Shown here piece after piece: positions 1 through 64,000 of a stretch of DNA of 64,000 nucleotides (position 1 is its first letter; every line of letters begins with the position of its first letter). A model generated the notes under the pieces. The model had not been told where the DNA came from, made no database searches, and was given only the letters and a program-made list of their open reading frames with translations. The DNA is from Bursaphelenchus xylophilus. Its lineage: Eukaryota > Nematoda > Chromadorea > Rhabditida > Aphelenchoididae. Location of the stretch: NCBI GenBank assembly GCA_904066235.2, contig CAJFCV020000003.1, positions 12,090,001 to 12,154,000 on the forward strand, in the 5' to 3' direction. The position numbers were made by a program, and so were the translations under genes.

Positions 1-416
1 GAAGATCTTATCATTTCAAATTTAAGAGATTAAAACGACAAAAACTACTTCAAAATATAAAAAATAAGTTGTTCGCTACTTTACAGTGGCGGACCTGATC
101 CAGTGGCAAAAAACGTACCATTTTGCATCCGGGAAGTATCAAAAAATGTGGCAAAATGCTTCCCTCTCCTCGTGAAAAAACCGTTTTGAAGGGGCTCCCT
201 CACAAAAAAAGCGGGCGCGCTTTTGAAATCGGAGTTTTTTCACTTGCAGAGGGAGGTATTTTGCTACATTTTTTTATATTCCCGGATGCAAAATGGTACT
301 TTTTTGTCACTGGATCAGGTCCGCCACCGTAAAGTAAGGAAAATTTTATAAGGTTTTTATATTTTGAAGTAGTTTTTGTCGTTTTAATCTCTTAAATTTG
401 CAATGATAAGATCTTC
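1..416. mobile_element. foldback element with nested M1-type MITE
   Basis: Positions 1-60 and about 350-416 are inverted copies of each other; both contain the string running from GAAGATCTTATCATTTC into an AGATTAAAACGACAAAAACT tract. Inside them lies a palindromic MITE at about 82-332 that starts ACAGTGGCGGACCTGATCC and ends with its complement. The same MITE (called M1 here) recurs at 6610, 8777, 59576 and 59984, and as half copies at 23163, 36854 and 38074. No protein is encoded. Confidence 0.75.
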
Positions 417-1423
417 ATGAGATCCCACTAATCCCACGACTTTATTGCTCGTCAAATATTACAAAATTTCTTCTCTTTGTAAAGTGATTTTTAAAGGTCG
501 GCCCCCTGTGAGGTCCGTCACTGTAACTCTACAAGATAAAATTTTTTGCCCAAATCCTGGTTTCTGCAAACCGCAATCAAAAAAATTTTTGTAAATTGGG
601 GCCATGACATTAGCCACCCAAAGAACTCTCAATTTTTTTAAAGTCTGCAACGTTTTGCAACCTTTTCCAGCAATATTACACAAGCCTCTCCAAAGTTTCA
701 ACCCTTTATCACAAAGAGCTTTCGCTCTCTTACTCCCTGACCTTCTGATTTCGACGAAATCGATGAAAAGTCAAAAATTCATGATCAAATAAACACCAAT
801 TGCACTTTCAGAGTTCAGTCTTGGTGCATCCTTTGGCAAAAAAAACTTGATAAACAACAAAAAAAATACATCATCAATAACAAATTAAAATCACAGTTAT
901 CAAAAACAAAACCTAAATCACAGCGGCGCGTACTTGGAACCGTTCTACTGTACTTTTGTGACTTTTGACCAGACAAAATGCGCTTGAAATCGGGAAAAGT
1001 TTAAAAAATAAGTATTTCAAGGGCACAAACCCGTGACAAAAAAGAAAAATTATATTGCATCAGCCTGAAAATATAATAAAATTTATTAAAACCTCAAAAA
1101 AATCGAGAAACAGAAATAAAAATTATATTATCCATGACATGGATAATATAATTTTCAGAGATAAAAGTGACGAAACAATATGATTTTGGGAGATCTGAAT
1201 AACCCGAATTTGAGATTGCAGGAATAAAAAACAAATTTCTGACCAAAATCTATGTTATCCATGAAATGGATGACATCAATTTTTGTCATGAATAAGGTGA
1301 AATAATTGAGATTTTTGGAATAAAAAACCAAAAAGGCTTAATTTAGAACTTCCTGCAAAAAAAATACCAGCAATTTTGTAGTAGGCAAACAAAATATTTC
1401 AAAAAATATCGGACCCCAAAAAA
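417..1423. other. AT-rich intergenic region 3' of gene A
   Basis: I see no gene here. There is a near-perfect 37-bp palindrome at about 1119-1155 built on TTATATTATCCATG and its complement, and a weaker version near 1254-1275. The 480-535 stretch has an M1-like GGTCGGCC...GTCCGTCACTGTAA end, probably an old MITE relic. Confidence 0.5.
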
Positions 1424-2921
1424 TTAAACTTTAGCCAACAATGGGTTATTCTTGAACGGGGAAGAGACGCTACGGTTGAGGAGCTCGGCGGGTTCGGTCA
1501 ACAACTTGTAGAATTTGATGTGAAGAGCGGCCAAAGCTCCACTGATAATGGCCGAAATCAAAGAAATGAAGAAAACCTCGGGAAACCGGAAGGGATATAG
1601 GTAACGCTTGCTAGCCAAGTTTAAGAAGATAATCGATGCAGCCAAAATCAAATTGAGCGTGCAAGCGAACAACTGAAATATTATTTTAACCTTATTCTAA
1701 ATAAAAAATCTCAAATTTTCTATGAAAAAACAGCAAAAACATTTTCAAAACTCACCATCAAATAAATGAAGCCTTCCTTTTTATGGCCAATGAAAGCTTT
1801 CCACTCGTAAATGCATAAAATCCCGATCATGTACCAGAATAAGAACATACGAGTAGCGGAATCTTCCCCATGAAACTGAACCGGAATGACAGCAAAATTG
1901 GCGAAAACCAGAAGAAGAGCGAGTACTGTGCAGACATACCCGAGAATCTGAAAATAAGACAATAAAATTTAAAAAATGGATTTTATTCATGATAATTTTG
2001 ATATTTTCTTCGTCTAAAATGGCTTCTCAAGGCGTCTCAAGCCAAGAAAACCTTCTAAGGTAGTTATGCAATGGATTTCACACCATAATTCATCAGCCCC
2101 ATATATCCCTCGAGAAAAAAAATCGAATTCCATTTTCATCACCTAAAGTAAGAACAAAGAAAGCGCAACACTCACTTTTTTCGTCTCATCCCGCTCCTCA
2201 TTGCTCTTGTTGCTCTCCAGCTCATGCCAGAAGAAAAACGACCGGTCGATCGGAGCCTCAGTCAGTTGGCGGAGAGGGACTCGACGAGACAAACGCCAAT
2301 ATCCCGTCTCCAAATAACAGGAAGCGTGGGAGACAAAACAATAGCCCAAGAAATGAACCGCAGACACGATAATTGATGTTCCTGTGCGTGTAGTCGCCAC
2401 TTCCTCAACAATCAGTGGGACCGCAAGGATCAGGCAGGCAAACTAAACATCAAGTGTAATATCAAAAACCTTACATTGAGGAAGGCGTGGTTCTCAAAAC
2501 GGATCAGCGACTTTTTGAACATGGTGACAATGAGGAAGTAAGCGGAGGAAATAAAGGAAAGTAAAACACTTCCGGCCACAAATGGGCTCATCTCCAATCC
2601 AACTCCGGGAACAGTGATAGCCACATTTAAAATGGCAAAAACTCGGATCCAAATCTGTAAAATTAAATTGAAAGCTTCATCAACAGAAAGAAAACATCCT
2701 AAACGTTCAAAAAAACATCAAAATTTGCTTACCAATGCAGGAACACCACAAATTATCGATGGATATTGATAATCCAGACCCCTGAACCGGATAACTGTCG
2801 GTTCATTGGCCGGAACTGCCCGTTGAATGCTCTCGCATTTCCGGTAGACTGGTTCGGTCAGAAGAGGGTCAGCGATCGGAACCTGATCGTAAATCGGAGG
2901 CTTGCGCAAGTTTTCGGCCAT
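1424..2921 (-). CDS. multi-pass membrane protein, family copy A (5 exons)
   Basis: Function unknown. My exons on the minus strand are 2921-2733, 2654-2475, 2442-2176, 1947-1756 and 1672-1424. All join in phase 0 and give 358 aa. The ATG at 2921 follows a TTTAG acceptor-like site, so the RNA may be cis- or trans-spliced just upstream. The soluble N-terminal exon carries a VIRFRG-DYQYP motif shared with copies B and C. Exons 2-5 each hold about two hydrophobic segments, for roughly eight membrane helices in total. The end of exon 3 has FFFWHEL, also shared. The cytoplasmic or luminal tail is short. Gene B, immediately upstream on the same strand, has identical lengths for exons 1, 2, 3 and 5. 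The intron junctions and paralogue conservation make the gene real; the family name is not recognised. Confidence 0.85.
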
Positions 2922-3884
2922 ATTACCTAAAGTAATATAATACATACCATAGAACACGTAATACAACTCGTGCAACAAAATCGATCGCTCTTTTTTTATC
3001 GATTATTCTCTAAACGCTTCCAAGACATGTTCGTTCGAGTTTCAGCGAGCCTACCACCAAGAAAAATCAGATGCCAATTACAAGATAAATTGAGTCAAAA
3101 AATCTAACAAAAGCAAAATAATGTAAAATAAAACACTGAATCGGAAATTTGGAGTACCGGAAAACATTGTACCACCCACCAAACAGCAATTTTTGCATCT
3201 ATAAAAGCTCTGCAATATTATACTAGACATCAGGCGTCAAAGTTATGCCGAAAAGTATGCAATGCGCAAAATTATATATAATGTGTAATTACCAACATCA
3301 AAGCGTGTTCGCATGTGATACAATCTCCATTGCCGAGCTCATTCGTTCGCGGAGTCGACAAAAAAATGTTTTGGCATTCCGTTCGGCGATTGCGATTTTC
3401 GTTGTGGGACGCAGACGAAGCGCACAGAAAACGGAATTTTGATACTGTAACTGCTCCTTACAATATTGTAGTCACCCCCGGATAATTTCCATCAGCGACT
3501 TACACTTTTTTGACGTAAAAACTGTGGTTGAGAAAGAAGAACATTAAAAAAACCTTATCTGCTATCTAAAATAACAAGAAATTTATTAACAACAAAAACC
3601 AACAAAAATAGCCATTGAATATTAGACATAACATGTGGAAATATCAAAACAAAGACAAAACCATAAAAATAAAGCCAATTTGGGACGTCTAGAGATCAAA
3701 GTTATATTATCCATGGGAATATTTGAAAGACGAGTAAAATTTTAACGTTTTTGAGAAATTTAGATGTCGACAATTATAATTTAGAATTTTGCAGACAAAA
3801 GAAATTCGTTTAGACTCAAAAAGCATCAAAACATTGAGGTAGACAACAAAATATTTGAAAAATTTTAAAAAAAATTGAAAATAT
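2922..3884. other. intergenic region upstream of gene A, downstream of gene B
   Basis: I found no convincing gene. It contains the 47-bp block at 3368-3414 that is conserved upstream of gene B as well. A TTATATTATCCATGG motif sits at 3702-3716. The remainder is AT-rich. Confidence 0.5.
3368..3414 (-). promoter_or_regulatory. conserved upstream block of gene A
   Basis: A 47-bp stretch beginning GTTTTGGCATTCCGTTCGG and ending GGGACGCAG lies about 470 bp upstream of the gene A ATG. An equivalent 47-bp stretch lies about 480 bp upstream of gene B (5659-5705). By my count 40 of 47 bases match, although the DNA around the block is not obviously alignable. It may be a shared promoter or enhancer element, or simply a relic of the tandem duplication. 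Confidence 0.35.
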
Positions 3885-5201
3885 TTAGATATTGATCCCA
3901 CTCTGATGATTTTCGGATGGAACGGCGACATAATGCTCCTGCTGATGATTACGCTCAGTCAAAGTCTTGTAGAACTTGCTGTGTAGATAGGCGAGGATCC
4001 CACTGACAACGGTTGAGATCAAGATGAGACCAAAAGTCCGGGGAAGATAGTAGTATCCGTCATAGTACTTGTCCTTCAACTTTTTGATCACAATGGACAA
4101 GATGATGCCAAAGTTGAAACCGAAAGTCCAAACCTAATATTGAAAATAATAAAAATGAGACTTGAAACGTACCATAACACGGATATATCCCTCTTTCTTG
4201 TAACCAAGGAAGGCCTTTCGTTCGTAGAAACAGAAGACTCCAACCAAATACCAGAAAGTCATGATGATTGGCGCAAAGTTCGAATGGTTGTGGAGATAGA
4301 TTGGAAAAAGAAGAATATTGGCAAACACCAAGGTCAAAGCCAGGTAACTGCAAACGTAGCCGAGAATCTGAAAAAATAATCTTCAATTTTCATCCATAAT
4401 AAATGCAATTGAACCCTAAAATAAGATCCTTAAAATAATGTCCAACTTACTCTTCTGCATTCGCAACGATTCCCATAGATCTTCCTGCTTCCCAATTCAT
4501 GCCAAAAGAAGAAGGTCCGATCAACTGGAGGGTCGGACGAAAGGCACACCGGCGATCGACGAGACAAGCACCAATATCCAGTCTCCAAATAACACGCACC
4601 ATCACAAACAATGCTATAGCCAATGATATGAGCGAGAGCTGGAATTAGAGCCCATCCAGTACGATACTGGTGAAACTCGATTCCGAGGAGAAAGCCGGAG
4701 AATGGGATATTTCCATACTAAAGACCAAGTACAATATAAAAATAAAGAACTTACATTGATGAAAGCGAGGTTCTCGTAACGAATGAAGGACTTCTTAAAG
4801 AGAGTGACGATGAAGAAGTAGATCGAAGAAACAATTGAAAGAAGGACGGATACGATGAGAAACGGGTTCCAAATCGCCAAGACTCCGGCCAGAGAGATGG
4901 CAACATTCAAAAGGGCCAGAAATCGAATCCAAGTCTGCAAACGCAAATTAAGCTCAACTGCAACAGCAAAAATATCTCTCAATCTTCATCTACGACATCA
5001 CCCTCAACTTACCAATGCAGAAATACCACAAGTTTTGGCCGGATATTCGTAATCCACACCTCTGAAACGGATTGCCATAGGATTTTTGTTATGGACTGGA
5101 CGCTGAATGTGCTCAGATTTTCCACATGACAAATCGATTAGCGGCTGCTGAGGAGGCGGTACCAGAGGGTAGGATGACGAATTGTGCGGAGATTCACTCA
5201 T
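3885..5201 (-). CDS. multi-pass membrane protein, family copy B (5 exons)
   Basis: Paralogue of gene A, function unknown. Exons are 5201-5013, 4934-4755, 4717-4451, 4367-4173 and 4133-3885, all in phase 0, giving 359 aa. I chose the ATG at 5201 because a TTCCAG acceptor-like site lies five bases upstream, as expected for a trans-spliced nematode message; an in-frame extension exists but would cross it. The N-terminal exon carries AIRFRG-DYEYP. Exon 3 carries a CYLETGYW motif, also in copy A, and FFFWHEL. Hydrophobic segments suggest about eight membrane helices. The tail is polar and H/Q/N-rich. Exon lengths match copy A exactly except for one extra codon in exon 4. Confidence 0.85.
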
Positions 5202-5891
5202 TTTCACTGGAATAGGATCATGGATAATATCGGAGAAAAAATCCAATAAATTTCACGAATGAAAGTTAAAATCAAATAACTTGGTATTTTAGGTATCGGT
5301 ATGTGATTTGAAACTCAAAAAAAGGCTGGATTTAACAACTTCTGGGGACTTTTGACTGACACGAGATCAGATATCAAATACAACAAAAAATTGAAGAAAA
5401 CAGATTGAAAACTCCAAATATGGTAGCGGTTTATCCGCTAAACAGAACTTAGATACTGATGAGCCTTGTGGACCTCAAAAACACCTTTTTATTCACTCCT
5501 AACATCAAGAATTTATACCATAACAGACACTACGCATCCAGTACAAGCTAAAATTGGTAAAATGCCGCGGTGTAAACACAATGTTGCATCGAAGTTGTCA
5601 ACAACCTCATCATCAAGATAGTTGCGAAATTTCGCGAAAACAACGCCGATAAACAACAGTTTTGGCATTCCGTTCGGCGCCTTCGATTTTCGCGTCGGGA
5701 CGCAGAGTGGGTTACGGTGGAAGAGAAAATTTTCAATCTTCACCTAAAAAATGACTTTGTTTGGAGCTTTTCAACCCATATTGACGTACATTTCATTCTT
5801 TTTTCTTGTTTTTATCATTAATTTACTCAAAAGTTATATAATTGGGATCATGCATGTATAATATAAAAAATGCGAGGTAGAGAGCGAATTT
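5202..5891. other. intergenic region between genes B and C
   Basis: No gene is seen. It holds the ATCATGGATAATAT motif at about 5217-5230, right next to the gene B start, and a variant near 5847-5866. The conserved 47-bp block lies at 5659-5705. Confidence 0.45.
5659..5705 (-). promoter_or_regulatory. conserved upstream block of gene B
   Basis: Counterpart of the 3368-3414 block. Both share an uninterrupted 21-base stretch starting GTTTTGGCATTCCG, and both end GGGACGCAG. The distance to the ATG of gene B is nearly the same as for gene A. A regulatory role is inference only. Confidence 0.35.
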
Positions 5892-8553
5892 CTAGCCATC
5901 TTCTGGGCTATTTGAGCTTTCAGTTGATCCGTAAGTTGTGGTTGAGCCGGAATGAATTCGCCATGTGGTCATTTCGATCTCCTCGAATTCTTGGCGGTGA
6001 AATTTTTGGAGCTCTTGGTAGTATAAGGTGTTCAAAAAGGCTAGAATAAAGCTTCCAAATAACATTGAAACCGCTTTTAGTGTCTCAAGAAGCGGTTTTC
6101 CAAGAGATGGGGCCATCATGAGAAAATTGTATAAAGTTACGAAGGACTGAAAATTGTATTATTTTAGGTGATCAGATAGAAAGAAATCCGTAATATTATA
6201 CAGCAAATTGGCTGCGTTTGACTCACCATGGCATAGTAGAAGCAGTTTTTGTCCTGATAAGTATAGGCTCTGAATTCGGCGGTCACAATGGCGGTTAGCA
6301 TCCCCCAAACAACAAATTGGATATAGGCATTGCTAGAGACGAAGTTAACTCCCATTATGGCCATAAAACTGATGTTTAGAAGGGTGCAAGCGTATCCACA
6401 GATCTGAAATTTTGCTTTTGCAGTAATTATCAGTCTATCGGGGAAATAATGTGGATTCGTCGCGGTTTGGAGTCGCCCATCGCCGTTTTGCGACGGCCAG
6501 CCGTGGCTGAGGATTTGATGAGCGACTGCGACGAGGCAAAGAGCCGAAAAGTTAGCTGAAAATACTAGGGGATGGCTCGGAAAAAAAGCTTGCGCAGCTC
6601 TCCGGCACTTCAGTGGCGGACCTGTTCCCGTGGCAAAAAACGTACCGTCTTGCATCCGGGAAGGGACCAAAATTCCGCAAAATACCTCTTTTTTCTGACC
6701 AAAAAATTTCTTTGAATTCTCGGGCATTCTCTTTGTGAAGAAAATGCGCGATCTTCAAAGAAGTGTTTTTTTTTGGTTAGGGAAGGGAGGTATTTTGCAG
6801 AATTTTGATTCCTTCCTCGATGCAAGACGGTACGTTCTTTGCCACTGGAACTGGTCCGCCAGTGTAGCCTCGGCAAGCTGCGCAAGCTTTTTTCCGAGCT
6901 GTGCCCTAGCATTTTCAGTCAACTTTTCAGCGAACTCTTAGATAGCTATTGGCCTCTGGCTTTTTAAGGAAATTTTCGACTTTACATTCAATTTCTTGTT
7001 GATTCCCAAGCCTTTCCTCGAAAATAACTCGTGCCAATAAAAGTAATCCCTATCCAAAGGCGTTGAGAGGTAGGAGACCTCTTTCCTTTTTTCCGACAGC
7101 CAACAGTACTTTACATCGACATACGATGACGCATTAGTCATCATAATATAATTCGCTAGATGTAGAACCAACATCAACAGTGAAGGTGGGCAAAAAGCCG
7201 CCGATGAGTGTTCTTGTTGAAGCTCAGAGGGTATAAATGAAAGACTGATGAATATCCAGGTAAACTGAAAAATAAGTCAAGATTACAAATGAAAAACTTA
7301 AAATTACAATATTTGATAATAAATTTTTCTTACATTCACTACGGCATGATCCTCGTATCTCGGATCAATCCACAAGTGCCGTCGATGCATTTGGTAGCAA
7401 AAATTAATCGCCGAAGTCATCAAAAATACACCGTTGATAAAGGTAAAACTTTGAAAGACGGAATTGATGTTGTATATTTTCCACAGAAAATTCTGTTCTA
7501 TTCGAATAGCCAAAAAGGAAAATCCGAGAACAATAAAGATGTTGATGATTGAGAGCAGTCGGAGCCATATCTGGAAGTAATTTAAAAAAAAGTTACAGCA
7601 AAAAATCGGGCTTTGAAACATTTAGAAGTATGAAAAAAAGAAACTTCAATTTTCTATAGCCTTTTGTCTCGAGGTCAAAACGGGAAAATTTTTGATTGTG
7701 AAGAGCATCATCAATGAGTAATCAGTCCAATACCTTTGGAAAATCATCAAAAAATGTTGTTTTGAAGTGGTTAATGTCATGAAAAATGAAATCTAACAAC
7801 GGAAAAGTGACTTTTAGTCTACAATTTTTGCAAGTTTTGGTGCTAAAAAAATCTGACCTGTTTCTACCGGAGAAGGCAACGTTTTCACAAAATATTTTTT
7901 CCTAGGCTGGGAAAAAGGCCAAAAATATATTTTTTCTGTGACCGCCCTCCGGTTTTTGCCTACTCTCTCTACGAAAAATATTGTTGGATATCTCGACTTG
8001 ATATGTGGCCTCCTCTCAGTCTGTCGGGAAAATAATGAGCGCAAAGTCGCAGCGTCGATCGCGTCGCTGAAGTGAAAAGCAATTTGACTTTGCCGCGACA
8101 TGCGACACAATTCATTCTCTCGTCGGAAATGCGATTTTCGATGCGGCGGAATGCTCATTATTTTCCCGACAGACTGATATAATCTAACCGCTTTCTCTGC
8201 TTTCTACAACTTACTTTCAAGTCAATACCGATCACCTTCACCGGATACTCGTAGTTTTCTCCTCGAAATCTGATCACAGATGGCTGTGGAGCCATTGTGT
8301 TCGGCTGTTTTCGCATGTCCACATTCCACGAATACCCACAAAACCAGAAATTCCAGCTCCAGCCAATGGCTTCCGGGTACAGTTGCTGATAACTGGGGCA
8401 TTCCGGAGACGATGGTGGCGCAGCGGTTAACCCGTCACACCCCAAAATCTCCTGCTCCAAAAGTGGGTCTTCAAAATTTCCCGACAAATTTAGCGAATTC
8501 GAAGCCGACGCGGCCGAATCTGCGATGAGAAACGGGGCTTGCTCACCCTGCAT
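5892..8553 (-). CDS. multi-pass membrane protein, family copy C (5 exons, MITE-laden introns)
   Basis: Third and most diverged member of the tandem family. Exons are 8553-8215, 7570-7334, 7264-6986, 6403-6227 and 6146-5892, all phase 0, giving 428 aa. The first exon is longer than in A and B, with an S/A/P-rich leader before the shared VIRFRG-NYEYP motif. The first in-frame ATG is at 8553; an open frame extends upstream without an ATG. Exon 2 is also longer. Exon 3 keeps FYWHEL. The exon 3 donor is GTAAAG, weaker than in A and B, and reading through it meets a stop at 6938. About eight hydrophobic segments are visible. Intron 1 contains an M2 MITE. Intron 3 contains an M1 MITE and an M2 fragment, which explains its greater length. 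Confidence 0.8.
6610..6866. mobile_element. M1 MITE in intron 3 of gene C
   Basis: Palindromic element beginning CAGTGGCGGACCTGTTCC and ending with the near-complement GGAACTGGTCCGCCAGTG. It lies wholly within an intron. A partial M2 element (CAGTCTATCGGGGAAATAATG) sits beside it at about 6431-6490. Confidence 0.75.
8016..8178. mobile_element. M2 MITE in intron 1 of gene C
   Basis: Short palindromic element with terminal inverted repeats TCAGTCTGTCGGGAAAATAA / TTATTTTCCCGACAGACTGA and a GC-richer core. The same termini occur at 58932, 59307, 61046 and 61161, and as single ends at 6431, 11433, 61371 and 63297. Confidence 0.8.
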
Positions 8554-8776
8554 GGCGTCAGGAGAAATGAGAGTGAGGAAATTGCCTCGAGGCCGATCGA
8601 GAACGCCTCGACATTTCCCCAAAAATTTGAAAGAAATGAAGCGTCTGCGACTTCAAAGGAAAGGTCTAATTGTTTCCGTTAAAAGTTTAAGAGCATTTGT
8701 CAATTTTTTTTACAAAATTGTGTTGACTTGTTCGCAAACGCACTGTGCAAAGTCTTCCGCAAAACCGTATCGACGT

Positions 8777-9036
8777 ACAATGGGGGACGTGATCCAGTGG
8801 CAAAAAACGCACCACTTTGCATCCAGGAAGCATCAAAAAATGTGGCAAAATACCCCCCTCTCCAAGTGAAGAAACTCCGATTTCAAAAGCGCGCCTACTC
8901 TTTTTGTTAGGAAAAAGGGCGCGTCCTTCAAAGCGAAGTGTTTTCACTTGGAGAGGGAAGCATTTTGCCACATTTTTGATACTTCCCGGACGCAAACCGG
9001 TACGTTTTTTACCACTGGATCAGGTCCCCCACTGTA
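8777..9036. mobile_element. M1 MITE
   Basis: Palindromic element with ends GGGGGACGTGATCCAGTGGC and the complement of GATCAGGTCCCCCACTGT. It lies upstream of gene C and encodes nothing. Confidence 0.75.
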
Positions 9037-10789
9037 TTTAAAAGAAAACTTATGTCGCGGCGATATTCTGACCGCACAGTGCAGAAGTACTGATGTCTCT
9101 CATCTCACAGTAAAACATTCCTAGGGTTCCTGCCCGATCTTGCCACCACCGAGTTTGCTAAACTTACAAAGAAAGTCAGAAATCAACAAACAACTGAGTA
9201 CCTAATGAAAGTAAATGGTAAACTTGTATTATAAGAGGACCGCTATCGCCTGAGCCGACGGAGGTTTGACACTCCATTCTGTAAAACAAAGATAGGACAA
9301 AAAACATTTAAATTTCGTGCCAGTACTGTGTCTAACCAATGCTGAGATTCACCACCAAACCGGATGATCATGGCGCCTTGTCTATCGCAATAAAGTTGAA
9401 GTGAATTTTACTTTTATTATTCCCGACATAACGCTGACGCACCTTTTATTAAAAGACGATTTCTGAGTCAGTGAAGCAAGCCGTGACATAGGATTTTTTC
9501 GAAGTTGAGTTTTTTGCATAAATATGATCCACAGCACCAGTAGGGAAAAAGCGAACCACAGTTTTCCTCAATTCTTCCATTAACTGTACTTTTTATACAA
9601 TTTTCTGTTTATACAGTAATTCGTCATAACTTTCTACAATGGTGTCCGTTTGTCATAAAAATAAGGCTACTATGGTTTTTGGGCATGACGAGTTCAATAA
9701 AACCAAAAAAAATTTCATCCGGTTACGGTAACATATAAAAATACTGTATCGGTCGGTTAAAATCGACCATAAAAAGTTTGTTTCAAAAAAGCCACAGCCA
9801 ATTTTTTCATATTCGTAATCAGCGTAAAATTCTGCTCTAGGACCAATTTTAAAAAGTTCAAAAATAGGACCCCCATTTTCCGTGGTGCAGTGGTTTTTGA
9901 CCAAAACTGGTAATCTGACCACCCAGGTTCGAATCCGGGTGGGTGCGAATGTAGAAAAAGACCTAAAATCACTTTTAATGAAAACCTGAGAGTTATTTGA
10001 AGCACGCTGAGCAATTTTAGGCATTAAAACTCTCTGACTTTGGGATTAAAACGATTTTTATGTAATTTTAGAGGATTAATGCATCAAAAATAAAACTGCT
10101 TCAAACTGGTTAAAATTGATAACACTTATTCTATGGCTAATTGTAAGAAACTTTCCTGTTAACTTTTTTGGTAGAGTGCTGTATCATGGATTACTGTAAC
10201 ATAAAACTTATTCTACTTAGCAGATGTTTTCTTCAAAATTCTTGGGTAAATGTTTTTCCCCATTGAACAACTCTGAAATTGAAAGCTTGACTAAAACAAC
10301 ATATATATAAAACACCTCTAAATGGGCAAAAACAGCCCGAACAAGCAAGAACATGGACACAACACGAGCCTTGAGTCCAACACTTGCTCCTCAAGGCTGC
10401 GCATGTGCTGTTTTTTGGAAGAACCGCAGAAATATTGTACATGATCTTTCACTCCTACCTAAACGTGAAAAACCAAGCAAAAACCAAGAAAAACTTACAT
10501 CAGACTTTCCCCAAGAGCATTAGAATGGGTGTGGGCAGGATCCACATGATCAACAAGCTTTTTCAGCAGCTTTGGAACATGAACTAGTTCGAACTTTCTT
10601 CAATTTTGCATTTTCGAGAAAAATTCTCGGTTATTTTTTGTCTTTATTTTTGTCGCGGGATTTTCGCAACTTTTGGCGTAACGCACCTCCAAGCCGTAAA
10701 AATTCGCATTCAAATGTAGTTGTTTTGGTCCTTTAAGCTAAAGGCGCTAGTGAAAGGATTTGCTCTAAATGTGAGTCCGTCCAGGTCTT
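9037..10789. other. intergenic region with one end of a tRNA-bearing foldback family
   Basis: No gene model is supported. From about 9450 the sequence ACGATTTCTGAGTCAGTGAA matches the end of the foldback element at 38835-40176, and both contain a tRNA-like module. The opposite end of this copy was not found, so it is probably truncated or decayed. Confidence 0.45.
9879..9948 (+). pseudogene. tRNA-like module
   Basis: Contains GTGGTGCAGTGGTTTTTGA, resembling an A box, and GGTTCGAATCC, a perfect RNA polymerase III B box. The T-stem pairs with one mismatch, but I could not build acceptor or anticodon stems. It is therefore a tRNA-derived sequence, as in SINEs, rather than a functional tRNA. Confidence 0.5.
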
Positions 10790-11395
10790 GTCAAGGGTCT
10801 TGTCAGTTCACAACGACATCTCCAATTATCTTTTTTCATCATTGGTGCCTAGTGTAATATCAGAGTTTTCGGCCTGGTACGGGCGAAATTTGACTCCAAA
10901 AAGGGTGAAACTTGCAGCGTTAAAGTTTCATTCGGTGCCGTTTCCAATGGTGTAGGTCGCGTCTCTTCACTCCGACATCTCTAATTAACTTTTTTCATAA
11001 CTGGTTCATAGTGTTCCGCCTGGTACAGGCGCAATTTGGCTCCAAAAAAGACGCAACTTGCGGTTTTCAAATTTCATTCTGTAATGTTTCGAACGGTATA
11101 GGTCTTGTCAATTCACTCCGACATCTCTAATTCACTTTATTTTTTATTAGTGCCTAGTGTAATATCAGAGTGTTCGGCCTGGTACAGGCGCAATTTGGCT
11201 CCAAAAAAGGTGAAACTTGCGGTGTTAAAATTTTATTCTGTAATCTTTCGAATGGTATAGGACTTGTTAGTTCACTCCGACATATCCTATTATCTTTTTT
11301 CATCATTGACGCCTAGTATAATATCAGGTTGTTAGGCCTGGTGTTTGGCAGTTTGGCTCCAAAAAAGGCGAAACTGGCGGTATTACATTTTATTT
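10790..11395. repeat. four-copy tandem repeat, unit about 150-160 bp
   Basis: The phrase CACTCCGACATCTCTAATTA, or a near variant, recurs at about 10815, 10973, 11121 and 11280. Each is followed by TTTTTTCAT, GCCTAGTGTAATATCAG, GGCCTGGTACAGGCGCAATT and TTTGGCTCCAAAAAAGG. Copies have diverged by substitutions and small indels. No open frame is shared between them. Confidence 0.75.
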
Positions 11396-13854
11396 GATTG
11401 AATATCTGGGAAATATAGTAAACGAAAGAAGGTGTGTCGGGAAAATAGTGACCACAATGTCGTTGCGGCGATCGTGTCGCTGAGGTTGGTCTAAAAAAAA
11501 ATACAAGTATTCATAGGGTTTGTGGTTATACTTTTGTTTTGCCCCGATTGACTTGATTTTTGGCATGGTGGTTCTTTTAAGATCCTCTATTTGAGTATTT
11601 GAAAAAAAATTTCGAAATTTTCAATTTTGAGTGACCTATGACGTCATGAAAAGTCGAAAATTTGAGCTGCCATATCTCGCTTAGTTTTATAGGTATGGAC
11701 TTGATTTTTGGTTTCGTCGCGTATGGTACATAATGGGACAATCACTGTCGAGATTTTTTCGAAATTTCAAAATTTACAAAAAAAATCTCAAAAAAAGACC
11801 TTTTTTCGTATCTTTTAATTAGACCGGGGAATATTGAAATGCAAGCTTCTACAGGTCCATATCGGGAAAGCAAATTCATAACTAAGAGATAACTCCATGT
11901 ATGTGTAGATACGGCCATGTACAAACTTACACTTACACAAAACCCCGTCATGATGACGGAATTTCTGGATTTTTTCGATTCCATTGAATTCTACGTACCC
12001 GACTTCCTATTAGTACGTGTCTTTCTTTTTTGTAGTGCGCTTCGTATTTTAGCTATGGCTTACTGTAAAAAATACGATTTGCACAGTGCGAATTTCAAAA
12101 AATTCGTTCTCGGCTCCCAGGTCGAAATTCGAAAAAACGGCTCGCTGATCGATTTCTTTTTGCTCGAAGATTGTCACAAAATTTTTTCAGAACATTCTAC
12201 GTAGCCATGTCCTCAATAGAATCTCCCGACGGAAAACGAAATTTTTCGAAATTTTCAAAATTTTGACTTTTTCAAATTTTTCGCTCTGAAGTACAACAAC
12301 GATGTCAAAAATGTCCAACTATAGATTGTAGAGCTCGAAGAGCTCTACAAATTACCCGCTTACATCGTCTTCGTATTTTTGATATTACGGCCGCCAGAGC
12401 GGCCGGAAATTTCGGTCGATTTTTGGTGCACCGTGCGAAAAAAATCGCCCTCAGGGCAATTAGCGGGGTTGAACAAATTGATTATATGGGTGCTATAGGA
12501 CACAAAATGAACTACCATCGTGCCAAGTTTCAGCTTTCTACTTGCAATATTCTGTGCGCACCGTGCGGTCGAAAAAAAAATTCGAAATTTCGGCCAAAAT
12601 TCGGCCCTGAGGGCTTGGAATCGAACTTTTTCGGATTTTAATTTTGTCCATCGTATTTAGCACATGGAACTGCTACAGAAACAGATGTCGATTCCTAAAA
12701 TACGCACAGGTTGAAAAATCAGTATTCGAATTTCCGAATTTTTGGATTTTACTTACTTTCACGAAAGTTACTATAGCTCGGGAACAAGGTCGAAATTCAA
12801 AAATCCCGCCCGTTACATGATAGACAATTTAGTAAGGATTCTACAACCAGAAGCTGGGATACGATTCCGAGAGATATGATCAGAAATCGTGTTTGAAGCG
12901 GCGGTCCCAAAAAATCCCGAATCGGAAAAATCGTCAAATTCCAAAAATTTCCAACTAAAATTAGTCTAAAAGTTACATATTCGGAATCTCTATGTCATTT
13001 CGGACATAGTCGTATCTTTTTCCCCGGTACTTTTAGTGCAACAAGTGCCAGTTTTGAAAAAACGCCCACTTCCATGGACGAAAACACAAAAAAAGAGCGC
13101 GGGGAAGAGAGAGAGCGGGCAGAGAACCGCTTCCTTCTTCGTTTGGCGGGAGAAAAGAGAGAGTGGGAAAGGGGTGGAGGGTGGTTAGACAAAGGTTTTC
13201 TCTTTCAATTCCGGTCAGAGATAAGACGGAGAGAGTGCTGAGAATGAGGAGGGTGGTGAGGAACCGGTCATCATGACGGGGTTTTCTGGATTTTTTCGAG
13301 AAATTTTTGTAAAATTATTTTTTTGGTCCTGGATTCTCGGGATTTGGCCGTTTTAGGGCCAAATTTGACGGCGATTTCGGGAAAAATATTGGCTTTGGAT
13401 AATTTTGAGTGCTGAGTCTATTTTTTCGAGTTTTTTAGTTGATTTTTCCTTATTGTATGAGCTTCTGATCAAGTTTGGGTGGAAGGGAGATTATTTTAGG
13501 TAACAAAATGTAGTCTCGCGGCGGCCGTAGGCCGTCGCCTCATGCCGGCGGGCTCTTTAACCCGGCTTAGCAATCCGGGACTGGCCTGAGCTTAGCGATT
13601 AGGGAAAGCTTAGCGATCCTAACTTTTTGGTCTTAAAAACGCTACAACTTTCTACTAGGCTCAGTCTAACGCGTAGCGTTTCTCTGCCGCGGCCGGAGGC
13701 CGTCGGCAAAGCTTTAGCGAGCGTTTATGTTGTTTTCGACGTTGAACAGGTCCAAATCGCGCGAAAAGCAGCGATGCCGGGCGCAAAGTTGACTTTGTCC
13801 GCAGGGCTGCCCGAGAGACGTGAGCAGCCGCAGGCTGCGAAGTCTCGAGCCCTA
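11396..13854. other. non-coding repeat-like region
   Basis: No credible gene is seen. Inverted copies of AAAACCCCGTCATGATGACGG at about 11938 and 13264 bracket 1.3 kb of simple, A/T-homopolymer-rich DNA and could mark an old element. About 13050-13260 is a purine-rich GAGAGAG tract. About 13505-13860 is unusually GC-rich for this window and contains several small inverted repeats; its nature is unknown. Confidence 0.4.
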
Positions 13855-14215
13855 GTCATGGATAATATAAATTGTTAAAAATGCGTAATTTTTTTAACTG
13901 TGACGATTGTGATTGGGAAAAAAGGGACTTTCTACAAAAAATTACCAATTTTTGGCAATTTATATTGTTCATGAGGAACTGGGACGATTGGGGAAACCGA
14001 AAGTATTATTTTTCTTCGATCCAAGTGTGAAAATAGGATGATCGAGGGTGCTGATTTCGAAAATGACATTCATTTTTTTGATAGTTACTTTTTTCCTTAA
14101 GTAGTACTGTAAAGTAGTAATTTTTTGAACTTTTTTTTTATAAATACTCGATTTGGGGGATTTCGATGGTGCTGATTTCGAAAATCTTACTCATTTTTTC
14201 TGATTTGAAATTTGC
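13855..14215 (+). repeat. dispersed element shared with kinase intron 6
   Basis: Begins TCATGGATAATATAAATTG. It is nearly identical to the start of intron 6 of the TTBK-like kinase gene at 54516-54880 and, inverted, to 24700-25075. It contains the AGTAGTACTGTAAAGTAGTA and CGAGGGTGCTGATTTCGAAA motifs also found in the satellite region near 46 kb. It abuts the receptor-pseudokinase fragment at 14222-14760. Confidence 0.7.
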
Positions 14216-14367
14216 ATAATCGAAGCTTGGAATCGTGGGAATTTCGAATTTTCAGAACAAATTCGACTAAAATTCGACTTTTATGCAAATTTTCCACTAA
14301 GAAGATTGAAATCTAAATTGGTCCCTTCATTCTTTTCACACTCTCGCCTCTCCGTGCGGCGCTTCCC

Positions 14368-14685
14368 ACCGACGAAAAATCGATTGCGGACGAGTTTCCA
14401 CGGGCTGTAACGACGTGTCTCCTGACGGATCTCTACACTGATGACTTGGCAATGGAAAACGTGACCGCCGCCATTATCAGATACGACCTTATGGTAAGTG
14501 GAATTTAACTTTTTTTCTACCTGCGAATTGGTTTTAAGCGCATTTTATAATTTGAAAAACTTTCAGACTCCACCGATGGACGAGCTCCACCTTCATGTTC
14601 GTTTTCCAAATGCTGATGTAAATTGGTGGGCACGTTCAGGTCGTATGACTAGGAAGACCCGAGAACATCGTATTTTTTTGTAAGA
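14368..14685 (+). pseudogene. internally deleted receptor-pseudokinase remnant (promoter joined to exons 7-8)
   Basis: From 14368 to 14493 the frame matches the last third of exon 7 of the receptor pseudokinase, including a LYTDDL-MENV match. It is followed by a GTAAGT donor, an intron of the same size class as in the intact gene, and a TTTCAG acceptor. The exon 8 homologue starts at 14567, keeps DELH and VRFPN, then loses one base relative to the intact gene so that its frame shifts. Immediately upstream, 14300-14365 matches the sequence just 5' of exon 1 of the intact receptor genes. Exons 1-6 and most of 7 are thus deleted. An inverted copy lies at 23659-23976. Confidence 0.75.
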
Positions 14686-14759
14686 AAATTCAAGTAAATA
14701 TTTTTATGTGTGATTTCTTTTGATCGGCTATCTAAAGGCAGTATTCCATGTCGTCCCAG

Positions 14760-15632
14760 AAAGGCGACCCATAATGTATTGAATTCGCACTGCGGGCACG
14801 TGCATTCGGCGTTGCAACGAGGATGCATTGTAATGTAACGGCAACACTGTGCAGTATCATTGTAATATTTCATTCCAACCGTCAACCGATTTGCATATTA
14901 AATCTTTTGCTAGTGTAAACTTTTAGACCCGGCGCGCTGCGCCCTAGGTCATCGAGGTGGATCGTATCTTATGAGTTCTCACGGAAGCACCCGTACTGAC
15001 CTTTTACATTTTCATTCCAAATTTTGGAGCCCGAAATCGGTGAAACTTGGAAAATTTTTGGAATGATATCCAGTTGAGTTTCTTGGAATTGGAAAATGTT
15101 CGCGCCTTTGACTAAATAAAACTCCTACAAGCAACAGAAAAAAATGATGGCAGTCAACGGAATAGTCAAAATTATTCTGCAAGGCGTTGCTTTCGTGATC
15201 TGGGGCGACAGGCTTAATTATTCGAAATTTTTCAAAATGTTAAAAAATGGACGAAACTGTCTACATGCATGACGACATCCACCCCGAAGATGCATAGAAA
15301 CTTTCCAGGCTTAGATTGCACAAGAAAACAGCTTTCGTTCTCATTCGCCCAAATTGGTACCTCGCCTGATTGAAATATGGGTTTAACACACTTGGTACGG
15401 ACATAAACTTTAATTTCTTGAAACTTTTTTCCACGAATTTGGTGACTTTTTTCTAGCAAGAAATCCGAAAATTTTCTAAGTTTCACCGATTTCGGGCTCC
15501 AAAATTTGGAATGAAAATGTAAAAGGTGCGGGTACCTCCGTGAAGTTAGACGGGCCATATTTGGTGGACAAGAAATGGGGTGTCTCAGCTTCAATTTGAT
15601 ATAAATTTTATAGAAATTGGTGCATTATTGGC
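14760..15632. mobile_element. partial F1 foldback element
   Basis: About 14940-15120 and 15470-15630 match the arms of the F1 family (GTGGGCCACT ends) at 29348-30578, including CATTCCAAATTTTGGAGCCC and its inverse. The outer ends are missing. The right end is interrupted by the foldback element at 15633. The interval 15121-15135 is an unoccupied site for the TTACGC MITE present at 29631-29887. Nothing recognisable is seen in 14760-14940. Confidence 0.6.
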
Positions 15633-17106
15633 GCACAGCATTCCGAGGTTTTTTGCCGTCACCGATCGGTCCCGGTTTTCGCTCAAAATGACAACAGGGC
15701 TGCGCGCCTCAGATGATAACTAGCTAGCCCAAAAATGAAAAAGAGTAAAAATTGGTTTACAGATACAGTGAAAAAAGACCTATCCAAATATATAAATAGT
15801 TTCTATTATCTCTCACTCTGTAACGATTTATACCTCTTACAAAATTTCAAATTTTATTTTTTTATTCATGGATAAATGCACTTTATAAGGGCATAATTTG
15901 CAAAAAATGGTACCACTCGACAGCACATCGCCTGTTCTATGAAATATCCAAAAATAAGAGAAATTCCGGCCCTTAGGGCACCACAAAATCCAAAAAATAG
16001 CGTATTTTACGTGTTTTTGCATGTTTTTCGGGATTTTTTGCATCGTATGCACAAAAATGGAAAATCGGCTCTTATAGCGTTGTAGTGCACACTTGATTAC
16101 ATATATCTGCCAAATTTCACATTTTCATCTCCACTCCACCCTGCGTTCTGCGCCGGTTTAGGTGTTAAGGCAGCGTCGCTGCAAATGGCAGTGCCGGGTG
16201 CCGATTTTTTAAAAATTTTCCTCTTTTCAGTCGTGTTGACCTTAAGCGTCATGCATATAACGTAAGTTTAAGTAAAATAGCAAATGTGCGACTTGTTACG
16301 GGACGTCGCTGCATCTGGATTCCATACCTTTTTCTAGCCCAAATAAACGTCTGAGCACATTCTAATAGGTCTATTATCTCCTGAATACTAGTCCTGAAAC
16401 AAAAATTCCCTTATTTTCGGCATGTTGAACTCAAATTCGTAGCTGACACTACGTGAATTTATGAAACGGAATTTTGTCATCTGGAACCAAAATTGGTATC
16501 CAATGTTCATATGATCATAAAATTTTTTAAAAATCGGCACCCGGCACCGCCCTTTGCAGCGACGTTGCCTTAACACCTAAACCGGCGCAGAACGCAGGGT
16601 GGAGTGGAGATGAAAATGTGAAATTTGGCAGATATATGTAATCAAGTGTGCACTACAACGCTATAAGAGCCGATTTCCCATTTTTGTGCATACGATGCAA
16701 AAAATCCCGAAAAAACATGCAAAAACACGTAAAATACGCTATTTTTTGGATTTTGTAGTGCCCTAACGGCCGGAATTTTTCTTATTTTGGGATATTTCAT
16801 AGAACAGACGATGTGCTGTCGAGTGGTACCATTTCTTGCAAATTATGCCCTTATAAAGTGCATTTATACATGAATAAAAAATAAAATTTGAAATTTTGTA
16901 AGAGATATAAATCGTTACAGAGTGAAAGATAATAGAAACTATTTATGTATTTGGATAGGTCTTTTTTCACTCTATCTGAAAACCAATTTTTACTCTTTTT
17001 CATTTTTGGGCTAACTAGTTATCAGCTGAGGCGCGCAGCCCTGTTGTCATTTTGTGCGAAAACCGGGACCGATCGGTGGCGGGAAAAAACCTCGGAATGC
17101 TGTGCA
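15633..17106. mobile_element. large foldback element with inverted repeats of about 500 bp
   Basis: Starts GCACAGCATTCCGAGGTTTT and ends with its complement. The arms (about 15633-16200 and 16540-17106) are close inverted copies, including GAAAAAAGACCTATCCAAAT and GTGCACTACAACGCTATAAG-type strings. The core of about 350 bp has no long open frame. A related terminus, GCACAGCGTTCCGAAC, lies at about 17793. Confidence 0.8.
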
Positions 17107-17261
17107 GGCCCCCGTTTGAGCCTGCTTCAGCAACTCGCGAAGTGCGTTTTAACTTACTTTTGGAGTTATTGTCCTGTCGATGCATGTAGAGTACACCATA
17201 AAGAAATTTATATCAATCTTGACAAAAAAATTTTTGGGAGGAAGAACCACCCAAGGGGAAA
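17107..17261. mobile_element. fragment related to the foldback element that interrupts exon 7
   Basis: TTACTTTTGGAGTTATTGTCCTG followed by CATAAAGAAATTTATATCAA and CCACCCAAGGGGAAAGAC is a diverged copy of the end of the element at 49903-51103. Only this end is seen. Confidence 0.5.
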
Positions 17262-17420
17262 GACTTGGCTCAAAGCCAAGTCTATGGAAAGACTTGGCTC
17301 AAAGCCAAGTCTTTCCATTGGCTCAAAGCCAAGTCTTTCCATAGCCTGCCGCGGCAGGCGAAATTAGAAAATTGCTCGCCGCGGCAGGCGAAATTAGAAG
17401 TTTGCTCGCCGCGAAAGATT
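17262..17420. repeat. cluster of short hairpin repeats
   Basis: Three copies of the palindrome GACTTGGCTCAAAGCCAAGTC lie at 17270-17340. Two or three copies of a GCCGCGGCAGGCGAAATTAGA unit follow, the first part itself palindromic. Translations look repetitive on both strands, which is typical of a non-coding hairpin array. Confidence 0.65.
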
Positions 17421-17513
17421 TGCTCGCCGTTTTGGTGAGCAAAATGAAAGAACCGCCTGCGAGCCAAAAAGTGAGCAAATTTAGGGTGCTTTTTGAAAAT
17501 GGCTCTTGCGTTC

Positions 17514-17840
17514 TTATATCTTCACTCTTAAATTTTGCGTCGTGCTGCTCTGAATAAGAAAAAACAAAAAAACATACCTTTTCAGTGATCTCCACTCATC
17601 TTTCGCCTTCCTTGTACCATCTCTAACAAAAAAAAATAATTTTTTTATTTTTTCGCGAGGGAGGCCCGCCGTTTTGGGTCCCACAGCGGGAACATTCCTT
17701 ATTTGCGCCTTGGCTTGGAGAACCTCGGACTTTAAGAAAAAAAGTAAGAATCTTACCGATATTGCTTTTTCATATATTCGTCGAAGCACAGCGTTCCGAA
17801 CATTTTTTCCGCCGCCGATCGGTGTCGAAAAAAGGAAAAA
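17514..17840 (-). pseudogene. detached end of receptor exon 3 beside a transposon terminus
   Basis: On the minus strand, 17790 down to about 17763 reads CGACGA...GCAATATCG followed by GTAAGA. This aligns with the last bases and donor site of exon 3 of the receptor-pseudokinase genes (the post-membrane Arg/Lys-rich end). It abuts GCACAGCGTTCCGAAC, a transposon end, at 17793. It is plausibly the lost continuation of the receptor at 21764-23517, separated by insertions. Sequence further downstream has splice-like signals but I could not match it to exon 4, and the expected frame meets a stop. Confidence 0.4.
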
Positions 17841-18235
17841 ATGAAAAGTAGTGCTTACAAGTCGGTGTATATTTGGCTAGCTACAATAGATGTAACTAAA
17901 ATAAAAAGTGGTTGTTAGACTATAAGAGATTGCCATTCCACGTATACAAACTGCATCATCATACCTTATGTTAATGTTGAGAAAATGATGATCGAAAATT
18001 ATCAAAAATTCAACCTTCAGGTAAAAAACGTGTATTTTCCAACCCTTAAGCACACATTTTTTTTTCTTCCATCGTTTGCAGAATTTCAAGAGCTACAACA
18101 TAGACAGATTCAATAATTTTCCTGGGCCTTTAAGCTTAGTTATGGTTCAAAAGGGCCTAATTTTGGTGGTTTTTGCACTTTTTTTTTACTTATTTGCACC
18201 TTCAGAATAAAAATTGAAGGTATTCTATTAGGGTG
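17841..18235. other. AT-rich gap without recognisable features
   Basis: I see no gene, RNA or clear repeat between the transposon terminus near 17.8 kb and the mariner remnant. Confidence 0.4.
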
Positions 18236-18800
18236 AACCAAAATTTTTTTCCGATTTTTCATTAAAACTTTGAACATAATTTTACAACAAATGAAAACCA
18301 GTTAAGTTTCAAAGTAAAGGCCATTTGAATCTACGGCTTGAACACGTCTATAGGAAAGTTGTTCGATTCCGCTACGGTACCACTCCTTGTTCTTAGAGGC
18401 GAAAAACTCGCGGCACCCGTTTTCGACATGGTCCCGATCATTGAAGCTACGACCACGCAGAAAGTGTGCCAGGATTGTCATGATCATTGTGGTCATCCAT
18501 GCCAAATTTCAACTTTCTCTGACACTCCTGAGTCGTTGAATACGAACGTCAACATGGAAACTTCGTATCTTCAACTTTGTAAGAAAACAGTAATGAAATC
18601 TTTGGCTGGCATTAATTACAGCACTTCTGGTCGCAATAAATCTTAGGTCGCGATTACAAAGGCCAAACTCAGCTTTACGGGTAATTTCAGTAAGTGTTTG
18701 CAAGCTCACACTTTGGCATTGGTTAGAATTGTCTGTTGAATTCAACTTTCGAAATGAAAAAGATATATCTTGGCCTGATGACAAAAACTTGGCACAGAGT
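18236..18800 (-). pseudogene. mariner-family transposase remnant
   Basis: The minus-strand frame at 18302-18505 ends FFASKNKEWYRSGIEQL, SYRRVQ and DSNGLYFE. This is the characteristic C-terminal end of mariner transposases (the FFASK...FY..GI..L region). The part upstream is broken into different frames, and only the C-terminal portion is recognisable, so it is a decayed copy. Another fragment of the same sequence (GACTCAGGAGCGTCAGAG...) recurs at about 18905-18975. Confidence 0.7.
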
Positions 18801-18982
18801 GTATGTATACAACATATTTTCGCTCAAAAAGTGATTTTGGAGCACTTAACGTGATTTTAATCAACAGAAATAGTACACTTGGGTTCCATATTCAAGTTCG
18901 TATTCAACGACTCAGGAGCGTCAGAGGAAGTTGAAATTTGGCATGGATGACCCCAATGATCATGACAATCCGTTTTATATAC

Positions 18983-19440
18983 AGGGTGTTTCAAGAAATT
19001 TGGCAGAAACTAGTTGCGAATATTTTTGAGCTCTTGCTAGTTATCGCAGAAATTCTTTTTGTTTCTAAAACTTGACAGCGGGCGGTTTTGTACTGAACAA
19101 AAAAAAAATTTTTTTTTCGTCGGCGGAGAGGCCAGTTCTCGGCGGAGGCATTTGGGGCCTTTTTTAAAAATCACACCTTATTACATCGTGGAAACTCTGT
19201 TACAGTGGCCAAAATCATGTTTACGTTAAACCTCCGTGGATTTTGCGGTATGCTTTTTTTGCGTTTTCGATTTTACGCAACATCCGCGGAGGCGCGGCGG
19301 AGACCTCAGATTTCGGCGGACTTTGTTTTGGGCCCTCGCACGCCGAACCGAAATGGTTGATAGAAATGGAAAAGTAGTTTTTGAGTCTTGGCACGAAAAC
19401 AAAAGAATTTTTTAAATTATTTTTTGAGGTGGGCTTTTGG
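18983..19440. mobile_element. repeat with CAGGGTGTTTCAAGAAATTT terminus
   Basis: The same terminus and internal blocks (GCGGAGGCGCGGCGGAGAC, TTCGGCGGAC) occur at 32038-32440 in intron 3 of the left receptor gene. The other terminus was not located. There is no open frame. Confidence 0.55.
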
Positions 19441-20246
19441 CACTTTTGGCATTCCGATTTTTGATGTATATATATGGTATCTTACACCGAATCGACTAAC
19501 TGTTGACGTAAACGTGATGCTGAGATAATTTGGAATCGTTTGATATAAATTTCGGTCCTATTATACAACGTAAATGGTAATTTGTTGTTTTAGTGGTGCA
19601 CAATGTCGGAATGCGCATTCTTGAACTAAGAATACGGCTTTAGGGTGTTGCATAACAACATACTGGCATAATAATAACATATAATTGTCCCTTCCTCCAA
19701 TTATGGACAATTTCAACTAATGTTACACTAGGCACCGAAAGAAAGCTAGTAAATATTGCTAATGATATTCTAATCCATCTAACACAGCGTTACATAACCT
19801 ATGAACGATGTTATGTCGCAATAGTTCCGTGTCCCAACGTAAAATCAGCAAAATCGAAACGTTTTTATTAAATTGTTACCTAAATTAATATAAAAGTTTG
19901 GTGTAGGCAGAAGAGAAACAATATGTGAGCTGATTCCGTCGAGAATACTAAACTACGCTCAGAAAAGTCGCATCCAACCCAAATTGATGTATTATGGACT
20001 CCAAATGTGACAAATATTGTCAAAATAGATCAAATCCCTTAAAATTTTAGCTAAAAAAGAAGTTTTCAGAATGGAGAAAATAGATTGAGCAGCGAAAATT
20101 TGATGAGACCTGCAGAAAGGTCTCATAAACAAAATTGTCTAGGCTTTTCCCCAAATTTGGACTAAAATCCCGTTTCCGAGTCGATTCTTCATCGGATGGT
20201 CGACACCTAAATTTCGAAAGAACGAAAAAAAACGTAAAAAACACTT
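19441..20246. other. AT-rich intergenic stretch
   Basis: No gene or repeat with a clear partner was recognised. Confidence 0.4.
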
Positions 20247-21734
20247 ACAGTGGCTGACAAAATTTTCTTTCCACCTGTATCTCGGGAACCGTTGGGCCTA
20301 GAACCTCCAAATTCGGCATAGAAACATTATGGGGCAATCTAACATCACACCCAAAAAATCATATCAGTTGATGCACTTTCAGTGCACTTTTTATGCAAAC
20401 GGCAAAAACGTGATGACAAAATTTTCTTTCCACCGCTTGTAAATTATAAGCCAGAGGGCGCTATGGCATGATTGTGGTGTCGTTGTGATCGCGAAAAAGT
20501 CCTCTTTCGATCCGTGGCACAATTTTACAGGACCTTTCGTTTGTTCGCCCTTGGGCGTCTGCCCATCGTTGCCTTGTCCGTTTTCTGCCAAATTCGTGGC
20601 CGAGAAGCTCGCAGAAGGCCCAAGGAGATGAAACTGCCGTTAAAAAGTCTGCTATTTATGTTTGCAACATTGTTTACACCGGCAGTAAAATTAGATTCAA
20701 TTTAAGTGTAAAATGTGCACTTCCAGGGTTCGCGAAACCAGAAAACCGCTTATGTACAGAATGGAAAAGTCCAAATAACATGCGTTTACTAGACATATGG
20801 CGCATTTTAGGTATTATACGACAGTCTGTGTTGAAATCTACTACCTTATCTTACCCCCCTCTGGTCTATGTCGTCTTTAGTAACGCACGTTGTTGCATTA
20901 TATGACGGGGAGGAATTGGCATTACTTATGCTTGACATATTGGAACTTTTGACTACCAGACTACCTTAATACATTGACTTCGTCCTGCCTTTAACGTTTT
21001 TGGCACGACAAGTTGCTTGCGCGGGAAGCTTAGGGTTGCAAATTTTGCACATGGGGCATGCGGAATCTTTCTTCTGCTCAAACCTAAACGCGACATCAGA
21101 GACTAAAATCGTCACTATTTTTTAAGGCTGTAGTTTTTTTAAGGCTGTATCATGGAAAACATATCAGCAAAAAAAGTTACTTGAATTGTCTGCAGGGTAC
21201 CCGTAATAACGTAATTTTCTGGTAACGAGAACCCTGGAAGTGCACATTTTCCTATGCAACACGCTTAAATTAAATCTAATTCTACTGCCGGAGTAAACAT
21301 GTTGCAACCATAAATACCAGGTTTAATAAGGGCAGTTTCGTCTCCTTGGGCCTTCTGCGAGCTTTTCTGGCCAAGAGTTTAGCTGAAAACGGACAAGGCG
21401 ATGATGAATAGACGCCCAAGGGCGAAAAAACGAAAACTATTGTAAAATTGCGACACGGATCAAGAGAGGACTCCTTTGCGAACACAACGATACCACAATC
21501 ATGCCTTAGCGCCTTCTGGCTTATGATTTACAAACGTTTTTCCAAAGTGGAAAGAAAATTTTGTCATCACGTTTTTGCCGTTTGCATAAAAAGTGCACTG
21601 AAAGTGCATCAAATGATATGATTTTTTGGGTATGGTGTTAGATTGTCCCAGGATGTTTCTATGCCGAATTTGGAAGTTCTAGGCCCAGTGGTTCCCGAGA
21701 TACGAGGTGGAAAGAAATTTTTGTCAGCCAGTAT
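20247..21734. mobile_element. foldback element of about 1.5 kb
   Basis: Ends CAGTGGCTGACAAAATTTTC / GAAATTTTTGTCAGCCAGTA. The left arm (about 20247-20720) and right arm (about 21240-21734) are close inverted copies that share a GTGCACTTTTTATGCAAACG string, among others. The core shows no transposase. It sits just downstream of the truncated receptor gene and probably caused its loss of the cytoplasmic domain. Confidence 0.75.
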
Positions 21735-21763
21735 ACATATATCCAAGAGATGCCTTTCATCAC

Positions 21764-23517
21764 CTAAAGCAACCTATTCTCCAACTTCTGAAGGAGAAAA
21801 ACGGCCAGCACTACCAGCAGTAAGATGAACACTAGCGCCCCGCCAGCGCCTACTCCTATCAGCGCACAATTCGGGGATTCCGTCGCAATCGTCACATCCT
21901 CGGAACTTCTAAAAAAATATAATTCACAGAAAGCGAGGACCCACGATCTTCCGTTCGGATTGTACAGGTACTTCACATAGGTGTTGTTGAAATAATCGGC
22001 TAACTCAGGACCAAGTGGCTTACATCCTTCCACCGAAAATTTAATAAGAATGTAGTTCTGAAAACAAGAATTACATTACAAATAAACAAAAACAATTTTT
22101 TGGCGCTACGGCGTCTCGGGTCAAGGACAGCTCCGGTCAGCGACATTTCGCGTTAACGATACGATATCGTTTAATTTTTTCGTTTCGGGACTGGAAAAAA
22201 GAATTTTTGTGAAATTTGAACAAAATTTTGAAACGTTTTCGCCCCGGGAAAAGAAAACAAAAAAAATTTGTTTGTGGATAACCGATCTGAACGTTACAAT
22301 CTTCCTTTACAGAGTAGAGTAAAAATGTTACTTCTGGATTTTTTTAGATAAACTATTCCGTTGATGATTGTTAGGATAGGACGTATCTTATATGTAAACG
22401 TGAAAATTTTGTTCAATTTCTCCAAAAAATTCTTTTTTCCAGTACCGAAGCGAAAAAGTTAAACGGTATCGTTAAACCGGAATGTCGTTGACCCGATCTC
22501 TTCCCGACCCGAAAAGTCGGGACGCTCTCTTTTTCACTTACTAATGGAAAAAGTAGGACGTTCTTTGAATTCAACTTGAATTTGTCGTCCTTTGCGCATT
22601 CCGACGCTTTCCAAACGTGATCCACAGCCCAATTTAATTCTTTGCAGACGTCCTCTCCCTTATTTTTGAAGACAATCTTATCTCCAAACACTGCCAGCTT
22701 GCTTTCGCAGTTGAACTGGTCCTGGGTTTCCGTTGAGTAGTCGCCAAGATAGGTTCCATTCAATTGGTATACATGATTTCCGTGTGCATCTTTTACACAT
22801 CCAATCTTCACCATATTCGATCCCAGCATTTCAAATAAGGCAGCGCTTGTCAATGAACAGTCTCTAGTAGCGACTTTCTTATCAAAAACCGGGCATTCAC
22901 TACAAAAAAATATTGTAAAAATAAAACCCCACTCTGCAGCCTTGTATCCAGAAACTCCGGTGAGAAGCTTGTCTTGTTCCAGCGCCAAGTGAAAGCGGTA
23001 ACTTTCCAGGCCTGTCTCGTTGTCAACCAAGTCCAGTTTCTCGTCACTGAAAGTAACATTTGATGTTGATAAATCTTTCTCAAGTTTATAGCGCGCACCC
23101 CAAATGCGTCACATTTTAATCCCTCAGAACGTCAGCTCCGAATCTACCAGCGAAGCAAAGATACAGTGGCGAACCTAATCCGGTGGCAAAAAACGTACCA
23201 TTTTGCCTCCGGGAAGTCTCAAAAACGCAGCAAAATACTTCCTTCTCGAACTTAAAAACTCCACAAAGCTAGGGTCACCTACTTACTAGATGAATTCTAG
23301 CACATAAAATTGAAATTTTGCACCCGCGTCCCACTTACGTCACATTTTTCTCGGACGGATTGTACGTGTATCGAATAAACCCTCCATCATTATCTTTTGC
23401 ATGGGTTATTATCTGGAACTCGTTCGGGACTTGGCCCTCAAATTTCGTGGTCAAGTTGAGACACTGCAGAAAGGTTGTTATCGAGGAGTAGAACTCCGCT
23501 GTCGAAGGAGAACTCAT
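21764..23517 (-). CDS. receptor-like membrane protein without kinase domain (copy 1)
   Basis: Paralogue of the receptor pseudokinase at 28003-37210, but ending just after the membrane helix. Exons are 23517-23339, 23046-22542 and 22057-21764. Junctions are in phase (2 then 0), giving 325 aa. Exon 1 is identical in translation to that of the long gene. The ectodomain keeps the paired Cys pattern and N-x-S/T sites (LNLT, NGTY, NNTY). The helix is a GVGAGGALVF segment followed by about 15 hydrophobic residues. After it, instead of the RRHMKR stop-transfer and kinase domain, the frame reads QKLENRLL and stops. The foldback at 20247-21734 begins 30 bases further on. It may be an expressed decoy-type protein or a pseudogene that has kept its frame. 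Confidence 0.7.
22137..22495. mobile_element. foldback element in receptor intron 2 (F3)
   Basis: Imperfect palindrome with ends CGACATTTCGCGTTAACGAT and ATCGTTAAACCGGAATGTCG. Related copies occupy intron 2 of the other receptor genes: about 35390-36180 (split by an F1 insertion) and 41092-41440. Its presence in all three copies shows it was inserted before the gene duplicated. Confidence 0.65.
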
Positions 23518-23658
23518 GCCGGAACCGCCGCACGGAGAGGCGAGAGAGAGAAAAGAATGGAGGGACCAATTTAGATTTCAATCTTCATAGTGCAAAATTT
23601 GCATAAAAATCGAATCTTTTCGATTTAAATCACATATAAAAATATTTATTTGACTTTT

Positions 23659-23976
23659 CTTACAAAAAAATACAACGTTCTCGGGTCTTCCTAGTCATAC
23701 GACCTGAACGTGCCCACCAATTTACATCAGCATTTGGAAAACGAACATGAAGGTGGAGCTCGTCCATCGGTGGAGTCTGAAAGTTTTTCAAATTATAAAA
23801 TGCGCTTAAAAACCAATTCGCAGGTAGAAAAAAAGTTAAATTCCACTTACCATAAGGTCGTATCTGATAATGGCGGCGGTCACGTTTTCCATTGCCAAGT
23901 CATCAGTGTAGAGATCCGTCAGGAGACACGTCGTTACAGCCCGTGGAAACTCGTCCGCAATCGATTTTTCGTCGGT
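23659..23976 (-). pseudogene. inverted copy of the exon 7-8 receptor remnant
   Basis: Mirror image of 14368-14685. It has the same join of the receptor 5' flank (about 23977-24100) to the last third of exon 7, a GTAAGT intron, and an exon 8 homologue with DELH and VRFPN and the same frame shift. It lies just upstream of exon 1 of copy 1. Both remnants share the deletion, so the inverted duplication of 13.85-14.72 kb and 23.63-25.07 kb followed it. Confidence 0.7.
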
Positions 23977-24186
23977 GGGAAGCGCCGCACGGAGAGGCGA
24001 GAGTGTGAAAAGAATGAAGGGACCAATTTAGATTTCAATCTTCTTAGTGGAAAATTTGCATAAAAGTCGAATTTTAGTCGAATTTGTTCTGAAAATTCGA
24101 AATTCCCACGATTCCAAGCTTCGATTATGCAAATTTCAAAAGAAGTTCAAAATCGTGAGAATGTAAGTTCGATGCTCAACATTGGT

Positions 24187-24640
24187 CCTCGGGACTTTTC
24201 TTCATCCTCCAGCACCAGGAAAATGCCTTTTTGACCAGGTTTTTAACAAATCAAGAGCTTGTTTTTGAGCTAAGGTAAACCCAGGTATCTTGACAAGGCT
24301 TAAAATATCAAATTTGATGAATACTACACCTTAATTAGTAGTTCCAATATAAAAAAGGGGCATTTGCGAATCAAATTTGATATTTTAAGGCTTGTCAAGA
24401 TACCAGGGTTTACTTTAGCTCAAAAACAAGCTCTTGATTTGATAAGAACCTGGTCAAAAAGACATTTTCGTGGCGCTGGAAGAAGAAGAAAAGTTCAGAG
24501 GATTTGTTCACCCTTACAAACCAAAATTAGACAGCGAATTTTTTCATATTTTGAACCAGAAAAATTTTGGGAATTTTTTGATATGTCTCGACCTGTAACT
24601 CCATACCCCATAGAAGTACCTTCCTTGTGATATTTACTTT
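24187..24640. mobile_element. truncated foldback MITE at palindrome boundary
   Basis: Equivalent to the complete element at 54913-55490, but its outer arm stops at about 24187, next to unrelated DNA. It contains GGTATCTTGACAAGG and its inverse around 24280 and 24400. The inner end (GGAAGGTACTTCTATGGG in inverse) is at about 24610-24632. Confidence 0.7.
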
Positions 24641-25045
24641 TTCCCTTAAGTAGTACTGTAAAGTAGTAGTTTTTAACACTTTTTCATGAATACTCGATTT
24701 GGGGTTTTCGGTGGTGCTGCTTTCAAATCAGAAGAAATGAGTAAGATTTTCGAAATCAGCCCCCCAAATCGAGTATTTATAAAAAAAAAGTTCAAAAATT
24801 TCCTACTTTACAGTACTACTTAAGGAAAAAAGTAAATATCCAAAAAAAAATGAATGTCATTTTCGAAATCAGCACCCTCGATTATCCTATTTTCACACTT
24901 GGATCGAAGAAAAGTAATACTTTCGGTTTCCCCAATCGTCCCAGTTCCTCATGAAAAATATAAATTGTCAAAAATTGGTAATTTTTTTGTAGAAAGTCCC
25001 TTTTTTCCCAATCACAACCGTCACAGTTAAAAAAAATACGAATTT

Positions 25046-27261
25046 TTAACAATTTATATTATCCATGACCAACCTCATACCTTGCGGTAAAAACCGATCT
25101 CTCCCTTGTCGATGTTGGTCGCCATGGCCATTCCGGCCCATTTTACAGCTTTCCACATCCATTGCAGACCCGTTTCTGCACGCTTTCACCTCCTGCTGAA
25201 CGGGGCTGACCATTTTCTGATCGCTGATATTCCCCATGACGAAATTTCTTCTTGCTTCGTCCAATTCGTGTCTAACCGTCTGAACATAAAACGAATCGTC
25301 CCTAGTGTTCCTCCGAACGTCTCTTGAGGCCGGTTTCACCCAATCATATTCGACTTTTCGGTTCTCTTGTCGTTGAATGATGGACGCCTTGGACGAAACT
25401 CCCATAATCGAGGCATGAATGCTGGCCTGGGTGGCGGGGAATGGTGGGGAACTATCTTCCACACTCACCACCTTCTTCCTATCCTGTAGAACATGGTCCT
25501 CGATGAATTCTGCGACCTGTCTTTCCCTCTCCTCTAAATCAATATCTTCGTTCTCCAGCAGCCATCGGAGGGCTTCCTGAAGAAAAATTCAATTACCAGC
25601 ATCATGAACACACCCCACTTCTAATTTCCACGTCATGAATTCCTAAAATTCCAAAAAAAAATTCAAAACACCTACATTAATATGCCTCTTGATGATGTCG
25701 TAGCGCAGTTCATGTTCGTAGGTGCATTGCTGAATGTAGTGGGCAATGTGGAACAACGGAATCGGGGTGAATTTCGTGAATTTGTCAAACTTAAAAATGG
25801 GTTTTGCCTTGATTGTGGCGAGCATTCGGTCATTTTCGTCGCCCTTCCAGGGCAAGTCGCCCTCCATCATTTCGACAACACCGAACAGCAGTGAGCACAT
25901 GTCGTCACAAGGTCCTTGATCGTAGCGGAGATGGACGCGCTTGGAGCAATAACGAGAAGTTCCTAAAATGAAACAAAAAATCATGGATAACATACCTAAA
26001 TCAAGGTAAAAGTTGTCAAAAAGCAAAGAAATTCCCCAAAAAATCCCCACCTCTGAACGGGACATTATCTCTTCTCTCGATTAATTTCCCATCCAGTGTT
26101 CGAAACCTCCTGGACATTCCAAAATCAATCAAAAAAACCTTTGTTCTTTCATCTGGTAGACGGCCAAGACAAATGTTCGATGGTTTGATATCCCGATGCA
26201 TATAGCCGAGCGTGTGGATTTCTTGCAGCGTCTCCACCAGCTGATAGAACACACCCAACGCAAACTTCACCGGGAATCGAAGATCTGGCGCGAACTTGCG
26301 CAACTCGAACAAATTGTCCGAGTAGACGGGTAGGACCAGGAAACAAAGCTCGTTGGTGTAGCCACTGTCGATCTAAAGCCAGAAAAATGAAAAACAAACA
26401 TAACTTACGAGGTTCGGAACATGTTTGCAAGACGTCAGGTCCAACAGCACCATTCTTTCTGTGTTTATTTGTGAATGTCGATCGCGAGGTTCAACTTTAA
26501 CCGCAACGTACTGCTTGGTTACCTAAAATACATATAATATTAGGCAACACAGCATAAAATCAAAGGCAAACAATACACTAGCTGTTGCGGACCTGAATTG
26601 CCTATAAACATTTCGATATTTTTTATTTTTCCGAACAAATTATATTATTCATGATCAATTAGATAAAAAATGTTAATTCTAGCTTATTCTCAAGTAAATC
26701 TTCAATATAAAACCTTCAAAATCCCTGTAGTATCATTGCTTGTACCTTGACTATCTAAAATCCAACAAAACAACAAGTTCTTACCATATCTTTGGCCTGA
26801 AAGACCTGCCCAAACCCTCCTCTTCCCAAGATAGTGTCGATCTTATATCGGCCGTCCAGCATCTCTCCATCTTTCAGATATGGCGGTGCATCAAGGCCCC
26901 TGGGAATCTCAGGCTTCTTGTGATAATAATGTGGCTGAAAAAAAAGAGAAAATTATATTGTAGTAAAGGTCTGAAAAATTTCGACCAATTTTCAGGATTC
27001 AAAGCTAATTCAGTAAAATAAACGGCAGTATGAAAGAAAAATGGGTTCAAATCACCTAACAGAACCATACTAAACCAACCATCTCCAATTTTAACAGCTA
27101 TATTATCCATGATTAAAAAAGTACCTAAAATAACGTAATTTTGGAAGATTCTCAAAAATAAAGGTCGGAATTGCTATGAGAGGCTTTGTGAAAATGCCAG
27201 AAGCCACCTCTAGTGTGATATTACCCATTCTTACCCGATCTTTTTTCGGTCCAAACGCCAT
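25046..27261 (-). CDS. TTBK/CK1-like protein kinase, left-arm copy with truncated 3' end
   Basis: Same gene as 52317-56228 but missing the last two exons. Exons are 27261-27235, 26934-26785, 26522-26409, 26372-26051, 25962-25676 and 25576 onwards. The normal donor is at 25081. Without exons 7-8 the frame would read through to a stop at 25046, giving about 476 aa. All catalytic motifs are intact: GRGGFG loop, VAVK lysine, HRDIKPSN, DFG (IDFGMSRR) and GTSRY. HRDIKPSN followed by a GRLP motif is typical of TTBK-type kinases of the CK1 group. The kinase should transfer phosphate to Ser/Thr. The retained intron sequence holds the dispersed TCATGGATAATATA element, then the palindrome edge. Whether a shortened kinase is made is unknown. 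Confidence 0.75.
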
Positions 27262-28002
27262 TTTGGAGGAGCGGAATGGTGATCAACAACCGAGTGGGTG
27301 AAAATCCGAAAGAAAGAGTTTTGGAAACTCAAAACAAATGTTGAAAGTCAATGTCGATTGGTCGACATGAAGCTGCCAAATTTACCGAAAAACTGTCGAA
27401 ATTTCGGTGCTTGAAACATAATGCCAATGGAGCAAATTTGACGGGATTTTTAAACATAAAATAATACTTTTTTTACGATTTTGAGCCAAAAAAGGGATTT
27501 TTTCGATAAATTCTCTTTTTATGTAATGGATCAAGTAATTTTTTATGTAAGAATATCACTTTAAAATCGCGATTTCATCAAAAAATCAAGAAAAAACTCT
27601 ATTTTTTTAATATCTAATGGGAAATTCATATTTTACTTCCAAAAGATCCCGTCTTTTCAGCCAATCGCCGTTTTCTGGAAGGACAATGTTGATGGGAATG
27701 GATGCTCATGGCATGTTTGTGTGAATCTCCTCTTGACGCTCTTTTTCGGTAAGTTTTTTGGGCTTGATTTTATTTAATAATGACGTCATTTTTTAGCATT
27801 CCCGGCCTTCTCCATGCCGCTTGGTACTGCTTCTGTCGAGGATAAAATACGTCGTTTCTTAAGTTTTTTTTTAATTTCAGTAAAAGTAATCAAGATGGGG
27901 ACGACATGGAATACTGACTTTAGATGGCCGATCAAACAAAAACGCACTTAAAAATATTTATTTTAATTTTCTTACAAAAAAATGGAATGTTTTCGGGTCT
28001 TT
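27262..28002. other. intergenic region between left receptor and kinase genes
   Basis: About 740 bp with no gene. It holds the 3' flank of the receptor gene and the 5' flank of the kinase gene. A homologous stretch lies at 51573-52316 in the right arm. No obvious hairpin or MITE is seen. Same-strand spacing of this size does not by itself argue for an operon. Confidence 0.5.
27957..27962 (-). terminator. polyadenylation signal of left receptor gene
   Basis: AATAAA on the minus strand about 40 bases after the TAG stop at 28003. The same sequence follows the right-arm copy. Confidence 0.5.
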
Positions 28003-31000
28003 CTAGTATTCATCATACGACTTGAACGTGCCCACCAACTTGGCATCACGATTTGGAAAACGCACAGGAGAATGGAGCTCGTCCGACGATACGATCTGAA
28101 AGTTTTTCAAAATATAAAATGCGCTTAAAAACCAATTCGCAGGTAAAAAAATTAAATTCCACATACCGTGAAGTAATAGCTGATGAGGCCCGCGGCCACG
28201 TTTTCCATCTCCAGGTCATCCGTGTAGAGGCCCCTCATGAGACACAAGGTCGCAGCCTCCTTGATGTCGTAGAATTCTTCGGGGATCGCGTTCTCGTCGG
28301 TACACTCTAACTTGACCTTCGTGACTTCCTCAATTTTTTTCATTCCCGCCCAAGGCAGAGGAGCCATCATGCCCAATACCATGTAGAGAAGGCTCTCCGT
28401 GTCCTCCGACTTCAACGCCTTCTTCGCGTGGATGTGAGTGGTTGCCGTTTCGGGGATTGGATAGAACGCCGAGCGTTCCGAGCCGATTCTGATTGCATAT
28501 CCGAGGTCAGTAATGACAAACTGCAAGAAAATAAAATTTGCGCCAAGGAACATAGTGTTGTAAAATCTCTATCATATTTTTATATCAAGAAATCGATATT
28601 GAAGCCATGAAAATTGCCCCATTTGTGTCAAATAAATGGGCGGCCGGGCCCGGTGATAAAAAAAATATATGGTAAAAAAAATTTATTACTAAACCAGAAA
28701 AATAAAGCAAAAATGCTTTGCAGAATTGATGGATAGATATTAAATTAAACCTTTTTGACCTATATGCTGTTTTACTACCCTTTAAAACTGTTTAAAATCC
28801 TTGGCTAGGTTTTAGGGAAAATACAAACTCAACATGCACTCACCCGATACGTATCCCGGTCTTTCTTGACGTAGAATGCGCTCTCCTTGATGTACCGATG
28901 GCAAATCCCGTACCTGATCAGCGCTTTGGTGCAGTAAAGCAACTGGAAGAAGAGTTTTTGCGCCTCGAACGGAGCCATGAGTTGTCCTTGGCGCATCTCG
29001 CGAACGCTTGGGCCATAATTTTCGACCCGCATGCAGTAGACGCCCTCAGAGAAGTGGCAGCAGCTCAGCATGCCGCCAATGTAGATGAAGCTGAAAAAAA
29101 AAGGTTTTGGTCTGATTCCAACTTACTTTTTGTCTGGGCTTTTGGAATTCTTCTCCACCAGCTGGTAGACGCCGCTCTCGCAGGCGAGCGGTTGCTTGTA
29201 TTTGGGGCCGAGGCTTGCCTCCAACTTGTACCAGTACGATGTCCCCTTGTAGTCATATTCGTAAAATGCCCCGAATTGGCCTTCGGCGACCATCCGCTTC
29301 ACCTCGACATTATCGATAATTCTCTGAAAAAAAGCTCATCATTATAAGGGTGGGCCACTCGAAACTCCCAACCTCTTTTCTAGTATTTCTCCGCCAATAA
29401 TGCAACAATTTCTATAAAATTTATATCAAATTGAAGCTGAGACACCCAATTTCCTGTCCACCAAATATGGCCCGTCTAACTTCACGGAAGCACCCGTACT
29501 GACCTTTTACATTTTCATTCCAAATTTTGGAGCCCGAAATCGGTGAAACTTAGAAAATTTTTGGAATGATTTCCAATTGAGTTTCTTGGAATTGGAAAAT
29601 GTTCGCGCCTTTGACTAAATAAAACTCCTATTACGCTTTTTCAAAAGTGCAGACACATTTTTTTGTCTTTTTTGCACCGCACCGTGCATGTTGCGCGACG
29701 AAATCCATTTTGCACTGTGCAAATTCTTTTCGCACGCCCAAAGTTCGCAGCGACACAGCTGAGAAAAGCTTACGTCGCAGCGATATCCGGTTGCACAGTG
29801 CAAAAGGTCAAATGCACCCCGCAAAAAGGAGGTTTGTGCACGGTGCGGCCCACGACAAAATGTGTCTGCACTTTTGAAAAAGCGTAATATAAGCAACAGA
29901 AAAAATGATGGCAGTCAACGGAATAGTCAAAATTATTCTGCAAGGCGTTGCTTTCGTGATCTGGGGCGATTTGCACACACGTCGGGTATGGACTAATCAA
30001 TTCCTGAAAGTTTTAGCTCGCGCTTTGCGGGCGCCGCCGAGATATCGAACTATTTTTGCCGCCGAGAGAGCACGCTAAACGTGGAGAGCGGCCAGAGAGA
30101 AAAGCGCTTTTTGGCCATAACTTTGGGAGTTTCGTGCGGAAAATTTTGATTTTTTGTAGAAACATTATCCTTTACGGCTGAAATAGGCATGAAACATTTC
30201 GTGCCGAAATTCGGCAAAAAGTCCTAAATTTTCGCCAACTTTCGATCTAAAAATCTCGGTTGTTTCTGCAAAGCGGGAGCTAGGATTCTCGCATATATCT
30301 TAGAAAAAAAATATTCTAAATTTGTGCCAAGTTTTATCAAAATTTGAGCGTCGCACTTGGGGTACTTCCCGTGTAAGTTTCACCGATTTCGGGCTCCAAG
30401 ATTTGGAATGAAAATGTAAAAGGTCAGTACGGGTGCCTCCGTGAAGTAAGACGGGCATATTTGGTGGAAAAGAAATGGGGCGTCTCAGCTTCAATTTGAT
30501 ATAAATTTTATAGAAATTGGTGCATTATTGGCGGAGTAATACTTGAAAAGAGGTTGGGAGTTTCGAGTGGCCCACCCTGCACATCAGATACAAAATTTTT
30601 TACTTAAATCGAGAAATCTGATTTGGAGGTTCTATTAGCATTGGTCCATATTGGAAATATCCGAAACATTATCAAAATTCGTCTATACAAAAAAAAAGTT
30701 GATGCGATTTGAAAATTTGGGATTAAAACAGGCGTTTTTGGAACTGAAAACAATTGCGATTGTAGGAATTGCGGGTTTTCTTCACCAATCATGCTCATTT
30801 AGATCTAATCTATCAATTACCGGGTAAAAAAGACGGTTTTCACAGTGTGCCATAACGTCAGCATGTTATACATGACAATATTCACCACTAAATTTTTTAA
30901 GATTTTGAAGCTGCAAATCATTCTTACAAAAAGTGATATTGATTATAAGATCAAATTAGTTTCAAAACATCCGTTTTTACCCTAAAAAGTTCAAAAATTG

Positions 31001-34000
31001 AGGAACTGGGTTGTTGTATAGGTCATGTATAATATCGAAATTTGTACCAAAAAAAGGATGATAGGCTTCAAAAAAAGAATTAAAAACTATGTTACTAACT
31101 AAAACCGTCGATGGGTCAAAGAAATAATCCGTATGTTTCTCACTTTGCATGTCTGTATCAATTCCGTATTATCCATGATAGTGAGACCATCTTAGGAGGC
31201 TATGTCGCCGGCCGGCGCTTTAGCAACGCGGCAACGTCATTCTAGTTTTTATGAAAAGGGGACACCTCAACAAGTCCAAACGAGGTCTGAGCCCAACTAC
31301 TAGCCCTTTTTTGGATCTTATTTTAATCATGTTGTACATGGTAAAGTTATGAAAACATATGGTGGAGATTCTTTTCCATCTAAAAAGAAATACGTAGCCA
31401 ACGAAAGGACGTTACTACGGTTTCGAAACATAGATTACCGATGCAGCAAACCCAAATATGAACATGTGAAGACGTATGTTATTCATGCTAAATTGATGGC
31501 AAAATGTCTTTTAATTTGGCATTATGGACTCTGAAAGGTTTTATAAACTGAGATACCCTATAATGAATGTGTCCATGCAGTGAGCAGCCTTAGCCGTTGC
31601 AAAACCGAAAATTTTTTTGATATACCAAGTTTGATGTATTTCGCCATCGTCTCCAAAACTTGCAGACCAATTCTGCCGAAACTTTTCATATAGAAAGAAA
31701 ATAACATTATTGATAACTCCTACAAATCAGATTTTATAAGTTGCGTATTGGCAAAATTCGAATCAGCGTTTTCAAAAATTACAAATTTTGCAACCTTTTT
31801 GTAGGCTTCCCATGAGGTCGCCAGACCCCAAATTAATTTTTAAAAATAGGTAGATGTCTATAAAAAAAAAAAAAAAAAAAAAAAAAAGAAAAAATAACTC
31901 ACCGGTACGAAGAGTTTCTTCCCATTCTTGAGCTTGACTACAGTGCCCTCCGTGCACTTCTTTTCGGTACGCATTTCCATAGCAATGGAGAAATCATAGC
32001 GCACATGGAATGCGCTATGACGTCTGCAATAAGTCATATACAGGGTGTTTCAAGAAATTTGGAACAAATGATTTGCTTATATCTTTGTGTTCTTTGCAGC
32101 TATCAACGAATTTCTTTTTGCTTCTAAAAATTGACAGCGTGCGTTTTTAGAATCTCAAAAAATTTTTTTTCGTCGGCGGAGGGCCCATTTCTCGGCGGAG
32201 AAAATTAGGGCCTTTTTTAAAAATCACAGCGTATTACGTGGCGGAAACGCCGTTGCAACGGTTGAAATCAAGTTTACGTTACACCTCCGTCGATTTTACG
32301 GTATGCATTTTTTTGTTTTCGATTTTACGCGCACCGCGGAGGCGCGGCGGAGACTTCAGATTTCGGCGGACGTTGTTTTAGGCCTTCGGCTGTTGCAATT
32401 CATGTTGGAAAAGAGTTTGGGGTGATTTTTTGTTGTCATCCGATGCACAGATGGCAAAAATTTCGTGCTTTTTTCCCCGGCGGAGGATTCGGCGGAGGCT
32501 TTATCAAAGGGTTACTTACCGATATTGCCTTTTCATGTGTCGTCGAATGAGAAAAATGGCCAGCACTATCAGCAGTAAGAGGAACACCAGCGCCCCGCCA
32601 ATGCCTCCTCCTATCAGCGCCCAATTCGGGGATTCATCTAGGACCGTCGCAATCGTCACATCCTCGGAACTTCTAAAAAAATATAATTCACAGAAAGCGA
32701 GGACCCACGATCTTCCGTTCGGATTGTACAGGTACTTCACGTAGGTGTTGTTGAAATAATCGGCTAACTCAGGACCAGGTGGCTTACATCCTCCCACCGG
32801 AAATTTAATAAGAATGTAGTTCTGAAAACAAGAATAAGATTGCAAATAAAACAAAAACAATTTTTTGGCGCTACGCACGCCAATTTGTTTACACATAAAA
32901 AAAGTCAAAAAAAAAATTTTTTTTCTTCCTATGAAGTTTAGGGAATTCAATGTAGATTTTTTTTGTTTCAGCATTTTTAATACCTAACACTAGGTTCAGC
33001 TTATTCTTCTCAAACATTGTATTGTTATAGATATTGCAAGTAAAACAATGTTGTATTCTTTAGTGCATCATGTTGTTTTCATGATGTTTTGACTTCTAAA
33101 ATTATTTTTAAGCATTACTATTTGATTTAGGATAAATTTTAGGTAATATGGAGCCTGAATGTTCACGCACGACATCAAATGATAACGAGGAGGTCCCAGT
33201 AAAAGTAAGTTATCTTCTGTAAATTAACAGGGAGCTGGACATTTCTGCGTAGGATTCTTCAGTAGACATATGAGCATGTTTTGGGAAAAAATCGGGAAAA
33301 GATACTGTCAAATTTTTAAAATTTCTGTCAGTTACGTTATGTTACACTTGGGTTTTTCAGAAGAATCAAGCATAAAGAAGCAGTAAGGCACCGAAAGGTC
33401 GTGCAAAACGTTGCAAAACGTTGGAAAGACGTAAGGTGTTTACTACGACTTCAATTTCGGATAGAAGAATTGAGTTGCTTTACGTTTTTCCTATTTTACA
33501 AGGAAAGTACTTCTATGGGGTGTGGAATTACCGGTCGAGATATATATCAAAAAATTCGCAAAAATTTTCTGATTCAGAATATATATAAATTAGCTGCCTA
33601 ATTTTGGTCTAATGGCATGTTTTTGTCCTCAGAAGTTTTCTCGCGACACCATGCAAGTGTCTTTTTGACCGTGTTTTTACCAATAAAAAAAATTTGTTTT
33701 ATGCTAAACTAAATTCTGAGGCCATGACAAGCCTTAAAATATCAAATTGGATTACAACTACACCTTAAAAGTAGTTCCAATGTAAAAAATGGGTTCTAGT
33801 GTGGCAAAAAGAATCGAACCCGTTTCCCTCGGATTTCCAACCCAGCGCTCTAACCACTCGGCCACACCGCTCTCTTCCGAAGGAAGAGACCAAGCGCGCT
33901 TTTGTTGCCGCAGATTTTTTTCCTCGAGAAAAACATTTATTGAAAAAACTCGCTGATAGACCAAAATTAGGCAGCTAATTTATATACAGGGTGGGCCACT

Positions 34001-37000
34001 AAAACCTTCCGTCCTCTTTTTTTAGATTTCTCCGCGGAGACTCCGCCGATTTTCATGAAATTTAGGTCTTTCTGGAGCTGAGATTCGCCATTTTCAACCC
34101 ATTGAACTTCAGGAAAAAATATTCTGAATTGACTTTAATATGCCTTCCCAAAGTTTTTGAAAATTATTTTCGAGCCGAAACCGCTAAAACTTTGAAAATT
34201 TTTGGAATGATTTTCAATTGCCTTTCTCGGACTTGGAAAATTTCGGGCTTTTTTGGTAAAATCGTGGAGTAAAAAGTTCCGTACGCTTTCTCTAAACTTT
34301 GATTAAAGCAAGTTAAAAGCAAAAAAAAGTGTTGTCTGTATTACCCTTAGGGTACGAATGTTGAAAAAAATTTTTTTTTTCAACAAGAGTGAAAAAATCC
34401 ACATTAAGGCTACAAGCCAGGTATTGGCTCATCGAGGCTTGGAGACAGGCTCGATTGAAGTTAAACCATGGTCACGATCCGCACTTCGAGCTGTTCTTAA
34501 CTTTCAAAGCCCCTACAAGTTCGTGCTGCAAGAGGAGGTGGACACGTTGAACTCAGACAGAAATATTAATAATCAAATTGTTAAATAAATTAGTTTTTAC
34601 AACAGTATTTTGCAAATATATGAGGCAAAACGAGTAAGATTTCACCCAAAAACCCGAAAAAATTACCAAATTTTCAAAATCATTCCAAAAATTTTCTAAG
34701 TTTTAGCGGTTTCGGCTCGAAAATAATTTTCAAAAACTTTGGAAAGGCATAGAAAGGTCAATTCAGGATATTTTTTTTTCAAATTCAACCGGTTGAAAAT
34801 GGCGCATCTCAGCTCCAGAAAAATCCAAATTTCATGACGGTCGGCGGAGTATCCGCGGAGAAATCTAAAAAACGAGGACGGAACGTTTTAGTGGCCCACA
34901 CCATATTCTGAATCAGAAAATTTTTGCGAATTTTTTGATATATATCTCGACCGGTAATTCCACACCCCATAGAAGTACTTTCCTTGTTAGGTAATAATCA
35001 TGCGGAAGCAAGTAAAAGTGGATTTATGATTAGGGGCTTGGCTCTATTGGATTAATCGGTCGTTCTAGTTATATATAACAGTAAGAGCTTTGTGATTTAC
35101 CTCAAAATCGCCTTGGTTTTGCCTTAAAAAACTGTTGATAGAAAATAGAATCTATGATTCGTTCCAAGGCTTTTTGACTAGTTGTAGCTAAAAGGACGTT
35201 CTTATCGCCCCCTAATTTGCACTAACCGACTAAAGCAAGATTCTGCTCAGAAGACGTCCAAAAACTGTCCGAATTGTTCCAGACCGAGTTGTATGGCATA
35301 ACTTTATATATTTAAAAGTGTATGTATGTGTATTTATTTTAAATGTTCCATAATAAACGGTAAAAGCCATATTCGTATAACTATCGGTGCGCAATTCCAA
35401 TTACGTCGGGCGCAACTCGGAAAACCTCGCGAACGTTTTCGCTTCGGGAAAAGAAAACAAAAAAAATTTTTTTTGTGGATAACCGATCTGAACGTTACAA
35501 TTTTCCTTTACAGAGTAGAGTAAAAATGTTATTTCTGGATTTTTTTAGATAAACTATTCCGCTGATGACTGTTAGGATAGAACGTATCTTATACAGCGTG
35601 GGCCACTCGAAGGCCTGATTGAAGTTTTAACTTTAAAAACCATATCCACGATACGCAATTCTAGCTGCGCATGACTCTCGAAGGCACTGCAAGTTTGTGA
35701 TGTTAGAGGAGGTGGGCATAATAACTCAGTATTAATAACAAGCATTAATAATCAGAGTGTTAAATAAAATTGTTTTCGGAACAATATTTGATAACTATCT
35801 GAGGTAAAACAAAGAAAATTTCACCCAAGAACTCGGAAAAATGACCAAGCTTGCAAAATCATTCCAAAAATTTTCTAAGTTTTAGCGGTTTCGGCCTGCA
35901 AATAATTTTTCAAAGCTTTGAGAAGGCATGGAAAGGTCAATTCAAAATATATTTTTTTTGAAATTCAGTCGATTGAAAATGGCGGGTCTCAGCTCCAGAA
36001 AAATCTGAATTTTAGAAAAATCGGCGGAGTCTCCGCGGAGAAATTCAAAGAAACAACTTGTCAGCTTCGAGTGGCCCACCCTGTATGTAAACGTGAAAAT
36101 TTTGTTCAATTTCTCCAAAAAATTCTTTTTTCCAGTACCGAAGCGAAAAAGTTAAACGGTATCGTTAAACCGGAATGTCGTTGACCCGATCTCTTCCCGA
36201 CCCGAAAAGTCGGGACGCTCTCTTTTTGACTTACTAATGGAAAAAGTAGGACGTTCTTTGAATTCAACTTGAATTTGTCGTCCTTTTCGCACTCCGACGC
36301 TTTCCAAACGTGATCCACAGCCCAATTTAATTCTTTGCAGACGTCCTCTCCCTTATTTTCGAAGACAATCTTATCTCCAAACACTGCCAGCTTGCTTTCG
36401 CAGTTGAACTGGTCCTGGGTTTCCGTTGAGTAGTCGCCAAGATAGGTTCCATTCAATAGGTATACATCATTTACGTGTGAATTTTCTAGACATCCAATCT
36501 TCACCATATTCGATCCCAGCATTTCAAATAAGGCAACGCTTGCCAATGAACAGCGATCAGGATCGAATTTCTTATCAAAAACCGGGCATCCCCTACAAAA
36601 AAATATTGTAAAAATAAAGCCCCACTTTTTATCCTTGGATCCAGAAACTCCGGTGAGAAGCTTGTCTTCTTCCAGCGCCAAGTGAAAGCGATAATTTTTC
36701 AGGCCTGTTTCTCTGACAACCAAGTCCAGTTTCTCGTCACTGAAAGTAACATTTGATGTTGATAAATCTTTCTCAAGTTTAAAGCGCGCACCCCAAATGC
36801 GTCACATTTTAATCCCTCAGAACGTCAGCTCCGAATCTACCAGCGAAGCAAAGATACAGTGGCGGACCTAATCCTGTGGCAAAAAACGTACCATTTTGCA
36901 TCCGGGAAGTCTCAAAAGCGCAGCAAAATACCTCCCCCTCGGACTTAAAAACTGCACAAAATTAGGGTAACCTACTTACTAGATGAATTCTAGCACATAA

Positions 37001-37210
37001 AATTGAAATTTTGCACCCGCGTCCCACTTACGTCACATTTTTCTCGGACGGATTGTACGTGTATCGAATAAACCCTCCATCATTATCTTTTGCATGGGTT
37101 ATTATCTGGAACTCGTTCGGGACTTGACCCTCAAATTTCGTGGTCAAGTTGAGACACTGCAGAAAGGTTGTTATCGAGGAGTAGAACTCCGCTGTCGAAG
37201 GAGAACTCAT
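28003..37210 (-). CDS. receptor-like CK1-group pseudokinase (intact copy, 8 exons)
   Basis: Exons: 37210-37032, 36739-36235, 32821-32520, 32023-31903, 29323-29127, 29090-28844, 28520-28167, 28095-28003. Every junction agrees in phase (2,0,2,0,2,0,0), giving 665 aa. Residues 1-290 form an ectodomain with N-glycosylation motifs and about ten Cys. I see no N-terminal signal peptide, so an upstream exon may be missing. Residues about 296-320 are a membrane helix (GGGIGGALVF start) followed by RRHMKRQYR. Residues about 370-640 resemble the CK1/TTBK kinase fold: AEGQFGAF replaces the glycine loop, Lys402 sits in a YWYKLE motif, a YGPSVREMR segment matches the CK1 LGPSLEDL region, HRYIKESA replaces HRDIKPSN (catalytic Asp and the Mg-binding Asn absent), and TDLG replaces DFG. 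It is most likely a signalling scaffold. Introns 2-4 are full of transposons. Confidence 0.85.
29348..30578. mobile_element. F1 foldback element in intron 4 of left receptor gene
   Basis: Ends GGGTGGGCCACTCGAAACTC / GAGTTTCGAGTGGCCCACCC. Long inverted arms include AATTTCTATAAAATTTATAT. The same insertion is present in the right arm at 43934-45163, so it predates the palindrome. It contains the nested MITE at 29631-29887. No transposase is visible. Confidence 0.8.
29631..29887. mobile_element. MITE with TTACGC ends, nested in F1
   Basis: Perfect ends TTACGCTTTTTCAAAAGTGC / GCACTTTTGAAAAAGCGTAA, flanked by TA on both sides, with several GCACAGTGCAAA palindromes inside. The related F1 copy at about 15121-15135 lacks it and provides an empty site. 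A TA target duplication is the mark of Tc1/mariner-type transposition. Confidence 0.8.
32038..32440. mobile_element. repeat with CAGGGTGTTTCAAGAAATTT terminus in intron 3
   Basis: Same family as 18983-19440. The right arm lacks it in the corresponding intron, so it was inserted (or lost from the other arm) after the palindrome formed. Confidence 0.6.
33155..33380 (+). other. possible captured exon fragment in intron 2
   Basis: A plus-strand frame from an ATG at about 33167 reads MEPECSRTTSNDNEEVPVK up to a clean GTAAGT donor. A TTTTTCAG acceptor lies at about 33355, but the following exon stops after a few codons. It could be a fragment of another gene or chance. It is antisense to the host receptor gene. 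Confidence 0.2.
33498..35008. mobile_element. foldback element with nested F1 insertion
   Basis: Ends ACAAGGAAAGTACTTCTATG / CATAGAAGTACTTTCCTTGT, related to the MITE at 54913-55490. An F1-family element (about 33987-34903, ends CAGGGTGGGCCACT / AGTGGCCCACACC) is nested in it. It is absent from the matching intron of the right arm. Confidence 0.7.
33799..33867 (-). pseudogene. tRNA-Ser-like module in a foldback element
   Basis: The minus strand carries GTGTGGC and GCCACAC as a perfect 7-bp outer stem, TGGCCGAGTGGTTAGAGCG (serine-type D arm), an anticodon-loop TTGGAAA compatible with GGA, and the B box GGTTCGATTC. The T-stem is broken on its 3' side, and the outer stem is out of register with normal tRNA numbering. 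It is therefore a tRNA-Ser-derived pseudogene or SINE-like promoter rather than a working tRNA. Confidence 0.55.
35594..36085. mobile_element. F1-family element inserted in F3 element
   Basis: Ends CAGCGTGGGCCACTCGAAG / CTTCGAGTGGCCCACCCTG with TA at both flanks. The uninterrupted F3 sequence at about 22385-22400 (CGTATCTTATATGTAAACG) is the empty site. This copy is only in the left arm. Confidence 0.75.
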
Positions 37211-38248
37211 GCCGGAACCGCCGCACGGAGAGGCGAGAGAGAGAAAAGAATGGAGGGACCAATTTAGATTTCAATCTTCATAGTGCAAAATTTGCATAAA
37301 AATCGAATCTTTTCGATTTTTACGCAAAAATCGAAAATTTCGCATAAAAATTTCTTGCGCTGATCCAAGACGACGATTGGCACGCCACGAAAAAAGTGGA
37401 AATAGAGAAATTCGCGGGAAAATGTTTTCGACATTTCATACGCTGAAACCGTTACAAATAAATAATAAAAATCTTTGCAAAATTCTAATAAACAACAATT
37501 TACGTGTGAAACCGGCGAGAAAGCATCGAAAGGATTCTAGGAGGTGCACCCCGAACTTCTCAGATTGATCGAAGAAGAGAAAAGAAATTACATTGTACTA
37601 GGCACAATTGGATCAAAATCGATGAACCTGACCGAATTCGAGCTCTTCCGGGGTTTACAAGACTAACAGGGCTTTGATCTTGCTACAACAGACCACTACT
37701 AAATTGAAATTCATCAAATCTTCTTTAATTCCACCTAAACATCAAACCAATAAGAATAATCAAAATTACATAAATTTTTGACGATCCATCGCATTTGTCG
37801 GATGCAATCTGAACTCGGAAATCAATCTCCACACCCTTTGGTACATTATTTAGATTAGAATTTTTTCATATTGCTGGACGTGTTATACTTATCCGCCTTT
37901 GCTGGTTTGTATCTGAGCTTTGCGTATGCTGGAAGAAGAACATACCGCCTTCCCGTACGTTTATCCAGTTCCGCAAAAGCATTTTTGACGACAAAATAGT
38001 CATATCGGAAGTATCGAGCGTTAATCGGACCTATATTGTGAGTTCTTTTATGTTGTACTTTGGTGTTTGTTTTTGAGACTTCCCGGATGCAAAATGGTAC
38101 GTTTTTTGCCACAGGATTAGGTCCGCCACTGTATCTTTGCTTCGCTGGTAGATTCGGAGCTGACGTTCTGAGGGATTAAAATGTGACGCATTTGGGGTGC
38201 GCGCTTTAAACTTGAGAAAGATTTATCAACATCAAATGTTACTTTCAG
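37211..38248. other. palindrome spacer and receptor 5' flank
   Basis: 37211-37320 is the 5' flank of the intact receptor gene. It is rich in TCTCTCTCTC-type pyrimidines, and the same flank precedes copy 1 and both exon 7-8 remnants. The rest up to about 38069 occurs once in the window. A minus-strand frame at 37855-38060 (RYDYFVVKNAF, RRYVLLPAYAKLRY) looks protein-like but has no recognised start or homologue. 38074-38139 is the half M1 element that pairs with 36854-36917. Confidence 0.5.
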
Positions 38249-38834
38249 TGACGAGAAACTGGACTTGGTTGTCAGAGAAACAGGCCTGAAAAATTATCGC
38301 TTTCACTTGGCGCTGGAAGAAGACAAGCTTCTCACCGGAGTTTCTGGATCCAAGGATAAAAAGTGGGGCTTTATTTTTACAATATTTTTTTGTAGGGGAT
38401 GCCCGGTTTTTGATAAGAAATTCGATCCTGATCGCTGTTCATTGGCAAGCGTTGCCTTATTTGAAATGCTGGGATCGAATATGGTGAAGATTGGATGTCT
38501 AGAAAATTCACACGTAAATGATGTATACCTATTGAATGGAACCTATCTTGCCGACTACTCAACGGAAACCCAGGACCAGTTCAACTGCGAAAGCAAGCTG
38601 GCAGTGTTTGGAGATAAGATTGTCTTCAAAAATAAGGGAGAGGACGTCTGCAAAGAATTAAATTGGGCTGTGGATCACGTTTGGAAAGCGTCGGAGTGCG
38701 CAAAGGACGACAAATTCAAGTTGAATTCAAAGAACGTCCTACTTTTTCCATTAGTAAGTCAAAAAGAGAGCGTCCCGACTTTTCGGGTCGGGAAGAGATC
38801 GGGTCAACGACATTCCGGTTTAACGATACCGTTT

Positions 38835-40176
38835 AAAACACGATTTCTGAGTCACTGAATTAGCCGTGGACATAGAAAAAAAATCGATTTTGAGTTTTTT
38901 GTTTTAAAATGACCGTAGGCATCCAATAAACATATGACTGAAATATTTTTGTCTAATTCTCTCATTAACCTACTGTAATTTACAATTTAATGTTTTTACA
39001 GTAATCGATTTTTCGAATCAGCATGAAATTTTGCCCCAGAATCATTATATAATATGTCTTAGCTGACCATTTTTATTTCGCAGAAATTTTGCACTGAAGA
39101 TTACATACAAATTTTTTGGTTGAAAAAAAAAATTTAAAAATTTGGGTTTTTGGTCTATAAATGTGTGGATCCATCGTTTAAATTCAGATATGAAGTATTT
39201 TTGGCTTAATCAAGAACTAATGTAGTTTTATTTACAATTTTCAAACTTGAAAGTAATTCACCACAGTGAAAAAAGTGTTTAACTGAGAAAGTCAACTTTC
39301 AGTGTCGCTAGTGTGGAATTTCATGCTGATTCGAAAAATCGAAGAATTAGCTGCGTATACTCGCAATGAACAGTTCTACGGCCGATTTTAGCGGCCGAAA
39401 TCCGTTTTCGCGATGTTACAGTAATCCTAGGTCCGAAAAATTGGGTCCATTGAACTCAGATGGCTAGAAAACGTACATTATATCATTTTTAGCCATTTTG
39501 CTTAACTAAATTTGGGCCAGAATCCGCGAAGACCAAAATAATAATTTTAACTCCGAAAAATGCCTTCTAATTTGCGAATAACCCATGATCCAGTTTTTGG
39601 TACTCTGCGTGTATATTATCAATTCCCCTCGACACGATTTTTTGAAGTTTTGTGCGGTTTTACAGATTTTGGTTCCACGGGGATCGAACCCGCGACCTTC
39701 GGATTACTAAACTTGACCAAAATCCACTACACCACGAAAATCGGGGCACGACTTTTTAAACTTTTTTTAAATGTTTCTAGGGCAGAATTTTACGCTGAAC
39801 AACATATGTAAAAATCAGCTGCGGGTTTTCAGAAACAAATTTTTTATGGCCGATTTTGTGCGGCCGAACCTATATTGCGGTATGTTACAGTAACCTGTAT
39901 GCCGAAATTCTGTGTCTATTATGACGAGCATGCTCGGAAACATCAGTATTCTCAATTTCAGCCGCTTCCTATGCCTAGTTGTCTAGTAATGGTCGATTAC
40001 TGTAAAAACATTAAATTGTAAATCACAGTAGGTTAATGAGAGAACTAGGCAAAAATATTTTGGTCATATGTTTATAGGATGCCTACAGTCAATTTAAGAT
40101 CAAAAACTCAAAATCCATTTTTTTCTATGTCCGGGCCTAACTGGGGGCTGATTCAGTGGCTCAAAAATCGTGTTTT
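38835..40176. mobile_element. foldback element carrying a tRNA-like module (F2)
   Basis: Ends AAAACACGATTTCTGAGTCA / AATCGTGTTTT with long inverted arms (38840-39010 and 40000-40170, sharing ACAGTAGGTTAATGAGAGAA-type sequence). It was inserted into the F3 element of intron 2 and is present only in the right arm. Confidence 0.7.
39671..39738 (-). pseudogene. tRNA-like module in F2 element
   Basis: The minus strand contains CGTGGTGTAGTGGATTTTGG (A-box-like) and GCGGGTTCGATCCCCGT, a T arm with a paired stem and a perfect B box. The anticodon and acceptor stems do not pair. It resembles the module at 9879-9948 in a related element. Confidence 0.5.
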
Positions 40177-40732
40177 AACTTTTTCGCTTCGGTACTGGAA
40201 AAAAGAATTTTTTGGAGGAATTGAACAAAATTTATTTTCTTCTACAAAAAATCGAAAAAATAATTCGTGTCAAGTGTCTCCCTGGCCCGTTTGGTCAACT
40301 GTTTCCCTCCGCTTAAAAACTACCGTATCATGGCTGAAAAAGAGTTAATCATCGCAGAAATTGCACAAAGTAAGGAAGATTAACAGATAAATCGAAAAAT
40401 GTATACTCAAGACAGAAAAAAAATAAATCTCTGCCATATTTGGCGGCATCTTTAATGTTTACCGCTGGAGTAAGGTAATTTATTTCGTTCATAACATTCT
40501 TTTGAGATGACCGATGGAAAAATATTGAAATAATGGAAATTTCAATATTTCGGCCAATAAGGTATGTTTTTATCTCAAGATTGGTTTGGTTTTTAGATAT
40601 GACATAGAAGGCTGTGAGGGCTTCCAGATTCTGTAAAAAAATCGAAAATCGGTGGTCAACTTTTTGAGAAAATTGGGTTTAAAGTTTGGGTCCTAAGGGC
40701 AAAAAATTGTAAATTTTGAATTTTCATGATGT

Positions 40733-41090
40733 TTGCGCATTTATAACGTTCTAACTAACATCACAAATGCTTCCGTGACTCCAAAAAGGACTCATACGTC
40801 TCTAATGAACGGTCAACGTGAACGCGCGGCCGTGGCAACTTCCTCAGAGAAAAAAGTTCGGGAGCTCACAGAAGAAGCGGAAAAATTGCAAAAACAAAGA
40901 TATGTGGTGAATTAAAGAGATGACAAACAAGATCGGCAGTTCATGTACCGGAATTTTTAAACCGCCACCATCAACACCAGTTATTAATATAATTCCAACC
41001 CAAAGTCAAACCAGTCAAGATGGCAAGCAACATTTTCACAAAGCTCGGGCGCAGCCCACAAAAATAGTTTTTGAAGAAAATAAATTGGCG
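40733..41090 (+). other. possible captured coding fragment
   Basis: The frame at 40733-40915 contains NGQRERAAVATSSEKK and VRELTEEAEKLQKQ, a short charged coiled-coil-like stretch. The next frame (40920-41090) has IFKPPPSTPVINIIPT. Composition is more protein-like than the neighbouring transposon DNA, but there is no start, no splice evidence and no recognised family. It is absent from the left arm. Confidence 0.25.
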
Positions 41091-41749
41091 TGGATACCGT
41101 TTAAATTTTTCGCTTCGGTACTGGAAAAAAGAATTTTTTGGAGAAATTGAACAAAATTTTCACGTTTACATATAAGATACGTCCTATCCTAACAGTCATC
41201 AGCGGAATAGTTTATCTAAAAAAATCCAGAAATAACATTTTTACTCTACTTTGTAAAGGAAAATTGTAACGTTCAGATCGGTTATCCACAAAAAAAATTT
41301 TTTTTTTCTTTTCTTGTCCCGGAGCGAAAACGTTTGAAAATTTTGTTCAAATTTCACAAAAATTCTTTTTTCCAGTCCCGAAACGAAAAAATTAAACGAT
41401 ATCGTATCGTTAACGCGAAATTTCGTTGACCCGAGCTGCCCTGAATGTTGTTCTCCAGGTGGTAGTCCAAATTGAAACGGCAAAACCGGCTACTATGCTT
41501 CCTCTTATCGAATTACATTGCTAAACAATGTACAAGGAGGTGCACCTCACCGGTGAGAACAGAACATCAGAAAATCTTTTTATCCGAAAATAAATCAAGA
41601 ACATTTGTTCTTCGGAATTTTCTCGACGCGAAAATCCCTGATTTTCAATTTTTTAGCCGATCAAATTTCGGTTCAAAAAATACCTTTTGTGGTCCTTTAA
41701 TTGTTTGAGTTATTGATTGAAATAAATGTTCATTTTTTTGCACGGTGCG

Positions 41750-41940
41750 GTATAAATAAAATGACTTATAAAAACATATATGAAATTATAAGTCAATTCA
41801 ACAAGAGCGCACAGAGAACCCTTATAAAATCATATATGAACATATAAGTGATTTAAAATGACTTATAAGAACAGATAATGACTTATAAAAAAATCATTTC
41901 ATTATAAGTCATTATATGTTTTTATAAGTCAATTTGGGTC
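41750..41940. repeat. AT-rich inverted and tandem GACTTATAA repeat
   Basis: ATGACTTATAAAAACATATA and its complement alternate several times over 190 bp, giving a palindromic cluster that resembles a small MITE. Confidence 0.6.
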
Positions 41941-42379
41941 CGCTGTGGTATCGTTAGCCCGAAATGTCGTTGACCTGAGCTGTCCCTAACCCGAGACGCC
42001 GTAACGCCAAAAAATTGTTTTTGTTTTATTTGTAATCTAATTCTTGTTTTCAGAACTACATTCTTATTAAATTTTCGGTGGGAGGATGTCAGCCACCTGG
42101 TCCTGAGTTAGCCGATTATTTCAACAACACCTACGTGAAGTACCTGTACAATCCGAACGGAAGATCGTGGGTCCTCGCTTTCTGTGAATTATATTTTTTT
42201 AGAAGTTCCGAGGATGTGACGATTGCGACGGTCCAAGATGAATCCCCGAATTGGGCGCTGATAGGAGGAGGCATTGGCGGGGCGCTGGTGTTCCTCTTAC
42301 TGCTGATAGTGCTGGCCATTTTTCTCATTCGACGACACATGAAAAGGCAATATCGGTAAATAAAGTTTTGAAGAGCCGG

Positions 42380-42615
42380 GGTGGGACGATTGGGGAAAAA
42401 GACGATTGGGGAAAAGTACGATTGGGGAAACCGAAAAGTATTATTTTTTGTTGGTGCAAATGTCGAAATTAGGATAATCGAGGGTGCTCATTTCGAAAAG
42501 AACATGATTTTCGATTATTCGATTATCCTAATTTCGACATTTGCACCAAAAATAATACTTTTCGGTTTCCCCAATCGTACTTTTCCCCAATCGTCTTTTT
42601 TCCCAATCGTCCCAT
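42380..42615. mobile_element. near-perfect hairpin element in intron 3
   Basis: GGGACGATTGGGGAAAAAGA runs outwards to TCTTTTTTCCCAATCGTCCC, with arms of about 110 bp and almost no loop. Part of the arm (ACGATTGGGGAAACC, TAGGATAATCGAGGGTGCT) is shared with the element in kinase intron 6. It ends about 12 bases before the exon 4 acceptor and is missing from the left arm. Confidence 0.75.
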
Positions 42616-43933
42616 TCCGCTTCTTGCAGACTTCATAGCGCATACCACGTGCGGTATGATTTCTCGACTGCGATGGAAATGCGTACCGAAAAGAAGTGCA
42701 CGGAGGGCACTGTAGTCAAGCTCAAGAATGGGAAGAAACTCTTCGTACCGGTGAGTTATTTTTTCTTTTTTTTTTTTTTTTTTTTTTTTTATAGACATCT
42801 ACCTATTTTAAAAAATTAATTTGGGGTCTGGCGACCTCATGGGAAGCCTACAAAAAGGTTGCAAAATTTGGAATTTTTGAAAACGCTGATTCCAATTTTG
42901 GCAATACGCAACTTATATTAAGAAATCTGATTTGTACGAGTTATCAATAATGTTATTTTCTTTCTATATCGAAAGTTTCGGCAGAATTGGTCTGCAAGTT
43001 TTGGAGACGATGGCGAAATACATCAAACTTGGTATATCAAAAAAATTTTCGGTTTTGCAACGGCTAAGGCTGCTCACTGCATGGACACATTCATTATAGG
43101 GTATCTCAGTTGGCTACGTATTTCTTTTTAGATGGAAAAGAATCTCCACCATATGTTTTCATAACTTTACCATGTACAACATGATTAAAATAAGATCCAA
43201 AAAAGGGCTAGTAGTTGGGCTCAGACCTCGTTTGGACTTGTTGAGGTGTCCCCTTTTCATAAAAACTAGAATGACGTTGCCGCGTTGCTAAAGCGCCGGC
43301 CGGCGACATAGCCTCCTAAGATGGTCTCACTATCATGGATAATACGGAATTGATACAGACATGCAAAGTGAGAAACATACGGATTATTTCTTTGACCCAT
43401 CGACGGTTTTAGTTAGTAACATAGTTTTTAATTCTTTTTTTGAAGCCTATCATCTTTTTTTTGGTACAAATTTCGATATTATACATGACCTATACAACAA
43501 CCCAGTTCCTCAATTTTTGAACTTTTTAGGGTAAAAACGGATGTTTTGAAACTAATTTGATCTTATAATCAATATCACTTTTTGTAAGAATGATTTGCAG
43601 CTTCAAAACCTTAAAAAATTTAGTGGTGAATATTGTCATGTATAACATGCTGACGTTATGGCACACTGTGAAAACCGTCTTTTTTACCCGGTAATTGATA
43701 GATTAGATCTAAATGAGCATGATTGGTGAAGAAAACCCGCAATTCCTACAATCGCAATTGTTTTCAGTTCCAAAAACGCCTGTTTTAATCCCAAATTTTC
43801 AAATCGCATCAACTTTTTTTTTGTATAGACGAATTTTGATAATATTTCGGATATTTCCAATATGGACCAATGCTAATAGAACCTCCAAATCAGATTTCTC
43901 GATTTAAGTAAAAAATTTTGTATCTGATGTGCA

Positions 43934-45163
43934 GGGTGGGCCACTCGAAACTCCCAACCTCTTTTCAAGTATTACTCCGCCAATAATGCACCAATTTCTA
44001 TAAAATTTATATCAAATTGAAGCTGAGACGCCCCATTTCTTTTCCACCAAATATGCCCGTCTTACTTCACGGAGGCACCCGTACTGACCTTTTACATTTT
44101 CATTCCAAATCTTGGAGCCCGAAATCGGTGAAACTTACACGGGAAGTACCCCAAGTGCGACGCTCAAATTTTGATAAAACTTGGCACAAATTTAGAATAT
44201 TTTTTTTCTAAGATATATGCGAGAATCCTAGCTCCCGCTTTGCAGAAACAACCGAGATTTTTAGATCGAAAGTTGGCGAAAATTTAGGACTTTTTGCCGA
44301 ATTTCGGCACGAAATGTTTCATGCCTATTTCAGCCGTAAAGGATAATGTTTCTACAAAAAATCAAAATTTTCCGCACGAAACTCCCAAAGTTATGGCCAA
44401 AAAGCGCTTTTCTCTCTGGCCGCTCTCCACGTTTAGCGTGCTCTCTCGGCGGCAAAAATCGTTCGATATCTCGGCGGCGCCCGCAAAGCGCGAGCTAAAA
44501 CTTTCAGGAATTGATTAGTCCATACCCGACGTGTGTGCAAATCGCCCCAGATCACGAAAGCAACGCCTTGCAGAATAATTTTGACTATTCCGTTGACTGC
44601 CATCATTTTTTCTGTTGCTTATATTACGCTTTTTCAAAAGTGCAGACACATTTTGTCGTGGGCCGCACCGTGCACAAACCTCCTTTTTGCGGGGTGCATT
44701 TGACCTTTTGCACTGTGCAACCGGATATCGCTGCGACGTAAGCTTTTCTCAGCTGTGTCGCGGCGAACTTTGGGCGTGCGAAAAGAATTTGCACAGTGCA
44801 AAATGGATTTCGTCGCGCAACATGCACGGTGCGGTGCAAAAAAGACAAAAAAATGTGTCTGCACTTTTGAAAAAGCGTAATAGGAGTTTTATTTAGTCAA
44901 AGGCGCGAACATTTTCCAATTCCAAGAAACTCAATTGGAAATCATTCCAAAAATTTTCTAAGTTTCACCGATTTCGGGCTCCAAAATTTGGAATGAAAAT
45001 GTAAAAGGTCAGTACGGGTGCTTCCGTGAAGTTAGACGGGCCATATTTGGTGGACAGGAAATTGGGTGTCTCAGCTTCAATTTGATATAAATTTTATAGA
45101 AATTGTTGCATTATTGGCGGAGAAATACTAGAAAAGAGGTTGGGAGTTTCGAGTGGCCCACCC
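43934..45163. mobile_element. F1 foldback element with nested TTACGC MITE (right-arm copy)
   Basis: Mirror copy of 29348-30578. The nested MITE lies at 44624-44880. Both arms carry the same nested arrangement. Confidence 0.8.
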
Positions 45164-45166
45164 TTA

Positions 45167-45475
45167 TAATGATGAGCTTTTTTTCAGAGAATTATCGATA
45201 ATGTCGAGGTGAAGCGGATGGTCGCCGAAGGCCAATTCGGGGCATTTTACGAATATGACTACAAGGGGACATCGTACTGGTACAAGTTGGAGGCAAGCCT
45301 CGGCCCCAAATACAAGCAACCGCTCGCCTGCGAGAGCGGCGTCTACCAGCTGGTGGAGAAGAATTCCAAGAGCCCAGACAAAAAGTAAGTTGGAATCAGA
45401 CCAAAACCGTTTTTTTTTCAGCTTCATCTACATTGGCGGCATGCTGAGCTGCTGCCACTTCTCTGAAGGCGTCTA
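45167..45475 (+). repeat. direct duplication of exon 5 and start of exon 6 (first copy)
   Basis: Duplicated at 48388-48697. The shared block starts ATAATGATGAGCTTTTTTTC and covers exon 5, a 36-37-base intron and 54 bases of exon 6. The first copy breaks at GGCGTCTAC and continues TTCAGAGAATTCTG, which repeats the intron-exon junction string TTCAGAGAATT. Confidence 0.8.
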
Positions 45476-46357
45476 CTTCAGAGAATTCTGTCCTTCATCG
45501 AGCGCGCCAAAATGGGCGGGGTTTGACAGAAATTTTTCTGCGATCAAATTGTTTGGCTTGGGATAGCCTGCCGCTATGCCAGGTTTGACAGAAATTTTTG
45601 AGCGGAAATTCTTCTGCCATCAGATTGGAGGTAAATAAAAACTACAGAAGCTGAACACAGTTTTTGAATCAACAATAACACATATCTTGCACTTAACTAT
45701 TCATAAAAAAATAAAAATAAGAAATCACAACTTTACAGCACAACTCATCATGAATCTCGTTCTGGAATAAGCACCCATAAAACCTACCAATTCAAAAAAG
45801 CTCAAAGTTACTACTTTACAGTACTGTTTAAGAACAATTTGACAGCAGCATAATTTCTGCCGAACTTGTGTTGGCGCCCATTTTTGGCGCGCCCAATGAT
45901 GGGCTAGAGGCAGGCTCTCCCAAGCTAAACATTTGACAGCAGCGTCAAAAATTACTACCTAACACTACTATTTAAGAAAAAAGTAACAATCGTGAAAAAT
46001 GAATGTCATTTTCGAATTCGGCACGTCAAATTACCTATGAATCGATAGCTCAACCAAAATTTTCAAAAATTACTACTTAACACTACTATTTAAGAAAAAA
46101 GTTACAATCATAAAAAATGAATGTCATTTTCGAATTCAGCACCCCAAATTACCTATGAATCGATAGCTCAACCAAAATTTTCAAAAATTACTACTTAACA
46201 CTACTACTTAAGAAAAAAGTTACAATCATAAAAAATGAATGTCATTTTCGAATTCAGCACCCCAAATTACCTATGAATCGATAGCTCAACCAAAATTTTC
46301 AAAAATTACTACTTAACACTACTATTTAAGAAAAAAGTTACAATCATAAAAAATGAA

Positions 46358-47490
46358 GGGTCTATATTTTTCGCCCAGAATTAAAAATATTTTTCCCCAG
46401 AAAAGAGCATTATAGAAAAACTCCTATTTTCTCCCAGAAAAAATATATTTTCTCCCAGAAAGAAAATATTTTTCCCCAGAAAAGAGAATTTTGAAAAAAA
46501 TGCTATTTTCTCCCAGAAAAGAAAATATTTTCTCCCAGAAAGTATAATTTTGTAAAAATAAAGCACGGAAGTAGTAAAAATTGATGAATTTTTTTTTGCC
46601 TTCTGCGCCGGGAATAACATTCAGATTTACAATAAGAGAAATTCATCCTTATACTCATCGGGAAAAAAGACATTCAAGAATAAAACATGAGAGATTACTA
46701 CCTTCTAAAAGATAGTGACGTCGAAGACGTAGATACCGTAAAGGTTTAATTCAGCACGACAAGGCAATATGTCAGTTCGAATCCAATATTATGCACTTCT
46801 CTGGGACCCATGCATCGTATTTTACATTACTACTTGCAATAAAGTTGGAAAGGAAATCCCACGTTTTTCCAATCTTTTTTCAGATTTTCAACTTCCAGAT
46901 GATATTACTTTAGACGACTTCTTAATTGAGTTTAAAAACAAGTAAGAATTATAATGATTTATACAAAGACATGTATGAATGAATTCTTTAATGGTTTATT
47001 CTTGGATGTCTTTTGTTCCCAATGAAAATAAGGATGGGTTTCTCTTATTCTAAATCTGAATGTTCTTCTTGGCGCTGAAGACGACAGACAGGCTGTCAGT
47101 GCACCCTTTGACCACAAAAAAGTGAAAATCACAAAAAGTGAGAATCATTTTTGAAATCAGCACCGTCGATTACATCTATTTCCAGTATTTCCTCAAAAAC
47201 TTACCACAAATACTATTTTACATTACTGCTTAATTTATTTTACTAGTAAAGTTACTTATTCATCAATTTTTACTACTTCCGTGCTTTATTTTTACAAAAT
47301 TATACTTTCTGGGAGAAAATATTTTCTTTTCTGGGAGAAAATAGCATTTTTTTCAAAATTCTCTTTTCTGGGGAAAAATATTTTCTTTCTGGGAGAAAAT
47401 ATATTTTTTCTGGGAGAAAATAGGAGTTTTTCTATAATGCTCTTTTCTGGGGAAAAATATTTTTAATTCTGGGCGAAAATATTTTTCCCA
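46358..47490. mobile_element. foldback element inside the satellite array
   Basis: Inverted repeats of about 215 bp (46366-46580 and 47270-47480) are built from TTTTCTCCCAGAAA-type units and their complement CTGGGAGAAAAT. The element splits one satellite unit. The core of about 690 bp is unique in the window and holds a small open frame. Confidence 0.8.
46769..46945 (+). CDS. small open frame in the core of the foldback element
   Basis: 58 codons from ATG to TAA. The end reads FQLPDDITLDDFLIEFKNK, strongly biased to acidic and hydrophobic residues and unlike the AT-rich surroundings. A TTTTTTCAG lies inside it just before that segment, and the AAG-TAAGAATT end is also a perfect donor. It may therefore really be an exon from about 46886 to 46941. 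A second acidic frame (MRDYYLLKDSDVEDVDTVK) starts upstream at about 46687. It could be a captured gene fragment or an element-encoded protein; the family is not recognised. Confidence 0.35.
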   Translation: MSVRIQYYALLWDPCIVFYITTCNKVGKEIPRFSNLFSDFQLPDDITLDDFLIEFKNK

Positions 47491-49266
47491 AAAATGAATG
47501 TCATTTTCGAATTCAGCACCCCAAATTACCTATGAATCGATAGCTCAACCAAAATTTTCAAAAATTACTACTTAACACTACTATTTAAGAAAAAAGTTAC
47601 AATCATAAAAAATGAATGTCATTTTCGAATTCAGCACCCCAAATTACCTATGAATCGATAGCTCAACCAAAATTTTCAAAAATTACTACTTAACACTACT
47701 ATTTAAGAAAAAAGTTACAATCATAAAAAATGAATGTCATTTTCGAATTCAGCACCCCAAATTACCTATGAATCGATAGCTCAACCAAAATTTTCCAAAA
47801 TTACTAATTAACACTACTATTTAAGAAAAAAGTTACAATCATAAAAAATGAATGTCATTTTCGAATTCAGCACCCCAAATTACCTATGAATCGATAGCTC
47901 AACCAAAATTTTCAAAAATTACTACTTAACACTACTATTTAAGAAAAAAGTTACAATCATAAAAAATGAATGTCATTTTCGAATTCAGCGCCCCAAATTA
48001 CCTATGAATCGATAGCTCAACTAAAATTTTCAAAAATTACTACTTAACACTACTATTTAAGAAAAAAGTTACAATCATAAAAAATGAATGTCATTTTCGA
48101 ATTCAGCACCCCAAATTACCTATGAATCGATACCTCACCCTAAATTTTCAAAAATTACTACTTAACACTACTACTCTGCATTCTTACACTACTATGTAAG
48201 GAAACAATACCATTTTGGGAAAATCAAATCAGAGGGCGTCGATTCAGTTTTTCAGAGGGCACAGTTCAGTTTCGATTAGAGGGCATCTATATTAGAGGGC
48301 GCCATTCACAAATTAGAGGGGAAAGGCGGACGATTAGAGGGTAGAGTTCAGCAAATAAGAGGGCACAAAGTGTATTGCCCGATGTGCATAATGATGAGCT
48401 TTTTTTCAGAGAATTATCGATAATGTCGAGGTGAAGCGGATGGTCGCCGAAGGCCAATTCGGGGCATTTTACGAATATGACTACAAGGGGACATCGTACT
48501 GGTACAAGTTGGAGGCAAGCCTCGGCCCCAAATACAAGCAACCGCTCGCCTGCGAGAGCGGCGTCTACCAGCTGGTGGAGAAGAATTCCAAGAGCCCAGA
48601 CAAAAAGTAAGTTGGAATCAGACCAAAACCTTTTTTTTTCAGCTTCATCTACATTGGCGGCATGCTGAGCTGCTGCCACTTCTCTGAGGGCGTCTACTGC
48701 ATGCGGGTCGAAAATTATGGCCCAAGCGTTCGCGAGATGCGCCAAGGACAACTCATGGCTCCGTTCGAGGCGCAAAAACTCTTCTTCCAGTTGCTTTACT
48801 GCACCAAAGCGCTGATCAAGTACGGGATTTGCCATCGGTACATCAAGGAGAGCGCATTCTACGTCAAGAAAGACCGGGATACGTATCGGGTGAGTGCATG
48901 TTGAGTTTGTATTTTCCCTAAAACCTAGCCAAGGATTTTAAACAGTTTTAAAGGGTAGTAAAACAGCATATAGGTCAAAAAGGTTTAATTTAATATCTAT
49001 CCATCAATTCTGCAAAGCATTTTTGCTTTATTTTTCTGGTTTAGTAATAAATTTTTTTTACCATATATTTTTTTTATCACCGGGCCCGGCCGCCCATTTA
49101 TTTGACACAAATGGGGCAATTTTCATGGCTTCAATATCGATTTCTTGATATAAAAATATGATAGAGATTTTACAACACTATGTTCCTTGGCGCAAATTTT
49201 ATTTTCTTGCAGTTTGTCATTACTGACCTCGGATATGCAATCAGAATCGGCTCGGAACGCTCGGCG

Positions 49267-49897
49267 CACGTCAAGAAATTGCGGGCATTGCAAAGGTTCT
49301 CACAGCGAAAAAAAAATCATAAAACCTGTCATCCAAATTGCACATAACAACAACTTTTAACCTAATTTTTTTTATGGGAACTCTAGGGAGTACTACTAGT
49401 CGTATACAACTGTTTTTTATACCGCTGGTACATTCTAAATGGGTGTCATCGTGACGCATTTTCTGAACATGGTTCGAGCTAGGCTAAAAATAGTGCAAAT
49501 TTCAAGGCCAAATATCAAAAAAACTGTCCCATCAAGCGGGACGGGACCGGTGTAGATACTCGAAGAACAGTTTAAGGATTTTTTTGACGTGGAGCCTATA
49601 CCTCCTTCCAGTGCTCTCTGAGTCGGTATCGTCGATACAAACTTTTATTTAGACGTTGTATTCTTCGCCATGGAAAACTGTCAAAATACTACGATTATGG
49701 GTATATTTTGGTTCTATTAGCTTAAGCAGCTCTCGAGCTTTCTATTGATATCAATATCTTGTGATTTACTATTAATCTTTATGTCTAAATATTGCAAACC
49801 ATTTGGACAAAAACGGATTTGCACAGGGCAGAATGCCAAAAAAAATTCTAGGCTTTTTCATTGGGCGCCCGTTTTTCTTTTATTTTTTCTTGACGTG
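49267..49897. mobile_element. element I inserted in exon 7 of right receptor copy
   Basis: Ends CACGTCAAG / CTTGACGTG, flanked on both sides by CGGCG (49262-49266 and 49898-49902). No transposase is seen. Confidence 0.6.
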
Positions 49898-49902
49898 CGG
49901 CG

Positions 49903-51103
49903 CACTGCAGGATGAGCCAAGTCTTTCTCCTTGGGTGGTCAAGTCTCCCTCTCAAATTTTTATTTTTTCAAGATTAATATAAATGTCTTTATGTTTTAAT
50001 CTACATATATGGACAGGACAATAACTCAAAAAGTAAGTTAAATTATCTCTCTTTCTGACTATACAAAACTTTTTTCGATTACATATTGTTATTATTGTGC
50101 ATTTAGGCATTATAGAAGGTGCATAAATTTAGGTAAATGCTGTTCGTTCTTGACATTAGACGAACAACATTCGAAAGTCTTACCCCAAAAAAGAACTGCC
50201 GTCGAGCCTTCTTCGTGCCAAAATTATTTCAGCATGAAAATGATCTACAGTTTTTTTGTTGATTCGATTTTTGATATTACACTAGGTACTTTTGTCAAGT
50301 TGCAGGCAAAATCTAATGTTTTTGAAGTTTAAACCCGGAAAACTACAAAGCTGAGCCATTACTAAACCGTCACCAACATAAATATTCTTTCAAACCAGGG
50401 TTTGAGATGTCTTAGGGTGTAAGTGATCAATTAAAACCTGGATCTAAAAAAGTCTCAAATACCTCTCATACTGTTTTAAACATGTTTTAGATCGACCAGG
50501 GACCTTTGAAATATGGTTTGCGAAGTATTAATACGCATCTATGGCCGCGGATACATAAAAATTGTTCCATACCTAAAATCTGAAAAAAAATCAAAAACGA
50601 CAATAAAAGGGGGAAATCACTGTTACGACGTTAAGAATGTTAAAAGAAAGTTTTATTGTCCATTTAGACCTTATATGACGTAAAACGTGACCTAATCTCG
50701 CCTTAAACTTACAAAAGTACCTAGTGTAATATCAAAAATCGAATCAACAAAAAAACTGTAGATCATTTTCATGCTGAAATAATTTTGGCACGAAGAAGGC
50801 TCGACGGCAGTTCTTTTTTGGGGTAAGACTTTCGAATGTTGTTCGTCTAATGTCAAGAACGAACAGCATTTACCTAAATTTATGCACCTTCTATAATGCC
50901 TAAATGCGCAATAATAACAATATGTAATCGAAAAAAGTTTTGTATAGTCAGAAAGAGAGATAATTTAACTTACTTTTTGAGTTATTGTCCTGTCCATATA
51001 TGTAGATTAAAACATAAAGACATTTATATTAATCTTGAAAAAATAAAAATTTGAGAGGGAGACTTGACCACCCAAGGAGAAAGACTTGGCTCATCCTGCA
51101 GTG
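49903..51103. mobile_element. element II, foldback inserted in exon 7 of right receptor copy
   Basis: Ends CACTGCAGGATGAGCC / GGCTCATCCTGCAGTG, with inverted arms of about 400 bp including TTACTTTTTGAGTTATTGTC. It is flanked by CGGCG at 49898 and 51104. A related end is found at 17107-17261. Confidence 0.75.
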
Positions 51104-52316
51104 CGGCGTTCTATCCAATCCCCGAAACGGCAACCACTCACATCCACGCGAAGAAGGCGTTGAAGTCGGAGGACACGGAGAGCCTTCTCTACATGGTATT
51201 GGGCATGATGGCTCCTCTGCCTTGGGCGGGAATGAAAAAAATTGAGGAAGTCACGAAGGTCAAGTTAGAGTGTACCGACGAGAACGCGATCCCCGAAGAA
51301 TTCTACGACATCAAGGAGGCTGCGACCTTGTGTCTCATGAGGGGCCTCTACACGGATGACCTGGAGATGGAAAACGTGGCCGCGGGCCTCATCAGCTATT
51401 ACTTCACGGTATGTGGAATTTAATTTTTTTACCTGCGAATTGGTTTTTAAGCGCATTTTATATTTTGAAAAACTTTCAGATCGTATCGTCGGACGAGCTC
51501 CATTCTCCTGTGCGTTTTCCAAATCGTGATGCCAAGTTGGTGGGCACGTTCAAGTCGTATGATGAATACTAGAAAGACCCGAAAACATTCCATTTTTTTG
51601 TAAGAAAATTAAAATAAATATTTTTATGTGCGTTTTTGTTTGATCGGCCATCTAAAGTCAGTATTCCATGTCGTCCCCATCTTGATTACTTTTACTGAAA
51701 TTAAAAAAAAACTTAAGAAACGACGTATTTTATCCTCGACAGAAGCAGTACCAAGCGGCATGGAGAAGGCCGGGAATGCTAAAAAATGACGTCATTATTA
51801 AATAAAATCAAGCCCAGAAAACTTGCCAAAAAAAGAGCGTCAAGAGGAGATTCACACAAACATGACATGAGCATCCATTCCCATCAACATTGTCCTTCCA
51901 GAAAACGGCGATTGGCTGAAAAGACGGGATCTTTTGGAAGTAAAATATGAATTTCCCATTAGATATTAAAAAAAATAGAGTTTTTTCTTGATTTTTTGAT
52001 GAAATCGCGATTTTAAAGTGATATTCTTACATAAAAAATTACTTGATCCATTACATAAAAAGAGAATTTATCGAAAAAATCCCTTTTTTGGCTCAAAATC
52101 GTAAAAAAAAGTATTATTTTATGTTTAAAAATCCCGTCAAATTTGCTCCATTGGCATTATGTTTCAAGCACCGAAATTTCGACAGTTTTTCGGTAAATTT
52201 GGCAGCTTCATGTCGACCAATCGACATTGACTTTCAACATTTGTTTTGAGTTTCCAAAACTCTTTTTTTCGGATTTTCACCCACTCGGTTGTTGATCACC
52301 ATTCCGCTCCTCCAAA

Positions 52317-55300
52317 ATGGCGTTTGGACCGAAAAAAGATCGGGTAAGAATGGGTAATATCACACTAGAGGTGGCGTGAGGGCTTCTGGCATTTTCACAA
52401 GGCCTCTCATAGCAATTCCGACCTTTATTTTTGAGAATCTTCCAAAATTACGTTATTTTAGGTACTTTTTTAATCATGGATAATATAGCTGTTAAAATTG
52501 GAGATGGTTGGTTTAGTATGGTTCTGTTAGGTGATTTGAACCCATTTTTCTTTCATACTGCCGTTTATTTTGCTGAATTAGCTTTGAATCCTGAAAATTG
52601 ATCGAAATTTTTCAGACCTGTACTACAATATAATTTTCTCTTTTTTTTCAGCCGTATTATTATCACAAGAAGCCTGAGATTCCCAGGGGCCTTGATGCAC
52701 CGCCATATCTGAAAGATGGAGAGATGCTGGACGGCCGATATAAGATCGACACTATCTTGGGAAGAGGAGGGTTTGGGCAGGTCTTTCAGGCCAAAGATAT
52801 GGTAAGAACTTGTTGTTTTGTTGGATTTTAGACAGTCAAGGTACAAGCAATGATACTACAGGGATTTTGAAGGTTTTATATTGAAGATTTACTTGAGAAT
52901 AAGCTAGAATTAACATTTTTTATCTAATTGATAATGAATAATATAATTTATTCGGAAAAATCAAAAATATCTCGATGTTCATAGGCAATTAATGCTGCCA
53001 AAAGCTGGTATTTTGTTTGCCTTTGATTTTATGCTGTGTTGCCTAATATTATATGTATTTTAGGTAACCAAGCAGTACGTTGCGGTTAAAGTTGAACCTC
53101 GCGATCGACATTCACAAATAAACACAGAAAGAATGGTGCTGTTGGACCTGACGTCTTGCAAACATGTTCCGAACCTCGTAAGTTATGTTTGTTTTTCATT
53201 TTTCTGGCTTTAGATTGACAGTGGCTACACCAACGAGCTTTGTTTCCTGGTCCTACCCGTCTACTCGGACAATTTGTTCGAGTTGCGCAAGTTCGCGCCA
53301 GATCTTCGATTCCCGGTGAAATTTGCGTTGGGTGTGTTCTATCAGCTGGTGGAGACGCTGCAAGAAATCCACACCCTCGGCTATGTGCATCGGGATATCA
53401 AGCCATCGAACTTTTGTCTTGGCCGTCTACCAGATGAAAGAACCAAGGTTTTTTTGATTGATTTTGGAATGTCCAGGAGGTTTCGAACACTGGATGGGAA
53501 ATTAATCGAGAGAAGAGATAATGTCCCGTTCAGAGGTGGGGATTTTTTGGAGAATTTCTTTGCTTTTTGACAACTTTTACCTTGATTTAGGTATGTTATC
53601 CATGATTTTTTGTTTCATTTTAGGAACTTCTCGTTATTGCTCCAAGCGCGTCCATCTCCGCTACGATCAAGGACCTTGTGACGACATGTGCTCACTGCTG
53701 TTCGGTGTTGTCGAAATGATGGAGGGCGACTTGCCCTGGAAGGGCGACGAAAATGACCGAATGCTCGCCACAATCAAGGCAAAACCCATTTTTAAGTTTG
53801 ACAAATTCACGAAATTCACCCCGATTCCGTTGTTCCACATTGCCCACTACATTCAGCAATGCACCTACGAACATGAACTGCGCTACGACGTCATCAAGAG
53901 GCATATTAATGTAGGTGTTTTGAATTTTTTGTTGGAATTTTAGGAATTCATGACGTGGAAATGAGAAGTGGGGTGTGTTGGTGATGCTCGTAATTGAATT
54001 TTTCTTCAGGAAGCCCTACGATGGCTGCTGGAGAACGAAGGTATTGATTTAGAGGAGAGGGAAAGACAGGTCGCAGAATTCATCGAGGACCATGTTCTAC
54101 AGGATAGGAAGAAGGTGGTGAGTGTGGAAGATAGTTCCCCACCATTCCCCGCCACCCAGGCCAGCATTCATGCCTCGATTATGGGAGTTTCGTCCAAGGC
54201 GTCCATCATTCAACGACAAGAGAACCGAAAAGTCGAATACGATTGGGTGAAACCGGCCTCCAGAGACGTTCGGAAGAACACTAGGGACGATTCGTTTTAT
54301 GTTCAGACGGTTAGACACGAATTGGACGAAGCAAGAAGAAATTTCGTCATGGGGAATATCAGCGATCAGAAAATGGTCAGCCCCGTTCAGCAGGAGGTGA
54401 AAGCGTGCAGAAACGGGTCTGCAATGGATGTGGAAAGCTGTAAAATGGGCCGGAATGGCCATGGCGACCAACAGCGACAAGGGAGAGATCGGTTTTTACC
54501 TCAAGGTATGAGTTGGTCATGGATAATATAAATTGTTAAAAAATTTTTTTTTAACTGTGACGGTTGTGATTGGGGAAAAAGGGACTTTCTACAAAAAAAT
54601 ACCAATTTTTGGCAATTATATTGTTCATGAGGAATTGGGACGATTGGGGAAACCAAAAAGTATTACTTTTCTTCGATCCAAGTGTGAAAATAGGATAATC
54701 GAGGGTGCTGATTTCGAAAATGACATTCATTTTTTGATAGTTACTTTTTTTCCTTAAGTAGTACTGTAAAGTAGTAATTTTTTGAACTTTTTTTTATAAA
54801 TACTCGATTTGGGGGATTTCGATGGTGCTGATTTCGAAAATCTTACTCATTTTTTCTGATTTGAAAGCAGCACCACCGAAAACCTCAAATCGAGGGGAAA
54901 AGGTAAATATCACAAGGAAGGTACTTCTATGGGGTATAGAGTTACAGGTCGAGACATATATCAAAAAATTCGCAAAATTTTTCTGATTCAAAATATGAAA
55001 AAATTCGCTGTCTAATTTTGGTTTGTAAGGGTGAAAAAATCTTCTGAACTTTTCTTCTTCTTCCAGCACCACGAAAATGTCTTTTTGACCAGGTTTTTAT
55101 CAAATCAAGAGCTTGTTTTTGAGCTAAAGTAAACCCTGGTATCTTGACAAGCCTTAAAATATCAAATTTAATTCGCAAATGCCCCTTTTTATATTGGAAC
55201 TACTAATTAAGGTGTAGTATTCATCAAATTTGATATTTTAAGCCTTGTCAAGATACCTGGGTTTACCTTAGCTCAAAAACAAGCTCTTGATTTGTTAAAA

Positions 55301-56228
55301 ACCTGGTCAAGAAGGCATTTTCGTGGTGCTGGAGGAAGAAGAAAAGTCCCGAGGACTTTTTCACCCTTATAAACCAAAATTAGACAGCTAATTTTTACAT
55401 GTTCTGAATCAGAAAAATTTTGCGAGTTTTTTGATATATGTCTCGACCTGTAACCCCATACCTCATAGAGGTAGTTTCCTTTTCAAAAAATTGAATGTCA
55501 TTTTCGAAGTCAGCACCCTCGATTATCCTATTTTCACACTTGCATCGAAGAAAAACAATACTTTTTGGTTTCTCCGATCGTCCCAATTCCTCATGAACAA
55601 TATAAATTGCCAAAAATTGGTATTTTTTTTTGTAGAAAGCCCCAATGATCAAATGAACAAGGAAAATCAAGGTCCGCGGAGTCCCGAGCCAAGAGGATAT
55701 CAACGTTCTGACGCGCTAAGTAATGGATATTGCAATCGAAATGCGGAAAGTCGAGGTAAATTTGAAAAAAAAAAAATTTTATTTTTTGTTCTGAATTTAG
55801 ATTGGAGAGCTCCGCAACGCCACGAAAATTACGGAAGAAGCAATGTGGCCAACTGGAGAGCGGAGAATCATAACGCGGGAAATGGCGGCATTGCAAATAA
55901 ACAACAAGAGTGTCAGAACCAGAGAAACTTGGAGAATCCCCAAAGAAATGAGGATTATCGACCGCGAAGACTGTCGGAAATGAATCAAGGAAGAGGAAGT
56001 GGCGATCAGGAGCCACCCAGAAGCCCGATTTGTCACAGCGACCGGACGAATTTTCAAAGGTACAACAACAACTACGATCCCCAAAAGCCGATGGAAAACG
56101 GAGCCGACCCGCAATGTCGCTGGTCCCAGATGGAAAGAAGAGCTTTTCAGAGGGGATCCTATCGCCCGAAAAAACCGTTCGTCAAGTATTTGCATGTACC
56201 CCATAATATCGAAGGCCTGGACGAATAA
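52317..56228 (+). CDS. TTBK/CK1-like protein kinase, complete copy (8 exons)
   Basis: Exons: 52317-52343, 52652-52801, 53064-53177, 53214-53535, 53624-53910, 54010-54505, 55636-55755, 55801-56228. They join in phase to give 647 aa. Kinase domain from about residue 36: GRGGFG loop (46-51), VAVK lysine (68), HRDIKPSN (156-163), DFG (180-182), then VPFRGTSRY and DDMCSLLF. HRDIKPSN, the nearby GRLP and FRGTSRY mark it as tau-tubulin-kinase-like, CK1 group, so a Ser/Thr kinase. The C-terminal third is low-complexity and rich in N, R, Q, E and P, with no recognised domain. Intron 6 (1.1 kb) holds the TCATGGATAATATA element and a complete foldback MITE. The upstream neighbour in the same direction is the broken receptor pseudokinase. 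Confidence 0.88.
54913..55490. mobile_element. complete foldback MITE in kinase intron 6
   Basis: Ends ACAAGGAAGGTACTTCTATG / CATAGAGGTAGTTTCCTT. It is almost entirely palindromic, with GTATCTTGACAAG and GCTCAAAAACAAGCTCTTGA in both arms. The copy in the left arm is cut off at the palindrome boundary. Confidence 0.8.
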
Positions 56229-56445
56229 TACCAAGGAGAATATAATTTTGATCTGAAAACTTGAATTTTCTTAAAGATTTTTGATGAAATGGACTCGATT
56301 GTTGTACTTTAATTGTGTTTGCTTCAAAGTGAATGCAAATTTTTTAGTGGAGCTTGATTTTTCAGAAGAAATTTATATTGTACTAGGTGGGTAGTGAACT
56401 GGATCGAGTATATCGTTCAAAACGTGTTGTTTTTGTTGTTAATGA

Positions 56446-56451
56446 AATAAA
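56446..56451 (+). terminator. polyadenylation signal of TTBK-like kinase gene
   Basis: AATAAA about 220 bases after the stop codon at 56228. The intervening AT-rich DNA has no other feature. Confidence 0.45.
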
Positions 56452-56469
56452 TTTGATGTAACATGAGAA

Positions 56470-56844
56470 GAAATAAGCTTGGAGCTTTGGTTTTATTGCC
56501 GGTAAAATTGCGCAGAAGTTTTGGAAAAAAATTTTTTTTGGTTTTGCAAGGAAAATGCCCGGAGGGCGAGCTTCGGATTTCCTGTAACTTTTGCACACAC
56601 ATTGATCATAGGTCAAATATCAATTACTGAAAATTTTAGCACGTGATTTCCAGGCACAACCGAGATATTGAACGATCAGCCGAGAGAGCACCCGAAACGC
56701 GGAGAGGGATCAGAGAAAAAACGGTTTTTGGCCGTTTCTTTGTCAGTTTCGCGCGGAAAAATTTGATTTTTTGTGGAAACATTTCTCTCTGCAGTAGAAA
56801 CTTGAATGAACTTTACCCCTTTTTGAACACTACCCCTCATTTTG
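56470..56844. other. short intergenic segment with element remnant
   Basis: 56620-56770 (CCGAGATATTG...GCCGAGAGAGCACCCGAAACG) resembles the core of the F1 element at about 30010-30120. No gene is seen. Confidence 0.45.
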
Positions 56845-57295
56845 AAAATTGAAAAAATTAGGTGTGACATCTTATACGATGAAAATTTTTTTCAAATAGA
56901 GAAAAATTAGGTGTGACGTCTTATACGATGAAAATTTTTTTCAAATTGAGAAAAATAAGATGTGACAACTTATACGATAAAAATTTATTTTAAATTGAGA
57001 AAAATAAGAATTTTCATCGTATAACGTGTCATACCTCATTTTTCTCAATTTGAAAAAAATTTTTCATCGTATAAGATGTCACACCTTATTCTTTTCAATT
57101 TGAAAAAAATTTTCATCGTATAACATGTCACACCTGATTTTTCTCAATTTGAAAAAAATTTCATCGTATAAGATGTCACACCTTATTATTCTCAATTTGA
57201 AAAAAATTTTCATCGTATAACATGTCACACCTGATTTTTCTCAATTCGAAAAAAATTTTCATCGTATAAGATGTCACACCTTATTTTTTCAATTT
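56845..57295. repeat. head-to-head array of a roughly 60-bp repeat
   Basis: About three copies of TGTGACATCTTATACGATGA lie at 56860-57000 in one direction, followed by about five in the opposite direction up to 57290, separated by TTTTCTCAATTTGAAAAAAA. The whole forms a large inverted repeat. Confidence 0.8.
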
Positions 57296-57297
57296 TC

Positions 57298-57445
57298 AAA
57301 ATGGGGTAGTGTTCAAAAAGGGGTAGAGTTCAGATTTTTTGGCGGAAATCAAAAAAGGGGTAGAGTTCAGCCTTTTTTGGGGTGGAGTTGAAAAAGGGGT
57401 AAAGTTCAGATTGGGGTAGAGTTCAGAAAAGGGGTAGAGTTCTGC
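57298..57445. repeat. GGGGTAGAGTTCAG repeats
   Basis: At least six imperfect copies of AAAGGGGTAGAGTTCAG in 150 bp. They are non-coding. Confidence 0.65.
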
Positions 57446-57776
57446 CGCAACGATTGACGAGAAAAAAGGAATGAAGCCCATGATTTATGCCTTCTTACTC
57501 TGAGGGCATTTATGCGATGATGAACTTGACTGTCTTGCTGATTTTATGACGCAAAGAAAAGTTCTGAGCGTAAAAACTTTGGAAGTATACCTACGCGAGT
57601 AACTCCTCAGTAAGTGAAATCCCTGCACAACGAAACCTTCCGATTGCAAAACAATTTTAGAGGTCCGAGGAGTCAACTCAAGCCTCTGTGCAACGAATCG
57701 CGAGGAAACCAAAAGTTTATTTGTTATGGAAGGGGTTTGTTGTACAGATTCTTCATTCCTAAAATTGACTCTTGGT

Positions 57777-58390
57777 CAGAGATTGCCACGGCGGAGCCGG
57801 CTCTTGGCTCTGAGCGGCTCCAAGCCGGGAGCCGGAGCCGGAAATTTTGGGGTCGGCTCCGGCTCCCGAGCCCAAAGTCGGAGCCAAACTTCCCAGCGGT
57901 CAGAAAAGTAAAAATTTCGTGATCTTGTTAAACCAAATTGCTTGAAAAACACTGCGGAGGATGTGACTTCACTGCAAAAACGTTGGCTGTATGATCTCTG
58001 GCGCTAATAACTTTTATTTTTGGAAAAATATTTTTAAAAAACATTTTGCGTAGGAGCCGGGATTCGGAGCCGGAGGCCTTTTTAAATTTTGCACGGAGCC
58101 AAGAGCCGGAGCAGCAAATTTGGCCTCGGCTCCGGCTCTGGGAGCTAAGAGCCGGAGCCGGAATTTTGACCGTGGCAATCTCTGCTCTTGGTGGCTTTAA
58201 TAGAAAGCGATGACATGATCTTGAAGATAATTAATAACATTATGAACAATTACAGTTCTTTCCAGTATTTTTCAAGCAATTCGTTTACCAAGATCATGAA
58301 TTTTTTACTTTTCTGAATGCTGAGAAGCCTGGCTCCGGCTTTTGACTTGGGAGCCGGACCTAAAATTTCCGGCTCCAGAGCCGTGGCAAT
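57777..58390. repeat. GC-rich GGAGCCGG foldback
   Basis: AGAGATTGCCACGG at 57777 and CCGTGGCAATCTCT at about 58170-58183 delimit a palindromic element filled with GGAGCCGGAGCC-type repeats. A further partial arm ending GAGCCGTGGCAATTTCT runs to about 58390. The element is strikingly GC-rich for the window. Confidence 0.65.
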
Positions 58391-58931
58391 TTCTGGTTAT
58401 AAACAGAGTTTGTTTTACAGGAAGTTTTACTCTGTTTACTCTCTGTTTTGACCTTCTTGTCTGTTCAACTCAACATTTCCGCGACATTACGCCATGCTTG
58501 ACCATGATTTCGTATTCATTTGTTGTAGAAAGGGCATACAATTGGACCTGTAACCCGATCCCCCCACCAAAACCCCCCGCTTTCGGACCTCAGGTGCCTA
58601 ATTGCGTTGGTTGTACACCAGGAACTTTATAGTTTCGTATCGCATTAGCCATTCGTTTTTCAAGCATTTTTTCGCCGAATTTTAAATGCCCCCAAAAAGC
58701 CTACGAATTTGCCCGCCGGCGGTTTCGGTTGATTCAATTAATTTCATTTCCAGAAAAAAAGTAAAAAACTATGGCCAGGAGTAGTGGGGGCCATTGAAGC
58801 GAGGCCGAATTCATGGGCTTTTTGGCGAGGAATGATGGCCGAAAATAGACGGTTGATGAACAAGGAGATTAGCCTGATGTTTGGGGGTTTGTAGGCTTAG
58901 ACTTGGCACTAGGCTTTTTCAAAATGCGTAG
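58391..58931. other. unassigned intergenic DNA
   Basis: A plus-strand frame ends at 58632 with ERAYNWTCNPIPPPKPP then a Cys-containing tail. It is not joined to any other exon and has no recognised family. I do not call it a gene. Confidence 0.3.
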
Positions 58932-59077
58932 ACTTTGTCCGGCAAATAATGAGCACAATGCCGCTACGTCGATCGCGTCGCTAAAGAAAAGAAATTGGTT
59001 TTTGTCGCGACACAATTCATTTTCTCGCCGGCAATGCGATGCGACAGAGTGCTCATTATTTTCCCGACAGACTGATA
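58932..59077. mobile_element. M2 MITE
   Basis: Palindrome ending TTATTTTCCCGACAGACTGA. The left end is diverged (TTTGTCCGGCAAATAATGAG). The core is rich in CGATCGCGTCGC. Confidence 0.7.
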
Positions 59078-59306
59078 TTGAATGTTTTTTCTGAATTTTC
59101 TCCAAGTGTCATCGAGGGTCCCAAGAAATCGTATGCGACAAATAAGGAAGAGATGAAAGTGCACTGTGCGACGGCAATAAAAGGCGAAAAAGTCTATGCA
59201 CTTCTGAAAAAGATGTTTTGTTCACCCGAACCGTTGTTTACCCGAGTTCGGGACACATTAGAAAGGCCGTTTGTAAAAAGTGTTCTAAATTTGGACCGAA
59301 CTTCAA

Positions 59307-59466
59307 TCAGTCTGTCGGGAAAATAATGAGCACTCTGCCGAAGCGAAAATCGAATCGCCGGCGAGAAAATGAATTGTGTCGGGGCAAAATCAAATTGCTT
59401 TTTACCTCAGCGATGCGATGGGGGCAGCAAACCTTAATTTGGTTCATTATTTCCCGACAGACTGAC
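59307..59466. mobile_element. M2 MITE
   Basis: Ends TCAGTCTGTCGGGAAAATAA and CATTATTTCCCGACAGACTGA with a related core. Confidence 0.75.
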
Positions 59467-59575
59467 CGCAACACCTTTCATCGGGAGTAATTAAAATTGA
59501 AGTGGCACAAAGCGAAAAATGAGCAAAAATTATCTGTAACTCTCAGGCTCTCCATATTTTCATGGACAAAACTTA

Positions 59576-59835
59576 TTACAGTGAGGGACCGGATCCAATG
59601 GCAAAAAACGTCTCATTTTGCACCCCGGAAGGGACCAAAATGTCTCCAAACCCTTCTCTTCTCTAACTTGTAAGCTAAAAAAGCCCGCTTTGAAGAGCCC
59701 GCCTTGAAGGAAAGAGCGCGCTTTTCAAAGCGGAGTTTTTTAGCTTAGAGAAGGGAATGGTTTGGAGTCATTTTGGTCCCTTCCGGGATGCAAAAGGAGA
59801 TGTTTTTTGCCATTGGATCAGGTCACTCACTGTAA
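59576..59835. mobile_element. M1-related MITE
   Basis: Palindrome with ends CAGTGAGGGACCGGATCCAA and the complement, and a GC-rich GCGCGC centre. Confidence 0.75.
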
Positions 59836-59983
59836 TTTCTTCAAGAGAACCTCATAGATTTTAATCAGATTATGCAAAAATACCCTTTACTAGTCCGTTC
59901 GCGAAGCCGCTGGAGCTTGAACCCGAAATTTTTTTTTGGGTTGTGCAGAGTCGCAGAAAATTCCCAGGACTTTTTTCCGCAAC

Positions 59984-60235
59984 TACAGCGAGGGACCTGA
60001 TCCAATGGCAAAAAAAGTCTCAATCAGCATCCCGGAAAAGACCAAAAAGACTCCAAACCATTCCCTTCTCTAAGCTAAAACACTCCGCTTTGAAAAGCGC
60101 GCCCTTTCCTTCAAGGCGGGCTCTTCAAAGCGGGGTTTTTTAACTTAGAGAAGGGAAGGGTTTGGAGACATTTTGGTCCCTTCCGGGATGCAAAATGAGA
60201 CGTTTTTTGCCATTGGATCCGGTCCCTCACTGTAG
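59984..60235. mobile_element. M1-related MITE
   Basis: Ends ACAGCGAGGGACCTGATCCA / GGATCCGGTCCCTCACTGT. Near-identical to the copy 150 bp upstream. Confidence 0.75.
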
Positions 60236-61045
60236 TTCAGATTTTTTGCAACTTCAATTTCAAGGCCTCATTTTCCAAAACTTGGTACGATAAATTGTGT
60301 AGTCTCCAAATGCTCCGCAAGAACCGCTCTCCACATTTTCGCTCAATCTAATCCTCTTATTAAATTATACTAGTTTTATTACCAAAAACCGAAGGGAGAA
60401 TTTTATGTCGATGATAAGAGCCCCCACAACTCCCATTCCTCAAATTTTCGAAGCTTTTTTTTCGGTTCTTCCTTGAATTTCGTTCCAAAAATGAGCATAA
60501 AAAACGCGGCCGAAAGCGGATTCGGTTTCGGTGGGGCCAAACGGAGTCGCTTTACGAATCCCATATTGTTCGGCGCCGCGCTTTATTATATTATAATGGA
60601 TGGGAGATTGCGGGGATTTGTGGCATTGTAAATGTATAGGATGGTAAATAGAATAGTAAATATGGTGCTAAGCGGAGCTTATGACCGCAGAGCGGCTGGG
60701 AATTTGAATAATCTTTTTGAACCCTAATCCCCAAATCGTTGTTCTCAAAGTCCCTCCGTTCCAGCGCCATGAATATGCACTTTAAAACACCATTTTATCG
60801 TTAGATTTATCATGCGATGACAACTAAACTTTTTCAGGAAATCAGCCAGATTGCCAGTTATCTTTTTTTTTACAATTCAACAACAAAATTCTTTTATTCA
60901 AAAGCTACATCAAGCCAGTGGGCAAGTCAACATGGAAGTCCTCAGCAAATACATTGACTAATATGTAAAAATAGCTTTTCTAAAACCAAAAAAAAACCGA
61001 CTTTTTTCTGGCCATAAAAAGCTTGGACCTAGAATATACAAATTA
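60236..61045. other. intergenic DNA
   Basis: No gene or clear repeat was recognised over about 800 bp. Confidence 0.4.
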
Positions 61046-61147
61046 TCAGTCTGTCGGGAAAATAATGTGGATTCGTCGCTTGGAACCAGGTACGATGACT
61101 TGGTTCCAAGGCGCGACAACATCCACATTATTTTCCCGACAGACTCA
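61046..61147. mobile_element. short M2 MITE
   Basis: Ends TCAGTCTGTCGGGAAAATAA / TTATTTTCCCGACAGACT. Only about 100 bp long. Confidence 0.75.
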
Positions 61148-61160
61148 TAGTTGTTTTATA

Positions 61161-61306
61161 TCAGTCTGTCGGAAAAATAATGTGGGTTCATCGCGCCTTG
61201 AAATCTCTCCGTCATCATTTTGCGAGGGCTAGCGCTGGCGGTTTGCCCCACGATTACGAAGCGAGACATTTTGCTGCGACAAATCCACATTATTTTTCCG
61301 ACAGAT
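61161..61306. mobile_element. M2 MITE
   Basis: Ends TCAGTCTGTCGGAAAAATAA / TTATTTTTCCGACAGA. It lies 14 bp after the preceding copy. Confidence 0.75.
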
Positions 61307-62009
61307 TAAAGTCCGTCTGGAAAGTCGCCGGACTGGAATTAGCGACAAAGAACGCGGGGAAAACAAAGCTTTGTCTGTCAGGAAAATAATGAGCATATAG
61401 AGGCTGCGCTTCGGGTGAATGTCAAAGAAGGCATGTTCGTATTTGTTGTGTAATATATTTTACTTTTTTGCCGTCTCGGCTTTGTTTTTTTTCTATTAAT
61501 GTTATTTCCTTTTACATATCAGTCTGTTAAACAATAACTGAGCCTTGAAAACGCCCGTAAAAAGCAGTTATTGTCATACTTGGCTCGAGCTGGGTCTCAC
61601 AGGGGATGTGCTCCAATTTCTATTATAAAATATTATTCCGACCATTTTTCATTTGAATTTTTATGGCACTTGGAGCGTATCTAACACTCCTAGATGCCTT
61701 TGTCCATGAGACATGGCCCTCTTTAGGGCTTACTGGCTGTTTATCTTCTCTTAATGCATCGAGATACTTCCTCTCTAATCCTCAAATTAATTTACACGAG
61801 ATTATCGCCGGCGAAATGGCTTTTAGAAAACGAGAAACGAACACCGAATTCGGAATTGGATTTGCAAGGCATTCCCATTGTAACGAGATTTTGGACCCAA
61901 AATTTCTGGTTTCATTGAGTTTATAGAGGATAAGGAACGGAAAATTTTTGATGAAATAAGATAGGAATTTGAAAAAAAATCGTGTGTTATCAATGTTTAT
62001 CATTGAAAA
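61307..62009. other. intergenic DNA with lone M2 ends
   Basis: A single M2 end is at about 61371. A plus-strand frame at 61663-61926 starts with ATG but has no recognised features. No gene is called. Confidence 0.35.
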
Positions 62010-62815
62010 TGTAAAAATATGGCCAAATCAGAAAAATTTTTGGCCAGATTTAAAAACGATGCCAAATCGAATAAAACGTAGAGCCGAATCGCTTTTCTTG
62101 GCCTGAGGAGTTTTTTGATTTGGCCACACTTCTTCGATTTTTCAAAATTTTCTTCAACTTGGCCAAATTTTCTTCAATTTGGCTACACTTTTTTCGATTT
62201 GGCCACATTTTTTTCGATTTGCCATGATTTTTTCAATTTGGCCACACTTTCCTCGATTTCGCCAAATTTTCTACGTTTGGCCATGCTTTTTTGACATCTC
62301 CCCTCTTTCTTCAACTTGGCCAAATTTTCTTCGAGCTGGCCTCATTTTTTCGATTTGGCCATGATTTTTTCAATTTGGCCGAAATATTTCAATTTGGCAA
62401 CACTTTCTTCGATTTGGCTACATTTTTTACGTTTCGCCATGCTTTTTTTTTGACTTCTCTCCCATTTTTTCGATTTGGCCAAATTTTCTTCGATTTGGCC
62501 ACACTTTTTTCAATCTGGCCATATTTTGTTTGATCTGGCCAAATTTTTTTTGATTTGGACAATTTTCCCGACCTGGCCAAATTTTTTTTCGGTTTGGCCA
62601 TGCTTTTTCCGGTTTGGCCAAATTTTCTTCGATTTGGCCGCATTTCGTTTCATCTGGCCAATTTTTCTGCAACTTGGCCACATTTTTCCGACTTGGCCAG
62701 AATCTTTTTCGTTTTGGAAAATTTTTTCTCCATTTGGCCGTTTGTTTTTCAGTCTGGCCAAATCTTTTCGCACTGCCCATATTCTATAAGATTCGGCCAT
62801 ATTTTTACATTTTCC
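62010..62815. repeat. degenerate ATTTGGCCA tandem array
   Basis: About 28 imperfect units of 27-31 bp, each with TTTTTCGATTTGGCCACA or a variant such as TTCTTCGACTTGGCCAAA. All frames on both strands read as repetitive peptides, so the array looks non-coding. Confidence 0.8.
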
Positions 62816-64000
62816 ATGAGACATAGTATTGACAAAACATGTTGTTTTTCGGGGGATTTCCTCGAAACTCCCATCCCTTCTGCAAGATCTTGGCCAAGAC
62901 GTTTTTTGTTTGGCATTCCAATGAATTGCGAATAAGCTGCCGCAAATATTGACAGCTACACCTCCACTTTTGCGGTTCTTAGCACGAATGTCAGCGGCTC
63001 AATTTTGCCCACGAACAGGCCAAACGGGATGGCCGAAACGGGAAATTGGAGAGGTTCGGGGGCTTCAGAAGTCGTCCTCTAATTTGGTATTATGCCCTTC
63101 TCCGCGGCGTCCGCTCCCATCCCGTTTCCGTATTCGTATAGTCGTTTCGTGCTGATAATGCCGGTTGACGGATGGGAAAGCGCGAAATTGGATATTAGGA
63201 GCGGATATTTATACATAATTCGTGGGTATTTCGGCAGAGGAAGGGCCCTGGAAATATGAATTTTTATCGCATTTAGAACTATGAATTATATATACGTTTG
63301 TCGGGAAAATAATGTGGAGTTTTCGCAGCAAAGTTTTCAGGGTTTTCCAAGAAATGCCCCTTAAAGTTTTTGTCGATTTCTTGGTGCTCAATCAAGATAT
63401 CCAAAAAATTCTTTTTTCGGGATAAAGAAGAAGATGAGCGGTTTTAGGCCCAAGAAAATTATTATCTCCGCCGACGCGGACGGTAGCGTATTCGGCGGAG
63501 ACTTTTGGGCACTTTTTGTGTCATCATTTTCTCGACTGTGTCTAATATCTTTGACCCTGTCTTTTACTATGTCCCCCTTACATCCTCCCATTAACTATGG
63601 TTTCCGGTGCTGTCTTTGCTATCATCGCACTGTCCAAGAAAGATCAAAAAAATTGAAAAACGCAAAATTTAATAGTGCAAATCCCCCTACCGGAAAGGCT
63701 TCCCTTGCCGGGACGAATAACTTCTAGCCCAAAAAAAGTGTAACTAATCCCTCCTGTCATTTCCTTACGCCAAAATTTAGCCATTTCCGGCACACCTTGG
63801 CGCTTTTTCCTTCCGGAAAGTCGCCGGACTGATTTTTGGCGTTTGCACTGTGCGAAAAACGTCAGGGTGCCAGCGACAACCGAAAAAGCGATTTGCACGG
63901 TGCAAAAAGGCAAGAAATTGCACAGTGCAAACTGAACTTTTGCTTTTGCACAGTGCATGTCGCAAAAATCACTCTAGCGACTCCGCACTGTGCACAAAAA
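62816..64000. other. intergenic DNA with MITE ends and GCACAGTGCAAA palindromes
   Basis: A lone M2 end is at about 63297. 63840-64000 has many GCACAGTGCAAA palindromes, as in the TTACGC MITE and upstream of gene C. An ATG-started frame at 63434-63727 (MSGFRPKKIIISADADG) has no recognised family or splice support and is left uncalled. Confidence 0.4.

Follow-up and report, generated by a model that had tools for sequence, protein, structure and literature searches.

RYK, ROR and HER3 are receptor pseudokinases of the tyrosine-kinase group, in which an ectodomain is followed by one helix and a degraded cytoplasmic kinase domain. The gene family of Bursaphelenchus xylophilus described here has a similar layout, but its kinase-like domain is related to the CK1 group, and the family includes tail-less paralogues and a hypervariable segment. 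An assignment to the receptor tyrosine-kinase group was ruled out because the best relatives belong to the CK1 group. The sequence of the kinase-like domain resembles TTBK1/TTBK2 and CK1, from which the family differs in that a membrane helix and an orphan ectodomain are placed in front of the domain and in that catalytic residues have been lost. The family proteins also differ from those of fester in Botryllus, and here a single strain was studied from sequence alone; what the two have in common is selection, which is reported for fester as an allorecognition locus (PMC3549757). Receptor guanylate cyclases, described as receptors that span the membrane once and carry an inactive kinase domain (PMC4883820), have a similar layout, but Pfam identified no cyclase domain in the family proteins searched. 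Among the matches listed for titles and abstract starts of open-licence papers, no CK1-group receptor was found, and no paper in the open-licence literature combined Bursaphelenchus xylophilus with tau-tubulin kinase, or receptor pseudokinase with tau tubulin kinase. Few candidate nematode recognition receptors with a hypervariable, positively selected segment are known.

The window, a stretch of 64,000 nucleotides from contig CAJFCV020000003.1, contains a full-length receptor-like pseudokinase gene, gene A, on the minus strand (28003..37210). An earlier note on this DNA had joined eight exons in phase to a product of 665 amino acids. While the places of these exons, their GT..AG borders and the in-frame join were upheld, the exon count was not: ten exons are more likely, with two micro-introns located inside the former exon 2 (36593..36625, minus strand, 33 nt) and the former exon 3 (32673..32708, minus strand, 36 nt). 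The most likely predicted product has 642 amino acids, encoded on the minus strand by exons 1-5 (37210-37032, 36739-36626, 36592-36235, 32821-32709, 32672-32520) and exons 6-10 (32023-31903, 29323-29127, 29090-28844, 28520-28167, 28095-28003). The frame of gene A is open whether the micro-introns are spliced or retained. They were taken as spliced because of the alignment of gene A to an annotated relative and because P0003, the database model of the second copy in the window, removes both; moreover, micro-intron 2 is 35 nt long in the relative C1F, where the frame is lost if it is retained. The intron between the helix and the juxtamembrane segment is just 45 nt long in copy C2F. The protein features previously noted in gene A were all recovered, namely one membrane helix (approximately 32540..32614, minus strand; hydropathy peak 3.23) followed by a basic stop-transfer stretch (RRHMKRQYRR), sequons, and the motifs HRY and DLG. 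Exons 6-9 (28167..32023, minus strand) encode the juxtamembrane segment and the TTBK/CK1-like domain, with the motifs YKLE, HRYIKESAF and TDLG.

On comparison with its relatives, gene A is a real gene and one member of a B. xylophilus family. Nine full-length collinear copies were identified, eight of which contain neither a stop nor a frame break. The nine intron phases of gene A are repeated in C6F1-3, C1F and P0009, and also in C2F, apart from an extra exon of 6 nt that we took for an aligner artefact. Since the phases recur even in P0009, which is 36% identical to P0001, the shared gene structure is beyond chance. For C5Fa we relied on P0009, from which independent models of this copy diverge after exon 6, and C5Fb and C5Fc have some introns unlike those of gene A. 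The ectodomain, the helix and the kinase-like domain are already fused in the predicted database models P0001, P0002 and P0009, which represent three loci in one assembly, and both these models and the sequence place a single helix between the ectodomain and the kinase-like domain within one gene. Three protein searches (5 of 6439, 8 of 5600 and 1 of 7999 candidates) recovered nine proteins, all from Bursaphelenchus xylophilus, and an origin of the DNA from Caenorhabditis was not supported; distant relatives may have been missed, since the method relied on shared words, the third search scored only the candidates with the most shared words, and the first two had no C5 members among the matches listed.

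Eight cysteines in the ectodomain are invariant in all 15 aligned members, which have four to seven sequons within the first 265 residues, and the eight open full-length members have between zero and two sequons past residue 300. The ectodomain matched no Pfam family above its cut-off, no PDB entry outside the kinase part among 60 of 354 matches listed, and no relative beyond B. xylophilus in the three shared-word searches. A signal peptide was not found, with the best N-terminal 19-residue hydropathy at 0.35-1.29, and its placement on an upstream exon was rejected for ten of the twelve A-type copies because no AG occurs from the upstream in-frame stop to the ATG; such AGs do occur in C1F and C1T. 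An acceptor inside exon 1 is possible but less likely, given that different lineages have several of residues 4-18 in common. The basic flank, the cysteines and the sequons would agree with an ectodomain outside and a kinase-like domain inside, against which stands the failure to find a signal peptide; the family proteins probably form disulphides and are located at the cell surface.

A search with the family profile (alignment A1, whose six members include a 633-aa C5 sequence joining exons from two adjacent copies) identified TTBK1 as the best solved relative (profile positions 354-570, E 7e-11), followed by DYRK2 (7e-7) and CK1 alpha (3.5e-4). Used alone against the PDB, P0009 matched TTBK1 at 4e-5, and 36 of the 40 distinct sequences were named TTBK, casein kinase I, HRR25 or YCK2, the others being two unnamed Ser/Thr kinases and two PAK. 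The earlier reading of one membrane helix joined to a CK1-group pseudokinase-like domain, nearest to TTBK1, was supported, as was the existence of a family. The Pfam kinase profile gave 12.8 bits for gene A and 20.8 bits for P0001, both under the curated cut-off of 31.7; all six A1 members matched it below E 1 (best 5e-7), and the database gives PF00069 for P0009. Two AlphaFold models, built from 7 sequences, had pLDDT values of 33.0 and 32.7, which are too poor for an assessment of the fold. The HRD Asp is replaced by Tyr in six and by Ala in one of the eight open full-length copies, and the single copy that retains it has Glu in place of the DFG Asp. The catalytic-loop Asn is missing from all eight, and no copy combines the HRD Asp, the loop Asn and the DFG Asp. 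The DFG Asp is retained in seven of the eight, and the beta-3 lysine (K374 of P0001) is invariant. A soluble kinase class has apparently been turned into a receptor tail, and catalysis has been lost in more than one way (HRD to HRY or HRA; DFG to ELG).

A second class of the family, with six copies and perhaps a seventh, ends just past the helix. This predicted tail-less class is a new finding of the present analysis and is represented in the window by copy B (21764..23517, minus strand), in which the ectodomain and the membrane helix are followed by a stop.

The hypervariable segment of the ectodomain comprises 61 residues (98-158 of P0001) and is encoded by the first part of exon 3 (36403..36592, minus strand). 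Codon models gave an omega of 4.50 for this segment in six C6 copies (2dlnL 17.2, p 3e-5), of 1.70 in all twelve copies (p 0.004), and of 0.227 for the kinase domain (2dlnL 99.9, p 2e-23), values to be read with the caveats that gene conversion breaks the underlying tree model and that a grid of kappa values was used in fitting the omega=1 null. The kinase-like domain is under strong purifying selection and is the most constrained part among those tested. Five disjoint pairs of full-length and tail-less copies have 99.5 non-synonymous versus 6.5 synonymous differences in the segment (one-sided Fisher p 8e-6), or 133.8 versus 19.2 with C1 as the sixth pair (p 0.0035). However, the C1 pair alone shows the opposite trend (34.2 versus 12.8 differences, omega 0.69), and between distant copies (A against C2F, C6F2 and C1F; C1F against C6F2) omega for the segment is 0.36-0.43; the one-sided p was below 0.05 in 5 of 11 single comparisons. 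The excess of amino-acid change is limited to close pairs and is absent from the C1 pair and from distant copies. The selection counts omit the C5 members, copy C of the window, the other broken copies (C6 near 9.778 and 9.804 Mb, C1 near 0.99 Mb, C2 9.12 Mb) and fragments.

We lean towards a reading in which these genes encode receptor pseudokinases whose signalling would not depend on catalysis and whose ligand would change fast. The proteins would be single-pass surface receptors, with a disulphide-rich ectodomain facing outwards and a TTBK/CK1-derived domain in the cytoplasm. The hypervariable segment would bind a quickly changing ligand, which may belong to a rival or a parasite, or be a protein of the mate or a sister receptor, and the changes in this ligand would drive those in the segment. 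Without phosphate transfer, the inner domain may act as a conserved platform for docking or allostery, to which a real effector is recruited once the outer part is engaged, and the tail-less paralogues, with the ectodomain in common, may serve as decoys or non-signalling partners. An excess of non-synonymous change in an outer segment is a trait expected of allorecognition or immune-type receptors, and it was seen here except in the C1 pair and the distant pairs. A more specific version, which we put forward tentatively as a possible but less probable extension, is that nematode self/non-self or parasite recognition would be mediated by linked pairs of a pseudokinase-tailed receptor and a tail-less twin, in which the segment is driven to change, the promoters and flanking exons are homogenised by conversion, and the inner domain is kept by purifying selection. 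Because the analysis defines the variable segment, the constrained inner domain and the tail-less twins at the level of residues, a recognition role is directly testable.

A reproductive role, in sperm-egg or male-female recognition, would involve the same anatomy with a different ligand. Gamete proteins often evolve fast, and the non-synonymous excess in the segment fits such a role, as does the reported enrichment of protein kinase activity terms in male-stage gene clusters of B. xylophilus (PMC6465311). The passages concerned name no gene of this family, which counts against the role, and we consider it rather unlikely. We regard it as improbable that the host, pine or beetle, meets a shed or exposed ectodomain whose diversification serves to escape host recognition instead of taking place within a nematode recognition system: a hypervariable outer segment would suit a parasite, but the strongest constraint among the parts tested falls on the cytoplasmic domain, as would be expected if it signals in cells of the worm itself, and there is the failure to find a signal peptide.

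It is likewise improbable that the kinase-like domain has an unusual residual catalysis and belongs to an ordinary receptor kinase, as might be argued from the invariant lysine, the widely retained DFG Asp and the activity reported for VRK3, formerly deemed a pseudokinase (PMC13030254), because every open copy lacks the loop Asn together with either the catalytic or the DFG Asp, by changes that differ between lineages. Least probable of all, in our view, is that most copies are the remains of a young amplicon rich in transposons, in which gene A survives by accident and without function. The large young inverted duplications, the broken copies and fragments, and the database model P0005, which fuses family pieces to an M13 peptidase, are in line with such an origin, but the purifying selection on the kinase domain, the eight open full-length copies and the eight cysteines kept in the 15 aligned members speak against it.

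Gene D, located next to gene A on the minus strand (25046..27261, the lower end being that of the last open frame), encodes a soluble TTBK-like kinase with HRDIKPSN and DFG intact. A partnership of gene A with this adjacent active kinase, proposed in the earlier note, was not supported: a single large inverted duplication (24.2-55.4 kb) copied the two genes jointly, and a tblastn search with the first four exons of gene D (E<=1e-3) gave no match in 19 other stretches around family copies. Broken copies and fragments occur both in the window and on the contigs C1, C2 and C6. The inverted, rearranged duplicate of gene A, copy C (about 38249..51569, plus strand, with the start placed from the inverted arms), has exon 7 twice and an interrupted exon 9, and a match to exon 1 was sought in it but not found. 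Both copy B and copy C had been overlooked in the first reading of the window. The inverted duplicate of gene D is located at 52317..54531 on the plus strand, and the arms of the young inverted duplications are up to 99.8% alike.

The earlier note proposed that one gene (gene A, 28003-37210, minus strand) encodes an ectodomain linked by a membrane helix to a CK1/TTBK-like pseudokinase domain. This is supported by nine collinear copies, by the relatives identified in profile searches and by the loss of catalytic residues, and the sequences make the predicted architecture of the family very probable. The eight exons proposed for gene A all have GT..AG borders and their stop-free join encodes 665 aa, but a spliced alignment to an annotated relative yields ten, in that the former exons 2 and 3 each hold one micro-intron (33 nt in the first, 36 nt in the second). 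The predicted product is thus likely 642 aa long. Both micro-introns are removed in P0003, the database model of the second receptor copy in the window, and the second is 35 nt long in the relative C1F and therefore cannot be retained in frame. The median intron of Bursaphelenchus xylophilus is reported as 69 nt (PMC3164644). Intron 5 of gene A (32520/32519) has an in-frame TAA directly after the membrane-exon donor, so that intron retention alone would yield a tail-less protein from gene A. A segment of intron 3 (33810-33880) resembles a decayed tRNA gene by eye, and no tRNA was predicted by ARAGORN anywhere in the window.

Protein searches recovered nine related proteins, all from Bursaphelenchus xylophilus, and the genome contains at least 71 matches to the helix-and-kinase part and at least 59 to the ectodomain, 17 of the latter representing exon 1 copies and a further one a partial copy. 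The nine collinear full-length copies, obtained as spliced models and named here by contig, are A, C2F, C6F1, C6F2, C6F3, C1F, C5Fa (protein P0009), C5Fb and C5Fc, of which C5Fb has one in-frame stop. The tail-less copies, which end just past the helix, are copy B (21764-23517, minus strand), C6T1-3, C2T, C1T and a C5 copy with an uncertain last exon (C5:3568024-3569244, minus strand; genome stretch L049 with L045). The latter has almost no tail and ends in a short hydrophobic stretch that resembles a GPI signal. C6T1-3 and C2T have a common terminal residue and similar 3' flanks, and hence appear to be a set form rather than independent accidents, while C1T and B have other endings. The nine intron phases (2,2,0,2,2,0,2,0,0) are identical in A, C6F1-3 and C1F, and C2F differs only by a 6-nt exon, taken as an aligner artefact. 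Judging from exon lengths, the first nine introns of P0009 also have the phases of A, at 36% identity to the reference protein P0001, while C5Fb and C5Fc contain some introns unlike those of A. In C2F, the gap between the helix exon and the juxtamembrane exon is only 45 nt, which together with the common phases would answer the doubt whether the membrane exon joins the kinase exons.

A profile of six sequences, one being a C5 chimera of two neighbouring copies, retrieved TTBK1 as the top solved structure (E 7e-11), followed by TTBK2, DYRK2 and CK1 alpha, and P0009 as the sole query also placed TTBK1 first and CK1 next. Gene A scores only 12.8 bits against the Pfam kinase profile, a weak match below the 31.7-bit cut-off. 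Among the eight open full-length copies, HRD is replaced by HRY in six and by HRA in one, the remaining copy retains HRD but has ELG for DFG, and all eight lack the catalytic-loop Asn. The beta-3 Lys is invariant across the six-member alignment A1. By these separate routes catalysis has apparently disappeared, possibly on more than one occasion. Two AlphaFold models had pLDDT values of 33.0 and 32.7, too low for judging the fold.

Eight ectodomain cysteines are invariant in all 15 aligned members, which contain four to seven sequons each in their first 265 residues. The open full-length copies have zero to two sequons beyond residue 300, and gene A has a strongly basic flank just after the helix. 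Together, these features suggest an outside-N, inside-C orientation. No signal peptide was found in the family, and 10 of 12 A-type copies have no splice acceptor ahead of the ATG through which one could be added. The membrane helix of neuregulin serves as its own signal, and the family helix may act likewise. The ectodomain has no match above the cut-off to known domains in Pfam or, among the matches listed, in the PDB profile search. Ten A-type copies and the C5 copies, unlike C1F and C1T, have a GTGCGG motif shortly upstream of the start codon; its varying frame suggests a DNA or RNA element.

The ratio of non-synonymous to synonymous rates (omega) in six full-length copies is 0.227 for the kinase domain (2dlnL 99.9 against omega=1) and 0.303 for the juxtamembrane part. 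For a hypervariable ectodomain segment (P0001 residues 98-158), it is 4.50 in six C6 copies (p 3e-5), 2.24 in ten copies (p 3e-4) and 1.70 in all twelve (p 0.004). Columns with at least six different residues fall at 97, 109-115, 131-137 and 147-154. Exon 2 is borderline (omega 1.95, p 0.058), and exon 1, the remainder of exon 3, the stalk and the helix are indistinguishable from 1. Summed over five disjoint full-length/tail-less pairs, the segment differs by 99.5 non-synonymous versus 6.5 synonymous changes (one-sided Fisher p 8e-6), and the remaining ectodomain by 73.6 versus 22.4. The sixth pair, on C1, is opposite in the segment (34.2 versus 12.8, omega 0.69), and its inclusion gives 133.8 versus 19.2 in the segment (p 0.0035) and 127.6 versus 34.4 elsewhere (p 0.56). 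Single comparisons of the segment reach p<0.05 in 5 of 11 cases. Distant comparisons (A with C2F, C6F2 and C1F; C1F with C6F2) give segment omega values of 0.36-0.43 at synonymous distances of 0.66-1.44, close to saturation for A, so that the excess stems from close pairs. Relaxed constraint alone would give an omega of about 1, not above it.

The tree-based estimates are genuinely open to confounding by gene conversion, which is nevertheless no obvious cause of a non-synonymous excess. Conversion is indicated by upstream regions that are 99.5% alike within C6 unit 2 (about 1.0 kb) and 99.9% within unit 3 (about 0.8 kb), and by exon 1, which has zero differences within all three C6 units. Full-length and tail-less copies form head-to-head pairs at three sites on C6 and at one site each on C1 and C5, with starts 1.7-9.4 kb apart; the copies on C2 and those of the window are arranged in tandem. 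Since the C6 units are probably copies of each other, the head-to-head order holds in three of five clusters. For 9 of 12 copies, the segment is closest to that of the local partner, which makes co-evolution of partners indistinguishable from local duplication.

The suggestion that gene A works with the adjacent active kinase found no support. Gene D (25046-27261, minus strand) encodes a soluble kinase of TTBK type whose HRDIKPSN and DFG motifs are intact, and has an inverted second copy at 52317-54531. Both it and the receptor lie in a large, young inverted duplication (24185-55356, centre near 37.5 kb, arms about 96-99.8% identical). The arm matches (24185-28471 with 51104-55356, 96.3%; 28467-29345, 99.8%; 29032-31402, 99.6%; 36152-36917, 99.6%) show that a single duplication copied kinase and receptor jointly. 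A tblastn search with the first four exons of gene D gave no match in 19 other stretches around family copies; one further match of gene D, weak at 32%, lies in L048, the stretch of a distant kinase. The inverted receptor copy, copy C (about 38249-51569, plus strand), is broken and has no match to exon 1.

We slightly favour reading the family as receptor pseudokinases in which the variable outer segment would select a ligand, the inner kinase-like domain would be a conserved docking platform and the tail-less twins would be decoys or partners. Receptor pseudokinases are an already known kind; the open-licence literature searched yielded none that is built on a CK1-group domain, has tail-less twins and carries a hypervariable segment. 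An expanded TTBK family is reported from Trichinella, in a paper whose main text does not contain the word "transmembrane" (PMC5015942). A broken family copy is located on C2 at 9.117-9.122 Mb, and the same contig has the database model P0005, in which an M13 peptidase is fused to family pieces. In the window, an inverted fragment pair (14368-14649 and 23694-23976) corresponds to the last two kinase exons of another, diverged family copy.
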